In this document: piece after piece, positions 1-45,854 of the stretch
Position numbering within the stretch: position 1 is the first letter of the stretch
How the letters are laid out: every line of letters starts with the position of its first letter
Notes under the pieces: model-generated
Seen by the model: the letters and a program-made list of their open reading frames with translations, nothing else
Database searches by the model: none
What the model was told of the DNA's origin: nothing
Position numbers and translations under genes: made by a program
Virus record (IMG/VR): IMGVR_UViG_3300044641_006875
Span: 1-45,854 of that record
Length of the DNA stretch: 45,854 nucleotides
DNA from: a virus
Reading direction: 5' to 3' (one strand)

Positions 1-196
1 TAAAAACGATAATATCATTTTTAGCTTCTTTTAACCCAATATTGTATATTTCTGTTAATGAATTTACCCCATCATTTTCATAAACAAGTATTTCTGTTTT
101 AGGGTGTGAGAACATTTTCTCAACGTGTTTAAGATAATTGTCATCAATTGATCTTGTGGATATCACCACTGTTACTACTTCATTATTCTTCGACAT
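1..196 (-). CDS. Glycosyltransferase family 2-like, N-terminal part (runs off the left edge)
   Basis: Sixty-five codons read from ATG at 196 down to the window edge. The sequence starts with a hydrophobic first strand (VVTVVISTR), then a helix and a second strand ending in ILVYENDG, and a stretch NIGLKEAKNDIIVF. This matches the start of GT-A fold glycosyltransferases, where the N-G-L/I helix and a D-D metal site follow; the metal site itself lies outside the window. The ATG overlaps the end of the metallophosphoesterase frame by 14 bases, so the two are translationally close. The acceptor cannot be inferred. Another, separate glycosyltransferase is cut by the right edge. Confidence 0.7.
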   Translation of the reverse strand, partial: MSKNNEVVTVVISTRSIDDNYLKHVEKMFSHPKTEILVYENDGVNSLTEIYNIGLKEAKNDIIVF

Positions 197-932
197 ATGT
201 TGCAATTATTTCTCCGTCATATTCTTTTAGATCTATAACGATTGGTTTATTTATTGGATTGTAACTTGGATTACAAATTGAAGCATTAACAAATAATGTA
301 TCATCAACCTGTTTAACACCATATCCTTCATGAATATGACCAAATACATTTAATGCTGGTTTAACACGTTCCACATGGAACCTAAGTAATTCACAACCAA
401 CATTTTGGAATGGTTGTCTCCAATTATTTACTAGATCAAGAACCCCATTTGGAGGTCCGTGAGTGATTAGTATATCAGTGTCTTCAGGAATCATATCCCA
501 CTTTTCTTGTAATTCTGTTCCTGATCTTGGTAAATTAAACGCCCAATTATAAAACTCTGGTTGCCAAGGCGTACCATAAATTTTAATAGGTTTTGAAAAT
601 TCAGGTCTTTCAATTATCATAAAATCATCTTCCAAATAATATACATCAGACTGTGCTAAATTCTCAGGTCCCATTAAATTACGCAACCAATCATAATCAC
701 GTTTGTGGTGAGGTTTATTTACTTGTTCAAAACAATGATCATGATTACCAGAAATGAATATTTTAGTATCAAAACCTTGTATGTTTTGAAACCAATATAT
801 GAACTGAGTAACATCTTTTTCACCACCTCTATTGGAGATGTCACCCGCATGGATTAGAACATCACCTTTAGGTATTTCATGCAACATATTATGTTGTAAG
901 CTGTGTGTGTCAGAAATACATACTATCCTCAT
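183..932 (-). CDS. Calcineurin-like metallophosphoesterase (MPPED/UPF0046 type)
   Basis: A 249-residue protein. It has the complete metal-site series of class III metallophosphoesterases: SDTH (D8, H10), HAGD (D31), GNHDH (62-66), a THGPP motif near residue 158 and FGHIHEGYG near 200. The overall order and length fit the MPPED/UPF0046 branch, which hydrolyses phosphodiesters or small phosphorylated substrates; the true substrate is unknown. The frame is open to 1040, but I chose the ATG at 932 because MRIVCISDTH is the usual family start and the upstream part crosses a terminator hairpin (966-993). It lies downstream of that terminator and overlaps the glycosyltransferase start. Confidence 0.88.
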   Translation of the reverse strand: MRIVCISDTHSLQHNMLHEIPKGDVLIHAGDISNRGGEKDVTQFIYWFQNIQGFDTKIFISGNHDHCFEQVNKPHHKRDYDWLRNLMGPENLAQSDVYYLEDDFMIIERPEFSKPIKIYGTPWQPEFYNWAFNLPRSGTELQEKWDMIPEDTDILITHGPPNGVLDLVNNWRQPFQNVGCELLRFHVERVKPALNVFGHIHEGYGVKQVDDTLFVNASICNPSYNPINKPIVIDLKEYDGEIIATYVEE

Positions 933-965
933 GATATCTAATATAAACAAAATTATTGTAAAGAC

Positions 966-993
966 AAAAAAAAAGTCAGAATTTCTTCTGACT
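966..993 (-). terminator. Rho-independent terminator
   Basis: Perfect 8-bp inverted repeat AGTCAGAA (974-981) and TTCTGACT (986-993) with a 4-nt loop. It is followed on the - strand by eight T residues (the A-run at 966-973). It would end transcripts coming from the RNA candidate and tRNA region on its right. Confidence 0.85.
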
Positions 994-1028
994 GCTTTTT
1001 CTTTGGGCCGAACGGTTTTAAAACGTTC

Positions 1029-1041
1029 CAATTCCACCACT
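1029..1041 (-). repeat. Short match to tRNA-Leu 5' half (possible tRNA remnant)
   Basis: The 13-mer caattccaccact also occurs inside the tRNA-Leu(TAG) gene at 4245-4257, in the same orientation. Flanking bases do not fold into a tRNA. It may be a leftover of a tRNA or chance similarity. Confidence 0.25.
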
Positions 1042-1059
1042 TTGTTTTACTAAACAAAG

Positions 1060-1900
1060 AAAAAAAAACACTGAGATTACATGTTTTAGTGATTGACTTT
1101 GAGACATTATTTGTTTCTTCTCTTATCCACTACCTTTTGAGTAGTACCAATCAGTGACGGTCAATTAGATTAACCAATCCTAAAGTCGTTAGATACTCTT
1201 TTAATACTCATTACTCTTCGAGGTTGCCACCCCAATTAGTCCTTGCGGGACTAGAGAACTTTCTCAAAAATCATGTTGGGCTTGGGACCCTTCATGGCCG
1301 AGAACCCCTCTCGACTGTGTAGTCACCTGTCTCCAACGACTGACGAGCACTTTTCCTTGTTTTATTTAAGTTGTTAAACCGTAATTAACAAAGTTTTTGG
1401 TTCCGAATGTGGAAAGTAGCGGCTCGTCTGCCAGCCAAGCCACCTTTTGGGCGACTCGATACTAAACTACTCTCTGAGATATCCCTACCTCCATATTTCT
1501 GGACTCCTTCATAACTGATGTCTTGGTAGACATCTGATAAGGATGATAACAGCACCACCTGTTTTTCACCATACCTTTCGGTTTTAAGATTCCCATCATA
1601 TTGAATCACACAATTGTAAGATTGGAAGTCCTACTTCTTGTAATAACTCTACAGATTATTCTTATTGGTGTTCCCACCTCAATCAAACAACTCGGATTGC
1701 TTGATCACTAAACCACTTTCCTTACAGTGTCACCCTCAGTACTTAAGGTTCAATGATATTCTGCTTGCCTACTCAAGTTCCATTACTGAAACCGCAAAAC
1801 GCTTAACCAAACGTTTCACTTTATCCCACTTTCATGGTTTATTTTAATCGACCATAGGCGGCCAATATTTTTAATTCAAAGAACTATTTCCTTAACTCTT
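1060..1900 (-). ncRNA. Candidate giant structured RNA (~840 nt, GOLLD/ROOL-like context)
   Basis: About 840 nt without a credible gene; the open frames inside are short and do not look like proteins. On the - strand it has a perfect Bacteroidota-type promoter just upstream (1904-1934) and ends in a run of nine U (1060-1068). GC content is clearly higher than in neighbouring genes. Local hairpins are dense: a 9-bp stem at 1682-1705, 7 bp at 1517-1534, 6 bp at 1237-1253, 5 bp at 1129-1145, 4 bp at 1764-1777 and 5 bp at 1220-1233. Its length and its place beside a phage tRNA cluster recall the large GOLLD and ROOL RNAs, but I cannot align it to either family; the family assignment is inference. 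A novel class is equally possible. Confidence 0.6.
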
Positions 1901-1903
1901 TTA

Positions 1904-1934
1904 CAAAGATAGATAATGTTTTTCAAAAAACAAA
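1904..1934 (-). promoter_or_regulatory. Host-type (Bacteroidota sigma) promoter for the large RNA
   Basis: On the - strand TTTG (1934-1931), exactly 19 nt, then TATCTTTG (1911-1904). This matches the TTTG-N19-21-TAnnTTTG consensus of Bacteroidota housekeeping promoters. Predicted start is near 1897-1901. It sits in the short gap after the radical-SAM stop codon. Confidence 0.75.
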
Positions 1935-1941
1935 CACCTTA

Positions 1942-3195
1942 TTAATAATTTTTTTTATTTTCCATGTAAAAATCATATAATGGCTTGTTAATCATTAAAA
2001 TAGATTCAAAATTTATTTTTTGATGTGGTCTATTTTTTTCTAAATATGTGATGTGATCCGTAGCATTTTTAAATTTATCAAAATATTCTGGATCATTATC
2101 TAAATACTCTCTTTCAATTAGAAATGAAAGATAATATCTAAAAGAATTTATTGTTTCATTATGTTCATTTTCAAATTTAACCAAGAAGTCGTCTATTAAT
2201 GATTTAATTAAATGTTTGGGAAATGCTAGTGGTGTTAATAGACTAAAAGAATCACCAACATAACATGTTTGAAAACCAGGTAAAACATTAAACTCTATGC
2301 AAAGGCGATATAGGTTTTCTAAGTCGAATAATGTTGGTGTAGTAATAGTAATTGCTAGGTACACCTTAATATTGTTAAATTCATTCCTTGCTTTAATAAT
2401 TTGAGAAAAATTTTCCCTCCAGGATATGTAATCTAAATTAGTTCTTATCCATTCACCAACATCACCAGTACCATCTAAACTACATGAAAAATCTACTCTT
2501 TTAAAATGTTTAAAATAATCAACAATTGAAACACCTTTATAATGAATGATCGATAGATTTGTGTTATATCTTAATACAACATTTTTAGCTTTATCATTTT
2601 TAATTAATTTGTCAAGGGTCTCCCAATGTGTTTTCCAGTAAAGGGGCTCACCACCAGCCCAGTACATATCAATAATATTTTCAAAAATATCTTCTTTATT
2701 AATCTCACTTTTAATGATATTTTCACTAACCACTCTTTGATCATGATTTAAAATGTTTAGTTCAATACCATTTTTAACTTTTTCTGCTTGTATTTGTGTT
2801 GAACACCCTTCCCAACACATTTTACACTTAAAATTACATACGTTTGTTCTATAATCAATCGATATAGGATATTTTACATAGCTACCGTCATCTTCGGTAT
2901 CACTAATAACTGAATCTATTAAGTCTCTAAATTTATCATTAAAGAAATTTTGATAAGTATGTGGGCTTGATGTGTTTTCATTACATCTGTTACAGATACT
3001 TAACTTCTCACCATTTAACATCTTTTTACGTATTTCTTTCATTTCTGTGCTATTCCACATTTCATCTAATGAAACATTAACACCAAAATTATGATCAGAA
3101 ATACAACATAGTTGACGCTCCCCTTGTGCTGATATGTGCGAATGAACCCAAGGAACAATACAAAAAGATTTATTATTTTCTAAATTTATACGCAT
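1942..3195 (-). CDS. Twitch-domain radical SAM protein
   Basis: A 417-residue protein. The N-terminus carries FCIVPWVH (11-18) followed by C30/C31 and a C-N-R-C pair (68-71), an arrangement seen in 'twitch'/SPASM-type auxiliary iron-sulphur modules placed before the core. The radical SAM cluster motif is C120-x3-C124-x2-C127, and the GGEP motif appears near 185. Radical SAM enzymes cleave S-adenosylmethionine to start radical chemistry; the substrate of the phage twitch group is not known to me. It stands between the large RNA candidate and the tRNA-Met gene, so modification of an RNA or a neighbouring product is possible but unproven. Length and motifs look intact. Confidence 0.82.
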   Translation of the reverse strand: MRINLENNKSFCIVPWVHSHISAQGERQLCCISDHNFGVNVSLDEMWNSTEMKEIRKKMLNGEKLSICNRCNENTSSPHTYQNFFNDKFRDLIDSVISDTEDDGSYVKYPISIDYRTNVCNFKCKMCWEGCSTQIQAEKVKNGIELNILNHDQRVVSENIIKSEINKEDIFENIIDMYWAGGEPLYWKTHWETLDKLIKNDKAKNVVLRYNTNLSIIHYKGVSIVDYFKHFKRVDFSCSLDGTGDVGEWIRTNLDYISWRENFSQIIKARNEFNNIKVYLAITITTPTLFDLENLYRLCIEFNVLPGFQTCYVGDSFSLLTPLAFPKHLIKSLIDDFLVKFENEHNETINSFRYYLSFLIEREYLDNDPEYFDKFKNATDHITYLEKNRPHQKINFESILMINKPLYDFYMENKKNY

Positions 3196-3248
3196 ACTAT
3201 GTTTTTTACCAAATAGTTTGTACTAACTAACTGACTTATTTTTTTATT

Positions 3249-3325
3249 TGGTGGACCAGCCTGGGCTCGAACCAGGGACCTACTGATTATGAGTCAGGTG
3301 CTCTAACCTACTGAGCTACAAGTCC
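3249..3325 (-). tRNA. tRNA-Met (CAT)
   Basis: Cloverleaf read by eye: acceptor GGACTTG/CTGGTCC (one mismatch), D stem GCTC/GAGC, anticodon loop CTCATAA with CAT at 3289-3291, T arm CCTGG-TTCGAGC-CCAGG. It is the only tRNA here with an encoded CCA end (3249-3251). A CAT anticodon could be initiator or elongator Met, or the lysidine-modified Ile tRNA; I cannot decide. Confidence 0.9.
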
Positions 3326-3332
3326 AATGCGG

Positions 3333-3439
3333 TGCCGGAGGAGAGACTGGTTACTCACACGATGTCCATTTCGGATACACCACCCACCTAGGAAGGGAAC
3401 GTCTAATAGTTGTACACACTATCATTCCGCCACTCCGGC
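3333..3439 (-). ncRNA. tRNA-like element with perfect acceptor stem but no normal T arm
   Basis: A 7-bp closing stem GCCGGAG (3439-3433) with CTCCGGC (3340-3334), and a 5' half that resembles Leu/Ser tRNAs (TGGCGGAAT). The interior departs from a tRNA: a 7-bp hairpin with loop GTGTACA follows directly, and no GTTCRA T loop precedes the 3' strand. There is no CCA. It lies between tRNA-Met and the next gene. It could be a decayed tRNA, an interrupted tRNA, or a tRNA mimic. Confidence 0.4.
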
Positions 3440-3447
3440 ATATATTT

Positions 3448-4077
3448 TTATTCTACTTCTTGATTAGTTGTTGGATCATATTGAAATTTAATATATGTTA
3501 ATCCAATTTCTAAATCATTATAGATTTCTATTTTTTCTTCATCAATATTGTATGAACACATGTCACAACCCCAAAGAGAATTTCTTAACCCTTCTTTGAA
3601 TTTTTTCATGTCATCAATTCTAATCAAACTAAACACGCACTCTAAAGTTTGTGGAAGGTATTTCTTTTCTAACATTTTGTTATGGTTAAAATATGCGTCC
3701 CATTTTTCTTTATCCCCCGAATTACCTCTTTCATGTGTGCAACTATTAAACCACTCATCATCCAATCTATTATTTTCAATTTCATCTTTCTCACTAACCT
3801 TAATAACATTTCTTGAATGTATCATATCTGTCGATAATGTTGGTAAATAATTATCAACAATATTTTCACCGATATAGAATCCTAATTGGTAATCCATGTT
3901 AACATTTTTAAGATACTCTTTATTTTCTTCAATCACTTTTTCTTTATACTCTGGTGATCTAACTTCTTCCAATATTTTATTTAAAGTTGATCTTGAATTA
4001 AATTCATCTAATGATTGTATAAATGTTTTCCCATCTTCATTTGGGAATGTTTCTTCTAAGTATTTTTCTCTATTCAT
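3448..4077 (-). CDS. Hypothetical protein in the tRNA cluster
   Basis: A 209-residue, charged protein without a signal peptide or membrane segment. I do not recognise it. I placed the start at ATG 4077 (MNREKYLEETF); the longer open frame to 4152 would run through tRNA-Tyr. Cysteines cluster near the C-terminus (WGCDMC) and one lies in the middle (CTHERG), which may or may not bind metal. It is flanked by the tRNA-like element and tRNA-Tyr and so is probably transcribed with the tRNAs. Confidence 0.65.
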   Translation of the reverse strand: MNREKYLEETFPNEDGKTFIQSLDEFNSRSTLNKILEEVRSPEYKEKVIEENKEYLKNVNMDYQLGFYIGENIVDNYLPTLSTDMIHSRNVIKVSEKDEIENNRLDDEWFNSCTHERGNSGDKEKWDAYFNHNKMLEKKYLPQTLECVFSLIRIDDMKKFKEGLRNSLWGCDMCSYNIDEEKIEIYNDLEIGLTYIKFQYDPTTNQEVE

Positions 4078-4092
4078 TATATTTTCTTTATG

Positions 4093-4173
4093 TTGGGATA
4101 GACGGACTCGAACCGCCGAACTCGGAGAGAGCTGATTTACAGTCAGCCGCAATTGCCACTATGCGATATCCCA
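4093..4173 (-). tRNA. tRNA-Tyr (GTA)
   Basis: Perfect 7-bp acceptor TGGGATA/TATCCCA, D stem GCA/TGC, anticodon loop CTGTAAA (GTA), a long variable arm as usual for bacterial Tyr, and T arm GGCGG-TTCGAGT-CCGTC. CCA is not encoded. Confidence 0.9.
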
Positions 4174-4180
4174 ATTTATG

Positions 4181-4262
4181 TGACCAAGGAGAGACTCGAA
4201 CTCTCACGTCTTTCAACACTAGTGCCTAAAACTAGCGTGTCTACCAATTCCACCACTCGGCC
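4181..4262 (-). tRNA. tRNA-Leu (TAG)
   Basis: Class II tRNA. Acceptor GGCCGAG/CTTGGTC with wobbles, anticodon stem CTAGT/ACTAG with loop TTTAGGC (TAG), variable arm, and T arm GAGAG-TTCGAGT-CTCTC. No encoded CCA. Confidence 0.9.
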
Positions 4263-4274
4263 ATTGTGTTGACG

Positions 4275-4425
<151 letters not shown>

Positions 4426-4464
4426 AGCGTCTGTTCCGTCACTTATTTCTAAGTCATTACATTG

Positions 4465-4550
4465 TACCTGGGGCGGGAGTCGAACCCGCACGAGCCTTAC
4501 GGCTCACAAGATTTTAAGTCTTGCATGTCTACCAATTCCATCACCCAGGC
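4465..4550 (-). tRNA. tRNA-Leu (TAA)
   Basis: Class II tRNA: acceptor GCCTGGG/CCCAGGT, anticodon arm AAGA-CTTAAAA-TCTT (TAA), variable arm GAGCC-GTAA-GGCTC, T arm GCGGG-TTCGACT-CCCGC. TTA is the dominant Leu codon in this phage, so this tRNA fits its needs. Confidence 0.92.
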
Positions 4551-4608
4551 ATGATGTTTTACAATATATCAAAGAACTTTATCAAATATAAGAATAATAA
4601 ATTATAAA

Positions 4609-4642
4609 ACAAAAAACCCGAACATTTTTTATTTGTCCGGGT
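4609..4642 (-). terminator. Rho-independent terminator after the small outer-membrane protein
   Basis: ACCCGGACA/TGTTCGGGT stem with one mismatch and a 9-nt loop, followed on the - strand by TTTTTTG and further T residues. It separates gene 4665-5078 from the downstream tRNAs. Confidence 0.8.
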
Positions 4643-4664
4643 CTCGAAATAAATTTAAGCTTTA

Positions 4665-5078
4665 TTATTTTAATTTATATGATAACCCCAACCCTGGTGT
4701 AAAATTAGAACCAACAAGGTTTCCAATTAACCATAGTTTTAAATCTGTTGATTTTAATGCATTGTAACCAATGAAAGCATTTATTTTGTTTTCATGGTTA
4801 ACTGGTTGAACACCAAGACCAATTAAAATTTTATCTGGTTGAATCATCTTTAACACACCAAATTTCATCTGTGAAGAAAGTGATCCAGTTTTTTGATTAG
4901 CTAATTGCTGATCGTTATAGGGTGCACCAACGTATAACCCCCATGTGTTTTTTAATACGCCGGCCGTAATGTAACCATCTAATCCTTTATTTGTTCCTGA
5001 AACGAACACCTCTCGTTGTCCGTAGGTCACTGCCTTCACTCCCAATAGCATCATGACCAATATGATTTTTAGTTTCAT
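4665..5078 (-). CDS. Small exported beta-rich (outer-membrane-like) protein
   Basis: A 137-residue protein starting with a Sec signal peptide (MKLKIILVMMLLGVKAVTYGQ, cut probably after the GQ). The mature part alternates hydrophobic and polar residues and ends GLGLSYKLK, as in small Bacteroidota outer-membrane barrels. I do not recognise a family. It sits between tRNA-Glu and a terminator. An 11-bp inverted repeat overlaps the start codon (5077-5112), which suggests control of translation or RNA processing. Confidence 0.7.
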   Translation of the reverse strand: MKLKIILVMMLLGVKAVTYGQREVFVSGTNKGLDGYITAGVLKNTWGLYVGAPYNDQQLANQKTGSLSSQMKFGVLKMIQPDKILIGLGVQPVNHENKINAFIGYNALKSTDLKLWLIGNLVGSNFTPGLGLSYKLK

Positions 5079-5112
5079 CTATATAGAGACCGTAGTCCCT
5101 GTCTATATAGAT
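5077..5112 (-). promoter_or_regulatory. Hairpin overlapping the start codon of gene 4665-5078
   Basis: Perfect 11-bp inverted repeat ATCTATATAGA (5077-5087) and TCTATATAGAT (5102-5112) with a 14-nt loop. The AT of the start ATG is part of the stem. A TATTTATC box overlaps its upstream arm (5110-5117). Confidence 0.6.
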
Positions 5113-5135
5113 AAATATAAACTTAAAAGTGTTTG

Positions 5136-5207
5136 TACTCGGTACGGGATTCGAACCCGTGCTACGTCCGTGAAAGGGACGCGACCTAACCACTAGTCGA
5201 ACCGAGC
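5136..5207 (-). tRNA. tRNA-Glu (TTC)
   Basis: Acceptor GCTCGGT/ACCGAGT, anticodon loop CTTTCAC (TTC) on stem CGTCC/GGACG, T arm ACGGG-TTCGAAT-CCCGT. No encoded CCA. Confidence 0.92.
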
Positions 5208-5212
5208 AAGTG

Positions 5213-5299
5213 CGGAGGCTCAGGGATTCGAACCCCAGATACCGTTTCCAGTATGACGGTTTTCAAGACCGTTCCATTCAACCACTCTGGCAAGCCTCC
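5213..5299 (-). tRNA. tRNA-Ser (TGA)
   Basis: Class II tRNA: perfect acceptor GGAGGCT/AGCCTCC, anticodon arm ACGGT-CTTGAAA-ACCGT (TGA), variable arm of about 18 nt, T arm with TTCGAAT loop. Discriminator G, no encoded CCA. Confidence 0.93.
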
Positions 5300-5307
5300 A
5301 ATAAATG

Positions 5308-5381
5308 CGGACCGGACGGGACTCGAACCCGCGACCTCCGCCGTGACAGGGCGGCATTCTAACCAACTGAACTACCGATCC
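5308..5381 (-). tRNA. tRNA-Asp (GTC)
   Basis: Acceptor GGATCGG/CCGGTCC, anticodon arm CCGCC-CTGTCAC-GGCGG (GTC), T arm GCGGG-TTCGAGT-CCCGT. Discriminator G. It is the first tRNA of the cluster in the direction of transcription. Confidence 0.93.
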
Positions 5382-5389
5382 AAAATACT

Positions 5390-5645
5390 AACTCACCTTA
5401 AATTGCGCCTACTGGTCATGCCATGGTTAACAAAGTCCTCGTTGAGCTAGTTTAAAAATCTAATTACGTTTGGTAAGGTGATTGCTCACACCTTCATCTA
5501 TTAGGATATTGTTCTTATTAAACTACATACCCAACGTAACTAAACCTTATTAATTTACATTCTTGATGATAACAACATTCCTCAATATCATTTATAACCA
5601 CTTTGTTTAAGTTAAACTTTAGTTATAAGTTATCAGAACATAAAT
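5390..5645 (-). other. Gene-free leader upstream of the tRNAs with long-range pairing
   Basis: About 250 nt with no gene. On the - strand TTACGTT and AACGTAA form a 7-bp stem that encloses a perfect AAGGTG/CACCTT hairpin, and GTTTA-ACT-TAAAC lies inside a TATAAC/GTTATA pair. It could be the leader of the tRNA transcript or a third RNA element; no promoter or terminator of its own is evident. Confidence 0.35.
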
Positions 5646-5649
5646 TAAT

Positions 5650-5841
5650 AAAAAAAACAGGTTTTTTGTACCCTTTTGTACATCATAACTGATATATTGC
5701 TACATCAGTGGTTACATTTTCACAATTGGGTTAATTACTCCCCGCTTATAGTAACTCTACCCTCACCGCTCTGATACCGCGAATCAAGACAGCTTTTTGG
5801 GATTTATAGACACTGGGGTTCCACCACCGTCATCACCTGTT
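5650..5841 (-). ncRNA. Candidate ~190-nt structured RNA closed by a 5'-3' terminal stem
   Basis: The predicted RNA starts with AACAGGT (5841-5835), exactly where the promoter at 5845-5875 should initiate. It ends with its complement ACCTGTT (5662-5656), which runs into eight U (5657-5650), so the two ends pair. Internal helices include CTGATGT/ATATCAG (with one wobble), TGTAC/GTACA and GGGT..TTACT/AGTAA..ACCC. GC content exceeds the flanks. Size and closed-end layout recall 6S-type RNAs, but no homology can be claimed from reading alone. Confidence 0.65.
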
Positions 5842-5844
5842 ATG

Positions 5845-5875
5845 CAAATATAGATATAATTTTTCAAATTACAAA
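5845..5875 (-). promoter_or_regulatory. Host-type (Bacteroidota sigma) promoter for the ~190-nt RNA
   Basis: On the - strand TTTG (5875-5872), exactly 19 nt, then TATATTTG (5852-5845). The architecture is the same as the promoter of the 840-nt RNA. Predicted start is about 5838-5841. Confidence 0.78.
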
Positions 5876-6002
5876 ATGTCATAAAATATATTATTAACCC
5901 TCATTTTAAGCTTATTGGGTAAAGTATGGGTATTTTATAATTTACCAAATATTATTTTTTTTAAAAATCTGTAATAAAATTTGCCGACACTTGCCTTGCT
6001 GA

Positions 6003-6010
6003 TATTTATC
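6003..6010 (+). promoter_or_regulatory. Late-type box TATTTATC, 3 nt before ATG 6014
   Basis: TATTTATC-AGT-ATG. It opens the exported-protein cluster and decides the start of gene 6014. Confidence 0.55.
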
Positions 6011-6013
6011 AGT

Positions 6014-6556
6014 ATGGCAAAAAATAATAGACTAAACGTCTCTCTATTACCTTTATTGGTATTGTTTGGATTCTATGGTTTGTATTCTTATATCGTTGAA
6101 CCAGTTGAAGAAACTAAATCTGTTTACATCTCTGGGGTTGAGAATAAAATCAAGATCGGTAAATTGACAAGCAATAGGAATTTGGCTTTTGGTTGTAAGA
6201 ACATCTTTGAGGAGATTTTACAAGAAAAAGACTTCGTTATTGTTGGTGATCCAAGTTCAGCAGAACTTATATTCAGTGCTGAAATCCTTTATCTTGACGT
6301 TAATAGAACAAAAAGAAACATTTCGGTATTCCATTCTGATGTCGAGGAAACTCTAGTTGTAATTAAGGGGTCCTTAACAGATAAAAATGGTAAAAAAATA
6401 AAAGAAGCTGTTGCGGAAGAGTCTAGTTCAGAGATCTCAACCTCAACTTTCATAACTGATGAAGGAAGTGGTAAAATTAATCAACAAGCACTTTCTTCTG
6501 CATTAAAAAAGACTTGTGAGTCTTTGATCAATAAAACATTCTTTAATAAAAAATAA
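6014..6556 (+). CDS. Membrane-anchored protein, possibly CsgG/LptE-like lipoprotein-family fold
   Basis: A 180-residue protein with one N-terminal hydrophobic segment (LLPLLVLFGFYGLYSYIV), no lipobox Cys, and a periplasmic-type domain. The body (KIGKLTSNRNLAFGC, then AELIFSAEILYLD, then SLTDKNGKK) resembles envelope assembly proteins in which strands alternate with helices and end in a C-terminal helix; a weak resemblance to the CsgG-like protein at 14385 is visible. I chose ATG 6014 because TATTTATC lies 3 nt upstream; the ATG at 5981 would read through that box. First gene of the exported cluster. Confidence 0.6.
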   Translation: MAKNNRLNVSLLPLLVLFGFYGLYSYIVEPVEETKSVYISGVENKIKIGKLTSNRNLAFGCKNIFEEILQEKDFVIVGDPSSAELIFSAEILYLDVNRTKRNISVFHSDVEETLVVIKGSLTDKNGKKIKEAVAEESSSEISTSTFITDEGSGKINQQALSSALKKTCESLINKTFFNKK

Positions 6557-6562
6557 CATAAA

Positions 6563-8206
6563 ATGAAGAGATTACTAATTACCGGCATTTTTTTACTAGT
6601 CGCCAATTTAACTTTTGCACAATTAACAGTTAACCAAACAATAACTCCAACAACCGGATTAAAGGTTGGTGATACATTAACGGTTAAATACACCGTAGCC
6701 AGAGGAACTACAACACCTCGTTATTTTTGGTTAAGATATTCTTTTAATAATAAAGCGTTAGCTATGGTACCTAATAGTACCGTTTTCTCTCAAGGTAGTT
6801 CAACACAGACGTTTTTTACTGGTTGGAATAACTTTAGATTTACACCAGCAGCAAATATTGCAGATACTCAATTATCGGCTCAATATGCCGCAACTCCGTG
6901 GGGTTACGCAGCAAATAACGATTGGAATGTTGGTCAATTAACAGTTCAAAGAACCGACGCATCAATTAATGGTGATATTGCTACTCAAAAATATGTATTA
7001 AAAGATCAAAATAGTTACAATGATATACATAAATTAGATTTATCATATGCTATAAATGATGCGTCTGCAAATATATCACCAATCACCAGAAGTTCTACAA
7101 ACATATCATTAACAAACGTGGTTGGTAATACCTCACAATTTAAAGTTAAAGTATTATTCCCACAGGGATATACAATTACCGATCATAGAGTGCAATTAAT
7201 GAAATTAAAGACAGATGGTACAATTGATTGGTCACAACAACCTATTGCACAGTTACCATTAGATGCAACCGGTGAAGCATTATTTACAACACAAGTTAAA
7301 GTTGGTGATTCTGTTGGTGTTTTTGTAAGCCCAGCATCACAAAAAGCTTGGATGAATAATGTTATAACCGTTTCGGATGCTTATAAAGCATTTTTAGGTC
7401 ATTCACAAACCGATATTGCTGGAGCACCTAACTTTTTTACATATCCTGTTTTAGAAAGAACTATTGGTAACATAACAAGAAATGATAACACATTTAATGA
7501 ATCGGATTCATATTACTCATTCGCATATGTTATGGGGCAGGATGTATCAACAAACGCATTTATCCCAACACAAACAGCAACTTCTTGGAGATGGCATAGT
7601 GGATTATTAAATCAAAGTTGGTTAGATGGGGTAATTAAAAACAAAGTAACTATTGATACCCCAATAAAAGAGGTTTATGCTGTGTTTGCTTGGGGTGGTG
7701 ATTTAGATTGGTCACATTCTTCTTCACCGGCAGAGATTGCAAGTAGAATTACTGCTGGACAATTTACCAATTCAGTAAATTCACTTAATACTAAAACATC
7801 GATGTCAACACAATCGATGTCATATAAAACACAATCATTAGAGACCGCTAGATTAAGTGTAACATCTACATTAGAAGGTGGTAAGGTGGTATTAACTACA
7901 AACTTAACAAAAGAAGGTTTAGCTGGATTAGAAGTTATCATGAACTATGATGAATCTAAATTAACATTAGATAATATAATTTTTGATTCCGGATCAACAA
8001 TGACAAATTTTTCAACACGTAAGGACGGTAGATTAACTTTTGGTTCAATTGATCAAACAAAAACAGCAAGAATTAAAACAGGCACACCATATAAATTAAT
8101 ATTCACACCTAAGGTTCAATTAACAAATACCGCAGGTTTATTCTATTTTGTTTTATCTGATGCTGTTGATGGAAACGGTAACAAAATAAACTTAATAGTA
8201 GAATAA
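6563..8206 (+). CDS. Secreted modular protein with dockerin-like and cohesin-like regions
   Basis: A 547-residue protein with a Sec signal peptide (MKRLLITGIFLLVANLTFAQ). The N-terminal third looks like an Ig/beta-sandwich domain. A calcium-loop-like segment NDNTFNESDSYYSF (about 308-322) aligns with the dockerin-like part of the next protein. The C-terminal roughly 115 residues (GLEVIMNYDESKLTL and onward) read like a cohesin-type beta sandwich. The two neighbours share this order and the phrase VITVSDAYKAF/IVTVSDVFIAF, so they are paralogues. No T9SS sorting tail is seen. Role inferred: surface or virion-associated adhesion. It follows gene 6014 by 6 nt. Confidence 0.7.
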   Translation: MKRLLITGIFLLVANLTFAQLTVNQTITPTTGLKVGDTLTVKYTVARGTTTPRYFWLRYSFNNKALAMVPNSTVFSQGSSTQTFFTGWNNFRFTPAANIADTQLSAQYAATPWGYAANNDWNVGQLTVQRTDASINGDIATQKYVLKDQNSYNDIHKLDLSYAINDASANISPITRSSTNISLTNVVGNTSQFKVKVLFPQGYTITDHRVQLMKLKTDGTIDWSQQPIAQLPLDATGEALFTTQVKVGDSVGVFVSPASQKAWMNNVITVSDAYKAFLGHSQTDIAGAPNFFTYPVLERTIGNITRNDNTFNESDSYYSFAYVMGQDVSTNAFIPTQTATSWRWHSGLLNQSWLDGVIKNKVTIDTPIKEVYAVFAWGGDLDWSHSSSPAEIASRITAGQFTNSVNSLNTKTSMSTQSMSYKTQSLETARLSVTSTLEGGKVVLTTNLTKEGLAGLEVIMNYDESKLTLDNIIFDSGSTMTNFSTRKDGRLTFGSIDQTKTARIKTGTPYKLIFTPKVQLTNTAGLFYFVLSDAVDGNGNKINLIVE

Positions 8207-8207
8207 T

Positions 8208-10499
8208 ATGAAGAAATTATTAGTAATATGTTTTTTACTAATTTCATTTTTAGGGTTCGGACAGAGTGTATCTGCTCCGGACTCTAAATCGTTTTTACCA
8301 TCTACATCGGGACAGGATGCTAGTGGATTTAGTTTGAGTGGTTTTAGTTCAACAGCAACACTATTAGCATCAATCAGTTTAGTTAATCCACCATCAGGCA
8401 CAACATTCGTATTAAATACAACAACAGGTTTAACCGCAGCAAGTGGATTTACTTTAAGTGGTAATAAAACTCGTTTGGTGGTAACAGGAACAATGGCTAG
8501 TATCAATACTGCATTAGCATCTCTAAGGGTAAACACAGGTTCAGTAAGAGGTAATGTTGTATTATCGGTGGCTGCAACTGTTAACCCAACGGGATATTTT
8601 TATAACGGAACAAATGGACACTTTTATAGACCAATATCAACCGGAGCGACTTATACAAATGCTAGAACACTATCATCACAACAAACATTCAAAGGACAAC
8701 AAGGATACTTAGTAACAATTACTTCAGCAGATGAAGATGCATTTATTTTTAATAATGTGCCTCAATCAAATATATGGTTTGCATTAACCGATGAAGCAAG
8801 TGAAGCAAGATGGACAATTGATGCGGGGCCTGAAGCGGGAACTTTAATTAAAATCAATAATGGTCAATTAAATGGAAACATTCCAGGACAATATAATAAC
8901 TGGGCACCCGGTGAACCAAACAATAGTGGTAACGAAGATTATGCAGTAACTAAATGGAACGGTTCTCAATGGAATGATTTACCAAACCATTTTGTAAATC
9001 CATATGTAATTGAATTTGGAACTTGGACTAATCCTGATGATGCAACATTTACGGAGTTCTATACCAATTCAGTAACACATTCAAACGGAGATGTATTAAC
9101 TGCAAGATTTAATTTTGATTTTGGTGGTAATGTAGATGAAACTAAATTCACCGCCAAAGCAAATATTTTTGTAAATAATGTTTGGGGAACAACAACTAAC
9201 ACATCAAGAGCGATAAGTGGATTGGGTAAAGTTGATATTACAAATGATTTAGATACCGCAAAATTAACTGATGGAATTAGAGCAACTATAACACCCGGTC
9301 AAGTAGAATGGTCACTTATAAATCCATATGAAGCTTCACGAAATGGTCATAGATTACAAATTGATGAAAGAGAATTTTTTGGTACTGGTATAAACTTAAA
9401 TCAAATAAAATCAATACAATTATTTGACATATATGATGGCCCTATCCAACCTTTAGATTTTAATGGGTGGTGGAAACAATGGTTGGTTCCTGGAAATATC
9501 AATCTTGCTAGTAAAGTTGCTGCAAGTTCATTTCAAAGTAACATAAGATTACAAGATGGTTGGTATGCATTTAGAGCCGAATACACATTCACACCAAACA
9601 CAATGTTTAAACAACACGGGATTGATTTATCATATACCAATCAAACGGAATTAAATTCATTATATAATAGTATTGTAACTGTATCAGATGTGTTTATTGC
9701 ATTTAAAGAATTATCAATGGGTGGTATATTTGGAAACGAGAGTGGGAATGAATTTACTTCAGGTGTACAATTTATGAATGCGGATGTTGACGGTAATGGT
9801 ATATTCAATGAATCGGACACATATAAGTTATTACAACATTTAACAGGAACACAATCTCTTACTCAATCTACAACGTTAACTCATTTAATGAAGTTATATA
9901 GTAAATCGGATTATGATGCAATCACCAAGTCAAATTGGAATACACAAATTAATTCAACTAGAAGTTTATTCCCTTTTAATTTAAACTCAGGAACACTTAA
10001 TAACACATATAATGTGAATGTAACTTGGGTGGGTGATGTTAATATGTCTCACTCAGCACAACAATCTGTAAGTGGTGTAAGCACTAATAGCGTTAGGTCT
10101 ATGAGTTTGTCAACGAATTCGGTCTCAACTGAGATTAACGCATCTATCATGGGTGAGATTACTAATAATAAAGTTATAATAACCATATCATTAGATCCAT
10201 TACAACAAGAAGTAGTAGGAACTCAATTTCAATTAAATTATGATAACTCTAAATTAAAATTTGAAAAGGTTGATTTTATAACAAAAGGTAACCCCATGAA
10301 TTATGGGACAAATAAAGGGACTTTTATAAATGTTGGATCATTAATTACTGGTGGCACCGGTGTATTGGATAAAACCACTGAATATCGAGCAGTATTTACA
10401 CCAATAGGAGATATAACAGATATATTGGGGTTAACATCAATATCAACAACAGATGCAGTTAATAAAGACGGAAAACAATTAAAAATAAAATTAAATTAA
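8208..10499 (+). CDS. Secreted C-type lectin protein with dockerin-like and cohesin-like modules
   Basis: A 763-residue protein with signal peptide MKKLLVICFLLISFLGFGQ. A C-type lectin domain occupies about residues 125-265: it has EPN at 236-238 and WND at 255-257, the calcium and sugar-contact motifs that in animal lectins go with mannose-type binding. A dockerin-like loop DVDGNGIFNESD lies near 526, and the last roughly 115 residues are cohesin-like (TQFQLNYDNSKLKFE). It is a longer paralogue of the preceding protein and starts 1 nt after its stop. It probably binds glycans on the cell surface. Presence of a signal peptide argues for export through the host envelope, although a virion role is not excluded. 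Confidence 0.78.
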   Translation: MKKLLVICFLLISFLGFGQSVSAPDSKSFLPSTSGQDASGFSLSGFSSTATLLASISLVNPPSGTTFVLNTTTGLTAASGFTLSGNKTRLVVTGTMASINTALASLRVNTGSVRGNVVLSVAATVNPTGYFYNGTNGHFYRPISTGATYTNARTLSSQQTFKGQQGYLVTITSADEDAFIFNNVPQSNIWFALTDEASEARWTIDAGPEAGTLIKINNGQLNGNIPGQYNNWAPGEPNNSGNEDYAVTKWNGSQWNDLPNHFVNPYVIEFGTWTNPDDATFTEFYTNSVTHSNGDVLTARFNFDFGGNVDETKFTAKANIFVNNVWGTTTNTSRAISGLGKVDITNDLDTAKLTDGIRATITPGQVEWSLINPYEASRNGHRLQIDEREFFGTGINLNQIKSIQLFDIYDGPIQPLDFNGWWKQWLVPGNINLASKVAASSFQSNIRLQDGWYAFRAEYTFTPNTMFKQHGIDLSYTNQTELNSLYNSIVTVSDVFIAFKELSMGGIFGNESGNEFTSGVQFMNADVDGNGIFNESDTYKLLQHLTGTQSLTQSTTLTHLMKLYSKSDYDAITKSNWNTQINSTRSLFPFNLNSGTLNNTYNVNVTWVGDVNMSHSAQQSVSGVSTNSVRSMSLSTNSVSTEINASIMGEITNNKVIITISLDPLQQEVVGTQFQLNYDNSKLKFEKVDFITKGNPMNYGTNKGTFINVGSLITGGTGVLDKTTEYRAVFTPIGDITDILGLTSISTTDAVNKDGKQLKIKLN

Positions 10500-10509
10500 A
10501 ACAAAAATT

Positions 10510-11262
10510 ATGGCAGACAGAAACGGAGACGGAATAGTATATCATCGCTCAGATTGTGGTGACAATTATGTAAGATGGTATTCGAGTGGTGGAGATAGCC
10601 CTTGTTCAGCGTGTGATACGTGGGGACTTACCGATAAGGCAATCAGATACATCCACGATCATCCTGAAATAAATCACAGATTTGAAGATGTGGTGGGTAG
10701 AGAGTGGGAGGAAGAAGTTATGCCGGTACTTATTAATATCGGAAACCAAATAGAGTCTGGTGTTAAAGAAGGATATGAAGTAGTAAAAGATGGTGTTAAA
10801 GAGGGCTATGAAGTAGTAAAAGATGGTGCAGTGATAGCATATAATTGGGCGGATGAAAACGCATGTAATATAGCAATAACTGCCGCAATCTCTGCAGGTG
10901 TTGTTGCGGCATTTTCACCGGCACAACCTGCTGGAGCAGCAACTTCAACTACATTATCATTTATGGCTACACCTGTTCTTTACGTTGCAGATATGACAGC
11001 TAAAATGGCGGTATCAACGGCAATGGGTGTAATTGTGACAGAGGCATTTTTACAAATACCAGGTGTTAGTGATAGTATTGACCACGAAATATTAAAGAAT
11101 GTAATTTCAAATTGTATCTATCATAGTTTAGAGTCGGCACACTTATGGGCAACACCAGCTGGTGTTGGTATTGCAATCGGAGCTGCAGTAGCACCAATTG
11201 TTGCAGATTTGATATGTAAAAGAACTTGTCCTAATGGATTCAGTAAAGCATTGGGGGCATAA
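10510..11262 (+). CDS. Hypothetical protein with tandem 11-residue repeat and hydrophobic C-terminal half
   Basis: A 250-residue protein lacking a signal peptide. The N-terminus has DRNGDG and several Cys/His (C17, C32, C35). Residues 85-106 are two copies of VKEGYEVVKDG, encoded by a 33-bp direct repeat at 10762-10827. The rest is Ala/Val/Ile-rich with two or three hydrophobic segments, suggesting membrane insertion or a glycine-zipper-like region. I do not recognise it. It overlaps the next gene by 1 nt (TAATG), so the two are translationally coupled. Confidence 0.65.
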   Translation: MADRNGDGIVYHRSDCGDNYVRWYSSGGDSPCSACDTWGLTDKAIRYIHDHPEINHRFEDVVGREWEEEVMPVLINIGNQIESGVKEGYEVVKDGVKEGYEVVKDGAVIAYNWADENACNIAITAAISAGVVAAFSPAQPAGAATSTTLSFMATPVLYVADMTAKMAVSTAMGVIVTEAFLQIPGVSDSIDHEILKNVISNCIYHSLESAHLWATPAGVGIAIGAAVAPIVADLICKRTCPNGFSKALGA

Positions 11263-12155
11263 TGAAAAAACTAATAATCATATTATCATTACTTTGTATT
11301 GGATTTGTTTCGAAAGCACAAATACAAAAACCCGATACGTTACAACTATCACCAAAAGAGTTATTTGGAGAAAGTGATGATTGGAATGATGTAGGTATAT
11401 TACAATCCTATGTTAATTTCTCAAAAGACGTTCTCTCATCATCAAATCTTTCGATAGGTGTAATTGGAAGACAAGTATCTACCACACTCAATTTAGGATA
11501 CCACAAATCGTCTTTAAACGGTCAATGGGGGCATTCATTTGCCGCATCGATAAATCCTATATGGAACTATTATGGTGTGGGGTATGGTCTCAGTAGAAAC
11601 ACAGAAAAAAGAACAACAACAATACAAACATTTTATTCCACGGACTTTGACTTTCAAAAAGACATTAATCTATCTTTTATAGATGTGTTTAGAACAAAAA
11701 AGTATGGAACATTTGGTTATAGTTTAACAGCATCAAAATCATTTTGGGGGACTTATCAAGGTGAATGGGAAGGAAAATATACGGTGGATGAAAATGGTGA
11801 TTTTAAAGATTTAATTTATCCACAAATGCCAGCATCATCAGAACTTACTTATAGAGGTATGGTGATGTATACGTATACATTAAAAACAAAAAGAGTGGAT
11901 ATTTCACCACAAGTATTTGCTATGAGTGACATATACAAAGTATTCAAAGATGGTACTGAATCAGATTTGGCATATGTAGATGACTTCAATTTGGACTTGT
12001 ATTATGGGGTTTCCATGGATTGGAAAATAACCAGAAGATTTGTGTTAAACACCAATATCAGATACAATACAACTTGGGATAAGTTAAGTGAATCTGTGGG
12101 GTATAAAAAGAGTAATCCGATCCTATTTATGATAGGAACAAACTTTAAATTTTAA
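11262..12155 (+). CDS. Outer-membrane beta-barrel-like protein
   Basis: A 297-residue protein with signal peptide ending SKAQ. The mature part is rich in alternating strands with Tyr/Trp/Phe girdle residues and ends in Phe (GTNFKF), the usual outer-membrane barrel terminus. It shares ISPQVFAM (near residue 217) with the C-terminal barrel of the protein at 15992. This suggests a barrel that may act in secretion or anchoring of the secreted proteins encoded upstream; that role is inference. Confidence 0.7.
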   Translation: MKKLIIILSLLCIGFVSKAQIQKPDTLQLSPKELFGESDDWNDVGILQSYVNFSKDVLSSSNLSIGVIGRQVSTTLNLGYHKSSLNGQWGHSFAASINPIWNYYGVGYGLSRNTEKRTTTIQTFYSTDFDFQKDINLSFIDVFRTKKYGTFGYSLTASKSFWGTYQGEWEGKYTVDENGDFKDLIYPQMPASSELTYRGMVMYTYTLKTKRVDISPQVFAMSDIYKVFKDGTESDLAYVDDFNLDLYYGVSMDWKITRRFVLNTNIRYNTTWDKLSESVGYKKSNPILFMIGTNFKF

Positions 12156-12499
12156 TGAAAAATTTATTATTAATATTATTATTTTTATTAGTTGGGTGTA
12201 CGAAAATGGAAATAGAACCGTTACCTCAACCAACAACACAAAATATATTTAGTGTTGCTGAAAGTGCCGTGACAGACGGCCAAACCATACAATTTGACTT
12301 ACCTTCAGACGGCATATATATACTAACATATACAGATGTGGCAACAGGTCAGGTTATAAGTAGGGAAAAATTTAATGGGAAGGCAGGCAAAAATTTAAAG
12401 AAAATATATACCAAAACCATAATGCCGAAGTATTTATATTTGATACTTGCTTCGGAGAATAAAACTCAAATAAGTAAAACAAAAATAACAATAAACTAA
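12155..12499 (+). CDS. Lipoprotein with a sorting-domain-like beta sandwich
   Basis: A 114-residue protein with lipobox LVGC (C15). The body (DGIYILTYTDVATGQVI, then a glycine-led strand, then KYLYLILASENK) has the rhythm of the C-terminal domains used by Bacteroidota type IX secretion, but here it is a lipoprotein of its own. It starts at the last base of the previous stop codon and is paralogous in layout to the next gene. Confidence 0.65.
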   Translation: MKNLLLILLFLLVGCTKMEIEPLPQPTTQNIFSVAESAVTDGQTIQFDLPSDGIYILTYTDVATGQVISREKFNGKAGKNLKKIYTKTIMPKYLYLILASENKTQISKTKITIN

Positions 12500-12500
12500 A

Positions 12501-12872
12501 ATGAAGAAAACACCAATTTTATTATTACTTGCCGCCATTTTGGTTGGATGCAATAAAGATGACTTTTATCAACCACCAATGAACGAAGTAAAGCCTGAGT
12601 TACAGATAAAAAACAATGTAGGTATCAAACTAGAGACAGCATTTGTAACAAGTGAAGTTTCTATGAATGTAAAAATTGATGTTGCTCAAGCAGTAACAAT
12701 AAAGATATTTGATATTTCTAATAGAGTGGTTTCTAAGGAGACTATGTCGGTTAAATCCGGTGATAATCTTTTAAAGGTATACACAACGGCATTACCGTCA
12801 TCTGCTTACAGAATTGGACTATTTGATTCTAAAGGTAATGAATTAGGAATAACAGATTTTAATAAATTATAA
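12501..12872 (+). CDS. Lipoprotein with a sorting-domain-like beta sandwich (paralogue)
   Basis: A 123-residue protein with lipobox LVGC (C17). The second half (VTIKIFDISNRVVSKE, then SSAYRIGLFDSKGNE) resembles type IX secretion type-A sorting domains more clearly than its neighbour does. No catalytic residues are seen. It probably sits at the inner face of the outer membrane or on the surface. Whether it competes with, mimics or docks to host type IX secretion is a guess. Confidence 0.68.
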   Translation: MKKTPILLLLAAILVGCNKDDFYQPPMNEVKPELQIKNNVGIKLETAFVTSEVSMNVKIDVAQAVTIKIFDISNRVVSKETMSVKSGDNLLKVYTTALPSSAYRIGLFDSKGNELGITDFNKL

Positions 12873-12888
12873 ACAAAAAAATAAAACA

Positions 12889-13206
12889 ATGTCAGAAGAA
12901 TTAGAACAAAATAATGATGGTACTTGGTCTGGTCTAAAAAAGACCATTATCGGTGTTGCAACAACAGCAGTTATGGGTTTAGGAACTTGGGGTGTTACCC
13001 AAATCACTGGTGGTGATGAACCTGCTCCGGCTCCTGCAGCAGCGCCAGTAATTAACATTACAAACTCAAACCAACAAGCTCAACAAGCTTCTGGTGGTGG
13101 GGGTAAAACCGTAGTCATTAAAGAAAAAGAAACAGTTAAGGAACCAGCTAAACCTGTTAAAAAGAAAGATGGTGATGAATTTAAAGAAGAAGCTCCTAAA
13201 TGGTAA
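12889..13206 (+). CDS. Small single-pass membrane protein with Pro/Ala and Lys-rich tail
   Basis: A 105-residue protein: short polar N-terminus, one hydrophobic segment (TIIGVATTAVMGLGTWGV, about 19-36), then a low-complexity region with EPAPAPAAAP, NQQAQQA, GGGG and a KE-rich end. Position just before three holin-like genes hints at a lysis or envelope role, but nothing identifies it. Confidence 0.65.
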   Translation: MSEELEQNNDGTWSGLKKTIIGVATTAVMGLGTWGVTQITGGDEPAPAPAAAPVINITNSNQQAQQASGGGGKTVVIKEKETVKEPAKPVKKKDGDEFKEEAPKW

Positions 13207-13212
13207 TATAAT

Positions 13213-13836
13213 ATGAAAGAAGAACAATCAGGTGGATTTAAAGAGTTATTAGGTAACATGATGAAGCGCAGGTGGTTTATTACCGCTATCGTTTTAGGTG
13301 GATTTATGATTATTATAATGGGAATATTTGGGGCAATCCTAAATAAATCAGCAATTGAGGGTGAGTGGAAAGAACTACTCTTATTATTGTTAGGTGCTTT
13401 CATTGGTTCTTATGGTAAAATCATTGACTATTGGTTCAGTGATACCGATAAGGATAAGATGTTAGTACAAAAGATGGATGAGGAAGATGGTACATCATTA
13501 AGCAATACTGCGGATATGCCAAATAACCCAATTGTACCAATGTCAACAGCACCATTAGTATTACCAACAAAAGAAGAAACGTTGAACGATACTTTTGAAA
13601 GAGTCCCTGTTACAGCACAAGTAGAATCTAAAGAAGAGAAAAAAGGTGTTGAGATTGACGAAGATGGTGATGGTGTTATGGATGGTTTAGATTTTGACGG
13701 TGATGGTAAAATCGATGAATACTTTGCACATAGACAATGTGAGCACGTTTGGGGAGACTCAGATGGTGACGGAGATTTAGAGTGTTTAGTATGTGGTAAA
13801 ATAAAAGATCCTGAACTTGGCGAAGAAGAGGGATAA
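13213..13836 (+). CDS. Two-helix membrane protein with DxDGDG loops and a C-terminal Cys knuckle (holin-like)
   Basis: A 207-residue protein. Two hydrophobic helices (about 21-43 and 54-68, LLLLLLGAFIGSYGK) are followed by a long acidic tail. The tail contains DEDGDGVMDGLDFDGDGKID, calcium-type loops like those of dockerins and thrombospondin type 3 repeats, and then C-E-H, DGDGDLEC and C-L-V-C-G, which could form a zinc ribbon. The membrane part resembles phage holins; the tail is not normal for holins. It may link the inner membrane to the secreted dockerin/cohesin-like proteins. Confidence 0.62.
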   Translation: MKEEQSGGFKELLGNMMKRRWFITAIVLGGFMIIIMGIFGAILNKSAIEGEWKELLLLLLGAFIGSYGKIIDYWFSDTDKDKMLVQKMDEEDGTSLSNTADMPNNPIVPMSTAPLVLPTKEETLNDTFERVPVTAQVESKEEKKGVEIDEDGDGVMDGLDFDGDGKIDEYFAHRQCEHVWGDSDGDGDLECLVCGKIKDPELGEEEG

Positions 13837-13865
13837 TAAAAATAAAACGCATAAAATTTTAAAAT

Positions 13866-14132
13866 ATGGCAAGTTTTTTGAAAGAATTATTTAATGACAA
13901 CAACACAATCAACGAAAAATCAGTAGTTGGTTTCTCATCATTTATTTGTATGGTAATAGCATTGGTTGTTGATCTTGTGACTGGTTACATGGGTAAACCT
14001 TTGGTTATAAATGAATTTATCTTTGATGGGTTTTTAGTTATAACATTAGGTGCATTTGGCATTGCATCGGTAGATAAGTGGATTAATAATAAGAATCTTA
14101 AAAAAGACGAACCAGAGGTTTTAGAAGGATAA
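13866..14132 (+). CDS. Holin-like two-helix membrane protein
   Basis: An 88-residue protein with two hydrophobic segments (about 20-41 and 52-70) and a charged C-terminus (NNKNLKKDEPEVLEG), the usual layout and size of class II holins. No family signature is recognised. Neighbouring membrane genes support a lysis or envelope function, but no endolysin is present in the window. Confidence 0.58.
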   Translation: MASFLKELFNDNNTINEKSVVGFSSFICMVIALVVDLVTGYMGKPLVINEFIFDGFLVITLGAFGIASVDKWINNKNLKKDEPEVLEG

Positions 14133-14148
14133 AATTAAAAACAAAGAA

Positions 14149-14379
14149 ATGACTAACATCTTAAATAAAGCTAAAGCAACCCTTTTTAATGTGACTGTGG
14201 TTTTCACTTGTGCTTGGCTAGCATTTGCATTATCTTTTCAGATGTATGCTATATACTTAACAGTAAGCGGACAAGAGCAAGAAATGACAAGAATTTCTAA
14301 TGAAATTTCTTGGAAAATTGACGGTACATTTAAAAACAATCCAGAAAATATCTGGTATGAAGGTGATCAAAAACAATAA
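14149..14379 (+). CDS. Small single-pass membrane protein
   Basis: A 76-residue protein with one hydrophobic helix (FNVTVVFTCAWLAFALSFQM, about 13-32) and a polar C-terminal tail, consistent with a spanin-like or holin-partner protein but with no diagnostic residue. It is 5 nt from the CsgG-like gene. Confidence 0.6.
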   Translation: MTNILNKAKATLFNVTVVFTCAWLAFALSFQMYAIYLTVSGQEQEMTRISNEISWKIDGTFKNNPENIWYEGDQKQ

Positions 14380-14384
14380 GGTAT

Positions 14385-15107
14385 ATGAAAAAATTATTAG
14401 TTACATTAAGCGTTTTTTTACTAAGCGTTGTTGTTCTTAATGCACAAACAATAGGTAAAACAAAAACAGAAGACTATAAAGCCGATTTTGAAAAGAAAAA
14501 GGATATAAGCGCTTACTTGGATTATGATGGTCCTCAAATACCTATTCAAATTCTTAAATGTGGTATATCTGATGAGGTATATGAAATGTATCCAGAACTA
14601 AAAGAAAAACGTGTTGGTTTAGGGGTTGCAAACATATCAATGGAATATCTTGAAAATCTTAATAGATTTAAGTTTACTGAAGATAAAACAGAAATTAAAA
14701 ACAGAATGGTTAAGCAGTTTCAGGCTTCTCAGGCTGGCATTTCAGAAAACAAATTAGATGGTAGAGGTAAAATTAATTTAGCAAAGTATTTTGTAACAAT
14801 TGAATGTTATGATTATTCCGTATCTGAAGATGAAACAATTAATTTAAAGGATGGTATAAAAGATAATATGGTGACTAGAATTGGTTTACAGGTAAGATTT
14901 ACCGATGCCGAGACTGGTCTAGTTTTTGCTGGTTCCGGTTTAGGTGAAGCTAAAACAACCAGAGAATTAACATTATTATCCGATGCAACTATAGATCCAA
15001 TAAAATTTAATCAATCAACCATTAGTATATCAACTAAAAAGGCATTAGACATCGCGGTTGCAAACATTCTTGATAGAATGATTAAGAAGCAAATATTCAC
15101 AAAATAA
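14385..15107 (+). CDS. CsgG-like exported protein
   Basis: A 240-residue protein with signal peptide MKKLLVTLSVFLLSVVVLNAQ. The mature protein follows the order of the CsgG family: GLGVANIS strand, a helix, then NLAKYFVTIECYDYS, a long strand pair VTRIGLQVRFTDAETGLVFAG, and a final helix with ALDIAVANILDRM. CsgG forms the outer-membrane channel for curli; the family includes shorter relatives of unknown function. The lipobox Cys of true CsgG is missing. CsgG-like genes occur in other T4-like phages, as far as I recall. It is the last gene before the terminator at 15131. Confidence 0.65.
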   Translation: MKKLLVTLSVFLLSVVVLNAQTIGKTKTEDYKADFEKKKDISAYLDYDGPQIPIQILKCGISDEVYEMYPELKEKRVGLGVANISMEYLENLNRFKFTEDKTEIKNRMVKQFQASQAGISENKLDGRGKINLAKYFVTIECYDYSVSEDETINLKDGIKDNMVTRIGLQVRFTDAETGLVFAGSGLGEAKTTRELTLLSDATIDPIKFNQSTISISTKKALDIAVANILDRMIKKQIFTK

Positions 15108-15130
15108 TATAACAATAATAAGAATTATTT

Positions 15131-15158
15131 AAAAGGAGGTGTAATAACCTCCTTTTTT
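15131..15158 (+). terminator. Rho-independent terminator of the exported-protein operon
   Basis: AAAAGGAGGT / ACCTCCTTTT perfect 10-bp stem with loop GTAATA, followed by T residues. It ends the run that starts at 6014. Confidence 0.9.
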
Positions 15159-15160
15159 TA

Positions 15161-15168
15161 TATTTATA
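15161..15168 (+). promoter_or_regulatory. Late-type box TATTTATA before gene 15183
   Basis: Lies directly after the terminator, 14 nt before ATG 15183; a place where a new promoter is needed. Confidence 0.55.
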
Positions 15169-15182
15169 ATAAAAGAAAAGGT

Positions 15183-15992
15183 ATGAAACTAATACTATTA
15201 ACTTTATTACTTGTACCGTCATTTTTATTCGGTCAAGTGTCTTCTTGGAGAAATAATCCACCCAGACAATCTTTACCACAACAAAGGGTAGAATCATCAA
15301 GAACAATACCATCAACACCACAACGAAATGATGTCAGCAGATGGAGAAGTAATCCACCTCAACCAGATCCGCGAGGTAGAGTTAGAATTCAAAACTGGGG
15401 TAGACCGAATCAGTTTGGTTACTACTGGGGAGAATGGGGATGGTATCAGCCATTTCCTTTCATTTGGTATGATGATTTTGGATGGAGACAAAGAAGTGTA
15501 ATTCACGTATACGAAAATGGTAAAAGAGATACTATTAGAAGAGAATCAATTTATACAACTTTTGGTGCTGGGTATACAAATAATAAACAAGTATCTTTTT
15601 GGGGTGCTGCTGGAAGAAAAAAAGGTTATTTTATTTTAGATTACACAATGTCATATGATATTGATCAAAATGAATATTACCCATATGGTAGAATAAGCGA
15701 TGTGGACTTTCCACTAAGTGATAATGATTTTATTAAACAAGGTGCATTATATCTTGGTGGAGGTAAAAGATTTGGAAAGTTAGGTGTTCATGGAATGATT
15801 GGGTTTGGTAGAGAGATTATTAGATATCAGGGTAGAGACGAACTAGGTGGTATTTCATTCCCTAAATCAAATTCAAATTTTACAACATTTAAATTTGGTA
15901 TTATAAGAGACTTTAAATTCTTCACATTAAAATTAGATAGAGATCCAATAAGAAATTACAACCAAATAAGTATTGGATTGCATAATAAGTAA
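15183..15992 (+). CDS. Exported protein with Pro/Arg-rich linker and barrel-like C-terminus
   Basis: A 269-residue protein. Signal peptide MKLILLTLLLVPSFLFGQ, then a low-complexity segment with repeated SSWRNNPP / SRWRSNPP units (about 20-65), a Trp/Tyr-rich stretch (GYYWGEWGWYQPF) and a strand-rich C-terminal part. Likely outer-membrane associated. It has its own TATTTATA box after a terminator and is coupled to the next gene by a shared TAATG. Confidence 0.65.
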   Translation: MKLILLTLLLVPSFLFGQVSSWRNNPPRQSLPQQRVESSRTIPSTPQRNDVSRWRSNPPQPDPRGRVRIQNWGRPNQFGYYWGEWGWYQPFPFIWYDDFGWRQRSVIHVYENGKRDTIRRESIYTTFGAGYTNNKQVSFWGAAGRKKGYFILDYTMSYDIDQNEYYPYGRISDVDFPLSDNDFIKQGALYLGGGKRFGKLGVHGMIGFGREIIRYQGRDELGGISFPKSNSNFTTFKFGIIRDFKFFTLKLDRDPIRNYNQISIGLHNK

Positions 15993-17425
15993 TGAAAAAA
16001 ATATTATTTTTTATTTTTATTTTTATTTCGATAAAATCGTTTGGTCAAACTTATACACAAACTTTTATAGACAAATGTAGTGGTGAAAGAAAAGTTGCAA
16101 CTACAACCATGATTAATGGTCAAGCAACTGTATCTTTTTATAATCAAATTAGAACATTTACATTATTGGAGGTACAAACAGGTGTTGTACAAACATGGTT
16201 AATGACAACAAAAGCAACGTATGAATCATTAACTTGTCCAGTTATTAATAATCCTGTTGTACAACAAGCTGTTGCTAATACTGCAGCTCAAACAGCTAGT
16301 AACGCAGCTGCAGCTGCTGCAAGTTCTGCTGCATCAAGTGCAGCGTCATCATCAGCATCGTCAGCGGCAAGTAGTAGTGCTAGTTCAGCGGCATCAAGTT
16401 CAGCGGCTGCATCAACACCACCACCAACAACCCCACCACCTGCACCAGCAAGTGGTTCATCTGGATCTACTGGTAGTAATAGTTCATCTGGTGGTGGATC
16501 ATCTTCAAGTGGGTCATCATCTTCAGGATCTAAAACCGAATCAAAAACTGAAACTAAAAGTGAAAGTAAGACCGAGTCTAAATCGGAATCTAAAACAGAA
16601 GAAAAGAAGACAGAATCTAAAACGGAAGAAAAGAAAGAAGAATCAAAATCTGAAAGTAAAGAAGAGAAAAAAGAAGAAAAGAAATCAGAAGAGAAAAAGG
16701 AAGAAAAGAAAGAGGAGGAGAAAAAAGAAGAAAAGAAAAAAGAAGAAAAGAAAAAAGAAAAAGCGGTTGTATCGAACCCAATGTTATTATCATCTGATCT
16801 ATCAACAATAGAATCACCCGATGGTAGATGGTTACAATCCGCAACTATTGGTGTCTCTAAATCATCATTAATGGGCGATGAAAGTTATTCAGCAAATGCT
16901 GTCATAATGAGTGATTTAAAAACTTTTATTGTTAGTGGTGGTTATACTAAAATGGATTTCTCTGGTGGTAAGTTAAAAGCTATACATTCATACTCATCCG
17001 CGTTTGCATATTTGAATGGAAACTATATGAACTTGTTGGGTTATACACATATTAAACCAACACTAAAACATGGTGTTTTTGGTTACAATCTTGGTATAAT
17101 TAATTTATTTTTAAAAAATGGAGATAACAAATATGATTTTAATATGTCATCATCAGTTGTAACATTTTGGACAAAACCATATCAGTATAATAAAAAGTTA
17201 ACGATATCACCACAAGTGTTCGCAATGGCTGCCCCAATATCATGGAATAGTGTAACTGGAGGGTCAACAGTAAATAGACAATTAGGTTTTCTTTTAGGTT
17301 CTTCCTTTGATTATAAATTAAGTAAAAGATTTGGACTAAGTGTTAATTACAAATTAAGTGGTAACACTGCACCGGGTTCACCTTTCTTGAGTAATATTTT
17401 GATTGGATCAAGAATGATTCTTTAA
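15992..17425 (+). CDS. Exported protein with Ser/Ala and Lys/Glu repeats and a C-terminal barrel
   Basis: A 477-residue protein with signal peptide ending KSFGQ. After a roughly 80-residue domain comes an Ala/Ser tract built of SSAASSSA-like units (about 92-145), a Pro/Gly/Ser linker, and a charged tract of TESK and EEKK repeats up to about residue 255. The last 215 residues are a strand-rich barrel-like domain that shares ISPQVFAM with the protein at 11262. The repeats look like a flexible periplasmic spacer. This may anchor the outer membrane to something in the periplasm. The purine-rich repeat DNA may be length-variable. Confidence 0.68.
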   Translation: MKKILFFIFIFISIKSFGQTYTQTFIDKCSGERKVATTTMINGQATVSFYNQIRTFTLLEVQTGVVQTWLMTTKATYESLTCPVINNPVVQQAVANTAAQTASNAAAAAASSAASSAASSSASSAASSSASSAASSSAAASTPPPTTPPPAPASGSSGSTGSNSSSGGGSSSSGSSSSGSKTESKTETKSESKTESKSESKTEEKKTESKTEEKKEESKSESKEEKKEEKKSEEKKEEKKEEEKKEEKKKEEKKKEKAVVSNPMLLSSDLSTIESPDGRWLQSATIGVSKSSLMGDESYSANAVIMSDLKTFIVSGGYTKMDFSGGKLKAIHSYSSAFAYLNGNYMNLLGYTHIKPTLKHGVFGYNLGIINLFLKNGDNKYDFNMSSSVVTFWTKPYQYNKKLTISPQVFAMAAPISWNSVTGGSTVNRQLGFLLGSSFDYKLSKRFGLSVNYKLSGNTAPGSPFLSNILIGSRMIL

Positions 17426-17557
17426 TACATCTTTATCAAGCTGTAATGGTCTTATGTGTTGACGATGTTTTTTAACACCATATTCTGTTGTTATTTTAGA
17501 AATTGTCACACCAAGTGATGAACAAAGTATAAGAACGAATATAATTAAGTTTAACAT
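17408..17557 (-). CDS. 49-residue single-pass membrane protein
   Basis: ATG at 17557 to TGA at 17408-17410. It begins MLNLIIFVLILCSSLGVTI, a clear membrane helix, followed by a basic tail (KKHRQHIRPLQ). It overlaps the end of the convergent + strand gene by 18 nt. Short but protein-like, and similar in design to the one at 19744. Confidence 0.5.
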   Translation of the reverse strand: MLNLIIFVLILCSSLGVTISKITTEYGVKKHRQHIRPLQLDKDVLKNHS

Positions 17558-17664
17558 ATTGTGTTTTTTTTATATAACTATTAGAAAAATACAATAAAAA
17601 TAGTAGAATACTAAGAATAATAGGATTATAACAAGAGATTCTTTATATAGTACAAAAATAAAAA

Positions 17665-17691
17665 ACCCTTGTAGAAACAAGGGTCTTTTTT
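17665..17691. terminator. Bidirectional terminator
   Basis: ACCCTTG / CAAGGGT stem with a 6-nt loop, T-run on the right and A-run on the left. It can stop - strand transcripts from the RNA ligase region and any + strand read-through. Confidence 0.85.
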
Positions 17692-17742
17692 GGCAAGAAA
17701 TGACTAAACGCACTCTCTATACGTTTATGATTTTAATATAGT

Positions 17743-18090
17743 TTATTTTTTATTTTTTGTCAAGCTTTTATATAAATTTAATATTTCAGAACATTTTTCA
17801 TAGTCTTCAATATCTTCAAAGTATGGCATTATGTGATCAATAAGAATTTCTGGTTCTTTCTTTAATAGTTGAAATTCTGTTTTCCAATCCATAACATCAT
17901 TTTTATCCAGAAGAAGGCTGGCGTTAACAACAAATTTAATTTCTCTTTTTTTTGTTGTTAATAATTGTTTAAAGGAGTCGACAACCCCGTTATATATTAG
18001 TGGTTTATTTTTATCTAGAAAATCTTCAAAGGATTTATACTTTCCTGTCACATGAACATCGAGTGTCTCTGGTTTGTTAGTTGTCCGCAT
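17743..18090 (-). CDS. Hypothetical protein downstream of the RNA ligase
   Basis: A 115-residue, charged, mostly helical protein without export signals. It overlaps the end of the RNA ligase gene by 14 nt, so it is probably made with it. Family unknown. ATG at 18090 is the only reasonable start. Confidence 0.6.
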   Translation of the reverse strand: MRTTNKPETLDVHVTGKYKSFEDFLDKNKPLIYNGVVDSFKQLLTTKKREIKFVVNASLLLDKNDVMDWKTEFQLLKKEPEILIDHIMPYFEDIEDYEKCSEILNLYKSLTKNKK

Positions 18091-19252
18091 TCTTAAATGG
18101 TTTTGAGTATGTTGGGTATATAATTTTCCAGATTATATTACTATAATCTTTTTTGTTTAACATCGAAAATAAAATGCTTGAATTTTCACATTTTATTGCT
18201 TCAAGTGCAAATGATTTTCTGTCCTCAATATTACAGCTTTTTACAATTGTGGCAAAATCTGTTAATGATTTTTTTTCAATATTTTCATATTGTTTTATTA
18301 GATCTTCAGCGGTCTTATCTACCCAGCCATAGAACTCATCTGGCACGTCTTTAATAATTTCATCAAATGATTTATTATCCTTAAGAAGCCCCCAAATATC
18401 TCTTGATGAAATACCTGTTAAAATTTTATGTAATCTTTTATATTCTTCACCTTTGATTTTCATGCGAAAACCATTCATGAAACGAATAACATAACCCTCC
18501 CTATCATTTGATATCTCTTCTTTTAATAAATCATAACCTTCACCCCAAGTTTTGTACATCATCACAAGCTCGAACCCCAAATCTTCGTAGTGTTCACTGT
18601 ATATGTTAAATTCTCGACCTGTATTTGTTTGAATAGCACCTAATAAAACCAATTTTTCTTCATTGTTATAATCAACAACGATTCTATTTTCAGGATAGAT
18701 TATTTCAAACAAATATGTACAATCTGTTGATAGTTCACTGTATTTGTATTTACTTAATATTTCAGCGCCTCTAATTGCTTGTGGTGAAGTAAACGATCCG
18801 CGAGTTGCTAATATCCATTCACCCTTTTTCTTTGGTGTTGGATCATAATATGGATTATCAAAATCAGGTAAGTTATTAGGATCAAAAAACCTTTCCATAC
18901 CAGTTTCATAATTGTTATTAAACCAGATGTTATATCTTCTTTCATCACTCAATTCATATTCGTAATAAAAAAGAATACCTAATGATCCATCCATTTTTTC
19001 ATAAACCTCAAAATTTTCATTTGGAATGTCCTCTGGTTTATGCTCTTCGTAATTAAAAAATTTCTTGAACGGTCTTGCAACAATATCACCTTTTGAATTG
19101 GTGACCAAACCCCTACATTGTATTGTTATTTCATCCCACAGTTTTTCGTATTGAACTTTAGGACTATAATTCCATATAGTTAGATCAAGTGTTGGGTGAA
19201 TTTGTTTGTGTAACAAACCATCGTTGTAATATTTTTCTAATGTAGTTAACAC
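18077..19252 (-). CDS. rnlA: T4 Rnl1-type RNA ligase
   Basis: A 391-residue protein joining 3'-OH and 5'-phosphate RNA ends with ATP. The nucleotidyltransferase motifs are all present: CRGLV (46-50), motif I EKMDG with catalytic K86, motif III LFEIIYPENR (181-190), motif IV EGYVIRF (252-258) and motif V MKIKG (264-268). The start is GTG at 19252; the N-terminal layout before motif I suits the family. Upstream lies the polynucleotide kinase gene, so the pair forms a repair system for cleaved RNA, in T4 directed at tRNA cut by anticodon nucleases. The local tRNA cluster supplies a likely substrate. Confidence 0.88.
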   Translation of the reverse strand: MLTTLEKYYNDGLLHKQIHPTLDLTIWNYSPKVQYEKLWDEITIQCRGLVTNSKGDIVARPFKKFFNYEEHKPEDIPNENFEVYEKMDGSLGILFYYEYELSDERRYNIWFNNNYETGMERFFDPNNLPDFDNPYYDPTPKKKGEWILATRGSFTSPQAIRGAEILSKYKYSELSTDCTYLFEIIYPENRIVVDYNNEEKLVLLGAIQTNTGREFNIYSEHYEDLGFELVMMYKTWGEGYDLLKEEISNDREGYVIRFMNGFRMKIKGEEYKRLHKILTGISSRDIWGLLKDNKSFDEIIKDVPDEFYGWVDKTAEDLIKQYENIEKKSLTDFATIVKSCNIEDRKSFALEAIKCENSSILFSMLNKKDYSNIIWKIIYPTYSKPFKNADN

Positions 19253-19319
19253 AGTTTTTGAAAGTATTTTTTGGTTGGGGATTAACGGTCTTGGTAAAAG
19301 ATTCGATAAACTGGCTCAT

Positions 19320-19742
19320 TTACATTTTGATTTGAAACCTATCTTTCATTTGTTGGAGTTTCTCTTTGGGTACCCCATGTATATTTTCACCACCATGTCT
19401 ATTTTCAACAATGATAGTATGTATTCTGTAATTATACCTTTCAGCCATTTCAAAATATGGCTTCATTTCCCATTCTTCAGTAAAGGTATTAGCTACAACA
19501 ACTTTTGAAAATTCTAGTCTCATTCTATCTGCACATATTTGCTGACAGTTATTGTGTGCTTCTTTAAGTTTTGTTGGGTCAAAATTATAATTACCCTTGT
19601 CGTCCATGAAATAGTTATCCGCAGATATAACGTCTGGTCTATTACCTTGATTTGACTGAAGCATTACTTCACCAAGTGTTGTTTTACCAGATCCTGGTAA
19701 ACCCCTTAATAATATTAAATCACCAACCCATTCTGTTGCCAT
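19320..19742 (-). CDS. P-loop polynucleotide kinase-like protein
   Basis: A 140-residue protein with Walker A GLPGSGKT (14-21), followed by ISADNYF near 39-45 and the NYNFDPTKLKEAH signature of the small kinase group related to the T4 Pnk kinase domain and N4BP2-like proteins. It probably phosphorylates 5'-OH RNA or DNA ends. No phosphatase domain is attached, unlike T4 Pnkp. It lies 4 nt after a small membrane protein gene and 67 nt before the RNA ligase. Confidence 0.8.
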   Translation of the reverse strand: MATEWVGDLILLRGLPGSGKTTLGEVMLQSNQGNRPDVISADNYFMDDKGNYNFDPTKLKEAHNNCQQICADRMRLEFSKVVVANTFTEEWEMKPYFEMAERYNYRIHTIIVENRHGGENIHGVPKEKLQQMKDRFQIKM

Positions 19743-19743
19743 G

Positions 19744-19896
19744 CTAATTGCCTTTATTAATAATTATTTCTAATTTTTTAATTCTCACATCTAGGGATCT
19801 TACCTCATCTCTGTAATGGTTAACAATAGATAAGACCATTAATAACATAAGTATGGTTACTAATAGCAAAATAAGGGTGTTGATTGTCTTGTTCAT
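19744..19896 (-). CDS. 50-residue membrane protein with a short coiled-coil tail
   Basis: ATG 19896 to TAG 19744. One hydrophobic helix (LILLLVTILMLLMVLSIV) is followed by a charged helical tail (RSLDVRIKKLEIIINK). The stop codon lies one base from the ATG of the kinase, so it is the first gene of the RNA-repair operon. Confidence 0.55.
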   Translation of the reverse strand: MNKTINTLILLLVTILMLLMVLSIVNHYRDEVRSLDVRIKKLEIIINKGN

Positions 19897-19944
19897 GTTA
19901 ATGATTATTAACTAAAGATAGATAAAAAAAACCATAAAAAAAAA

Positions 19945-20283
19945 TCACCTAGTTTCCCAATAGATATTCCTTACTTTAGCGCCAAGTTCGGAATCATTTG
20001 GTGTTACCATAATTGTAGAAACAGGAACTAGTATTTGTTCTCTATTTGTACCCATAGTATAACATTTTTCACATAATTGGCCACACCCTTCAATGTAACC
20101 ATGTCTCATGTCTATATGTTCATAAAACTTGTATGGCGTTTCTATACCACACAGAACACAGGTTTCAATTTTATTGGCTTTTTCTGTTTCAAGAACACAC
20201 GATAAGTGGTCTGTACCTACTAGATAATCATAATCAATGTTAGAGGTATCTTTGTTGCAAATACTACATATAAATTTTTCCAT
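19945..20283 (-). CDS. Zinc-site protein of unknown function
   Basis: A 112-residue protein with paired cysteines: C-x2-C at the start (CSICNK), CVLCG in the middle, then H residues (YEHIDMRHG) and CEKC. This fits two zinc-ribbon/finger units. It might bind nucleic acid or protein; no family recognised. Confidence 0.62.
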   Translation of the reverse strand: MEKFICSICNKDTSNIDYDYLVGTDHLSCVLETEKANKIETCVLCGIETPYKFYEHIDMRHGYIEGCGQLCEKCYTMGTNREQILVPVSTIMVTPNDSELGAKVRNIYWETR

Positions 20284-20353
20284 ATTAGAGGTTTGTTACC
20301 TAAAATTATGGAAAAAATATAAATTAAGAAATCTTTTTTGGTATTTTTCAAAG

Positions 20354-20375
20354 AAAAGGGCCGAATTAACGGCCC
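20354..20375 (-). terminator. Rho-independent terminator after the lipoprotein
   Basis: GGGCCG / CGGCCC stem with a 6-nt loop and TTTTCTTTG on the - strand. Confidence 0.82.
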
Positions 20376-20380
20376 CTTTA

Positions 20381-20563
20381 CTATTTCACCTCAGCTGCAC
20401 TAGTTGTGTCTGCTGTTGCTTTCGTCGAATCAACTGCGGTTACAGCAGCTGTATCAACGTTAGCAGCGGTAGAATCCGTTGCTTCATTTGTGGCAGATCC
20501 TGAACCACATGCTGTTAGTGTAAGTGCTACACCAAGAGCTAAAATCAATGTATATTTTTTCAT
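20381..20563 (-). CDS. Small Ala/Thr-rich lipoprotein
   Basis: A 60-residue protein with a lipoprotein signal, lipobox LTAC (C19), and a mature part made almost only of Ala, Thr, Ser, Asp and Val (TDSTAANVDTAAVTAVDSTK). It resembles small host lipoproteins of Bacteroidota. Possible surface decoration or superinfection-exclusion factor; unproven. Terminators lie on both sides, so it is a single-gene unit. Confidence 0.7.
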   Translation of the reverse strand: MKKYTLILALGVALTLTACGSGSATNEATDSTAANVDTAAVTAVDSTKATADTTSAAEVK

Positions 20564-20607
20564 ACTATATTAAATATAAGTAAAAAAAGTGATAAAAAAA
20601 AATATAA

Positions 20608-20636
20608 TAAAAAAACCCCAACGAGAAGTCGGGGTT
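20608..20636 (-). terminator. Rho-independent terminator of the Clp gene
   Basis: AACCCC (20614-20619) pairs with GGGGTT (20631-20636); seven T follow on the - strand. Confidence 0.85.
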
Positions 20637-20714
20637 TAAGGTCTTTCGGTGGATTCAACTCCACTTACTTATTTAAAAAAACGAAAGGTAATCGACAAAG
20701 AGAACCTACAGACA
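20608..20714 (-). ncRNA. Possible small structured RNA downstream of the Clp gene
   Basis: A TATTTATA box on the - strand (20722-20715) is followed by about 100 nt that fold into CTTTCG/CGAAAG enclosing GTGGA/TCCAC and end at the terminator AACCCC/GGGGTT with seven T. No reading frame is present. It may instead be the 3' untranslated region of the Clp mRNA. Confidence 0.35.
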
Positions 20715-20762
20715 TATAAATATATGTGATTTTCGTAAAAATCCACATATTTAGTTAAAAAA

Positions 20763-22781
20763 CTAAATAATCTTCGTTTTTATCACCATTTTTTCTTTAA
20801 AGGTAATTTTTGTTGATGTGTTTTCTTTAATATTACCCTTTAAAATCTCATCACTAAGGAAATCTTCGCAAAGAGATTGAATTATTCTTTTTATTGGTCT
20901 AGCACCGTATTGTTCTTCCTTATTTCTTTTAAGAATTTCGTTTAAAACAGACGCATCAAATGTTATTTGATATTTCTTTTCATTTAAACGACTAACTAAA
21001 CGATCCATTTCAAGCTTTACAATTTTCTTAAGTGCTTCTTCACCAAGAGGGTTAAATAAAATGATATCATCGATTCTATTTAAGAACTCTGGATTGAATT
21101 GTTGCTTAAGTGATTTCTGTATGATAGTTTTTTTAACCTCATATTGTTGTGTTTCACTACTAGATGTTGTAAAACCAACGCCACCACCAAACTCAGACAC
21201 CTTTTTTGCACCAATGTTAGATGTCATGATAATAAGTGTGTTAGTAAAGTTAACTTTTCTACCAAATGCATCTGTTAAATGACCTTCATCTAAAATTTGT
21301 AGAAGTAAATTGAAGACATCTTTATGAGCCTTCTCAATTTCATCAAATAATATAACAGAAAACGGGTTATTTTTAACTTTCTCAGTTAACTGGCCACCTT
21401 CTTCATAACCAACATATCCTGGAGGAGAACCGATTAATCTTGATACGGTGTGCTTCTCCATAAATTCACTCATGTCAACACGAATAACATTATCTTCAGA
21501 CCCAAAAATTAAATTAGATAATGTTTTTGCTAGGTATGTTTTACCAACACCGGTGGAACCTAAGAAAATAAAAGAACCAATTGGTTTTTTATTATCTTTA
21601 ATACCAACGCGATTTCTTCTAATAGATTTTGATATTGCAGTTATCGCTTCATCTTGACCGATTACTTTTTCTGAAAGTTTAGTCTCTAAATTTAGCAAAT
21701 TAGACACTTCGTTACTATCCATCTTTGAAATAGGGATACCAACCATATTTGAGATGATATCATACACATCATCAACGTCCACTGGTATTAAAAAGTCTTT
21801 TTGTTTTTCTAACCATTTAGCTTTTTCATCATCTAACTTTTTAATCACCTTCTTTTCTTCATCTCTTAATTTAGCTGCAACCTCATAAACTTGTTTTTTA
21901 ACAACTTCATGTTTTTTCTCTTTAATTGACTCAATTTCTTTTTTTAATTTCTCAATAATTTCTGGTGCTTTTGTAACAACCCTTTTTTCTGATCCTAATT
22001 CATCCAATACATCAATAGCTTTATCGGGGAATTGTTTATCGGTCATAAATCTACCAGACAATCTAACGATTGTTTCAATAACCTCATTACCATATGAAAC
22101 TCTATGGTATTCTTCATACGAATCTTTAAGGTTTTTTAAAATTTCAACAGTTTCGTTTTCTGTTGGTTCTTTTAAAATAATTTTCTGAAATCTTCTAACT
22201 AACGCACCGTCTTTTTCAATGTGTTTTTTAAATTCATCAAATGTTGTTGCGCCTATACATTGCATTTCACCTCTAGCTAACGCTGGTTTTAAAATGTTCG
22301 CCGCATCCATTGAACCAGATGCATTACCAGCACCAACCATTGTGTGTAACTCGTCAATAAACACAATAACATCCGGGTTTTCTTGTAACTCATGTAATAT
22401 CGCTTTAATTCTTTCTTCAAATTGTCCGCGATATTTTGTACCAGCAACTAATGATGTTAAATCAAGTGATACTAATCTTTTATCAATCAAATTTGAAGGA
22501 CAATCACCCTTTGATATCATTAGTGCTAATTTTTCAACTAAAGCCGATTTACCAACACCAGCATCACCAACAATCACCGCATTGTTTTTCTTCTTTCTTG
22601 AAAGAATTTGTGCAATTCTCTTAACTTCCTTATCCCTACCAACAACTGGGTCTATTTTTCCTTCTTCCGCCATCTTAATCAGGTCTCTAGAAAAATTATC
22701 TAAAATAGGTGTTGTTGAGTTAACCCTTTTGTTTTTAGGATTAGCTCTAGGGTTCTCATCATAACCAAAATCTACTGCCAT
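20763..22781 (-). CDS. ClpC/ClpB-type AAA+ unfoldase lacking the N-domain
   Basis: A 672-residue protein with two AAA+ modules. Module 1 has Walker A GDAGVGKS (72-79) and Walker B VIVFIDE (138-144). A short coiled middle segment (about 271-330) follows, of ClpC rather than ClpB size. Module 2 has Walker A GSTGVGKT (408-415) and Walker B VILFDE (476-481). The Clp N-terminal repeats are missing. The VGF tripeptide at 535-537 lies where ClpC carries the loop that docks on ClpP, so it could feed the host ClpP protease. It is divergent from Hsp20, with which it shares a regulatory gap. Confidence 0.9.
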   Translation of the reverse strand: MAVDFGYDENPRANPKNKRVNSTTPILDNFSRDLIKMAEEGKIDPVVGRDKEVKRIAQILSRKKKNNAVIVGDAGVGKSALVEKLALMISKGDCPSNLIDKRLVSLDLTSLVAGTKYRGQFEERIKAILHELQENPDVIVFIDELHTMVGAGNASGSMDAANILKPALARGEMQCIGATTFDEFKKHIEKDGALVRRFQKIILKEPTENETVEILKNLKDSYEEYHRVSYGNEVIETIVRLSGRFMTDKQFPDKAIDVLDELGSEKRVVTKAPEIIEKLKKEIESIKEKKHEVVKKQVYEVAAKLRDEEKKVIKKLDDEKAKWLEKQKDFLIPVDVDDVYDIISNMVGIPISKMDSNEVSNLLNLETKLSEKVIGQDEAITAISKSIRRNRVGIKDNKKPIGSFIFLGSTGVGKTYLAKTLSNLIFGSEDNVIRVDMSEFMEKHTVSRLIGSPPGYVGYEEGGQLTEKVKNNPFSVILFDEIEKAHKDVFNLLLQILDEGHLTDAFGRKVNFTNTLIIMTSNIGAKKVSEFGGGVGFTTSSSETQQYEVKKTIIQKSLKQQFNPEFLNRIDDIILFNPLGEEALKKIVKLEMDRLVSRLNEKKYQITFDASVLNEILKRNKEEQYGARPIKRIIQSLCEDFLSDEILKGNIKENTSTKITFKEKMVIKTKII

Positions 22782-22852
22782 ATGCTATTCTTTTAAATTT
22801 ATCACAAACATAACTAAAAAAACCGAAAAAAACAAAATATGATTCAGACAAA

Positions 22853-22900
22853 ATGTCTAAAAAAATGTCTAACGAATGTCTAAATGTCAGCTTTAGACAT
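22853..22900. promoter_or_regulatory. Direct repeats ATGTCTAA and a palindrome between Clp and Hsp20 genes
   Basis: ATGTCTAA occurs at 22853, 22865 and 22876, that is every 11-12 bp, about one helical turn. The third copy pairs with TTTAGACAT at 22892-22900 as a perfect 9-bp inverted repeat. It lies in the divergent gap between two chaperone genes and looks like an operator. Confidence 0.55.
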
Positions 22901-22946
22901 TTGGTTCACAATTTGTAAATTGTAAATTAAAATAAAATAAAACTAT

Positions 22947-23315
22947 ATGATTACATTATTTAAAGACCCCTTTTTTGAAGCGTTTGATAAAGTATTAGAT
23001 GCTTCTCGCTACACAGTTAGCCCACAAACTAATATTCACAAAACAGAGAGTGAATATAAAATAACAATGTCATTACCTGGTTTAACCAAGGATGATTTAA
23101 AGATTTCATTAAAGGAAGGTATTCTTAAAGTATCATTCGAGAAGGATGAGAAAGATGAAAGAACACATTTCGTTGATAATTTCACCAAATCATATAATAT
23201 ACCTGATGATGTTAGAGAAAAGGATATTGTTGGTAAGGTTGAAAACGGAATACTGGTGTTAACCCTACCAATAGATAAGAAAAAGTCATTAGAAAGACTA
23301 ATTTCACTTAACTAA
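22947..23315 (+). CDS. Hsp20 small heat-shock protein (alpha-crystallin domain)
   Basis: A 122-residue ATP-independent holdase. The alpha-crystallin domain spans about 27-117, from NIHKTESEYKITMSLPG to the typical NGILVLTLP (about 101-109). The N- and C-terminal arms are short. Hsp20 genes are frequent in T4-like phages. It is divergent from the Clp gene and followed by its own terminator, so it is monocistronic. Confidence 0.92.
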   Translation: MITLFKDPFFEAFDKVLDASRYTVSPQTNIHKTESEYKITMSLPGLTKDDLKISLKEGILKVSFEKDEKDERTHFVDNFTKSYNIPDDVREKDIVGKVENGILVLTLPIDKKKSLERLISLN

Positions 23316-23335
23316 ACCCTCCATTTGTATGAATA

Positions 23336-23360
23336 AAAGCCCCAATTGATTTGGGGCTTT
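23336..23360 (+). terminator. Rho-independent terminator after Hsp20
   Basis: AAAGCCCCAA / TTGGGGCTTT stem with a short loop. The T-run is weak (only the arm itself plus TATATTTA). Confidence 0.75.
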
Positions 23361-23361
23361 A

Positions 23362-23369
23362 TATTTATA
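23362..23369 (+). promoter_or_regulatory. Late-type box TATTTATA before the KTSC gene
   Basis: Directly after the Hsp20 terminator and 31 nt before ATG 23401. Confidence 0.5.
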
Positions 23370-23400
23370 TAGAAAATCATTATATTTCTAAAAAAAAGTT

Positions 23401-23646
23401 ATGGCAATATTATCAGAAAGAATCGAAGGTAATAATATATCGGTTGATATTAAATCCAGTAATATAAAATCAGCATTATATAACACCGAAACTAAACTAT
23501 TAACCGTTGTATTCAATAATGGAAGTATTTATGAATATTCAGATGTTTCTTGGGAATTATTCACCAAATTTAGAATGAGTGACTCTCAAGGTGCATTTTT
23601 AAATGCTAAAATAAAGAATGCACACACCTATAAAAAGGTAAGTTAA
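23401..23646 (+). CDS. KTSC-domain protein
   Basis: An 81-residue protein made of one KTSC domain: S-x-I..ALYNTETKLLTVVFNNGSIYEY, then SWELFTKFRMSDSQGAFLN and IKNAHTYKKV. KTSC domains resemble a C-terminal part of some lysyl-tRNA synthetases and are common as stand-alone phage proteins; function not established. Its stop overlaps the next start closely (TAATG), so the two are coupled. Confidence 0.85.
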   Translation: MAILSERIEGNNISVDIKSSNIKSALYNTETKLLTVVFNNGSIYEYSDVSWELFTKFRMSDSQGAFLNAKIKNAHTYKKVS

Positions 23647-24434
23647 TGAAAAACCTAGTAGACGAACTTTTAGAATTATCCGATCCGGAGGTTGATAAAA
23701 AAATAATCAAGTCATTTGAACTTAAGGATCATTTATGCCCAGAAATATTTGAAAAAGACAATACTGGTCAATATGTGATGAAGAAGGAGATTATCGATAA
23801 GCTAATTGAGATTACCGATTCTTTTATTGATTTTACTGGGGTTGATTTTTTTGTTCATGACGTTATACTAATTGGATCTTTAGCTAACTATAATTGGTCA
23901 GAATATTCAGATGTGGATTTGCACATTTTGGTGGATATGAACGAAATGAATGATGGTGCGGAAAAGTCTACAGTCTTAACCGATATTGTTAAAGAGTTTT
24001 TTGATGCTAAAAAGGATGTGTGGAACAAAAAAAATGATATCAAGATAAAAAACTTTGATGTTGAAATATATGTTCAAGATGTTAGTGATGAATATGTGTC
24101 AAGTGGGGTGTATTCAGTTTTAAACAATGAATGGGTTGCTGAACCATCATTAAAGAAAGAAGATATTGATTCAAATAAAATATTAGAAAAGGGAGAGTAT
24201 TTCGCAAAAAAGATAGATCAATTTATTGAGGATAATAATAACGGTATTGATGTTAGTGAACCATTATCCGCATTAAGGGATAAAATAAAAAAATTTAGAA
24301 AAAGTGGTCTAGAGTCTGGTGGGGAATACTCTTATGAGAACTTAACATTCAAGCTTTTAAGGAGAAACGGGTATATTGAGAAGTTAATGGATCTTAGAAA
24401 CAGTATTTCAAACAAAAAATTATCCCTACCATAA
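23646..24434 (+). CDS. Polymerase-beta-fold nucleotidyltransferase
   Basis: A 262-residue protein. The active-site pattern is LIGSLAN near residue 79, then SDVDLHILVD (two carboxylates) and a third carboxylate in FDVEIYVQD near 140. This is the GS-x(10-12)-DxD pattern of nucleotidyltransferases. The rest is helical. It could modify an RNA (tRNA), a host protein or an antibiotic-like small molecule; no neighbour identifies the target. It stands at the border of the head genes. Confidence 0.78.
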   Translation: MKNLVDELLELSDPEVDKKIIKSFELKDHLCPEIFEKDNTGQYVMKKEIIDKLIEITDSFIDFTGVDFFVHDVILIGSLANYNWSEYSDVDLHILVDMNEMNDGAEKSTVLTDIVKEFFDAKKDVWNKKNDIKIKNFDVEIYVQDVSDEYVSSGVYSVLNNEWVAEPSLKKEDIDSNKILEKGEYFAKKIDQFIEDNNNGIDVSEPLSALRDKIKKFRKSGLESGGEYSYENLTFKLLRRNGYIEKLMDLRNSISNKKLSLP

Positions 24435-24488
24435 TTGTTATCTGTATTTTTTTCCTTTTCCCCTGTATTTATAGGGTAAGAATAAGCT

Positions 24489-24496
24489 TATTTATA
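24489..24496 (+). promoter_or_regulatory. Late-type box TATTTATA before gene 24508
   Basis: 11 nt before ATG 24508; a second copy of the same octamer lies at 24466-24473. Confidence 0.55.
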
Positions 24497-24507
24497 ATTT
24501 AAAAACA

Positions 24508-25536
24508 ATGGGAGATATTAAACCTATCGGTAGTGAGAAGTTACAAGGGGATGACAAATTCAAAAGAATTCTTGAGTTAACCTACTACAATCAGAAATCG
24601 TCAAATCAAAAAGCATCTAAAGCTGAATTAGTTAAAGAAAGCTCTAATGGTGTTTATGGTATTGTAAGAGAGAAAGACGGTTATTATGTTAAAAAAGGAC
24701 TGAACGAATCATCACTAGATTATATTGGTGGTATGTTCATGAAAAATAAAAACAAATTTAGTTCATATGCTGAAGCACTTAAAAGATTAGAACTTTTAAA
24801 GGGTCAAGAAATGTTGAACGAAGATATTACAAAATATGTTCTAAAAACGAACAAGCCAAAGCAAGAAGCCCCAATGCCAGAACCTGCTGTTGATAGTGCA
24901 CCAGCACCGTCAATACCATCTACTGATGCTGAACCAGCACCGGCTCCAGATGCACCAAGTGATTCTGCTAGTGAACCATTACCTGGTGGAGATGATATGG
25001 CGCCTGAAGCACAAAGCCCAGAAGAAAGTAAGCGTTCTGATTACATGGCTGAAATACAAAAATTTTCAGGTAAATTAGGTCAGGAACTTAGAGATCAACA
25101 ACCTAAAATGGAAAGCGATGATATTAAGTATGTTTTAAACATGATTATATCTGCTGTTGATCTAGATAAGTTAGAAGATGACGATATTGAAGAGATCGGT
25201 AAGAAATTTGATAGAGATGAAGAAGAAATGGGTTCAGAAGAAATGCCAGCTGATGATGAAGGTCCAGATTTTGAACCAGAATCAGATGAAGCAGCACCTG
25301 AAGATGATTTAGCAGAAAGAATGTCTAAATTAGAAGAACTTATTAATTCAAAATTTGGTGACGATACTAATGGTCACGAAGAGGCTTTAGATGAATTATA
25401 TTTTGATTTTGAAGATGGTGGTGATGAAGCCATGGATCCAGAATCAGAAGAAGAAAATTCTGATTTAGAGATAACTCACGAATTATCAGACATAAACGAA
25501 GCAATTAACACAACGTTAAGTAAATATTTTGAATAA
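24508..25536 (+). CDS. Acidic virion-type protein of unknown function
   Basis: A 342-residue protein: about 120 residues of basic helical sequence, a Pro/Ala linker (EPAVDSAPAPSIP and similar), a middle helical segment and a very acidic C-terminal part. The composition resembles the scaffold protein at 34065. It opens the block of four coupled genes before the terminase. I infer a role inside the head or in assembly. Confidence 0.6.
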   Translation: MGDIKPIGSEKLQGDDKFKRILELTYYNQKSSNQKASKAELVKESSNGVYGIVREKDGYYVKKGLNESSLDYIGGMFMKNKNKFSSYAEALKRLELLKGQEMLNEDITKYVLKTNKPKQEAPMPEPAVDSAPAPSIPSTDAEPAPAPDAPSDSASEPLPGGDDMAPEAQSPEESKRSDYMAEIQKFSGKLGQELRDQQPKMESDDIKYVLNMIISAVDLDKLEDDDIEEIGKKFDRDEEEMGSEEMPADDEGPDFEPESDEAAPEDDLAERMSKLEELINSKFGDDTNGHEEALDELYFDFEDGGDEAMDPESEEENSDLEITHELSDINEAINTTLSKYFE

Positions 25537-25938
25537 ATGTACCTTCTATATATTAACGAATTAGGTCAAGACTATAAAGGCCAGAGACAATACGAATTTA
25601 TCTTTGGTAACGACCCTGATACGTTAGTTGAGGAATGGTTTATAATTCCATCTGCCGGTAGGGCGATACCACCAGAAGTAGAATCAATAGATTTAGTTGG
25701 TCTACTTAAGAATTCTGATTTAAAGCTTGAATTAGTACAGAATTCTGATTATTTTGGTGTTATTGATGCGGTTGATGGAATTGTTGCTTTAGGGTGGGAA
25801 GCATTTGATATTGAGGCAGAAGAAAGACCAATTAGGGTTTCTTTTCATTTTGCTGAAGAATTAGATAGTGTTACCGAAAAATTAGCAACAAAAGGACTTA
25901 GATTAATTAACGAAGAAATTAAATATAAATTAAAATGA
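25537..25938 (+). CDS. Hypothetical protein in the head gene block
   Basis: A 133-residue globular protein that starts directly at the stop of the previous gene and overlaps the next by ATGA. Strand-rich N-terminus (YLLYINELGQDY) and a region EEWFIIPSAGRAIPPEV. Not recognised; co-location with assembly genes suggests a structural or assembly role. Confidence 0.65.
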   Translation: MYLLYINELGQDYKGQRQYEFIFGNDPDTLVEEWFIIPSAGRAIPPEVESIDLVGLLKNSDLKLELVQNSDYFGVIDAVDGIVALGWEAFDIEAEERPIRVSFHFAEELDSVTEKLATKGLRLINEEIKYKLK

Positions 25939-26780
25939 ACAGAGCGGAAACAATTGAAAAGCTAATCAAAGAAGGTTTTTCAGAAAAAACATTAGTTAAA
26001 TTTAATGATAATCAGTTAAAGAAATTTGCTGGTAAAATATTAAAAGAAGCTCAAACTGTTACAACAACCAAAACAGTTTATAACAGTAAAGATCCAAAAG
26101 ATATTGCGGCGTTAAATGCTGCATTGAAGAATCCAGATGCGTTGAAAAATCAACCGGCGGAAGTTAAAGAAGCATCTAAAAAGAAAGCAAGTAAAAAATC
26201 ACCTAAATCAGATGATGGACAAACTGATGAGGAATTATATAATGCATTGTCTGATATGGGATGGAATTATGGTGAGTACGGTAGTGATGATTTTGACGAT
26301 GATGGATTTGCTGAAGCTGCTATGAATTTAGGTTATCGTTGGAATGAAAAGAAAAAAAAGTGGTACAATAGAGATACAAATGAATCAATAAAATCATCAC
26401 ATGGTTTTAAGAAAATTAATGAGTTTGTAAATAACATTGTTGATAAGAAGTATCACACAATGACAACAAAATCAGAAATGGTGGAATTAGTTAAATCAAA
26501 AATGAAAACAGTTGTATCTGAAGATTTAACAGAAAAAAGAATGCCAAAAATACCTGAATTCATGTCATTTGATTCTATAGTATCTGCTGGTAAACCAGAA
26601 GAAGCTCCTGTTCAACCTGAAGTTATTCCTGATACACCAACAAGGGAAAAACCAACTAGAGAAGATGATCCTAGAAGAAGACCTTTTAGAAATCCAAATG
26701 AAGAGCCTGGGGTAGATCCAGATCCAAAAGCTAAAATAAGAAAAATAAGTAGACCTAATATGTCTATGGCAGCAGAATAA
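25935..26780 (+). CDS. Hypothetical Lys/Glu-rich virion-type protein
   Basis: A 281-residue protein with a helical N-terminus (MNRAETIEKLIKEGFSEK), a Lys-rich middle, an aromatic/acidic segment (DMGWNYGEYGSDDFDDDG) repeated in degenerate form as NLGYRWNEKKKKWYNRD, and a Pro/Arg-rich end. Overlaps the previous gene by 4 nt. No family recognised. Confidence 0.6.
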   Translation: MNRAETIEKLIKEGFSEKTLVKFNDNQLKKFAGKILKEAQTVTTTKTVYNSKDPKDIAALNAALKNPDALKNQPAEVKEASKKKASKKSPKSDDGQTDEELYNALSDMGWNYGEYGSDDFDDDGFAEAAMNLGYRWNEKKKKWYNRDTNESIKSSHGFKKINEFVNNIVDKKYHTMTTKSEMVELVKSKMKTVVSEDLTEKRMPKIPEFMSFDSIVSAGKPEEAPVQPEVIPDTPTREKPTREDDPRRRPFRNPNEEPGVDPDPKAKIRKISRPNMSMAAE

Positions 26781-26788
26781 TTTTAACT

Positions 26789-28090
26789 ATGAAATTAACA
26801 AAAAAAGCGTTATTATTGAAGTTAAGAGAAAACCTTAACGAGATGCCAATGACCTTTGACACACCAGATAGTAGACCAAATCCAGACGTTGAAAGAGATT
26901 TAGCTAATAGAAATCACACATTTAAAAAAGTTAATCTACCTAAAAATGTGGATGAACCACATTCAAATTTTGAAGAATTATTAGCATCTAAACGCTATAG
27001 ACAAATTGTTGATAATGTTAGACGAAATTTAGGTATGTCTTTGGGTGTTGGAGAACAAAAAGCACACACATTGGTTAGTACAATGATGCAAGCGCAAGGT
27101 GAAGTATCAAGAATTGAATCAAGACATTTAAGAGAATTAGAAGCATTAGCTGTCGAGTTGGTTATGAAGGAGTTGGGTATCGAAGAGGGTGATATTGTTT
27201 ATGAAGCAAAGATTGATCAACCGTCTAATGAAGGTTTTAAAAATTCACCAGAAGGTGAAATGGAACCAGAAGAAGTTGAACTAGAGAAAGAACTTGTTGA
27301 TGAATTAGATGATTTCACATTAGAAAGAGCAAAAAGAAGAATGATAAATGCTATGATGCAAGGTGCATCAACTAAGGGTCATTTTATGTTTCACTACGCG
27401 GCCGGTAAAATACAAGAAATTACAGGTCAAGGAGAAAGATTGATTGCTATGTATGGTGCTTTAATGTCAGCAGCAGATGCTATGTTATGGCAAGGAAGTA
27501 ATAGAGGTTTGGGTGTTGGTGGAGGCGGTGGGACACCACCAGTTGGCGGTAAAGAAAAAGCATACCCATTTGAAAATCCACCAAGAGTTGTTGCAACAGC
27601 AATTAACTTCCCAATATTAGTTCATGAATTAATTAAAGGAACATACGAAGTTATTTCAGCATTACACGGTCAACCAAAAGATAAGGATTTGGCTAAAAGA
27701 GTAATGGAAAAAGAAGATAGTAAGAACAAAGAAATATGGGATTTTAGATTAGGACCAGCAATCTGGGATATGCTTAAAGATTCCTTTCCTGAAGAAACTA
27801 TCACTGAAGAAGATAAAGTTGGAATTCAATTAATTATGTTCCAAACTATTGTATCTAAACCAGCTAAAGAATTTTTAATTTTTATGAGAGAAGTTCTTTC
27901 TGGTAGTGATACCGGTAAGAGATTAATGAAGTCGTTATATAATATGATTAATGGTGAAATTAATGACTATGATTATAAAGTAGCAATGACTGATTTTAAC
28001 GAAACGTTAGAGACCACATCAGAAAATACAGACGATGACGATTTCCTAGATTTTCTTCAAAGTATGGGAATAGATAAACCAAAAGATTAA
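26789..28090 (+). CDS. Predicted virion structural protein upstream of terminase
   Basis: A 433-residue protein. The N-terminus MKLTKKALLLKLRENLNEMP is a basic amphipathic helix ending in L-N-E, similar to capsid-targeting leader peptides of T4-type internal head proteins. A Gly-rich turn (GVGGGGGTPPVGG) divides two helical halves. Function unknown; it is followed by a terminator and the terminase. Confidence 0.6.
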   Translation: MKLTKKALLLKLRENLNEMPMTFDTPDSRPNPDVERDLANRNHTFKKVNLPKNVDEPHSNFEELLASKRYRQIVDNVRRNLGMSLGVGEQKAHTLVSTMMQAQGEVSRIESRHLRELEALAVELVMKELGIEEGDIVYEAKIDQPSNEGFKNSPEGEMEPEEVELEKELVDELDDFTLERAKRRMINAMMQGASTKGHFMFHYAAGKIQEITGQGERLIAMYGALMSAADAMLWQGSNRGLGVGGGGGTPPVGGKEKAYPFENPPRVVATAINFPILVHELIKGTYEVISALHGQPKDKDLAKRVMEKEDSKNKEIWDFRLGPAIWDMLKDSFPEETITEEDKVGIQLIMFQTIVSKPAKEFLIFMREVLSGSDTGKRLMKSLYNMINGEINDYDYKVAMTDFNETLETTSENTDDDDFLDFLQSMGIDKPKD

Positions 28091-28094
28091 GTTA

Positions 28095-28119
28095 AAGTGG
28101 TCAAATCGACCACTTTTTT
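28095..28119 (+). terminator. Rho-independent terminator before the terminase gene
   Basis: AAGTGGTC / GACCACTT perfect 8-bp stem, 5-nt loop, T-run to 28119. Confidence 0.88.
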
Positions 28120-28121
28120 CA

Positions 28122-28129
28122 TATTTATA
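28122..28129 (+). promoter_or_regulatory. Late-type box TATTTATA, 3 nt before the terminase ATG
   Basis: TATTTATA-CGT-ATG, immediately after a terminator, so a promoter is required here. Confidence 0.6.
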
Positions 28130-28132
28130 CGT

Positions 28133-29917
28133 ATGAGTCAAAAAATAGAACAATTAAAAGAATATGCGCGTATAATAAAAGATACTCCATACGCACTTAG
28201 AACATATCTACAGACTTTTGATAACACACAAAAGAAATTTGTGCCGTTAGAATTGTTTCCTGATCAAATACAGTTGTTAAAAGATTATGAAACATATAAT
28301 GAAAATATTACTAGAAAATATAGACAAGCCGGTGTTACAACAGTAACAGCAGCATGGTTATCAAAAAAATTACAATTAGCAAAACCAGAAAATCCTGAAA
28401 GGGTTTTGATTATTGCAAACAAAAGAGACACCGCAATTGAGATGGCGAATAAGGTTCGTCATTTCTTAGATCAATGGCCAGAATGGTTGAATGTGGGGTT
28501 CTCACCAGATAAAAACTCAGAAAGTAGATTTAGATTAAATAACGGATCAGAAGTAAAAGCCGTTGCAACATCTGCGGATGCTCTTCGTGGTTTTACACCT
28601 ACGGTACTTGTATTTGACGAGGCTGCGTATATTGAGGCCGGAGAAGACTTCTGGGCGGCTTCTATGGCGTCTTTGTCTACCGGTGGTAAGATTATATTAA
28701 TTTCAACACCAAACGGTTATGATCCAATTTATTATGGTGTATATGAACAAGCAATTAGAGGTATAAATGATTTCCATATTACTGATTTAAGATGGTTTAA
28801 AGATCCAAGATATACTAAAGACTTAGTATGGGTTAAAGTACCGGATATTGTACATTACATGTTAAATAGAGAGCAGTATAATGATGATGAGGTTCTATTA
28901 AAAGAATTTGATTTAACAAAGTATAATGAACTATTAGATGCTGGTTATCAACCATATTCATCTTGGTTTGAATCAATGTCTAAAAAATTCAAATATGATA
29001 AAAGAAAAATTGCACAAGAGCTTGAATGTGACTTCTTAGGATCTGGTGATAGTGTTATTCCAAACGAAACAATGGAAAAAATCGCCAAAAACATGATTAA
29101 GCAACCGAAAGAAAAATACATGCAAGGGTTACTTTGGCAATGGAAGGAGCCAGAACAAGGTCATAGATATATTATGGGGGTTGATGTTAGTAGAGGTGAT
29201 AGTGATGACTTTTCAGCAATAAACATTGTTGATTTTGATGGTAGAGAACAAGTTCTTGAATATGTTGGTAAGATGCCACCAGATGATTTAGCATCTGTTG
29301 CATATAAATGGGGTATATTATATGACGCGTTTATTGTTATTGATATTACTGGAGGTATGGGTGTTGCAACATCAAGAAAGTTACAAGAGTTGGGGTATAA
29401 AAATTTATTTATAGATGGTATTAACACAAAAAATGTTTGGGAATATAATGCCAAAGCAATGGAAAAAATACCTGGTATTAATTTTAATAATAAAAGAACA
29501 CAAATTGTTGCAGCATTCGAGGAACAATTGAGACATGATTTTGCTGTTAGATCAAATAGATTATTAAATGAACTTAATACATTTGTTTATATCAACGGTA
29601 AACCAGATCATATGAAAGGTGCTCATGATGACGCAATTATGAGTATAGCAATAGCATTGTATGCTGGAGACATTTCTTTTACACAACTAGTAAGAAACGA
29701 ACAACAAAATAAAGCGATGCTTGAGTCTTGGGTTATGTCTGAAAGAACATATCAAGCACCACAAACAGAAAATTATTCATATGGTACCAGTTTTGACCAA
29801 GTAGGTATGATGCAGATAGATAGTTCACCATATGCTAAGGCTAGTTCTTCTCAACCAGCAAAAGAACAATATCAACAGTATAACTGGTTGTTCGGTACAA
29901 ATAAAAAGGCTTTATAA
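28133..29917 (+). CDS. terL: Terminase large subunit (T4 gp17-like)
   Basis: A 594-residue packaging motor ATPase and nuclease. The deviant Walker A RQAGVTT (64-70) and Walker B VLVFDEAA (158-165) match T4 gp17. The RNase H-like nuclease has GVDVSRG near 349, VIDITGG near 402 and HDDA near 497, all catalytic carboxylates present. I place the start at ATG 28133; the frame is open to 28097 but that part is the terminator and promoter. No small terminase subunit was recognised in the window. Confidence 0.96.
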   Translation: MSQKIEQLKEYARIIKDTPYALRTYLQTFDNTQKKFVPLELFPDQIQLLKDYETYNENITRKYRQAGVTTVTAAWLSKKLQLAKPENPERVLIIANKRDTAIEMANKVRHFLDQWPEWLNVGFSPDKNSESRFRLNNGSEVKAVATSADALRGFTPTVLVFDEAAYIEAGEDFWAASMASLSTGGKIILISTPNGYDPIYYGVYEQAIRGINDFHITDLRWFKDPRYTKDLVWVKVPDIVHYMLNREQYNDDEVLLKEFDLTKYNELLDAGYQPYSSWFESMSKKFKYDKRKIAQELECDFLGSGDSVIPNETMEKIAKNMIKQPKEKYMQGLLWQWKEPEQGHRYIMGVDVSRGDSDDFSAINIVDFDGREQVLEYVGKMPPDDLASVAYKWGILYDAFIVIDITGGMGVATSRKLQELGYKNLFIDGINTKNVWEYNAKAMEKIPGINFNNKRTQIVAAFEEQLRHDFAVRSNRLLNELNTFVYINGKPDHMKGAHDDAIMSIAIALYAGDISFTQLVRNEQQNKAMLESWVMSERTYQAPQTENYSYGTSFDQVGMMQIDSSPYAKASSSQPAKEQYQQYNWLFGTNKKAL

Positions 29918-29950
29918 TAACATAAAAATTGATTAGATTAAATACAATAG

Positions 29951-29958
29951 TATTTATA
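29951..29958 (+). promoter_or_regulatory. Late-type box TATTTATA, 4 nt before the portal ATG
   Basis: TATTTATA-TAGT-ATG in the 45-nt gap between terminase and portal genes. Confidence 0.58.
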
Positions 29959-29962
29959 TAGT

Positions 29963-31765
29963 ATGGCGAATCAAGATTTGACAGTTTTTCAGAAATTAAC
30001 CAAGATATTTGGTTTTCAAAACAGTGGGGCACAGAATCCACCGTCATTTAACTTTTCAAGAGAAGAGTTATTGAAAACAGATGATCCGGTTGAGTTTGAA
30101 AAAGCAAAATTACAAGCACAACAATCACAGTTCCTTTTTGACAAATGGGCCAAGTTAGATAATTCATTATATAATCAATCTGTATATTATGAACCAAACA
30201 GACTTGCGGCTTATTATGACTATGAATCTATGGAGTTTACTCCAGAAGTGTCTGCAGCGTTAGATATCTATGCTGAAGAGTCAACAACAATGTCAGAAAA
30301 AGGATATATTTTAAATGTTTATTCTGAATCTAAAAGAGTTAAAAATGTATTGGTAGATTTATTTGAAAATAGATTAGATATTAATACCAATTTACAAATG
30401 TGGGCCAGAAACGTATGTAAGTATGGTGATAACTTTGTTTATTTAAAAAGTGATCCGGAAAGGGGTATTGTTGGGTGTCATCAATTACCTAACATCGAAA
30501 TAGAAAGAATTGAAGGTGCGCAGGCGAAAGTACCAAGCATGGATAACATAAAATCCCCGATTCGCGAATTGAGATTTGCATGGAAAAATAGAGACATGGA
30601 ATTCCAATCTTGGGAATTAGCACATTTTAGACTATTAGGTGATGATAGAAAGTTACCATATGGTACATCCATGCTAGATAAGATTAGAAGAATTTGGAAA
30701 CAACTTTTACTTGCTGAAGATGCTATGTTAATTTACAGAACATCAAGAGCACCAGAAAGACGTGTGTTTAAAATATTTGTTGGAAACATGGACGATAAAG
30801 ATATCGAACCGTATGTACAACGTGTTGCAAATAAATTTAAAAGAGATCAGGTTGTTGATAGTAGAAATGGTCAAGTAGACATGAGATACAATCAGATGGC
30901 TGTGGATCAAGACTATTTTATACCTGTTCGTGACCCAGCAGCACCAAGTCCTATTGAAACTTTAGCTGGTGCACAAAATTTAGGGGAGATTGCGGATATT
31001 GAATATATTCAAAAGAAATTGTTGGCTGCTCTTCGTATACCTAAAGCATTTTTAGGTTTTGAGGAAGTTGTTGGTGATGGTAAGAACCTTGCATTAATGG
31101 ATATTCGTTTTGCAAGAACAATTAATAGAATACAAAAATCATTAGTACAAGAATTAAATAAAATAGCTTTAATTCATTTATACCTTTTGGGATTAGAAGA
31201 TGAATTAGAAAACTTTACTTTAGGTTTAACAAATCCATCATCTCAGTCTGATCTATTAAAGATTGAACAATGGAAAGAGAAAGTTACTCTTTACAAAGAT
31301 GCAACATCAGATCAATCACAGGTTGGTATATTACCTGTGTCACATACTTGGGCTAAGAAAAATATTCTTGGTATGAGTGATAATGAGGTGTTGTTAGATT
31401 TACAACAACAACGTCTTGAAAGAGCAATGGGTGCTGAATTACAAAATACTGCACAGATTATTAAGAGATCTGGTGTATTTGATGAAGTAGATAGTAAATA
31501 TGGTATTCCAGAAGAAGAAAGAGCTAAAATAGAAGCACAAGCACCAGAAGGTGGTGACGAAGGCGCATTAGGCGGCGGAATGCCACCTCCTCCAGCACCA
31601 TCAGGTGGAGAAGCATCTGAGCCATTAAGTGAACAAAAGAAATTTAACAAAATAAATAGTATTTTAGGTGAGTCTCAAGAAATGGGTGATTTATTTGATC
31701 TTGAAAAAGCACAGAAGAATATTTATGAAATAGAGAATAAATTAAACGATATATTAAACCAATAA
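29963..31765 (+). CDS. gp20: Portal protein (T4 gp20-like)
   Basis: A 600-residue protein that forms the dodecameric vertex for DNA entry. Diagnostic parts: RLAAYYDYESMEFTPEVSAA and DIYAEESTT (N-terminal region), NLQMWARNVCKYGDNFVYLK, and KAFLGFEEVVGDGKNLALMD in the clip/stem part, which match T4-type portals. The C-terminal 60 residues are Pro/Gly and acidic. Next to terminase, as in most tailed phages. Confidence 0.93.
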   Translation: MANQDLTVFQKLTKIFGFQNSGAQNPPSFNFSREELLKTDDPVEFEKAKLQAQQSQFLFDKWAKLDNSLYNQSVYYEPNRLAAYYDYESMEFTPEVSAALDIYAEESTTMSEKGYILNVYSESKRVKNVLVDLFENRLDINTNLQMWARNVCKYGDNFVYLKSDPERGIVGCHQLPNIEIERIEGAQAKVPSMDNIKSPIRELRFAWKNRDMEFQSWELAHFRLLGDDRKLPYGTSMLDKIRRIWKQLLLAEDAMLIYRTSRAPERRVFKIFVGNMDDKDIEPYVQRVANKFKRDQVVDSRNGQVDMRYNQMAVDQDYFIPVRDPAAPSPIETLAGAQNLGEIADIEYIQKKLLAALRIPKAFLGFEEVVGDGKNLALMDIRFARTINRIQKSLVQELNKIALIHLYLLGLEDELENFTLGLTNPSSQSDLLKIEQWKEKVTLYKDATSDQSQVGILPVSHTWAKKNILGMSDNEVLLDLQQQRLERAMGAELQNTAQIIKRSGVFDEVDSKYGIPEEERAKIEAQAPEGGDEGALGGGMPPPPAPSGGEASEPLSEQKKFNKINSILGESQEMGDLFDLEKAQKNIYEIENKLNDILNQ

Positions 31766-31767
31766 CA

Positions 31768-32523
31768 ATGAGCAAGATTGGGGTTATAAAAACTAAACTT
31801 TTAAAGAAGTTAACAGAATCATATGGTTCTAACAATAAATCTGAAATGAAAAACATTTTAAAGACTATTGTTGAAAATAAAGAATTTAAAGAAATGTATC
31901 TTTTCTACGAAGAGATTGAGAACAAATATTTTGAAGATAAGGAAACAGCAAAATTATATGTTGAAGGTATTGATACTATGTTAAACCATACTATGGGGAA
32001 ACAACAGGTTAAAAGTTTAAACACGTTTTGTGAATCATTGGACAAAAAGTTAGGTGATATCGAAGTTAACTCTAATGAATTATATGAAGCATTAGATCAA
32101 CTTAGTACAGAAGATTCTTTATTAACACTAGAAAAGAAAATAGTAGCTAAAAAGAAATTAGTTGAGCATTTAACAAAGAAAAAATCAGTAGAAAATATCG
32201 TTGAGAATAACACTTACACCGCAAATGAAAATTTGTTACACGCGGTTCTAGTAAATAACTTTAATAGTTTATATGAAAATACTTTAACTAAAGAAGATAA
32301 AGAACAACTTAAAAGTATTTTAGAGTTAAACGGTGAGGATTTAGTATCAAAAACTAAAGAATTAAAAGAATCTATTTTAAATAAAGTAGACAATATTTTA
32401 TCAGAATCAAAAGATGGTGATTTGGGTAGTAAGCTTCAATCAGTTAAGAATGAGGTTAATACCATGGAGCTATCAAAATACAATTATTACAGATTAACAC
32501 AATTGAAAAATGGTCTTGATTAG
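31768..32523 (+). CDS. Helical protein between portal and protease (possible head-core component)
   Basis: A 251-residue, Lys/Glu/Leu-rich, mainly helical protein. It starts 2 nt after the portal gene. In T4 this interval holds small prohead core proteins (gp67, gp68), so a core role is possible by position only; no sequence match can be shown. Its stop codon lies within the terminator stem-loop at 32509. Confidence 0.6.
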   Translation: MSKIGVIKTKLLKKLTESYGSNNKSEMKNILKTIVENKEFKEMYLFYEEIENKYFEDKETAKLYVEGIDTMLNHTMGKQQVKSLNTFCESLDKKLGDIEVNSNELYEALDQLSTEDSLLTLEKKIVAKKKLVEHLTKKKSVENIVENNTYTANENLLHAVLVNNFNSLYENTLTKEDKEQLKSILELNGEDLVSKTKELKESILNKVDNILSESKDGDLGSKLQSVKNEVNTMELSKYNYYRLTQLKNGLD

Positions 32524-32538
32524 TTAAGACCATTTTTT
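32509..32538. terminator. Bidirectional terminator between head gene and bS21 gene
   Basis: AATGGTCTT / AAGACCATT perfect stem with 8-nt loop and T-runs in both directions. The ends of both convergent reading frames lie inside it. Confidence 0.88.
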
Positions 32539-32711
32539 AATTTCTCCACATAAACAGCTTTTAATACTTCAGCTCTTCTTTTAACTGAAGGTTTAACAAA
32601 CTCTTGTCTTTCCCTTAGTTGTTGTATCTGTTTAGTTCTTTGAACTTTACCTTTGTAGGTCTTTAGAGCACTCTCGATGCTCTTTTCTTTTTTCATGTCA
32701 ATTATTATCAT
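32520..32711 (-). CDS. rpsU: Ribosomal protein bS21 homologue
   Basis: A 63-residue full-length bS21: MIIIDMKKEKSIESALKTYK, then QLRERQEFVKPSVKRRAE and LKAVYVEKL. The R-x-R-Q-x-F/Y-x-KPS-x-x-R core and start match bS21 of Bacteroidota. bS21 joins the 30S subunit late, near the 3' end of 16S rRNA. In Flavobacterium johnsoniae, bS21 with bS18 and bS6 hides the anti-Shine-Dalgarno; as I recall a C-terminal Tyr (Tyr54) does this, and this protein has Tyr at 54. bS21 has been reported in other large phages. No Shine-Dalgarno is seen; a TATTTATA box lies 4 nt upstream of the ATG. Confidence 0.88.
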   Translation of the reverse strand: MIIIDMKKEKSIESALKTYKGKVQRTKQIQQLRERQEFVKPSVKRRAEVLKAVYVEKLKNGLN

Positions 32712-32715
32712 AACT

Positions 32716-32723
32716 TATAAATA
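32716..32723 (-). promoter_or_regulatory. Late-type box TATTTATA, 4 nt before the bS21 ATG
   Basis: On the - strand TATTTATA-AGTT-ATG (start 32711). Confidence 0.58.
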
Positions 32724-32784
32724 TTTTTATTTAATTTTTTGGAAAATTAATAATTTTTTCTTATTTTTTACTTTATCACCATAA

Positions 32785-32792
32785 TATAAATA
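32785..32792 (+). promoter_or_regulatory. T4-consensus late promoter box TATAAATA
   Basis: Exact T4 late box, 18 nt before ATG 32811, and the only upstream copy in this orientation that I noticed. It may be chance in AT-rich DNA. Confidence 0.35.
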
Positions 32793-32810
32793 AAATTATG
32801 AAAAAAGTTA

Positions 32811-33239
32811 ATGAAAATTGGAAAATTTATTCCATTAGGAGACCACAAGGATGTTAAAGTTGGTTATGGAACTGTAGATTTTAAAAATCTAAAAACCGTT
32901 TATATAAAAATGAACGCATGGGTAGAACCCGATAATGAAAATGAGGACTTTGATAAAACAATTTCTAGAACAAGGAAAAAGATAAAGGACTTTATAAGAG
33001 GATACAATTTAGGTGAAAACTTTAAAAAAGAAAGCATCGTCGATCTTGATATTAGAACTAAGGGGATTAAGTTAAATAAGAGGTCATTTATGAATTTAGA
33101 GGTCACCCTGTTCGTAGACAAATTTTTTGATGTTAAAGCTAATTTCATGAAAAGTTTAATGAAAAATTTCATTCATGAGTCAATTGACACCTGTTTAGCC
33201 GATAAAACATTATTCAATTTTAATAAAACTAAGATTTGA
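32811..33239 (+). CDS. Hypothetical protein between portal and protease genes
   Basis: A 142-residue alpha/beta protein, basic (MKIGKFIPLGDHKDVKVGYG to NFNKTKI). No motif recognised. It could be a small structural or assembly protein by position. ATG 32811 was chosen; an earlier ATG at 32798 is out of frame and soon stops. Confidence 0.6.
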   Translation: MKIGKFIPLGDHKDVKVGYGTVDFKNLKTVYIKMNAWVEPDNENEDFDKTISRTRKKIKDFIRGYNLGENFKKESIVDLDIRTKGIKLNKRSFMNLEVTLFVDKFFDVKANFMKSLMKNFIHESIDTCLADKTLFNFNKTKI

Positions 33240-33253
33240 TTTAATTATCCTTG

Positions 33254-33261
33254 TATTTATA
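33254..33261 (+). promoter_or_regulatory. Late-type box TATTTATA before the protease gene
   Basis: 21 nt before ATG 33283. Confidence 0.55.
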
Positions 33262-33282
33262 TGGTATATTAATATATCATAA

Positions 33283-33972
33283 ATGAAAGTATTAGGGCCT
33301 AATGAATCTGGTAGAGGGATTTTGATTGAATATGACGCAGGACATATATCACCAGAAGAATTAAAAAACAAAAACATAATAACAGAAATACAGAATAAGG
33401 ATACTGATCAAGACCTTATTCTGTATGCTGTTTTACAAAAATATGATACCCCAAATAAGAACGGAAGAATATATCCGGAAATGTTACTTAAAAGGGAAAA
33501 TGAAAAGTATCAACAAATAATCAGAAAAGGTTCGGCTCTTAACGAACTTAATCACCCATCATCATCACTTATTGATTTAGATAGAGTTTCCCACACAATT
33601 ACAGAAACGTGGTGGGATGGTAAAACTTTAATGGGTAAAATCAAAATATTAACGTCACCAGGTTGGAAGAAAATGGGTATTGTTAGCTGTAAAGGTGACC
33701 AAGCCGCTATGTTACTTCTAAATGGTGTTACTTTAGGTATCTCCTCAAGAGGTGTTGGATCATTAAAACAAATAAAGGGACAAAATATTGTGCAAGAAGA
33801 TTTTGAACTAGTTTGTTTTGATTTAGTATCATCACCATCAACGCCTGGTGCTTACGTTTTTCAAGATATTGCTGACAAGGATAAATTTAACGAAACTGTT
33901 GAAGAAAAATCCACATTGGATGATAGAATGAAAAAATTGATGGGTAATATAGATAGTTTCCTTAAAAGATAA
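33283..33972 (+). CDS. gp21: Prohead core protease (T4 gp21-like)
   Basis: A 229-residue serine protease of the herpes/phage prohead type. The catalytic His is in ELNHPSSS (about 86-93), Ser in GISSRGVGS (about 152-160), and the conserved end FELVCFDLVSSPSTPGAY follows. It cleaves scaffold and capsid proteins at short L/I-x-E sites during maturation. Lies directly before the scaffold gene, as in T4. Confidence 0.9.
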   Translation: MKVLGPNESGRGILIEYDAGHISPEELKNKNIITEIQNKDTDQDLILYAVLQKYDTPNKNGRIYPEMLLKRENEKYQQIIRKGSALNELNHPSSSLIDLDRVSHTITETWWDGKTLMGKIKILTSPGWKKMGIVSCKGDQAAMLLLNGVTLGISSRGVGSLKQIKGQNIVQEDFELVCFDLVSSPSTPGAYVFQDIADKDKFNETVEEKSTLDDRMKKLMGNIDSFLKR

Positions 33973-34036
33973 TTAATAAAACGAGAAAAAACCATCTTTT
34001 TTGATATTGAAAAAGAGATTTTTTTGATTATACACA

Positions 34037-34044
34037 TATTTATA
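34037..34044 (+). promoter_or_regulatory. Late-type box TATTTATA before the scaffold gene
   Basis: 20 nt before ATG 34065, in the 92-nt gap after the protease gene. Confidence 0.55.
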
Positions 34045-34064
34045 TAATAAATCAAATAAAACAA

Positions 34065-35252
34065 ATGAGCGAAAAATCGATTTTAGAACAAGCACTACTT
34101 CAAGTTAATACACTTGAAGAAGCAGTAAAGCAAAATGCAAAAGGTATACTTTCTTCAGTAATGAAGCAAGAACTAAACGAATTGCTTAAAGAATCAGAAG
34201 AAGAGGGTGATGCTGAAGTTAACGCTGAAGTAGCCCCTAAAGAAGAGGAGTCACAAGATATGTCTGAGCAACCAGCTGATGATGAAGAAGCAGGTGAGGA
34301 AGATGATGAAGAAATGCCCTCAATAAATGATGAACCATCAAAAGATATCGATGGTGACGAATCAGATATGGAAGACGATGAGTTTTCTGATGATGAAGCA
34401 CCAGAAGATGATGAGTTTTCGTCTATGGATATGCCATCAGATGATGACGACACATTAGACATGACAGGAGCCGCAGATGATGAGGTTCTTAAAGTGTTTA
34501 AAGCTATGTCAGATGAAGACGGTATTATCGTTAAAAAAGACGGTAACCATGTTGAACTTTCAGATGGTGATGATGAGTATATCATCAAATTAGACGAATC
34601 TGATTTATCATCTGAAGACGAAATGTCTGAAGAATGGAATGAAGAGGAGGAAATGGATGATGAAACAATCTATGAAATCGAGTTAGACGATGAGCCAGAA
34701 GCTGAAGAGGAAATGTCTGAAGAAGATATGCCTGCTGAAGAAGAGGTTGATGAAGCTGCTCGTACTAAGTGGAATGTACACGGTGGTGATAGAGCAGGTT
34801 TGAAGAGCAAAAAAGTTTTTGTTGCTGGTGCTAAGCATGAATCAAAGCAAGCATCAAAAGCAATTAACGAAGAAGTTGAAAATCTTAGAAAACAAAACGG
34901 CGAATATAAAAAAGCGTTAGTTATGTTTAAAGATAAATTAAACGAAGTTGCTGTTTTCAATGCTAACCTTGCTTACGCTACAAGATTATTCACAGAACAT
35001 TCAACAACAAAACAGGAGAAATTGAATATTTTAAAGAGATTTGATTCAATTTCAACTATAAACGAATCTAAAAATCTATACAATTCTATTAAAGCAGAAT
35101 TAGACACTAAAAAACCAGTGACTGAGGCTGTTGTTGATAAAATTGCTAATACAGCGTCAACATCTTCTTCTCAAGAAGTTTTATCTGAGTCAAAAGCTTA
35201 TGAAGCCCCTCAGTTCAAGAGAATGAGAGATTTGATGAGTAAATTAAAATAA
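34065..35252 (+). CDS. gp22: Prohead scaffold/core protein (T4 gp22-like)
   Basis: A 395-residue protein with an N-terminal helix (EKSILEQALLQVNTLEEAVK), a very acidic centre of Asp/Glu/Ser repeats and a coiled C-terminal third (RKQNGEYKKALVMFKDKLNE) ending FKRMRDLMSKLK. Position between protease and major capsid gene, and the acidic/coiled design, identify it as the scaffold. Several L-x-E tripeptides could be protease cleavage sites. The acidic region is richer in repeats than T4 gp22. Confidence 0.82.
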   Translation: MSEKSILEQALLQVNTLEEAVKQNAKGILSSVMKQELNELLKESEEEGDAEVNAEVAPKEEESQDMSEQPADDEEAGEEDDEEMPSINDEPSKDIDGDESDMEDDEFSDDEAPEDDEFSSMDMPSDDDDTLDMTGAADDEVLKVFKAMSDEDGIIVKKDGNHVELSDGDDEYIIKLDESDLSSEDEMSEEWNEEEEMDDETIYEIELDDEPEAEEEMSEEDMPAEEEVDEAARTKWNVHGGDRAGLKSKKVFVAGAKHESKQASKAINEEVENLRKQNGEYKKALVMFKDKLNEVAVFNANLAYATRLFTEHSTTKQEKLNILKRFDSISTINESKNLYNSIKAELDTKKPVTEAVVDKIANTASTSSSQEVLSESKAYEAPQFKRMRDLMSKLK

Positions 35253-35285
35253 TAAAAAAAAACTAAAACCAAAAAAAATACTAAA

Positions 35286-37019
35286 ATGGGAGCATTATTA
35301 GAATCAGGTATGGTAGGTAACATCGGTCTTAAGCACCTTCGTGTTATCAAAGAAGATACCATCAAAAAATGGGATGACTTAGGATTCCTAGAAGGCCTAG
35401 ACGGTCACCAAAAAGATAACATCGCGCAATTGTATGAAAACCAAGCGTCTTACTTAATCAACGAAGCAGCAGTTTCTGATGCTTCTGGTTCTTTCGAGAC
35501 TGTGGTATTCCCAATTATCCGCCGTGTATTCTCTAAATTATTAGCAAACGATATCGTTTCTGTACAAGCTATGAACTTACCAATTGGTAAATTATTCTAC
35601 TTCGTACCTAAAATCCAAGAAAGACAATCTAACGCACACAGAGCACCATTCGGTATGCCAGGTAACACTGATGCATCTACCTTAGGTTATGAAACTGGTA
35701 CTACAGATCCAAGAAGTCTTTATGATCGTTTCTACGAAGCAAATGATGCAGCTGATGCTGGTATCTATGATTATTCTAAAGGAGCTTTCTCTGCTGTAAC
35801 TATCAGCGGTGCTTCAGTTGTAACTTTCGCTAATGGCGCAGTTTCTGATGTAACTAACGCTTCTTTAACTGGAACTTCTCAATCTTCATTGATTCTTAAG
35901 TTCTCTGGTTTCACAAAAGATGGTCAAGGTAAATTAATTGGACCTAACGGTTCTGTAATGGATACAGAAGAATTCTTAGCTTCAGCTGTAGTTAACTACT
36001 CTGGTGTTGCAAGAAACTTCAACATTGTTACACAAAAATATGGTAAGGGTATCGTTGAGTATGGTGCTAAATCAACTACAGCAACATATCCTTCTGGAAG
36101 ATTCCAAGATATTTGTGATGAAGAAGGTACAATCTATGTACAAGTAGATTTACAATCTTATTCTTCAACTTCTGGTTTCTCTAACTTAACTTTACCTTCA
36201 GGTTTCACTGCTGATAAAGTAACTTTAGTTTTCAGAACTTATGATACCTTAGAATTCGAAGATCAAATTGGTGAAGTATCATTTGACCTTGCTTCAGTAA
36301 CAGTTTCTGTAACTGAAAGAAAATTAAGAGCTAGCTGGTCTCCAGAATTAGCACAAGACGTTTCTGCGTTCCATAACATCGATGCTGAAGCTGAATTAAC
36401 AGCTTTATTATCTGAGCAAATCGCTGCTGAGGTTGACCGTGAAATTTTACGTGACCTTAGAAAAGGTGCTGCTTGGACTGCTAAGTGGGATTACAACGAG
36501 TGGAAATACGGTGCTACTGGAAACACTCCGTTCATGGGTTATACTCAAAAGGATTGGAACCAAACTTTGGTTACTAAAATCAACCAAATTTCAGCTCAAA
36601 TCCATAAGACTACATTAAGAGGTGGTGCTAACTGGATCGTTGTATCTTCAGAAGTTTCTGCTGTATTCGATGATTTAGAATATTTCCACGTATCTAATGC
36701 TGGTCCTGAGCAAGACTCATACAACATGGGTATTGAGAAAGTAGGTACACTTGCTGGACGTTACCAAGTATACCGCGATCCATATTTACCAGCTGGTAAA
36801 ATTTTGATCGGTCACAAAGGTAAGTCATTATTGGACGCTGGTTATATCTACGCACCTTACGTGCCGTTACAATTAACTCCAACAATGTACAATCCATTTA
36901 ACATGACACCTATCAAAGGTATCATGACAAGATACGCGAAGAAAATGGTTAACAACCGTTACTTCGGTCTGATCAACGTAAGTGGTTTACAAACTTTCGA
37001 TATGAACACTTTAAGATAA
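35286..37019 (+). CDS. gp23: Major capsid protein (T4 gp23-like)
   Basis: A 577-residue HK97-fold capsid protein. Diagnostic T4-type text: AQLYENQASYLINEAA, FPIIRRVFSKLLANDIVSVQ and MNLPIGKLFYFVPKIQ in the first 110 residues, then WSPELAQDVSAFHNIDAEAE and the C-terminal ITRYAKKMVNNRYF-type ending. The N-terminal roughly 55 residues are probably removed by the protease. Codon use shifts to AAC, TTC, ATC and CTT compared with neighbours, as in very highly expressed genes. No late box was found in its 33-nt leader, so it may be transcribed from the scaffold promoter. A terminator follows. Confidence 0.95.
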   Translation: MGALLESGMVGNIGLKHLRVIKEDTIKKWDDLGFLEGLDGHQKDNIAQLYENQASYLINEAAVSDASGSFETVVFPIIRRVFSKLLANDIVSVQAMNLPIGKLFYFVPKIQERQSNAHRAPFGMPGNTDASTLGYETGTTDPRSLYDRFYEANDAADAGIYDYSKGAFSAVTISGASVVTFANGAVSDVTNASLTGTSQSSLILKFSGFTKDGQGKLIGPNGSVMDTEEFLASAVVNYSGVARNFNIVTQKYGKGIVEYGAKSTTATYPSGRFQDICDEEGTIYVQVDLQSYSSTSGFSNLTLPSGFTADKVTLVFRTYDTLEFEDQIGEVSFDLASVTVSVTERKLRASWSPELAQDVSAFHNIDAEAELTALLSEQIAAEVDREILRDLRKGAAWTAKWDYNEWKYGATGNTPFMGYTQKDWNQTLVTKINQISAQIHKTTLRGGANWIVVSSEVSAVFDDLEYFHVSNAGPEQDSYNMGIEKVGTLAGRYQVYRDPYLPAGKILIGHKGKSLLDAGYIYAPYVPLQLTPTMYNPFNMTPIKGIMTRYAKKMVNNRYFGLINVSGLQTFDMNTLR

Positions 37020-37038
37020 TCTTAAACTAATCATAGTA

Positions 37039-37068
37039 AAAACCCTCACAGAAATGTGGGGGTTTTTT
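37039..37068 (+). terminator. Strong terminator after the major capsid gene
   Basis: AACCCTCACA / TGTGGGGGTT stem (one wobble) with a GAAA tetraloop and six T. Confidence 0.9.
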
Positions 37069-37085
37069 ATTTTTATAAAATTTCG

Positions 37086-37093
37086 TATATTTG
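37086..37093 (+). promoter_or_regulatory. Possible host-type -7 element TATATTTG before gene 37099
   Basis: TATATTTG matches TAnnTTTG and lies 5 nt before ATG 37099; no TTTG is present 19-21 nt upstream, so this is only a half site. Confidence 0.35.
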
Positions 37094-37098
37094 TGTTT

Positions 37099-37416
37099 AT
37101 GGGTGAAATTGTTGACTATAGTAAGCTTAGATTAGATGTCCTTGAAAAGATGATATACCAACGAGGTATTGATTGCAAAATGAAAAAGGATGAGATGATA
37201 AAGGTTCTTAAGCTATATGACGAGGGTAAGTATGTAGAACCCATGCTGGAAACAACTTATGATAAATGTGACGGGGGATTTACTATAGGAATAGATTTAA
37301 GAAACCACACACAACTGGTACAAATGGGTAAATTGGTTGAAAAAAAAGAAGGTAAGAGTCTACATAGGTTCTCTTCCGGGAGAGCCTACTACTGGGGCCC
37401 AAATAAGCTTATTTAA
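37099..37416 (+). CDS. Small SAP-like domain protein
   Basis: A 105-residue protein. Residues 5-45 (YSKLRLDVLEKMIYQRGIDCKMKKDEMIKVL) have the helix-turn-helix rhythm of SAP DNA-binding motifs. The rest is strand-rich and basic. The frame extends upstream to 37054, but that part is the terminator tail. It overlaps the next, convergent gene by 4 nt. Confidence 0.6.
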   Translation: MGEIVDYSKLRLDVLEKMIYQRGIDCKMKKDEMIKVLKLYDEGKYVEPMLETTYDKCDGGFTIGIDLRNHTQLVQMGKLVEKKEGKSLHRFSSGRAYYWGPNKLI

Positions 37417-37913
37417 GGTGCTTTCTTATCTTTCTTGCGCTCTTCATAACTTGGTTCAAGATAAGCCTTAATTAGGTCCTCAAATTCAATATAAACTTCT
37501 GCTTTGTTTTCTGGTGTTATCTTTAAACAATAGTAATCTGCATTATATAATTCATCAACGTTTGTTGTAACAGTATCATCATCGCTTATCAAGTCTTCAG
37601 CAAAAAATGCAACACCATCTTCGTATAATTGGGTGTCATCCTCAAATTCTCTATACGAACCTTGCCAAGAATATGGATCATCTTCATCTACCCAATGATA
37701 ATATCCTTGATAGTATTCATGTGGAACATCATCAACATGTACAATATATGTTTCTTTACTGTCTTTTTTCTTAACTAGAGCCCATTCGTCATACGAAACC
37801 AACACATCTACTAGGGGTATTCTCCCCTCGTTTCTTTCATCAACAAATCCGAAACTACTGTCATATGATTCAAGTAGGGTTTTTAATTGAGATTCGGATA
37901 TAACTATTTTCAT
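37413..37913 (-). CDS. Acidic hypothetical protein with ISESQLKTLLES leader
   Basis: A 166-residue acidic protein. It starts MKIVISESQLKTLLES, a leader type that recurs (as ITEDQFKRLFE) inside the next protein. The middle is aromatic/acidic (YQGYYHWVDEDDPYSWQ). I chose ATG 37913 because the longer frame to 38063 runs back through the end of the neighbouring gene. Possibly packaged in the head; inference only. Confidence 0.6.
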   Translation of the reverse strand: MKIVISESQLKTLLESYDSSFGFVDERNEGRIPLVDVLVSYDEWALVKKKDSKETYIVHVDDVPHEYYQGYYHWVDEDDPYSWQGSYREFEDDTQLYEDGVAFFAEDLISDDDTVTTNVDELYNADYYCLKITPENKAEVYIEFEDLIKAYLEPSYEERKKDKKAP

Positions 37914-37914
37914 A

Positions 37915-38676
37915 TTACCAAGTTTTGCAGGCCCAATATCTTGGTTTCCAGCGTGGACCAGGATTTGCACAATTATGTCTTGCTCTAAATGATTTTCTTC
38001 TTTCTGGGTTATTTTTCTTAATAACCATTCTTTTACCCTTAGCTGATTTGCCACCAAAACCAAAGTTTACTTTAACAACTTTACCTTTATCGTTTTTAAC
38101 ATAAACTTTAAATTTCTTAACATCACCCTGCATTATTTTACCCAATTGAACTTTGCGTCCTTGGTATTCCGCTTCATTCAGCATGTTGTTAAAAACAAAA
38201 TTGGTGTTCTGTACTGAACCACTTTCATCTTCATATACCAATACAGGGGTTTCTTCATTATATTCAAATAATCTTTTGAACTGATCTTCTGTAATTTCAA
38301 TGATTTTTCTTTTTTTCACGCTTTCGTCAAATTTAGTCATTGTTGGTTTATTACCCTTACCCGGTTTTGGGTCTTTTTTTTCTGCACGTCTTTTTTGTGA
38401 TGTCATGGCTTTTTTTTCTTTTTTATCATACGAAGAAGCTATTTTAGGGGTGTCTTTTGATACTTTTTTTGATGGTCTACATTTTGGGTATGCTTTTCTT
38501 CCTTTTTCACCATTAGCACTACTTCTACCACATGGTGGGTGTTTACCGTTAACTTTTTTACTCACATCTACCCATTTTTCTTTAAACCACCTACCTAAAT
38601 CTTCTTGTAAAACATCACCGTTTTTAAGTGACACTTTAACATATTGTAGATCGTCTTCGTTAATATGAATTTTCAT
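37915..38676 (-). CDS. Basic Cys-containing phage protein (DUF5872-like region)
   Basis: A 253-residue protein. Residues about 25-105 (GRWFKEKWVDVSKK, then PCGRSS, KAYPKCRPS and AMTSQKRRAEKK) look like a DUF5872-type domain known from large phages. The C-terminus (NNPERRKSFRARHNC, then GPRWKPRYWACKTW) matches a short basic domain found in many T4-like virion or head-associated proteins. An internal ITEDQFKRLFE repeats the leader motif of the neighbour. Chosen start ATG 38676 (MKIHINEDDLQYV). Confidence 0.7.
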   Translation of the reverse strand: MKIHINEDDLQYVKVSLKNGDVLQEDLGRWFKEKWVDVSKKVNGKHPPCGRSSANGEKGRKAYPKCRPSKKVSKDTPKIASSYDKKEKKAMTSQKRRAEKKDPKPGKGNKPTMTKFDESVKKRKIIEITEDQFKRLFEYNEETPVLVYEDESGSVQNTNFVFNNMLNEAEYQGRKVQLGKIMQGDVKKFKVYVKNDKGKVVKVNFGFGGKSAKGKRMVIKKNNPERRKSFRARHNCANPGPRWKPRYWACKTW

Positions 38677-38677
38677 T

Positions 38678-39133
38678 TTATTTCTTTTTGCTACAGTATG
38701 AACCAGAACATTGTTTTTTACCGTCAAGCCCCTTTATTTTACCCTTACAAACCTGAACAGCATAGCCATTCGCATATGCTGAAGGGTATACCTTGAACTT
38801 AGATTTTGCTGCTGAAATACCTCTTGAGCATAATTTATTACCCTTTTTTTCTGCTTCCGAAAGGTTTTCTTGTTCAAAATTTCCTTTAATGAAATTTGCC
38901 ACCTCTTCGACATCATCTTTTGATGTGGTAATATGATCACCAGCCCACGCATGTTCACCAGTAACTAACTTAGGAAAGTTTGGTTGATGTTTGTATGATA
39001 AGATTGTTTCAATATCTTCTTTTATCTGATATAAATTTTGTAACACCATGTATGTACCATCATCAGTAATATGGTTATCATTTTCTTTTATAAGGTTAGT
39101 TAGGTGTTTTTTCACTATTTTGTTAATGTCCAT
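38678..39133 (-). CDS. Small Cys-containing phage protein with YPSAYAN motif
   Basis: A 151-residue protein. The C-terminus KLCSRGISAAKSKFKVYPSA followed by YANGYAVQVCKG is the recurring phage motif (K-x-K-F-x-V-Y-P-S-A-Y-A-N), often attached to virion proteins. The N-terminus is a basic helix (NKIVKKHLTNLIKEN). Starts 3 nt after a TATTTATA box on the - strand. Confidence 0.72.
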   Translation of the reverse strand: MDINKIVKKHLTNLIKENDNHITDDGTYMVLQNLYQIKEDIETILSYKHQPNFPKLVTGEHAWAGDHITTSKDDVEEVANFIKGNFEQENLSEAEKKGNKLCSRGISAAKSKFKVYPSAYANGYAVQVCKGKIKGLDGKKQCSGSYCSKKK

Positions 39134-39136
39134 TAT

Positions 39137-39144
39137 TATAAATA
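39137..39144 (-). promoter_or_regulatory. Late-type box TATTTATA, 3 nt before ATG 39133
   Basis: On the - strand TATTTATA-ATA-ATG. Confidence 0.58.
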
Positions 39145-39147
39145 TTT

Positions 39148-40521
39148 TTATTTTTCTGAAATAATTTCAAACTTTATTACATCATTGTAATATATAAACT
39201 CATTATGTTTTTTACCTTTGATTTCTAGATAATATTCTCTAGGTATTAAGTATGATGTGTCTAGCATAAAGGAGTTTTCATTAGTTTTATCTAATAATGT
39301 CCAATCAAACACATTAACATTGGTTTTACCCTCTCTGATGTATATTCTATAGTAAACTTCGTTAAATAACTCGCTTTTAGGTACATCAATAGATCTAAAA
39401 GTGGTAACAATTTTTCTTATTTCACCTCTTTTTATCTTTTCATTTAATTTTATACCAAAAAATTGAACTGAATATCTTTCTAGTTCTTTAACGTTTTCAC
39501 CAACAGTAAAATTAAAGGTATATGGTTTAGGTACGAATTTTTGTATAACTGGGCTTATACCAACACCGTCAAGGATTAATCCTTTCCATTTGTCATAATA
39601 AAATCTTTTACCATCACATAGTAACCCATTTAAGCCAAATGTTACTTTGTATATTCCTTTTCTTATTTTTGTTGTAGCAAGATTAGCCAAACCTGGAAGA
39701 ACAGCACCATTTGCATCGGTAATATCAACAGTCGGTAACGTGGCTAAATTATAAAAATTATTACCTTTGGTTACGTATAGATATAGATTTTGATTCACAT
39801 TTTCAATGAAATTTTGTCTATTATCATCAATCGCATCTTTAAAGTGTGTTTCAACAAATGGTTCGAAGAATGTTTGGGTGTATTTTGTAAAAAAAGCAAC
39901 AGATTGATCCACTTCTGCTTCAATATCTTGATACAATACAGAAAATGCTAACCCTAATCCATGATCGGTGTTACCAGAAACTATAATACCATTAACGTAG
40001 CTTGTAATATCTGCTTTGATATCTTCATTTCCGTTATCAAAATGAATAGTTTTAATTATAACTGGTGCATTCGAATATACACCATCTATAGACCATTTAT
40101 TAAGTGTGGTTCTATTAAACCAGTTTGATGGTCTTTCATCAAATGTATTATTACCGTCTGTAAAGTCAAAAACCTGATCTTCATAATCAAAACCAACACC
40201 TTCATCCCAGTATTCTGGAACTTTAAAAATAATTAAATCAAATGATGTTGTCCTGTCCCTACCTCTACCATTTTTTTGTCTAAGAAGAGTCTCATCACCA
40301 AAAATGGTGTTTGTTAAATGTAAAGTATGGGTAGTACCGGAGGTAACTACAAATTCACCTGAATTAACTTTATTCTTTAATTCAGTGAAATCCACCTTAA
40401 ATATGAATTTAGAAAATGTAGATCCATATATAAGTTCAGTATTAGGGTTCTTTGAGGTATTAACCTGAGAATCCTTTAAAATAGTGTTGTTTTTCTCAAA
40501 ATAAGAGCGAAAATATGACAT
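39148..40521 (-). CDS. Predicted tail/baseplate structural protein
   Basis: A 457-residue, strand-rich protein without export signal. N-terminal half shows text typical of phage structural proteins (NWFNRTTLNKWSIDGVYS, ADITSYVNGIIVSG). Position directly downstream of the gp5-like baseplate protein supports a baseplate or tail role. No T4 counterpart is identified. Confidence 0.6.
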   Translation of the reverse strand: MSYFRSYFEKNNTILKDSQVNTSKNPNTELIYGSTFSKFIFKVDFTELKNKVNSGEFVVTSGTTHTLHLTNTIFGDETLLRQKNGRGRDRTTSFDLIIFKVPEYWDEGVGFDYEDQVFDFTDGNNTFDERPSNWFNRTTLNKWSIDGVYSNAPVIIKTIHFDNGNEDIKADITSYVNGIIVSGNTDHGLGLAFSVLYQDIEAEVDQSVAFFTKYTQTFFEPFVETHFKDAIDDNRQNFIENVNQNLYLYVTKGNNFYNLATLPTVDITDANGAVLPGLANLATTKIRKGIYKVTFGLNGLLCDGKRFYYDKWKGLILDGVGISPVIQKFVPKPYTFNFTVGENVKELERYSVQFFGIKLNEKIKRGEIRKIVTTFRSIDVPKSELFNEVYYRIYIREGKTNVNVFDWTLLDKTNENSFMLDTSYLIPREYYLEIKGKKHNEFIYYNDVIKFEIISEK

Positions 40522-40531
40522 CTTTTTATTT

Positions 40532-40539
40532 AATAAATA
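40532..40539 (-). promoter_or_regulatory. Late-type box TATTTATT before ATG 40521
   Basis: On the - strand, 10 nt upstream of ATG 40521. Confidence 0.42.
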
Positions 40540-40544
40540 TCAAA

Positions 40545-42029
40545 TTAATTTATTCTAATCGAAGAATTAATCATATCTATTTTTGCACGCTCAATTAAGC
40601 GTTTTAAGCTGTCTGTTGTGGCTTTAAAATACTTTGGTGGGGTTATTATACCGTGGGTATGATTTAACAAAATAAGGGTGATAAGCTCAAGGATTTCTAT
40701 CAATTTTTCACCTCTAACGGAAGAAAATGTATTTGGTAGAATTCTCATTAAATAATCTTCTTGAGTATATTCATATTTGTCCAGAGCACCAAAATCAATG
40801 TTCTTACCATCAACACCACTATTGGTTGTTGACATATGAACAATATGATCAGCAGTAAGTGCTGCGAATGTTTGATCCATCTCACTAACTTTTTTAAGAT
40901 ATGGAACTTCTTTTTTTTGTGAAACAATTGGTACTTCTATTGATGTTCTACTATAAACCAAACCAAACCCATTGGTTCTGGTACTGTAATATATGTTAGT
41001 TAAAAAATCTGTAGATCCATTCTGATTTCTTAGCTCATTTTTGGGTCTAAAATAAAATGGGTGAGCTGGTAGATCTGGTAGGGTGGGTTCGGTAATAATT
41101 AGATTTTCCCTATCAATTCTAGAAATAAAATCTCTAATAAGAATATACGCTTCTTGTTGTTTGTTACTAGATTCTAGTGTTTGGGTATCTTCGTATATTA
41201 ATTCTGCAGAATCCGGTATATCTAATTCTGTATTTATACCAAAAACATCTGTTTTATATTTTTCACCAAAAGTTTTATTAATTCTATAGATATACAATGT
41301 AATCTCTGTTGGTTCTAAAACATTATCTAATTTATATTCAATAACATGTTTAATATCGGTTCTACTTATAACATCGTCAACAATTATTTTTTTATCTAAT
41401 TGTAATGTTTGTGGAAACTTTTTTAAACTTAATTTAGATTGTTTTTTTGAAAATATTGGATACTTTGATAACTCTGTTTTAAACTTTGGATTTGTTGCAA
41501 ATTTATCAACAAGTTTACCGGCCCTAAGTTGTACACCATGTTCTGTTAATATAACATCTGATCCATAGTTACCAACAAGACCAATATCGTTTAATTTAGG
41601 TAGTGTACCAACAGATTCTGCTCTAATAAATCCATCATCAAATGATTTTTTCTCACCAGTAAATGATTTAATTGCTGGGGATTTTTCAGATCGTTTTGCG
41701 TATGTGGTTTCTGTTAATTGTGATAATTCATTCTGATATGTATAATCAAAAGTTGTTGTAAATGGGCCTGGAATATATTCCTGGTTTTGTAGATCTTTTT
41801 CATTATCATATCTTATTATTTTAACAGCTTGTTCTTTTTGCGGAATAATATTAATATGTGTTGGTAAAAACGGGGAGTAAACAAATGGGTCGTTTGCACT
41901 CCATTGCTCCCACACTGCTATAGATTTAGATCTATCACTTTCTGTTTCAGAAATGTCTCTAACTCTAATTCTACCAATACCTCTCGGATCTTTGTTGTCA
42001 ACACAAATACCAATATTTACAATTTTCAT
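40545..42029 (-). CDS. gp5: Baseplate hub/spike protein with gp5-type OB fold
   Basis: A 494-residue protein. The N-terminus GICVDNKDPRGIGRIRVRD is the hallmark of the gp5/VgrG OB domain of contractile tails. Later LGLVGNYGSD-like text (GLVGNYGSDVILTEHGVQLR, about 150-170) again fits. No lysozyme domain is recognised, unlike T4 gp5. It overlaps the small coiled-coil gene by ATGA, so the two are translationally coupled. Confidence 0.78.
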   Translation of the reverse strand: MKIVNIGICVDNKDPRGIGRIRVRDISETESDRSKSIAVWEQWSANDPFVYSPFLPTHINIIPQKEQAVKIIRYDNEKDLQNQEYIPGPFTTTFDYTYQNELSQLTETTYAKRSEKSPAIKSFTGEKKSFDDGFIRAESVGTLPKLNDIGLVGNYGSDVILTEHGVQLRAGKLVDKFATNPKFKTELSKYPIFSKKQSKLSLKKFPQTLQLDKKIIVDDVISRTDIKHVIEYKLDNVLEPTEITLYIYRINKTFGEKYKTDVFGINTELDIPDSAELIYEDTQTLESSNKQQEAYILIRDFISRIDRENLIITEPTLPDLPAHPFYFRPKNELRNQNGSTDFLTNIYYSTRTNGFGLVYSRTSIEVPIVSQKKEVPYLKKVSEMDQTFAALTADHIVHMSTTNSGVDGKNIDFGALDKYEYTQEDYLMRILPNTFSSVRGEKLIEILELITLILLNHTHGIITPPKYFKATTDSLKRLIERAKIDMINSSIRIN

Positions 42030-42223
42030 CTATATCTTTTATTTAATTCCCCATTAACATTATTATACAATATTTCAATTGATTCTAATTGTTTTGTAAG
42101 TTCAATTATAATTTCTTTAGTTTTATCAAACTCACCAATTAAAAAATCTCTAGCATCAACAAGATCTTTATTACTGGAGTTTACAACATCATTACTGATT
42201 TCTATAACTTTATTCAATTCCAT
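42026..42223 (-). CDS. Small coiled-coil protein in the baseplate operon
   Basis: A 65-residue protein, nearly all helix with heptad-like spacing (ELTKQLESIEILYNNVNGEL). Between two baseplate-type genes, 1 nt from the upstream one and overlapping the downstream one. Possibly a small assembly factor. Confidence 0.62.
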   Translation of the reverse strand: MELNKVIEISNDVVNSSNKDLVDARDFLIGEFDKTKEIIIELTKQLESIEILYNNVNGELNKRYR

Positions 42224-42224
42224 A

Positions 42225-44108
42225 TTATGTTAGTTTACCGTGAGCTTTTAATATACCTGGTGGTATTATAGCGGCACCACCTAATGGTGCAACGGGTATT
42301 TGTGCATAATCTAAACTAACCTGCACAAATGAATTTTGATCCATTTCTTTTTGGTGTCCTTTGATTATTGAAGAGAAAAACGCAACAACATTATTGTCTT
42401 GACCATATAGATCACCAGTTGGTATACCATTTGCTTCTAATAGTTCACCAATATTCATAATTGCTCTATCTTCACTATATCCTGGAAGTCTTTTTGATAA
42501 TTGTAATAGTAATCCAGGTATTTTTTGGGACACACCAACTTTTAATTGATTTAATAATGCTAAAATAGCATTGTAAAAATCATCACATGACGCAATACCA
42601 ATAAATGGAATTAACGCCGCTAAAATATCAATCAATGCTGTTAATATTACTAGATATCTCTTTTTAGAATTCTTTAAAATTCTTCTTGCTAAATCTTTCA
42701 ATATTAATGCTAACTGTGGTTTAACTTTTGTCCAAAAAACAGTTAAAAACTTATTAAAGATATCTTTAATAATGTTATACACCATTTTGGTTAAATTCTT
42801 AATAATTGTTTGAATTGTTGTTACTGCATTTATAACAGCAGATTTTAATATTTTCCAAAGTACAACAACCGGAAAAAACATCTTTGCTGAAAACACTGAA
42901 GATATTAACGCTTTAGGTAAATTTTTTAAAGAATTAAAATCAAGATTAGCAGCAAATTGTGGGTATGGTATTGATAAATTTTGATTTGCGGCGTCTTTTG
43001 CAACTTTCGATAAAGCGCTATTATATAAATCTGTGATATCATTTTTAGTTGTAGAAAAAAATGCAAATTCTTCAACAATACCTTGATTAACCGGAATAGT
43101 AAAATTATTACAATCTGTAAATTTTAATACTTTTTGATATCTTAAATTCTCATCATCAATATCAATACCTTCAACATCATCAAAATTAAAAAACGCACCT
43201 AGATCTACATCACCCTCATTAAACTGATCAACTGGGTTTTGTTTTAATTCATTGTTCTGTGGTTTAGCACAAACTGCACAAATTTTATCAATGACTCTAG
43301 TTAATTTATTTACATTAACATCATAGCTTGCGTTTGTTACATTAATACCACCAGCCGGGATTAACATGGAAAAACTATTCTTTAATACATCAGATATTTT
43401 TGGAAACTCAATAGTTTCATAATACTTTGTAATAAATTGGTCAACTGTTGTTCCACCAGCTTGAAGCCCCTCTATTTTATATTTTTGAATAGCACTGTCC
43501 CATTCCATTGAAAATAGCTGAGTTTCATCTATTGATTGAAAGATATATGAACCACCACTAAATTTCTCATAAAATATTTTATTCATTTTTATTTTATCAC
43601 CATTAGCTTGTGGCCCCTCATATATTATTTTACCCAAACCCGTTTGAGGGTCTGTTTGTAACATATCTAAAAGATCAAATTCTTTTGGGGAAATCGTTAA
43701 TCCACTAACAGGCATTGGTGTGGTTGTACCGCAATTCATATCACTGTCACTAGCAAAAAACAACTTTCTAACGTTATCTAAAAAAATCGGCTTAACTGAT
43801 TCGGTTGTTTCTTTAACAGATTCTCTGGTGATTCTTCTTAACATACTTTCACCGTTTTTTTGTTTTACGGGAAGTATTTTTTGTAAATCTGTGGTTATTT
43901 TTTCAAATATATTTTCTACGTTTGGTAGTTTCTGTTTTGCTTTGTCAGCATAACTTTCTAATGTACCACCAATCTGTCCTTGTAAATTTTCTAATGTATC
44001 GTCATATGTTTTCAATAGATCTTCAACGCCTTTTTTTGTGTCATTGGCTTGTTGAATAATTTTAAACTTGGATTTAATTTCCCTTTGTTTATTTTTAAGA
44101 TCTACCAT
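42225..44108 (-). CDS. Large tail/baseplate protein with hydrophobic helical region
   Basis: A 627-residue protein. N-terminal about 115 residues are charged helices. The central part is mixed, with C-A-V-C and C-G near 130-285. A long hydrophobic helical stretch follows (about 400-520; FFPVVVLWKILKSAVINAV, YLVILTALIDILAALIPFIG), as in tape-measure or hub proteins that meet the membrane. The C-terminus is globular. No T4 homologue can be named; gp29-type hub function is only a guess from position. Confidence 0.55.
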   Translation of the reverse strand: MVDLKNKQREIKSKFKIIQQANDTKKGVEDLLKTYDDTLENLQGQIGGTLESYADKAKQKLPNVENIFEKITTDLQKILPVKQKNGESMLRRITRESVKETTESVKPIFLDNVRKLFFASDSDMNCGTTTPMPVSGLTISPKEFDLLDMLQTDPQTGLGKIIYEGPQANGDKIKMNKIFYEKFSGGSYIFQSIDETQLFSMEWDSAIQKYKIEGLQAGGTTVDQFITKYYETIEFPKISDVLKNSFSMLIPAGGINVTNASYDVNVNKLTRVIDKICAVCAKPQNNELKQNPVDQFNEGDVDLGAFFNFDDVEGIDIDDENLRYQKVLKFTDCNNFTIPVNQGIVEEFAFFSTTKNDITDLYNSALSKVAKDAANQNLSIPYPQFAANLDFNSLKNLPKALISSVFSAKMFFPVVVLWKILKSAVINAVTTIQTIIKNLTKMVYNIIKDIFNKFLTVFWTKVKPQLALILKDLARRILKNSKKRYLVILTALIDILAALIPFIGIASCDDFYNAILALLNQLKVGVSQKIPGLLLQLSKRLPGYSEDRAIMNIGELLEANGIPTGDLYGQDNNVVAFFSSIIKGHQKEMDQNSFVQVSLDYAQIPVAPLGGAAIIPPGILKAHGKLT

Positions 44109-44482
44109 TATATTTCATATTTTTGATCCTGGCCTTTATCGTCGTTACCTACTAATTTTTCTAGCAATTCTCTATCCTCGTCTGTTAATGTCATTTTACC
44201 TGCTGAAAATTTATCACCAGATGCGGCACCCTTTTGAATAAGGGTATTTTGAATCTTAACTAAAGAGATTTTCTTTTCAGTACATTCATTCAAAATCTTT
44301 TGTTGTTCTTTAATTACTGGCCCAATAACAGACATATCCTCAGATTCTTTCATAAAAGAAAGCATCTTTTTCATTATCAATGTAGCAGTGTTTTTTTGCT
44401 CCACGATATCGAAATATATTTCTTGCATTAACGATAGCGCAGAGTCTGTATCTAACGCTAAGTTTTTCTTCGGTGGTCTCAT
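44108..44482 (-). CDS. Hypothetical helical protein next to the late sigma gene
   Basis: A 124-residue, mostly helical protein (LALDTDSALSLMQEIYFDIV onward) with an acidic C-terminus. The start ATG at 44482 is 3 nt after a TATTTATT box. It shares one base with the stop/start of the following gene. Not recognised. Confidence 0.65.
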   Translation of the reverse strand: MRPPKKNLALDTDSALSLMQEIYFDIVEQKNTATLIMKKMLSFMKESEDMSVIGPVIKEQQKILNECTEKKISLVKIQNTLIQKGAASGDKFSAGKMTLTDEDRELLEKLVGNDDKGQDQKYEI

Positions 44483-44485
44483 ACT

Positions 44486-44493
44486 AATAAATA
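44486..44493 (-). promoter_or_regulatory. Late-type box TATTTATT, 3 nt before ATG 44482
   Basis: On the - strand TATTTATT-AGT-ATG, in the short gap after the sigma factor gene. Confidence 0.52.
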
Positions 44494-44497
44494 GGGT

Positions 44498-45196
44498 TTA
44501 ATCTAAAAATCCACCTAAAACACCATCATATAGTAATTTGTATCGTTTAAGCGATATTCTAATCTCTTTTGTTGATAATGATGTCATTTCTCTTAGAGAT
44601 AGGAGGATTAAATTCTTATTAAATTTGTTACCATCACCAATTTGAAAGATCCTATCAAAATTGCTGAATATCTCCAAAAGGGCGTAACCTAATTTTTTTT
44701 CATTATCTGTTAACTCTTCAGTCTCAATAAAATCTTCAAGTTTATTTGTTAGGTTGATAATGACTTCAGAATAATCTATATGATATTCATCGATTGTATA
44801 TGAAAAATCAACCCTGCTCTCAATATCTTCAGAAATATCCTCATATGATATACTTCTGTTTTGATCTTTTGTATCCTTTTGGATGGCCCCCATTAAGTAG
44901 TTCTTACATATGGTACCAAAATAGGAATACGCTTTGTGATTTTTTGTATGGTCAAATTTATTTATTTTAGTTATAAGAAAAGACATTGTATCTGTATGTA
45001 AGTCCTCAAATTCAAAATCTTTTCTATATAACTTGTATCTTCTTATGATACTCTCAACCATTATAATTAGGGGTTCTCGTAAATATTCGTTGAATATCTT
45101 GTTTCTTTCTGCATCGTCACTACTTTCTAGGTAATTAACTACCGCCTTTTCTTGATCCTCCCCAAAATAAACTTTTTGGGTACGTTTTCTTGGCAT
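44498..45196 (-). CDS. gp55: Late transcription sigma factor (T4 gp55-like)
   Basis: A 232-residue sigma70-family protein. Region 2 is visible: MVESIIRRYKLYRKDFEFED, LHTDTMSFLITKINKFDHTK, then HKAYSYFGTICKNYLMGAIQ, as in T4 gp55 and relatives. A region 4-like C-terminus is weak or absent (LSTKEIRISLKRYK). It should recognise the short late promoter without a -35 element; the recurrent TATTTATA boxes in this window are the natural candidates. It overlaps the end of the glycosyltransferase gene by 1 nt. Confidence 0.85.
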   Translation of the reverse strand: MPRKRTQKVYFGEDQEKAVVNYLESSDDAERNKIFNEYLREPLIIMVESIIRRYKLYRKDFEFEDLHTDTMSFLITKINKFDHTKNHKAYSYFGTICKNYLMGAIQKDTKDQNRSISYEDISEDIESRVDFSYTIDEYHIDYSEVIINLTNKLEDFIETEELTDNEKKLGYALLEIFSNFDRIFQIGDGNKFNKNLILLSLREMTSLSTKEIRISLKRYKLLYDGVLGGFLD

Positions 45197-45854
45197 TAAT
45201 TTTCATTATAAATTACTTCTCGTTTATTTGTGAAGAAAAATTCTTTTTTGGCGGTTTCAACCCAAAATTTAGCTTCGTTTTCAGCAAGTTTTGTTTTCTC
45301 ATCATTTTTGTATAACCAGAATAATGAGTCTTCTCTTAGGTTAACGTGTCTATATCCAATTCTAGGTACAACCATGACTTTAGCACCGTTGTGTGTTAAT
45401 CTTAATAAGAATTCATAACCAAATGTTAGTTTGATATTTTCTTTAAATCCACCATTTTCACTAACTACTTTTGTTTTATATAATCCACCACTAATTTGGT
45501 AGCTTTGATATTCAATTAAAACCTCATTATCTAAAACACCTTGTTTCTCTGAAAATCCATAAGCCCAAACTGATTCATTTGTGAAATTAGTGAAATTACC
45601 TTCTTCGTCAACATCTTTAACTATTGGTAAAAAGACATCTACATCTGGATATTCTTTAACATATTGATTAACAGATTTCAACCAAATTTTTTGATATTCG
45701 TCATCAATCTCTAAAATAGAAAACCATTCTGTTGTGCAGCTTTTAATACCTTCATTTAGTTGTGAACAAAAGTCAGTTTCACCATTGTGGAGTTTATATT
45801 CAACCTCAATTTTTTTACCTAAATCAACGCTATCAAGTTCAGCTTTTAAATTAG
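45196..45854 (-). CDS. Glycosyltransferase family 2-like, C-terminal part (runs off the right edge)
   Basis: About 219 codons to the stop at 45196. The reading frame continues past 45681 to the window edge: TEWFSILEIDDEY (nt about 45700-45740) holds the D-D metal site after a typical N-E-G-I helix, and is followed by YPDVDVFLPIV and the acceptor-side domain (GGLYKTKVVSENGGFKE, then GYEFLLRL and VPRIGYRHV). TTG at 45681 is not the start; the true start lies outside. Target unknown, possibly phage DNA, capsid or host glycan. Confidence 0.78.
   Translation of the reverse strand, partial: NLKAELDSVDLGKKIEVEYKLHNGETDFCSQLNEGIKSCTTEWFSILEIDDEYQKIWLKSVNQYVKEYPDVDVFLPIVKDVDEEGNFTNFTNESVWAYGFSEKQGVLDNEVLIEYQSYQISGGLYKTKVVSENGGFKENIKLTFGYEFLLRLTHNGAKVMVVPRIGYRHVNLREDSLFWLYKNDEKTKLAENEAKFWVETAKKEFFFTNKREVIYNEN

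Follow-up and report, generated by a model that had tools for sequence, protein, structure and literature searches.

A GOLLD RNA in a T4-like phage lies behind a Bacteroidota-type promoter and a putative rRNA-type boxA leader

The minus strand of a 45,854-base virus record from IMG/VR, analysed over its whole length and called the window here (G+C 0.324), carries a genuine full-length GOLLD RNA at 1863-1068, in which the 5' and the 3' domains both covary. Between this RNA and a Bacteroidota housekeeping-type promoter lies the boxA core GTTCTTTGA (1884-1876), ~20 nt past the -7 box. Judged from this 9-nt match, the leader would work like a boxA leader, and GOLLD is probably transcribed by host polymerase that Nus factors convert into an rRNA-type antitermination complex. 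An RNA of the GOLLD or ROOL kind had been guessed in the original prediction, and it proved to be GOLLD: the 3' domain (minus strand, 1474-1068) matches Rfam family RF02032 over the complete model positions 1-416 with 315.5 bits and an E value of 1.3e-89, against a gathering score of 150 (cmscan). Only a handful of natural RNA-only cages are known, and GOLLD forms one of them. The RNA alone is one more member of that family, and the novelty sits in its transcription unit.

The window encodes a T4-like set of phage proteins, namely terminase, portal, prohead protease and major capsid, and the closest relatives of the terminase, 30% identical, come from Flavobacterium phages. By this gene content the window belongs to a T4-like phage, and its host would most likely belong to the Bacteroidota because of the promoter type and these nearest terminases. 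No isolated Bacteroidota phage with a GOLLD was found in INPHARED by nucleotide similarity. Eight tRNAs were located by ARAGORN at 3249-5381 on the same strand as GOLLD, which agrees with the predicted position of a large RNA near the phage tRNAs. The segment at 3441-3327 (minus strand) has tRNA-like ends (GCCGGAG...CTCCGGCACC) flanking ~110 nt; neither ARAGORN nor Rfam calls a tRNA there, and it folds no better than shuffles.

The promoter TTTG-N19-TATCTTTG was found on the minus strand at 1934-1904 as originally described, with TTTG at 1934-1931, a 19-nt spacer and TATCTTTG at 1911-1904, and transcription would start near 1897. On the two strands of the window, TTTG-N19-TATNTTTG occurs at three sites (-1934, -4613 and -5875), while ~0.2 are expected from the box counts, and these sites precede GOLLD, tRNA-Leu (4550) and the tRNA cluster (5381). 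A loose pattern, TTTG-N17-21-TAnnTTTG, is not enriched over the whole window (6 sites vs 3.5 in shuffles), and the informative promoter evidence comes solely from RNA genes with the exact N19-TATN form and from a comparative test. For the latter, pattern scans of IMG/VR together with an HMM returned ~155 GOLLD loci, of which 56 non-redundant ones with upstream sequence were kept. In 49 of 54 GOLLD leaders TTG-N17-24-TAnnTTTG stands no more than 160 nt ahead of boxA, with one antisense occurrence and a shuffled mean of 0.3; the comparison thus supports the predicted use of the host housekeeping sigma factor. E. coli-type sigma-70 sites were rejected, as they show no excess over chance.

The second promoter of the window (4613-4569, minus strand) has the form TTTG-N19-TATATTTG and is followed by GTTCTTTGA at 4577-4569, upstream of the tRNA-Leu at 4550-4464. 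The tRNA cluster promoter at 5875 is without boxA. A gene-poor structured stretch (5845-5382, minus strand; fold z -3.3) lies between this third N19 promoter and the tRNA-Asp cluster; it has no Rfam match and is possibly a further noncoding RNA.

The motif GTTCTTTGA is the top 9-mer of the GOLLD leaders and is present on the sense strand within 1 kb upstream in 50 of the 56 non-redundant loci and on the antisense strand in none, counts that are not independent events because the leaders share ancestry. The sequence around boxA and its distance to the RNA vary among related leaders. Within 610 kb of GOLLD contigs the motif occurs 82 times: 55 copies are in GOLLD leaders, which make up 3.9% of positions, 7 are at most 150 nt before tRNAs, 3 are before tmRNAs, and 17 are elsewhere (94.8% of positions). 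Furthermore, GTTCTTTRA lies at most 150 nt upstream of four of the five tmRNAs on the 56 representative contigs. Phage tmRNA genes near GOLLD were noticed in L005, L006, L011, L214, L115 and L065.

A short boxB-like hairpin directly precedes boxA in 40 of 54 GOLLD leaders, vs 8.3 in shuffles, and its stems differ in sequence yet still pair (TCAGGA/TCCTGA, ATCGGA/TCCGAT and CTTGGT/ACCAAG). This hairpin-boxA order is the boxB-boxA order of the E. coli rRNA leader. No clear boxB-like hairpin is seen in the leader of the window, where GTTCTTT can pair weakly with AAGGAA upstream, no better than in shuffles. Such a hairpin is present in E. coli rRNA leaders and is not known to be demanded of every boxA leader.

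The motif is absent from the leaders of four Streptococcus phage GOLLDs (L263, L416, L417 and L418) and of one Acinetobacter phage GOLLD (L004), and the single GCTCTTTGA in L416 sits within an upstream CDS. Because these five GOLLDs from other hosts are without it, boxA is not a general or required GOLLD feature. One of two huge-phage GOLLDs (L003) also has no boxA, and the exact motif is absent from the one ROOL locus examined. A search for prophage GOLLDs in GTDB genomes gave two pattern matches, neither of which is GOLLD by Rfam. One further locus, L225, carries two GOLLD copies on opposite strands of one contig.

The same 9-mer recurs in the presumed host phylum. Of 60 Bacteroidota 16S leaders, 30 contain exact GTTCTTTGA (antisense 0; shuffled 0.03) and the other half variants or no motif; with at most one mismatch it is present in 45 of the 60, mostly at about -80 to -180. 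A GOLLD-independent scan of IMG/VR for TATCTTTG followed by boxA yielded 123 sites among the loci returned. Sites with the full promoter and boxA stand before GOLLD or a tRNA in 14 of 43 assessable cases, vs 2 of 70 for promoterless sites (Fisher P 2e-5). In this 123-site sample, 18 promoter-plus-boxA leaders precede no recognised gene: L308, L302, L307 and ~15 other loci lack a tRNA, a GOLLD and any nearby ORF of at least 60 aa, and their leaders are candidates for preceding noncoding RNAs. Promoter and boxA together offer a sequence handle for further untranslated stable RNAs in Bacteroidota phages. No earlier report linking boxA to Bacteroidetes, CRISPR or phage tRNAs was found in the open-access literature searched, nor one of GOLLD with Bacteroidetes.

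In E. coli, the boxA consensus is GYTCTTTAANA and the Nus complex protects from Rho (PMC5725501). PMC4807359, PMC6614801 and PMC10250234 describe boxA RNA binding NusB-NusE, and a Nus complex that blocks Rho-dependent termination and aids rRNA folding. By analogy, the host polymerase, carrying its housekeeping sigma factor, would start near 1897 soon after infection, and NusB and S10 (NusE) would bind boxA in the nascent leader to form an rRNA-type antitermination complex. This complex would cross ~900 nt of untranslated structured RNA without Rho termination, may help co-transcriptional folding as it does for pre-rRNA, and would stop at the terminator at 993-966. The GOLLD product would then self-assemble into an RNA cage, by homology to the solved GOLLD. 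A boxA has a plain reason here, because a long untranslated RNA is the type of transcript exposed to Rho. Leaders of this type also stand before some phage tRNAs and tmRNAs, so that GOLLD appears to be handled by the phage like a stable RNA belonging to the rRNA class. Within this phage group an rRNA-type leader is kept in almost every GOLLD, which suggests a need for abundant GOLLD and for its processive transcription by the host polymerase, and the boxA leader makes a direct test of GOLLD transcription possible. A broader proposal, to which we give even chances, is that Bacteroidota phages keep a stable-RNA regulon of GOLLD, tRNAs and tmRNA under host rRNA logic (housekeeping promoter, boxB-like hairpin and boxA), in which the Nus complex shields GOLLD from Rho and chaperones the co-transcriptional folding of the cage, and GOLLD would be made and assembled in the manner of rRNA.

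The window leader resembles the E. coli rRNA operon leader (PMC10250234, PMC4807359) in having a promoter, a boxA and a long untranslated structured RNA, with the hairpin present in most relatives. It differs in that it drives a phage RNA and is without the hairpin, and Nus binding is putative here. In the lambdoid phages, the boxA-boxB of the nut sites recruits the phage N protein on early mRNAs. The GOLLD leaders would share with nut sites the exploitation of boxA and host Nus factors by a phage, whereas the relatives have the hairpin-boxA order and the RNA is noncoding.

Could GTTCTTTGA instead be a part of the RNA that serves its maturation or makes a tertiary contact, or else a regulatory DNA site of the phage, leaving GOLLD an ordinary transcript? 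Conservation of the motif among homologous leaders, and in the window its weak pairing with the sequence just upstream, would fit such a role. However, the distance from the motif to the GOLLD fold varies widely (406 to 515 nt from boxA to the Rfam start in most loci), while its spacing from the -7 box clusters at 26-28 nt throughout the set. The motif also precedes the unrelated tRNA and tmRNA genes of the same phages and the host 16S genes, and the GOLLDs of other hosts manage without it; we therefore regard this explanation as unlikely.

We give a still lower chance to late production of GOLLD, through read-through from phage genes lying upstream or a phage sigma-like factor, with the host-type promoter playing a minor part. 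The window does encode a protein (44498-45196, minus strand) that weakly matches (E 2e-4) a family of RNA polymerase sigma factors and is possibly a phage late-transcription factor, and in another phage GOLLD expression reportedly rises during lysis, according to work cited in PMC12286853. Against this stands the retention of the promoter in 49 of 54 leaders.

The RNA itself extends beyond the Rfam model. Its 5' domain (1863-1475, minus strand) is homologous to that of 54 other GOLLDs, and a 5'-domain motif is common to 55 of the 56 non-redundant loci. The predicted gene-free, structured stretch of raised G+C was confirmed: G+C is 0.38-0.445 over 1100-1700, whereas the sequence immediately before the promoter has 0.20-0.30. 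The folding energy of the 806-nt RNA is -227.1 kcal/mol; shuffles give -197.8 (sd 8.6), which corresponds to a z of -3.4. From an alignment of 55 GOLLD sequences (A1), a structure of 223 pairs was built on the 43 members that do not belong to the window's clade, and was then scored on the 12 that do, window included; identity between the two sets is at most 75%. In the 12 held-out relatives 96.0% of cells are paired, vs 38.6-44.0% with slid partners, and double-sided changes occur at 105 of the 223 pairs, vs 17-24 in the slid controls. For the 5' domain (116 pairs) the values are 95.3% paired vs 37-41% slid, with double changes at 61 of 116 pairs vs 12-14; the 3' domain has 96.6% paired and double changes at 43 of 104 pairs. 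The covariation among homologues on which the original prediction had staked itself is thus present in both domains.

These data leave ROOL, HEARO, OLE or a novel class of large RNA with next to no probability. ROOL (RF03087) is likewise a large, cage-forming phage RNA and would fit the size, the phage location and the tRNA neighbours (PMC12286853), but it is a separate family, and cmscan of 900-2000 gave GOLLD as the sole Rfam match up to E = 1, with zero matches to ROOL, HEARO, OLE or any other family, all of which are rejected. The GOLLD match covers the full length of RF02032, so that the new class originally held possible is not supported, and the 5' domain of the window aligns with those of other GOLLDs. 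A coding region or a chance structure, which overlapping ORFs of up to 74 codons might suggest, is just as implausible given the structural covariation in held-out relatives and the many length changes in the alignment, and no conserved protein coding was found across the region.

GOLLD env-38, the only GOLLD whose assembly has been demonstrated, forms a 14-mer RNA cage (PMC12286853). The window RNA shares with it a conserved 3' domain, a less conserved 5' domain, a variable linker, a length of ~800 nt and a phage location near tRNAs; it differs in residing in a Bacteroidota-type phage. Its boxA leader and downstream canonical terminator are features unmentioned in that paper (PMC12286853). 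The variable A/U-rich linker (1413-1351, minus strand), an unpaired stretch of the Rfam alignment within the 3' domain, contains no tRNA by ARAGORN. The linker of the solved GOLLD lies disordered within the cage, and the cargo possibilities named are the RNA's own linker, tRNAs, ribosomes or others (PMC12286853). That structure has a symmetric kissing loop, L21a, with a GC or CG dinucleotide, as bridge B8 (PMC12286853). A hairpin loop of the window reads CGCAA, and UCGAA is found in L191, L165 and L002; this candidate symmetric GC loop may correspond to L21a. By homology with env-38, the window GOLLD would assemble into a cage too.

The 3' end departs from what had been expected. The promoter and the U9 run were correctly placed in the original prediction, which had overlooked boxA at 1884-1876 and the canonical intrinsic terminator AGTCAGAAGAAATTCTGACT-T8 at 993-966 (minus strand), conserved in L011, L009, L207, L106 and L213. 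The nine U are indeed present on the same strand at 1068-1060, right behind the GOLLD fold, but they are probably not the transcript end. They are preceded by merely a short stem with a large loop. The U-run is kept at the same place in 45 of 56 GOLLDs, with a terminator hairpin directly before it in only 9, and a tRNA lies at most 200 nt downstream in 10 of 56. We rejected U9 as the likely terminator because of this short, large-loop stem, the downstream tRNAs and the canonical terminator in close relatives, and the true end is likely the hairpin-U8 terminator at 993-966, ~90 nt past U9. The likely transcript is ~930 nt long and not the ~840 nt first proposed; it would reach from ~1897 to 966 and enclose the GOLLD fold (1863-1068).

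The trailer between the fold and the terminator (1059-1000, minus strand) comprises a hairpin at 1059-1040 followed by GGUGGAA...CGGCCC, and a similar element of hairpin, GGUGGA and GGCCC is found in 8 of the 12 GOLLDs of the window's clade. The hairpin stems differ among clade members with pairing preserved, and the fold of 1068-964 has a z of -3.25. The trailer is possibly a tRNA relic, because other GOLLDs have a tRNA at the same place.

Follow-up and report, generated by a model that had tools for sequence, protein, structure and literature searches.

GOLLD (RF02032) and ROOL are RNAs that phages encode beside tRNA islands and that form RNA cages. ROOL, which is also encoded by prophages, assembles through quaternary kissing loops into an RNA-only cage, and its symmetric loop L18 keeps a conserved sequence instead of switching. 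OLE is a bacterial rather than a phage RNA. The packaging RNA of phage phi29, a short phage RNA, also multimerises by loop-loop contacts, but its loops are heterotypic and serve the packaging motor. For two of these RNAs, intermolecular kissing loops have been argued from palindromes that switch their sequence during evolution: loop L9.3 of OLE, a homodimer, alternates among palindromic tetranucleotides, and palindrome switching likewise supports homotypic contacts of GOLLD, in its loop L21a (2025 ornate-RNA paper; PMC12286853). Here, we describe an independent and much smaller RNA family that occupies the same niche as GOLLD and ROOL. Our results make it close to certain that it represents a conserved, structured phage RNA gene. 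Its copies share with GOLLD and ROOL the evolutionary signature of self-association, which bears on the generality of RNA assembly in phage tRNA islands.

The window, i.e., the whole stretch of DNA analyzed, is a virus record of 45.9 kb from IMG/VR (45,854 nt) that encodes a T4-type terminase as well as portal and major head proteins and contains eight tRNA genes. The structured RNA lies on its minus strand, with the following parts and neighbors:

1068-1474, minus strand: GOLLD RNA (3' conserved part), Rfam RF02032, 315.5 bits, same strand as the structured RNA
5382-5453, minus strand: hairpin RNA element of ~72 nt, 20 distinct phage copies, pattern scan
5650-5657, minus strand: run of eight U, possible terminator in free-standing copies, missing from some copies embedded in arrays
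5656-5841, minus strand: structured RNA including the closing stem, 41 distinct homologs aligned, covariance model R1
5656-5662, minus strand: P1, 3' strand of the terminal stem (ACCTGTT), covariation in the 41-copy alignment
5667-5682, minus strand: P6 hairpin, every cell paired, double changes in three pairs
5684-5687, minus strand: pseudoknot strand UAUG, mutual information and covariation
5688-5709, minus strand: P5 hairpin with variable loop length, covariation in the 41-copy alignment
5711-5755, minus strand: P4 hairpin, double changes in four of five outer pairs
5733-5736, minus strand: AAUU palindrome at the P4 apex, putative second homotypic kissing loop, palindrome switching
5760-5801, minus strand: P3 hairpin, outer CCC/GGG covarying to CUC/GAG and CUU/AAG
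5778-5781, minus strand: CGCG palindrome at the P3 apex, putative homotypic kissing loop, palindrome switching
5805-5808, minus strand: pseudoknot strand UAUA (partner 5687-5684), pair 5805-5687 with five pair types and paired in 41 of 41 copies
5810-5830, minus strand: P2 hairpin, 98.5% paired, double changes in two pairs
5835-5841, minus strand: P1, 5' strand of the terminal stem (AACAGGT), double changes in five of six counted pairs
5845-5875, minus strand: promoter TTTG-N19-TATATTTG of the Bacteroidota -33/-7 type, perfect match to the consensus

A preliminary description of this locus had proposed a discrete RNA with closed ends, whose promoter leads into AACAGGT and whose only downstream ACCTGTT pairs with this start and is followed by eight U. 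All of these elements could indeed be located on the minus strand: the promoter consists of TTTG at 5875-5872, N19 and TATATTTG at 5852-5845, and ACCTGTT occurs a single time downstream of the start, at 5656-5662, yielding an RNA of about 186 nt (5841-5656) whose boundaries are confirmed by its relatives. Perfect matches to TTTG-N19-TANNTTTG are found four times in the window, compared with 0.6 expected (four were reached in one of 100 shuffles), and three of them precede RNA genes, namely GOLLD (1904-1934), tRNA-Leu (4583-4613) and the structured RNA (5845-5875). The promoter class, and hence the likely Bacteroidota host, is a putative assignment based on the general features of Bacteroidota promoters.

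To collect homologs, IMG/VR was screened by protein neighbors and with two patterns, the second of them loop-neutral, before a profile search was performed. These steps returned 73 matches, corresponding to about 50 distinct sequences in phage contigs, and the stretch conserved among them matches the closed unit. A later viral scan added one new copy (L371, G099), whose P3 loop, CUAG, is again a palindrome, and a scan with the pattern ATGATGT gave mostly chance matches. Forty-one full-length copies were aligned (alignment A1; rows of 179-218 nt including 7 nt of flank), equivalent to about 15 effective sequences. No homolog was detected by blastn in isolate phages (queried with the window, L258 and L203) or plasmids (queried with L095), nor was one found with the P2 pattern in the genomes of 84,980 bacterial and archaeal species. 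Rfam 15 gave no match to the RNA of the window even at permissive thresholds, apart from one unrelated hit (E 3.6), and left the RNA of two relatives unmatched, and the locus received no tRNA or tmRNA call from ARAGORN or Rfam. The RNA is thus a new phage RNA family that is absent from Rfam and not a member of GOLLD, ROOL, OLE or 6S. Its carriers are large freshwater phages of Bacteroidota-like hosts, in which it is often wedged between tRNA genes.

Its fold is well defined by covariation. For the RNA of the window alone, folding yields -51.9 kcal/mol (z -2.4) and a closed terminal stem. The breakdown of this stem in relatives, which the preliminary description had named as evidence against the unit, was not seen among the 41 homologs: in a 43-pair consensus structure, 98.8% of the helix cells pair, and five of the six P1 pairs show compensatory changes, as in L183, where ACAGGU/ACCUGU is replaced by ACAAAC/GUUUGU. 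In total, 24 pairs carry changes on both sides, whereas shuffles gave a mean of 10.7 and never reached this number (0 of 500), and control structures slid by 1-3 columns paired in only 37-50% of their cells. P1 encloses P2-P6 in a multibranched arrangement, joined by strongly conserved single-stranded regions. In addition, a structure-free ranking by mutual information identified columns 40 and 195, which covary through five standard pair types without exception; together with their invariant neighbors, they support a 4-bp pseudoknot between UAUN and NAUG.

The most telling features are the apical loops of P3 and P4. The P3 apex reads CGCG in 29, CUAG in nine, CCGG in two and CAUG in one of the 41 copies (two divergent copies being shifted by one column in this tally), so that all variants are self-complementary; the share of CGCG is inflated by the first scan pattern, which fixed this loop, but such a pattern cannot generate other palindromes. 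In a tree from which the loop columns had been left out, the P3 loop requires at least nine switches, a number that could be inflated by recombination given the short branches. In P4, the apex is AAUU or AGCU in 39 of the 41 copies, with two imperfect palindromes (GAUU and UGCU), and its central pair, AU in 36 and GC in five copies, switched at least four times on the tree. The universal palindromes comprise four bases only, since the six-base form found in the window, UCGCGG, needs a U-G closure. The same unbiased ranking by mutual information placed the adjacent columns 118-119 at rank 16 and columns 69-70 at rank 30. Two neighboring bases of a single strand are unable to pair with each other, so their covariation indicates contacts between separate copies. 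When 155 windows of the structured RNA were screened blindly for switching palindromes, the P3 and P4 loops emerged and no others; 819 windows from similarly diverged GOLLD RNAs of these phages gave none. Evolution thus provides good support for the notion that copies of this RNA self-associate via their loops, as judged from sequence comparison. Co-assembly with GOLLD was also considered and rejected, as no switching palindromes exist among 20 GOLLD sequences of these phages.

These observations set the RNA alongside the known systems without making it one of them. Like GOLLD, it is an elaborately folded phage RNA beside tRNA islands, but it shows no sequence or model similarity to GOLLD, is shorter (about 186 nt versus 400-800+ nt) and is encoded by a separate gene, with RF02032 matching elsewhere in the window (1068-1474) and not at 5656-5841. 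The switching of L9.3 in OLE is the signature that we see in the P3 loop, although OLE is much larger and unrelated in sequence. ROOL is also found next to tRNAs but is far larger, has a symmetric loop that does not switch and gave no Rfam match to the structured RNA. The phi29 packaging RNA differs in its setting, given that the RNA described here resides within tRNA arrays of phages with T4-type terminase, portal and capsid proteins. Of the traits typical of GOLLD, ROOL and OLE, the RNA thus combines a phage location beside tRNA islands with switching self-complementary apical palindromes, but not a size of several hundred nucleotides.

Taken together, we consider it probable that this phage RNA gene outside Rfam gives rise to an RNA that self-associates via two homotypic kissing loops, in the manner of GOLLD, ROOL and OLE but without belonging to them. 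Its transcription would start at a promoter of its own, as in the window, or proceed as part of a polycistronic tRNA/tmRNA array. Its P1-P6 elements form a closed multibranched body, held by the pseudoknot revealed by covariation, and the self-complementary tetranucleotides of P3 and P4 would base-pair with their counterparts in other copies. Judging from palindrome switching, assembly may proceed to dimers or larger closed homo-oligomers. This physical mode would match that of GOLLD, ROOL and OLE, in phages that carry tRNAs, often a tmRNA and often GOLLD. Given this genomic company, it is tempting to speculate that the RNA acts during infection in a translation-linked manner, as a structural or a sequestering element. 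A bolder version, in which a small RNA with two independent homotypic kissing loops builds a closed RNA-only particle and is released, alongside GOLLD, from the tRNA/tmRNA arrays of the phage by processing of the tRNA type, appears doubtful at present. If it held, RNA-only assemblies would be recurrent in phage translation islands, at a size well under half that of the known ornate RNAs. An RNA of about 186 nt is easy to make and study, and its natural variants with incompatible loops offer a built-in test of specificity, so that it could make the role of such RNAs in infection tractable.

Alternatively, the RNA may act as a structured monomer with a protein or the ribosome as its binding partner, in a regulatory or translation-related capacity, with its palindromic loops being read by a symmetric protein partner. 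This scenario accommodates the strong conservation of the joining strands, the association with tRNAs and tmRNA, and the recurrence of the loop GGAGUAAUUACC in a second, otherwise different array RNA. However, recognition of a fixed sequence by a protein does not explain why the loops switch and yet stay self-complementary, and the likeness to the 16S, 23S and 5S rRNAs of E. coli does not exceed that of shuffled sequences. We therefore regard this scenario as possible but rather unlikely. Mimicry of rRNA was considered separately and rejected, as an apparent resemblance to helices 69-71 of the 23S rRNA vanished against shuffles.

The proposed self-associating RNA is, in most cases, part of a tRNA array. 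Among 47 distinct copies with upstream sequence, 33 start directly behind the T-arm/acceptor end of a tRNA or tmRNA (28 identified by script and five by eye in the same output), ten have TANNTTTG 3-7 nt upstream (the window and nine others), and four are unclear or other cases. Where they abut an upstream tRNA, the gap amounts to 0-3 nt (ARAGORN), while the distance to the downstream tRNA is often 5-13 nt; in L245, a phage contig of 321 kb, a tRNA, 3 nt, the RNA, 6 nt and another tRNA follow each other. Similarly, a comparison of tmRNA coordinates with the locus positions showed that several copies begin 1-2 nt past the CCA end of a tmRNA. This spacing suggests that, within arrays, the cuts that mature the flanking tRNAs would release the RNA with the same ends. 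The U-run is present in just a part of the copies and may be lacking between tRNAs (as in L127: CUGUUCAAAUGG...). Thus, the ends of the unit are real, whereas promoter and U-run are optional. The preliminary description, which saw one unit defined independently by promoter, stem and terminator, holds for the stem and the ends, but the terminator is not constant, and most copies lack a promoter of their own.

The preference for arrays, in which the RNA always shares the strand of the neighboring tRNAs, is also what would be expected of a cis-acting element of tRNA operons, such as a signal for processing or antitermination, as opposed to an RNA that works in trans. This idea is difficult to reconcile with the free-standing copies that have their own promoter and U-run (the window, L156 and L240), with the varied positions within arrays, including copies that follow a tmRNA or precede GOLLD, and with the elaborate fold, pseudoknot and loop palindromes, which makes it improbable. 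Least likely is the 6S-like RNA envisaged in the preliminary description, which would mimic an open promoter and act on host RNA polymerase: although the length, the closed terminal stem and the free-standing promoter of some copies are reminiscent of 6S RNA, the 6S covariance-model search suggested there, run with Rfam 15, retrieved no family of the 6S type, whether gathering or permissive thresholds were applied, the fold is multibranched with a pseudoknot instead of an extended rod opened by one large bubble at its center, the majority of copies are embedded in tRNA/tmRNA arrays, and the data hold no pointer to the polymerase.

GOLLD is present in 28 and a tmRNA over the cut-off in 37 of the 50 records bearing the RNA; by comparison, the 46 related phage records that have no close copy of the structured RNA include eight with GOLLD (Fisher p about 1e-4, or 9e-4 with near-duplicates removed), a contrast that serves as a guide only, since the records are partly fragments. 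The structured RNA and GOLLD lie on one strand in all 25 measured pairs, with the former upstream in 22. Phage tmRNA genes are exemplified by L354:11177-11560 (minus strand), L356:10143-10516 (minus strand) and L240:3785-4189 (plus strand), with tags such as ADYAVAA. In the window, the perfect promoter at 1904-1934 (minus strand) lies about 430 nt upstream of the Rfam match to GOLLD (1474-1068), suggesting that this phage makes a GOLLD transcript of some 830 nt. Further upstream, a radical SAM/SPASM protein is encoded at 1942-3195 (minus strand), between tRNA-Met and the GOLLD gene.

Two additional RNA elements were noted in these phages. One is the ~72-nt hairpin (ACUAGCUCA...UGAGUUAGU around CGAGGACUUUGU), which has no Rfam match at gathering thresholds and in many relatives lies directly 3' of the structured RNA, ahead of a tRNA. 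The other is an RNA of about 165 nt with the closing stem GUUGUU...AACAAC, located among tRNA genes at L356:5565-5732 (minus strand), L358:12280-12456 (plus strand) and L360:5457-5640 (minus strand) as well as in L361, L364 and L365, and flanked by tRNA-Asp and tRNA-Arg where both were mapped. It has the hairpin loop GGAGUAAUUACC in common with the structured RNA and, with a weak match to R1 (E about 0.01-0.03), is perhaps a distant relative of it.

Follow-up and report, generated by a model that had tools for sequence, protein, structure and literature searches.

The stretch of DNA analyzed here (hereafter the window) is a 45.9-kb virus record in which positions 6014-17425 are occupied by 14 genes, A to N, all on the forward strand; a sequence-only reading that preceded this analysis had counted thirteen in the same interval. 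Neighboring genes are separated by -1 to 29 nt, with the sole exception of the 75 nt between L and M, where a terminator-like hairpin (15131-15156, +) forms the single break in the block. A late-promoter-like motif precedes each of the resulting halves, namely TATTTAT at 6003-6009 (+), 11 nt before A and of a motif class shared with the virion genes, and TATTTATA at 15161-15168 (+), 22 nt before M. The tight operon spacing and the two transcription units with a terminator at 15131 that the earlier reading had described are thus both recovered, as is its count of at least eight signal peptides or lipoboxes: we find signal peptides in B, C, E, L, M and N and lipoboxes in F and G. Its description of the remaining genes as membrane proteins applies to A, which has an N-terminal signal anchor, and to H, I, J and K, which have transmembrane (TM) segments, and fails for D, which has no signal peptide and just two hydrophobic stretches. 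By a crude rule-based scan, export signals occur in only 2 of the 34 window proteins of 80 aa or more that lie outside the block, as against 8 of 14 within it, and based on the hypergeometric probability of this distribution (P ~3e-4) the clustering is not attributable to chance. These signals are also retained in relatives, both as signal peptides (B, 93/95; C, 100/102; E, 106/109) and as lipoprotein signals (G, 103/105; F, 107/124). Outside the block, a further exported, small barrel-like protein is encoded at 4665-5078 (-) with TATTTAT 39 nt upstream; its homologue sits within the module in the relative L243.

Judged by its gene content, the window comes from one of the T4-like phages of freshwater Bacteroidota that encode bS21. 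Its Gp23 capsid protein is T4-like (7e-74), as is its terminase, and a 63-aa bS21 gene (32520-32711, -) is located among the terminase, portal and capsid genes, its best match among PDB sequences being 7jil (3.7e-13). As a bS21 gene on the reverse strand among structural genes has been reported for the huge phages of freshwater Bacteroidetes (PMC9723584), we place the window in that group. The window bS21 is closest in sequence to the protein of a solved Flavobacterium-type ribosome (7jil). Among public phage records, the top-listed relative by terminase is Flavobacterium phage immuto (29% identity). The tRNA region of the window additionally codes for a 417-aa Cys-rich protein (1942-3195, -) that resembles a radical SAM enzyme.

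The module is conserved and phage-owned. Relatives of L were found in 520 IMG/VR stretches and those of E in 90, and conservation was read from the best 80 of each. The order A-B-C-E-F-G-H-I-L is kept in 27 of the 29 sequence clusters reaching from A to L, with all of B, C, H and I present in just 18 of them; D, K and some inserts vary. The same genes thus recur in the same order in dozens of independent viral contigs, and since the flanks differ between contig groups the block behaves as a portable unit. Gp23 is present in 24 of 34 module-bearing records, the rest of which may be fragments, and all 34 hold one full-length L. Bacterial and archaeal genomes yielded L on three contigs only, one of which, from a MAG, carries Gp23 as well. 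The phage collection gave no match to the 11-kb region by megablast and none to E by tblastn. In immuto, the block runs gp13 (lectin), gp14, gp15 (cohesin), gp16 (H), gp17 (L), gp18 (N) and gp19 (A-like), and in a third arrangement seen among relatives gp14 and gp15 are fused. A misassembled host segment, which the earlier reading had raised as a possible undoing of its own proposal, is excluded by the synteny across dozens of contigs and by the cultured phage immuto.

We then consider the motif at the start of both units. On the sense strand of the window TATTTATA occurs 15 times, and 11 of these sites fall within the 5-70 nt that precede a gene start, zones that amount to 3.5% of strand positions (P ~1e-13); the result is unchanged if the one site among these that is located within gene F (12431) is omitted. 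The genes so preceded include those for the terminase, portal and bS21, those at 33283 and 34065, and M. In relatives, the motif is found in 19 of 48 unique sequences upstream of M, against a background of 3%. In immuto, 24 of 30 TATTTATA sites are upstream of annotated genes, including those for the terminase, portal, tail sheath and tape measure, and one is positioned 12 nt before gp13. The first module gene is preceded by TATTTATA or ATATTTAT in 48 of 68 window-type and 29 of 40 immuto-type unique upstream sequences, compared with 4% for random windows and 17% for other ORFs. The T4 late motif TATAAATA, of which TATTTATA is the reverse complement, is not enriched upstream of window genes (1/15), and a scan for sigma-70-like promoters gave no more than shuffled sequences did. 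Transcription units reported from lake metatranscriptomes, namely bS21, the capsid gene with its upstream gene and the protease gene with its downstream gene (PMC9723584), agree with the TATTTATA sites. We therefore see in TATTTATA a strong and well-supported candidate for the late promoter of T4-like Bacteroidota phages; both units of the module start at a TATTTATA-type motif shared with the virion genes, for which reason we consider a late operon probable.

The two largest exported products of the first unit are modular adhesins, as had been proposed from the sequence alone. B (6563-8206, +) combines a C-terminal cohesin domain, detected in 9 of 28 family members (best 3.7e-6), with a degenerate dockerin-like segment that gives no Pfam dockerin match above threshold. 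C (8208-10499, +) unites a C-type lectin (Lectin_C, 2e-6, above the Pfam cut-off), a dockerin-type repeat and a C-terminal cohesin; across 30 members of its family Lectin_C is found in 27, Cohesin in 15, Dockerin_1 in 12 (a weak match, best 0.0013) and LCCL in 5. AlphaFold2 models C with moderate overall quality (pLDDT 66), but residues 638-763 are confident and superimpose on solved cohesins with Z 14.1 and 2.2 A over 125 residues, and cohesin entries fill the top 30 rows of the Foldseek output. Because the pLDDT of the lectin part is low (about 25-45), we base that assignment on Pfam and make no fold claim for it. In immuto, gp13 displays a lectin and a dockerin-type repeat, read from the sequence, whose motif columns are invariant in the alignment, while gp15 joins a cohesin (5.9e-9, above the PF00963 cut-off) to a type IX secretion system (T9SS) type A sorting domain (TIGR04183, 9.3e-12, above the cut-off) and, having a signal peptide as well, presents the combination by which we recognize T9SS cargo. 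The same sorting domain occurs in relatives with fused gp14-gp15, and a TIGR04183 search of B and C of the window found none. Across 34 immuto-type proteins we observed Lectin_C, Laminin_G_3, PA14, Cohesin (1.4e-12), Por_Secre_tail (1.7e-11) and, as a weak match in 15 of them, Dockerin_1 (best 2.3e-4); elsewhere in the immuto proteome none of the cohesin, dockerin and lectin domains was matched. A regular expression written strictly for dockerin loops proved too narrow and was discarded. The glycan-binding heads differ among relatives (Lectin_C, Laminin_G_3, PA14 or LCCL), and the domains are laid out as in a small, anchored scaffold whose binding heads are interchangeable and whose parts may bind one another. 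A search of the open-access literature for phage T9SS cargo or phage cohesin-dockerin pairs found nothing on point.

The last gene of the first unit, L (14385-15107, +), codes for an exported protein of a phage-specific family that shares 55% identity with immuto gp17. Its model (pLDDT 76) best matches CsgG (Z 11.9 over 162 residues, 3.5 A), a fold that covers the whole protein; the first eight entries of the fold search are CsgG, with the next groups at Z 7.0-10.7 and PelC, LptE, PqiC and TraT all ranking below CsgG. The CsgG-like protein of the sequence-only reading is accordingly upheld at the level of fold. CsgG was seen by the fold search alone, as the L profile finds no match among PDB sequences. 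The signal of L ends in LNAQ and lacks the cysteine of the CsgG lipobox, its long predicted hairpins carry conserved acidic residues and look unlike membrane strands, and hhalign returns no profile match with the CsgG of HTVC008M; for these three reasons we do not classify L as CsgG itself. The cluster contains no Pfam match to the partners CsgE, CsgF, CsgA and CsgB. L and A do not match in hhalign, yet the profiles of both reach immuto gp19. In an Ignavibacteriales MAG contig (L245:9992-17428), two L-like genes of the CsgG fold, of which one has a lipobox, are followed by genes for a large exported protein, a cyclase-like protein and an outer-membrane-like protein; in HTVC008M a cyclase gene likewise follows the csgG cluster.

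Among the other products, A (6014-6556, +) is a predicted periplasmic, YajG/TraT-like protein held by its signal anchor. In its family, Lipoprotein_16 is detected in 12 of 29 members (7e-6) and TraT (PF05818) in 9 of 29, the latter below the cut-off (best 4.5e-4), with A itself scoring 18.6 bits against the required 31. The A profile also reaches K (14149-14379, +; 5.7e-19), a TM anchor that is fused to A in other phages, which suggests that A and K work together. D (10510-11262, +) is a 250-aa accessory protein of variable presence and position. E (11262-12155, +), with 75-96% identity among the relatives found, is a probable outer-membrane barrel homologous to the C-terminal part of N (15992-17425, +), itself a homologue of immuto gp18 (3.2e-14) in which a small N-terminal domain and a long low-complexity linker, first Ala/Ser-rich and then Lys/Glu-rich, lead into the E-like probable barrel. 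M (15183-15992, +) has a Pro/Arg-rich start and a C-terminal part that is probably beta-strand-rich. The barrels of the earlier reading are hence likely for E, M and N from their sequences and remain predictions, as the three did not stand apart from controls in counts of amphipathic strands. F (12155-12499, +) and G (12501-12872, +) are homologous to each other and, by their conserved lipoboxes, are the lipoproteins that had been foreseen; F bears a small Ig/T9SS-tail-like domain and G a weakly matching DUF3244/Por_Secre_tail-like one, the joint set of 36 sequences giving DUF3244 in 19 (2.9e-5) and Por_Secre_tail in 17 (4.3e-4). H (12889-13206, +) is a short single-TM protein with a Gln/Pro/Lys-rich tail and a homologue of immuto gp16 (4.7e-19). 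I (13213-13836, +), an inner-membrane protein with an Asp/Gly-rich (DxDxDG) tail, is conserved in window-type relatives and has a short version in immuto-like ones. Of the holin-like proteins noted before, J (13866-14132, +) is a plausible example, being a two-TM protein whose immuto homologue (43386-43721) is immediately 5' of chitinase and holin genes.

In relatives, the genes inserted in or beside the module encode a PG_binding/GH19 endolysin, Lipase_3, a TonB-dependent receptor with a lipoprotein, and a metallophosphoesterase with a glycosyltransferase. The GH19 endolysin is near the module in many relatives and immediately 3' of it in L243. The TonB-dependent receptor (825 aa) is found beside a 398-aa lipoprotein (L054:5913-8387, L118:16444-17637). 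Immediately 5' of the module, immuto gp12 (L162:9935-10510) and its relatives are Endonuclease_NS proteins (1e-25) with a signal peptide, and such an exported nuclease might destroy incoming or released DNA. About 40 related ORFs beside the module (e.g. L223:7118-7570, -) code for an exported 151-aa protein with the HExxH-like motif HESKH and no Pfam match, and a 206-aa protein (L078:12024-12641) that has an N-terminal TM segment and may be rich in beta-strands in its C-terminal part might reach across the periplasm. As the products of these genes could all work on the envelope or beyond it, they support an envelope role for the module, and they also keep a role in lysis under consideration.

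In light of these observations, we propose that the module is a late operon whose products are exported to build a glycan-binding coat on the infected Bacteroidota cell, an explanation to which we give an even chance of being correct and which suggests that a lytic phage rebuilds the outside of its host before release. Late in infection, transcription would begin at the TATTTATA-type sites observed before both module and virion genes. B, C, E, L, M and N would then cross the inner membrane by means of their signal peptides, F and G would become lipoproteins, and A, H, I, J and K would likely remain in the inner membrane. E and N may insert into the outer membrane, where L, by virtue of its modelled fold, could form a ring, possibly with A, K and H as partners. 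The B/C-type adhesins of immuto-type relatives would leave through the T9SS of the host by their sorting domains, and those of the window type via L or another route. The observed cohesin and dockerin-type domains would finally link the adhesins into a lectin-displaying scaffold. The likely gain is a masking of host glycan receptors, which would keep progeny from being wasted on the dying cell and its debris and would block late superinfection; alternatively, the coat may hold new hosts nearby. Of the explanations considered, display of such a coat accounts for the most parts. A more specific version, namely a late cellulosome-like cohesin-dockerin scaffold with exchangeable lectin heads that is delivered via T9SS in one lineage and via a CsgG-fold exporter in the other, is put forward tentatively and is more probably wrong than right. 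The earlier proposal of a surface-display set in place of virion parts gains from the signal peptides, the lectin, cohesin and dockerin domains and the T9SS domains of relatives; it is qualified by the probable late expression of the set together with the virion genes and by the endolysin and holin genes that adjoin it in several relatives.

Those adjoining genes are the reason for which we retain a role in lysis or release. Under such an explanation the module would serve the outer-membrane stage of lysis, with J as the holin, L, E, N, H, F and G weakening or bridging the outer membrane in a spanin-like manner, and the adhesins as mere passengers. The late-type motif, the endolysin near the module in many relatives and right behind it in L243, and the place of the J homologue next to chitinase and holin in immuto would all fit, and a lysis role has been proposed for the phage CsgGF pore (PMC9004378). 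However, the lysis cassette of immuto (43-45 kb) lies 27 kb from its module (10.5-16.4 kb), and lysis has no need of lectins, cohesins, dockerins or T9SS tails, so that it would account for J and possibly for L, N and H, and would leave the adhesins aside; we regard it as unlikely, if the foremost of the alternatives. A dedicated superinfection exclusion, in which the exported proteins would close the cell to other phages from early on in the manner of TraT, Llp or Cor, is less probable again: A is weakly TraT-like and an exported nonspecific nuclease adjoins the immuto module, but exclusion genes are usually early whereas the module motif is of the late type, and the TraT match of A is below the Pfam cut-off. 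Surface remodelling against superinfection has been proposed for this phage group from its LPS genes (PMC9723584).

The late-type motif is common to the virion genes and lectin domains would suit host recognition, and one could accordingly envisage that the lectin and cohesin proteins, once freed by lysis, bind virions and aid their adsorption. We consider this very unlikely, as signal peptides would remove these proteins from the cytoplasm, where virions form, and no other immuto protein has a cohesin, dockerin or lectin match. Least probable, in our estimation, is a pore for nutrient uptake or secretion that serves host metabolism during infection; uptake has been proposed for the pelagimyophage CsgG pore (PMC7029224), and the modules of some relatives do hold the 825-aa TonB-dependent receptor and lipoprotein, but this receptor is missing from the window and most relatives, and the adhesins would be left unexplained.

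If the glycan-binding coat is real, the surface of many infected lake Bacteroidota cells would, ahead of lysis, be made by the virus and bind sugars, which would affect superinfection, aggregation and debris, and the more than 500 relatives of L in IMG/VR point to a phage group that is abundant in lakes. The phage-encoded T9SS sorting domains would amount to the direct use of a phylum-specific host secretion system, and the cultured phage immuto makes these proposals testable.

Most known cases in which a phage alters the envelope of its host involve single small proteins. TraT, Llp of T5 and Cor, which are encoded by mobile elements and exported to block entry or surface receptors, are likewise small and act singly, in contrast to the 14-gene operon with adhesins and a late-type motif seen here. 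The closest counterpart is gp13-gp19 of immuto (Flavobacterium phage vB_FspM_immuto, MW353175), where homologues of L, H, N and A form one block with lectin and cohesin proteins; it differs from the window in having no E, F, G or I and in the T9SS sorting domain added on gp15. GenBank labels these lectin and cohesin proteins gene by gene and does not describe the module as such, and our search found no paper discussing the immuto-type or window module. Pelagimyophages and the Methylophilales phage Melnitz carry a csgF/csgG cluster (PMC7029224, PMC9004378) that likewise places a CsgG-fold protein among exported proteins in a T4-like phage, but it has no annotated lectin, cohesin or dockerin and the hosts are Proteobacteria. 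The sequence-only reading had known of no described equivalent; this stands insofar as the module as a whole is concerned, and gives way in part to the pelagimyophage clusters and the GenBank labels of immuto. As in cellulosome scaffolds, a cohesin fold (Z 14.1) and, as weak matches, type I dockerins occur in exported modular proteins, but the present module is phage-encoded, has lectins and no annotated cellulases, and its cohesin-dockerin pairing is putative. To the sequence-only reading, which had the kind of system right, the present analysis adds the late-type motif, the cohesin and dockerin content, the CsgG fold of a protein that lacks the lipobox, the link to T9SS and the existence of a cultured relative.

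Follow-up and report, generated by a model that had tools for sequence, protein, structure and literature searches.

A C-type lectin with dockerin-like and cohesin-like modules in a conserved cassette of aquatic Bacteroidota phages, and its possible display on the infected cell

The DNA analysed here is the IMG/VR record IMGVR_UViG_3300044641_006875, a whole virus record of 45,854 bases (hereafter the window). It carries T4-like head genes, namely those for terminase, portal, protease and major head protein. The major head protein was nearest to those of an uncultured phage and Rhodothermus phage RM378, and then to those of the Flavobacterium phages vB_FspM_immuto. Of 50,697 phage records, only those of the immuto phages contained relatives of the lectin and of the CsgG-like protein described below. 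The window genes from 5981 to 17425, all on the plus strand, recur together: homologue searches yielded more than 230 loci, and the cassette was present in more than 200 IMG/VR phage loci as well as in immuto. Its carriers are a large group of aquatic Bacteroidota phages. Within the cassette, neighbouring genes of the window are in most cases separated by -1 to 29 bases and never by more than 75, a spacing as in an operon. When loci were fetched with the CsgG-like protein and those with enough flank were kept, the cohesin protein, P12 and the barrel protein occurred in 63 of 63 and the lectin in 54. Just upstream of the cassette, eight tRNA genes occupy the minus strand (3249-5381).

The lectin gene (8208-10499) starts with ATG and encodes 763 amino acids; it was confirmed to be a genuine, conserved gene. 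Its product consists of a signal peptide, an N-terminal beta domain that is common to some host adhesins (residues 21-128; 8268-8591), a C-type lectin domain (residues 129-275; 8592-9032), a variable beta-rich middle domain (residues 280-476; 9045-9635), a dockerin-like module (residues 483-617; 9654-10058) and a cohesin-fold domain (residues 640-763; 10125-10496). The initial annotation had described a secreted C-type lectin, and both the signal peptide and the lectin were borne out: Pfam Lectin_C (PF00059) matched residues 162-267 with an E value of 2e-6 and 29 bits against a curated cut-off of 22.6, and 40 of the 44 family members had a match at E<=1. The motifs EPN (residues 236-238; 8913-8921) and WND (residues 255-257; 8970-8978) lie exactly where they had been placed. 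In 50 distinct homologues, E236, N238, E243, N256 and D257 were invariant. We take these to be the five side-chain ligands of calcium site 2, by comparison with mannose-binding protein. Since this ligand set is complete and conserved, calcium-dependent sugar binding by the lectin domain is well supported at the sequence level; EPN favours mannose-type sugars. Residues 129-275 of the window lectin contain no cysteine, and the two conserved disulfides of the canonical animal-type CRD are absent.

By entropy over the 50 homologues, conservation was highest at residues 21-300 and lowest at residues 320-480 and in the linker at 621-660. That the lectin half is the most conserved argues against a lectin diversified by a retroelement. 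We had considered a diversity-generating retroelement and rejected it, the lectin domain being among the best-conserved parts; no reverse transcriptase was found among the window proteins scanned with PHROGs. Two further candidates were discarded as artefacts, an 855-base insertion in homologues that came from joined tblastn pieces and a count of 'WNG' motifs that the pattern had picked up from WNGSQWND.

An AlphaFold2 model of the lectin protein, built on 44 homologues, had a mean pLDDT of 77.9, which means moderate confidence. Foldseek matched it first to cohesins and next to a group of C-type lectins (Endo180 CRD2, CD23 and Clec4f). Modelling of this kind had been suggested in the initial annotation as a check that might reveal neither fold; the folds obtained were those of lectin and cohesin. 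For residues 640-763, the best PDB match was the cohesin-like module 2jh2 of C. perfringens (E 1e-6, prob 1.00, TMt 0.64-0.70), and cohesins made up most of the top 24 matches. The gene immediately upstream (6563-8206) encodes a paralogue of 547 amino acids with a signal peptide and no T9SS tag, in which a degenerate dockerin-like part (about 7355-7732) precedes a cohesin-like part (about 7835-8203). These two parts are held in common with the lectin protein (BLASTP 4e-16), and the paralogue's calcium loop has lost ligands. The presence of both modules in both proteins, as first claimed, is thus upheld by BLASTP, Foldseek and family profiles, with a degenerate dockerin-like copy in the paralogue. 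Pfam PF00963 scored 14.7 on the paralogue's cohesin, below the cut-off of 24.1, and was found in 26 of 44 and 15 of 30 relatives at E<=1 (best 9e-6). The window lectin alone had no Pfam cohesin or dockerin match at E<=1, and a PDB profile search with the paralogue alignment returned only chance antibody and ribosomal matches. Because the window proteins fall short of the PF00963 cut-off, we use the terms cohesin-fold and cohesin-like; the cohesin and dockerin-like calls are drawn from family and structure evidence and not from the window sequence alone.

Iterated profiles delimited the dockerin-like module as about 120-135 residues (483-617 in the window) with a GDVNxSHS-type segment at its end. 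In the window, its second calcium loop is intact (D526-x-D528-x-N530...D537; 9783-9818) and the first is degenerate, its early ligands being missing throughout the window's group. Only D494, D526, D537 and one glycine were invariant in 50 diverse copies. D494 and D537 occupy the last ligand position of the two F-hand repeats, and D526 the first of the second loop. Searched against the PDB, the family profile matched the ScaH dockerin best (E 4.6e-5) and several other dockerins weakly. Pfam Dockerin_1 was found in 25 of the 50 module copies (best 7e-6; only E 0.03 for the window copy) and, at E<=1, in 19 of the 44 lectin family members. A type I dockerin has two calcium-binding F-hand repeats and the window module has one intact loop; because its first loop is degenerate, we call it dockerin-like. 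The dockerin profile match and the cohesin fold are independent pieces of evidence, and the dockerin-like module may have a cohesin domain as its partner. The module was present in all 184 complete phage lectin proteins, and none of the 184 had an anchor or a T9SS tag of its own.

Our comparison of the related loci revealed two forms of the cassette. In the commoner, tagged form, lectin and cohesin are separate proteins: the lectin protein has no cohesin, and the cohesin protein (about 633 amino acids; 243 in immuto) has a T9SS type A sorting domain at its C-terminus (TIGR04183, PF18962). In the form of the window, the cohesin protein is untagged, the lectin has its own cohesin and two lipoproteins follow; the T9SS sorting domain is absent from both cohesin-bearing proteins. 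Lipoprotein 1 (12155-12499) has a domain resembling the T9SS type A sorting domain, and so does lipoprotein 2 (12501-12872), with a weaker match. The two are homologous to each other (hhalign prob 98.7-99.0). Against the sorting-domain profile they reached hhalign prob 90.7 and 55.7, the value of lipoprotein 2 being weak, compared with at most 15.9 for control profiles. In Capnocytophaga, the optimal signal for surface export of lipoproteins is C-X-K-(D/E)2-X (PMC5080379). The C-N-K-D-D-F of lipoprotein 2 fits this signal, as do most of its relatives, and lipoprotein 1 fits it less well.

The tag and the lipoproteins exclude each other. A tagged cohesin without lipoproteins was found at 153-154 loci, an untagged cohesin with lipoproteins at 53, both at none and neither at one (L180). 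The apparent exception L180 has an in-frame TGA (around 8354) between the cohesin domain and an otherwise intact T9SS tag, just before the latter, which may be a natural nonsense mutation, an assembly error or a site of read-through. The exclusion is clean, but it does not represent 200 independent events, as the homologous loci are related. On the tree of the CsgG-like protein the form switched at least seven times, or at least five times without L180 and the long-branch L070. For example, one locus has a CsgG-like protein 85% identical to that of the window, yet the opposite form (L091). The exchanged genes adjoin, so they may travel as one block.

The signal peptides and tags also bear on whether the lectin could be part of the virion, where it would decorate the phage particle and help it to adsorb to hosts or to mucus-like material. 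Phage fibres and decorations often bear lectin domains (PMC7824862). However, the signal peptides on the lectin and cohesin proteins would take them away from the cytoplasm, the site at which T4-like heads and tails are assembled, the T9SS tags in relatives indicate the cell surface, and the immuto genes lie outside the tail cluster. We regard a virion lectin as the least probable of the readings considered.

Host genomes contain relatives of the lectin half. Of 150 genomes from a single flavobacterial family, 28 contained relatives of residues 21-291 (E below 1e-15), and in the best case the identity was 44-50% over the N-terminal and lectin domains, with EPN and WND kept. These host proteins are flavobacterial T9SS adhesins with a C-type lectin; most of them are long (about 800-2000 amino acids), and several carry a T9SS type B tag at the end. 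TIGR04131 was matched at the end of the available stretch in all five host proteins tested, three of them above the cut-off; the other two were below it because the available sequence ends inside the tag. A dockerin-like module or cohesin was found at none of 23 host loci, most of which are incomplete. For the whole lectin protein, the only cellular relative in the genome scan was an adhesin with residues 21-291 in common. Since the phage lectins carry a dockerin-like module and no tag, and their host kin a T9SS tag and, in the available stretches, no dockerin-like module, it seems that a fused tag was replaced by a docking module in the phage versions.

The remaining cassette genes encode mostly membrane or exported proteins. 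The first gene (5981-6556; true start probably the ATG near 6014) specifies a small membrane-anchored or exported protein with weak similarity to TraT/YajG. The gene following the lectin (10510-11262) is optional and encodes 250 amino acids without a signal peptide; the protein contains a tandem VKEGYEVVKDG repeat and was present in only 11 of 83 records compared, and the gene is an accessory one. Next comes an optional outer-membrane barrel-like protein (11262-12155) related to the C-terminal part of the last cassette protein. Downstream of the lipoproteins lie P12, a single-TM protein with a Pro/Gln-rich tail (12889-13206), a two-TM protein with an acidic Asp/Gly-rich tail (13213-13836), a small two-TM holin-like protein (13866-14132), a small one-TM protein (14149-14379), the CsgG-fold pore-type protein (14385-15107), an optional exported barrel-like protein (15183-15992) and the last protein (15992-17425), which has an exported N domain with two conserved cysteines, a long linker and a C-terminal outer-membrane barrel. 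This linker is of low complexity, first Ser/Ala-rich and then Glu/Lys-rich.

The protein of 14385-15107 was not recognised by any sequence profile. In 11 phage records, Pfam PF03783 remained without a match even at E<=10, while the controls matched, and a PDB profile search with the CsgG-like alignment gave none either. Three long strands are present in its model, whose confidence (pLDDT 71.6) is lower than that of the lectin model, and in Foldseek CsgG structures took all of the first 19 places (best E 7e-7, TM about 0.5), so that the model shows the CsgG fold with its long transmembrane hairpin strands. The signal sequence ends in LNAQTIG, with no N-terminal lipobox cysteine, and a lipobox-like match was found in only 5 of 53 CsgG-like proteins of the window's form. 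Because the profile (PF03783) and lipobox tests fail, we do not claim membership of the CsgG family; judging from the model, the protein may work like CsgG or be its remote relative. CsgF and curlin had no Pfam match at E<=1 in the cassette proteins scanned.

The octamer TATTTATA occurs on the plus strand of the window at 15161, 23362, 24466, 24489, 29951, 33254 and 34037, where it precedes several head-region genes and the cassette gene at 15183 by 12-42 bases. Among related loci, 15 of 50 had it before the first cassette gene and 16 of 43 before the CsgG-like gene; for random places the figure was 81 of 4140. As a candidate late promoter, TATTTATA suggests that some cassette genes may be expressed late. 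Such timing would suit a lysis aid, in which the CsgG-fold pore, P12, the small membrane proteins and the barrel disrupt the outer membrane and the lectin is accessory. The holin-like and small TM genes inside the cassette agree with this, and CsgGF of phage Melnitz has been suggested to act in lysis (PMC9004378). Nevertheless, we think it quite improbable here. Lysis leaves the lectin, cohesin, dockerin-like module and T9SS tag unexplained, the cohesin protein accompanies CsgG in all loci with enough flank, and no endolysin was recognised among the cassette proteins scanned.

The reading we prefer, and consider somewhat probable, is that a Bacteroidota cell infected by the phage comes to carry a phage-encoded, calcium-dependent lectin on its outer surface, displayed there through cohesin-dockerin docking. 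The lectin would be exported by its signal peptide and, having no anchor of its own, would dock by its dockerin-like module onto the cohesin of a partner protein held at the surface. In most relatives this partner would be the tagged cohesin protein (T9SS type A). In the window's form, the two lipoproteins with their tag-like domain, one of them bearing a textbook surface-export signal, would replace the tag. Either the cohesin's partner domain or the lipoproteins would thus hold the complex at the outer surface, and the CsgG-fold protein and the barrel proteins would form the outer-membrane side of the apparatus. The untagged lectin could leave the cell piggy-back with the tagged cohesin, and export through the CsgG-fold pore is also possible. 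The initial annotation had proposed self-assembly into fibres on the basis of the co-occurring modules. The co-occurrence holds, and fibres are only one reading of it: lectin and tagged cohesin are separate in the commoner form, which indicates docking onto a surface anchor first. Fibres or chains are possible, because many cohesin proteins of related loci also carry a dockerin-like module.

The likeliest use of such a display, though less certain than the display itself, would be adhesion, by which a dying cell is held near its siblings or near glycan-coated particles, so that the progeny meet new hosts. Surface display would equally bring the lectin beside the host's glycans, and by binding the cell's own LPS or capsule it might mask receptors and block the adsorption of competing phages; phage-encoded curli have been proposed to defend against superinfection (PMC9599517). 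However, masking should favour diversification, since receptors and O-antigens differ between strains, and the lectin half is the best-conserved part across diverse phages. We therefore judge masking unlikely. The conserved sugar site suggests a common ligand, so adhesion or capture is somewhat favoured over strain-specific masking of receptors.

The arrangement resembles a cellulosome, in which an anchoring scaffoldin, an adaptor and a dockerin-bearing enzyme are combined, in having a cohesin fold on the anchored protein and a dockerin-like module on a carbohydrate-active partner. It differs in that it is phage-encoded, the cargo is a lectin instead of an enzyme, the module has one intact calcium loop, and anchoring would be by a T9SS tag or lipoproteins. 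Cohesin-dockerin assemblies bind polysaccharide in cellulosomes, and the Bacteroidota hosts are polysaccharide degraders, so the phage assembly might likewise bind polysaccharide and help the infected host to feed. Yet the cassette proteins that were scanned with Pfam, PHROGs and NCBIfam included no recognisable glycoside hydrolase, and we hold such foraging to be very improbable. A bolder version of the display reading, which we put forward only tentatively, is a cellulosome-like display machine: a lectin module of host adhesins would have been severed from its T9SS tag and remade into a calcium-dependent clasp of two parts, with either a T9SS-tagged cohesin or a lipoprotein pair mimicking the tag in trans as the anchor, and infected cells would become sticky traps.

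For phage-encoded curli pores, roles in uptake, in the capture of siblings, in defence against superinfection or in lysis have been put forward (PMC7029224, PMC9599517, PMC9004378), and a T4-like virus with marine Bacteroidota as its predicted hosts was noted to carry a curli set (PMC7198788). The cassette is similar to the curli/type VIII genes of pelagiphages and methylophage Melnitz in that a phage CsgG-fold protein belongs to a multi-gene surface cassette. However, it has no PF03783 match and no recognised CsgF or curlin; it occurs in Bacteroidota phages, and the CsgG-fold protein is accompanied by lectin, cohesin and barrel proteins. T9SS sorting tags on phage proteins are also known, in Cryophage (PMC7468147) and as crAss-like BACON/T9SS ORFs (PMC6949934). 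These earlier cases are enzymes, PA14 or BACON proteins, and neither the union of cohesin, dockerin-like module and lectin nor a tag moved onto lipoproteins occurs in the published phage T9SS cases examined. A literature search for phage cohesin plus lectin gave nothing relevant, and no description of the present gene combination was found in the literature searched, which lacks most subscription journals.

If the display reading is true, widespread phages of aquatic Bacteroidota spend a dozen genes on remodelling the exterior of the infected cell, using the host's own export route with a clasp otherwise best known from cellulosomes. Sibling capture and similar adhesion ideas would become testable by two-protein binding assays, with an isolate (immuto) available. 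Furthermore, the exchanged sorting tag could inform how T9SS tags and surface lipoproteins work.

As in the window, the genomes of the Flavobacterium phages vB_FspM_immuto (MW353175-177) have proteins annotated as 'lectin C-type' and 'cohesin' close together, and their CsgG-like protein is 54% identical to that of the window. They differ in that their form is shorter, comprises three proteins and has the T9SS tag attached to the cohesin protein. This appears to be a three-step set, made up of a lectin with a dockerin-like module, a cohesin-like part with a dockerin-like module and a cohesin with the T9SS tag. The cohesin-like part of the immuto protein _14 was assigned from a BFVD match of corresponding length, a PDB search having given no match. 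No functional interpretation of the immuto lectin and cohesin proteins was found in the literature searched. At 25 immuto-like loci (L225 and 24 similar ones) the lectin protein has two C-type lectin domains, and at least some of these proteins depart from the usual EPN/WND pattern.

Follow-up and report, generated by a model that had tools for sequence, protein, structure and literature searches.

A 45.9-kb fragment of a virus record (analyzed over its whole length and called the window below) encodes a full-length phage isoform of the ribosomal protein bS21, and its gene, rpsU, has no Shine-Dalgarno (SD) sequence, carries a late-type box just upstream of its start codon and specifies the residues that face the anti-Shine-Dalgarno (ASD) tail of 16S rRNA in Flavobacterium johnsoniae. 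The reading we favor, with confidence somewhat above even, is that this is an SD-independent, ASD-occluding bS21 that is made late in infection and replaces host bS21. No other ribosomal protein is as common in viruses as bS21, and bS21 of Bacteroidota is known to gate mRNAs with strong SDs, host rpsU included; the regulatory anatomy described here is new detail that makes the use of phage bS21 testable.

Part of this picture is already published. The same arrangement was described in 47 phage genomes with predicted freshwater Bacteroidota hosts, with Tyr or another aromatic residue at position 54, a divergent N-terminal helix and late expression together with structural genes (Chen et al., 2022; PMC9723584). 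These authors placed helix 1 where mRNA would bind and proposed ribosome substitution, and phage bS21 has also been discussed as a possible replacement by McNutt et al. (2023; PMC9976891). The reverse-strand bS21 gene in the head cluster, Tyr54, late expression and the substitution idea thus date from 2022, and the window is another member of that group. In their text (PMC9723584), promoters, terminators and autoregulation are not analyzed, and GOLLD RNA is not mentioned. New here are the SD energies, the box with its spacing classes, and a hairpin shared with the neighboring gene that offers a further explanation of C-terminal conservation.

A phage bS21 isoform within a T4-like head cluster

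The rpsU gene is a complete 63-aa open reading frame on the minus strand (32711..32520; translation MIIIDMKKEKSIESALKTYKGKVQRTKQIQQLRERQEFVKPSVKRRAEVLKAVYVEKLKNGLN). Its product matched PF01165 in Pfam over the full domain and above the curated cut-off (46.2 bits against 27 bits; E = 3.7e-12), as well as the S21p model TIGR00030 (34.2 bits; cut-off 28.95), and the best match among solved structures was the bS21 chain of PDB 7JIL (3.7e-13), aligned without gaps over residues 1-62. This entry is the ribosome of Flavobacterium johnsoniae (Chen et al., 2022; PMC9723584). The full-length, Bacteroidota-like bS21 that the initial annotation had placed at 32520-32711 is therefore confirmed, on the minus strand, together with the Tyr it had read at residue 54, which was found in 57/57 distinct phage homologues as well.

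Homologues on viral contigs were abundant (221 confirmed, 70–97% identity), and 80 of them were fetched. In a second scan, with the neighboring protein as query, rpsU adjoined its convergent neighbor in 74/74 testable contigs; six more contigs were too short, and the pair was absent from none. Comparison of the window gene with nine relatives gave dN/dS values of 0.02-0.22, so rpsU is under strong purifying selection. Because of this constraint and the constant location, the reading frame is not a chance one.

The surrounding plus-strand genes form a head cluster with gp20- and gp23-like members, and one relative contig extends to 251 kb. The cluster opens with the terminase large subunit (TerL; 28133..29917; PF03237, phrog_2) and the gp20-like portal (29963..31765; PF07230, 5.3e-75), followed by a hypothetical 251-aa protein (31768..32523) at the position named 'bS21_CN' by Chen et al. 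Then comes rpsU on the opposite strand and, divergent from it across a 99-nt gap, a second hypothetical gene (32811..33239). Downstream lie the gp21-like prohead protease (33283..33972; PF03420, 2.7e-24), a probable scaffold named for its position between protease and capsid (34065..35252), and the gp23-like major capsid protein (35286..37019; PF07068, 7.2e-74).

Several other genes of the window are recorded here as side observations. A Clp-type AAA+ ATPase resembling ClpA/ClpB (20763-22781, minus; no NCBIfam equivalog cut-off reached) and an Hsp20 (22947-23315) are encoded near the head cluster. Removal of host bS21 by a protease of phage origin has been a speculation of McNutt et al. (2023; PMC9976891) for phages of this kind. 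A T4 RnlA-like RNA ligase and a polynucleotide-kinase-like protein (18077-19252 and 19320-19742, minus) are a possible tRNA repair pair, and a twitch-domain radical SAM protein (1942-3195, minus; NF033640, 270 bits) matched prokaryotic viperin weakly.

The ASD-facing half is invariant and helix 1 is phage-specific

In F. johnsoniae, residues of the C-terminal half that include Tyr54 stack on and sequester the ASD tail of 16S rRNA, and phenotypes are known for both Y54A and the deletion (PMC9976891). With ASD-contact residues taken from that study and from PMC9723584, we compared 57 distinct phage, 47 Flavobacterium and 30 other Bacteroidia bS21 proteins. Tyr54, R33, R35, K40, S42, R46 and A52 were identical in every one of these sequences, and F38, P41, V43 and K51 were nearly invariant. 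The C-terminal half of the phage protein therefore keeps the ASD-sequestering residues, Tyr54 among them, and would be expected to sequester the ASD.

Around helix 1, phage proteins carried residues that are absent or nearly absent from hosts (K8, E9, K/R10, S/T14, T18, Q/S/N/G21, Q24 and Q28), and such phage-only substitutions were present in 57/57 of them. Host positions 14, 18 and 21, which lie one or two turns apart and are basic, are neutral in phages, and the acidic host positions 8 and 10 are basic, with net charge little changed; phages uniformly have V23 and K27, which few hosts share. The initial annotation had named substitutions in 16S-contact residues as refuting its reading, and on this point the comparison gave a divided answer: nothing varies in the C-terminal half that faces the ASD, but phage-only substitutions are found in helix 1, and given their number, function equal to that of host bS21 is not guaranteed.

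All phage bS21 proteins formed one clade (support 100/99) apart from all sampled hosts, in a tree whose 64 columns resolve little. Recent capture of the gene from a host is ruled out by this single phage clade, as far as 64 columns can show.

Phage rpsU has no Shine-Dalgarno sequence

SD strength was scored as the duplex energy between the 25 nt preceding the start codon and UCACCUCCUUUCU, which we take to be the Flavobacterium 16S tail and which was used for all scores, including those of a class-wide Bacteroidia sample (119 genomes, 116 with a match). The window rpsU scored +0.1 kcal/mol over positions -25 to -1, and the best value over its whole 99-nt upstream region was -7.2 kcal/mol. No SD was found in 32 distinct phage rpsU upstream regions (median -0.9, best -6.5 kcal/mol), whereas 80/80 Flavobacterium-type host rpsU genes had an extended SD of -18.4 to -21.6 kcal/mol. 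In F. johnsoniae, ribosomes that lack bS21 mediate the autoregulation of rpsU, by way of an SD stronger than -13 kcal/mol (McNutt et al., 2023; PMC9976891), a threshold of which the window gene falls well short.

These values agree with two claims of the initial annotation, that the phage gene is SD-less and that host rpsU is autoregulated through a strong SD, the latter being both published and matched by the Flavobacterium energies. Its further claim, that the phage copy escapes this control, stands as far as the contrast with Flavobacterium goes but is conditional. Among the 30 Bacteroidia rpsU genes nearest the phage protein in the class-wide sample, only 5 reached -13 kcal/mol, and so whether there is any control to escape depends on the host. 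Escape from host autoregulation is thus plausible and would matter only in hosts that use such control.

The missing SD is, moreover, the default of this phage, since the 49 genes of the window are SD-less too (median -1.5 kcal/mol, against -2.9 for mock windows). The alternative that survives best builds on this default. It holds that bS21, as the last-joining and easily lost 30S protein, is simply topped up because host rpsU mRNA disappears as infection advances to its late stage, with an ordinary protein that leaves ribosome selectivity unchanged. The SD-less state of all window genes, among which rpsU is not special, the invariant C-terminal half and the strong purifying selection all agree with such ribosome maintenance. 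A mere top-up isoform, however, need not diverge so consistently, and at least eight near-phage-only positions in or around helix 1 are fixed across the 57 sequences (K8, E9, K/R10, S/T14, T18, Q/S21, Q24, Q28). We therefore regard maintenance alone as a possibility to be kept in mind, and a doubtful one.

A late-type box precedes rpsU and other phage genes

The sequence TATTTATA lies in sense orientation for bS21 at 32723..32716, spanning -12 to -5 and ending 4 nt before the ATG, and a second copy (32785..32792, minus) lies 73 nt before it. TATTTATA is the reverse complement of the T4 late box TATAAATA, that is, the T4 box in the opposite orientation; the late box that the initial annotation had seen in place of an SD is indeed there. 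The 15 copies in the window are an unremarkable number, reached by 6/100 shuffles. Their placement is another matter: a sense copy lay within 40 nt upstream of 8/49 window genes, whereas shuffled upstream regions gave 0.65 such genes on average and 4 at most. In the reverse, T4-type orientation the box preceded 1/49 genes, and we discarded a T4-oriented signal on this count. Across 309 open reading frames from 21 sources (the window and 20 relatives, many of the frames orthologous), upstream copies were sense in 99 cases and antisense in 3.

By these counts, sense-strand TATTTATA marks late genes. The same 99:3 ratio rules out that the two boxes belong to the plus-strand gene at 32811, for which TATAAATA reads in plus orientation at 32716 and 32785. 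Ordinary sigma-70 promoters near rpsU were fewer than in shuffles. We infer that TATTTATA serves as a late promoter for a sigma factor of the phage. A candidate reader, weakly assigned, is encoded at 44498..45196 on the minus strand. This protein matched phrog_351 (sigma factor), and it matched Sigma70_r2 (8e-5, below the cut-off) and the gp55 chain of PDB 7D7C (0.013) weakly.

In many relatives, L017 and L042 among them, TATATTTG is also found about 20 nt ahead of the rpsU ATG. It fits what we take to be the Bacteroidetes housekeeping -7 box, TAnnTTTG, and the relatives that bear it may have a promoter of host type in front of the phage box.

Box spacing predicts a leaderless class of late transcripts

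Grouping the distinct open reading frames of 161 sources by family separated two classes of box spacing. The box lay 3-6 nt before the start codon in 69/69 distinct portal homologues (window box 29951-29958, 4 nt) and in 47/48 distinct terminase homologues, and 3-4 nt before it in 12/12 copies of a gene for a 151-aa protein (38678..39133, minus; box 39144..39137, 3 nt). Among 35 distinct box-bearing rpsU genes, spacing was 4-5 nt in 27, 1 nt in five with overlapping boxes and 18-23 nt in three. It drifted over 18-26 nt for the scaffold (window box 34037-34044, 20 nt) and over 13-22 nt for the protease (33254-33261, 21 nt).

A promoter would be expected to keep a close, rigid spacing in the first class, and to drift in the second, if transcription of the first class must start at the AUG. 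In bacteria, leaderless genes are known by a -10-like box some 10-12 nt ahead of the start codon (PMC3160421), and the box of the window rpsU is placed accordingly. From this promoter geometry, the transcripts of rpsU, portal, terminase and the 151-aa gene are predicted to be leaderless or nearly so, which partly supports the leaderless phage mRNAs invoked in the initial annotation. Leaderlessness of rpsU would not be obligatory, since in one subclade (for example L045 and L048) the box sits about 18-23 nt from the ATG. The spacing classes also favor a corrected terminase start, probably the ATG at 28133, which follows its box (28122-28129) by 3 nt, and not the GTG at 28097 chosen by the ORF finder.

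A predicted leaderless class that includes terminase and portal lends some appeal to the idea, raised by Chen et al. and by the initial annotation, that the altered N-terminal helix switches ribosome specificity and steers ribosomes to phage mRNAs such as leaderless ones. The fixed phage-only residues of helix 1 also fall where mRNA was placed by Chen et al. (PMC9723584). The capsid, protease and scaffold genes, however, lie outside the predicted leaderless class, so that the late mRNA in greatest demand would gain nothing. We consider such steering unlikely.

A shared hairpin closes rpsU and its convergent neighbor

The rpsU gene and the plus-strand gene at 31768-32523 overlap tail to tail, sharing 4 nt here and 8 nt in other clades. 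These shared bases fall inside a 12-pair hairpin (32506..32537) common to both gene ends, whose arms encode the C-termini LKNGLN* and LKNGLD*. Across 25 distinct sequences, pairing was kept in 96% of cells, compared with 37-64% in slid controls. Three pairs were compensated, and several compensated changes were synonymous in both genes (for example GGT to GGA). The hairpin scored as terminator-like and is likely a two-way terminator. Chen et al. (PMC9723584) read the C-terminal conservation of phage bS21 as functional; the KNGL tail is thus under constraint from the hairpin in addition to that from the ribosome, which gives the conservation a second cause.

The neighboring protein itself gave an all-helical AlphaFold model (pLDDT 77.5), which had no fold match in the PDB and matched three uncharacterized phage proteins in BFVD (E < 0.001). 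Homology to gp197 of Flavobacterium phage immuto (hhalign probability 2.6%) and to WWT39306 of Microcystis phage Mel-JY01 (0.6%) was rejected.

GOLLD RNA accompanies phage bS21 in one lineage

A full-length GOLLD RNA (Rfam RF02032; 315 bits) is encoded near a tRNA cluster at 1068-1474 on the minus strand. GOLLD was found in 7/20 bS21 contigs searched, always on the strand of rpsU and 32-45 kb downstream of it. Reckoned from contig coordinates, every contig with clear reach to that distance has it, at 31-45 kb when the window is counted with the other 7; the borderline contig L072 (about 32.5 kb) was negative. Beyond this group, GOLLD was present in two bS21 megaphages and absent from two others and from Mel-JY01, and it was not found in three phages without detected bS21. 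The co-occurrence may be mere ancestry.

The OLE complex includes bS21, and OLE RNA binds it through an ASD mimic (PMC12054373), and ribosomes bind GOLLD in pull-downs (PMC12286853). It could thus be asked whether phage bS21 acts outside the ribosome with another RNA such as GOLLD, and the shared strand in the window and the 7 contigs, with the presence of GOLLD in the two further megaphages, would suit this; we think it very improbable, because the GOLLD core of the window has no CCUCC, the element that bS21 recognizes in OLE, three other bS21 phages have no GOLLD, GOLLD also occurs in phages of other hosts, and all eight positives (the window and the 7 contigs) are one lineage. GOLLD as an OLE-like partner of bS21 stays a lead.

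A proposed late exchange of bS21

We therefore return to a late-made, ASD-occluding bS21 that replaces the host protein. The phage sigma factor would read the box and give rise to a late, leaderless or near-leaderless rpsU transcript. On such an mRNA no SD can act, and synthesis would be independent of ribosomes with a free ASD, which are the regulatory route of host rpsU. The convergent hairpin would terminate rpsU and its neighbor and keep each transcript out of the other gene. Late in infection, phage bS21 would then join the 30S subunit where host bS21 otherwise sits and keep the ASD hidden, leaving ribosomes suited to SD-less phage mRNAs, and its phage-specific N-terminal helix may alter contacts with mRNA or ribosome. 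Host rpsU, which needs a free ASD, would be turned down, and the exchange would lock itself. In its full form, with a leaderless, SD-free late bS21 that shuts off host rpsU by hiding the ASD and that host autoregulation could not reverse, the self-locking exchange is a speculative extension that we hold only tentatively.

The proposal makes two predictions. An SD-free phage copy with the gating residue should repress a host rpsU'-gfp reporter in F. johnsoniae while being immune itself, and the box geometry predicts leaderless terminase, portal and rpsU mRNAs, which can be checked in existing metatranscriptome reads.

Comparison with known systems

The window most resembles the Bacteroidetes jumbo phages of Chen et al. 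(clades a-e), in which a reverse-strand bS21 gene likewise lies between conserved hypothetical genes in the TerL-portal-protease-capsid region. Shared with them are Tyr54, a phage bS21 separate from that of the host, a GC content of about 31–34%, tRNA genes and predicted freshwater Bacteroidota hosts. Those phages are myoviruses with genomes of about 290-330 kb; the window is a 45.9-kb fragment.

The phage protein matches F. johnsoniae bS21 (7JIL; PMC9976891) in length and register, in Tyr54 and throughout the C-terminal half that faces the ASD. It differs in overall identity, which is about 47% to a Flavobacterium bS21 (G003) that matches the F. johnsoniae query 100%, in the rearranged charge pattern of helix 1, and in its gene, which has no SD where the host gene has one of about -20 kcal/mol.

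Phage-borne bS21 is also found in the Pelagibacter phages HTVC008M and Mosig, which infect another host phylum, and in Mosig the gene lies among AAA proteins, a small heat shock protein and a sliding clamp, not among head genes. The bS21 of pelagiphage HTVC008M, the only phage bS21 known to be incorporated, enters 70S ribosomes, as seen in E. coli, although E. coli ribosomes with the viral protein, a foreign pairing, are nearly inactive (~5%; PMC6375957). Microcystis phage Mel-JY01 likewise carries rpsU (L164, 8140-8367) within a homologous T4-like head cluster; there, unlike in the window, the gene is co-oriented with the late genes, lies between protease and capsid and belongs to a phage of a cyanobacterial host, which suggests that rpsU was acquired independently at the head-cluster locus.
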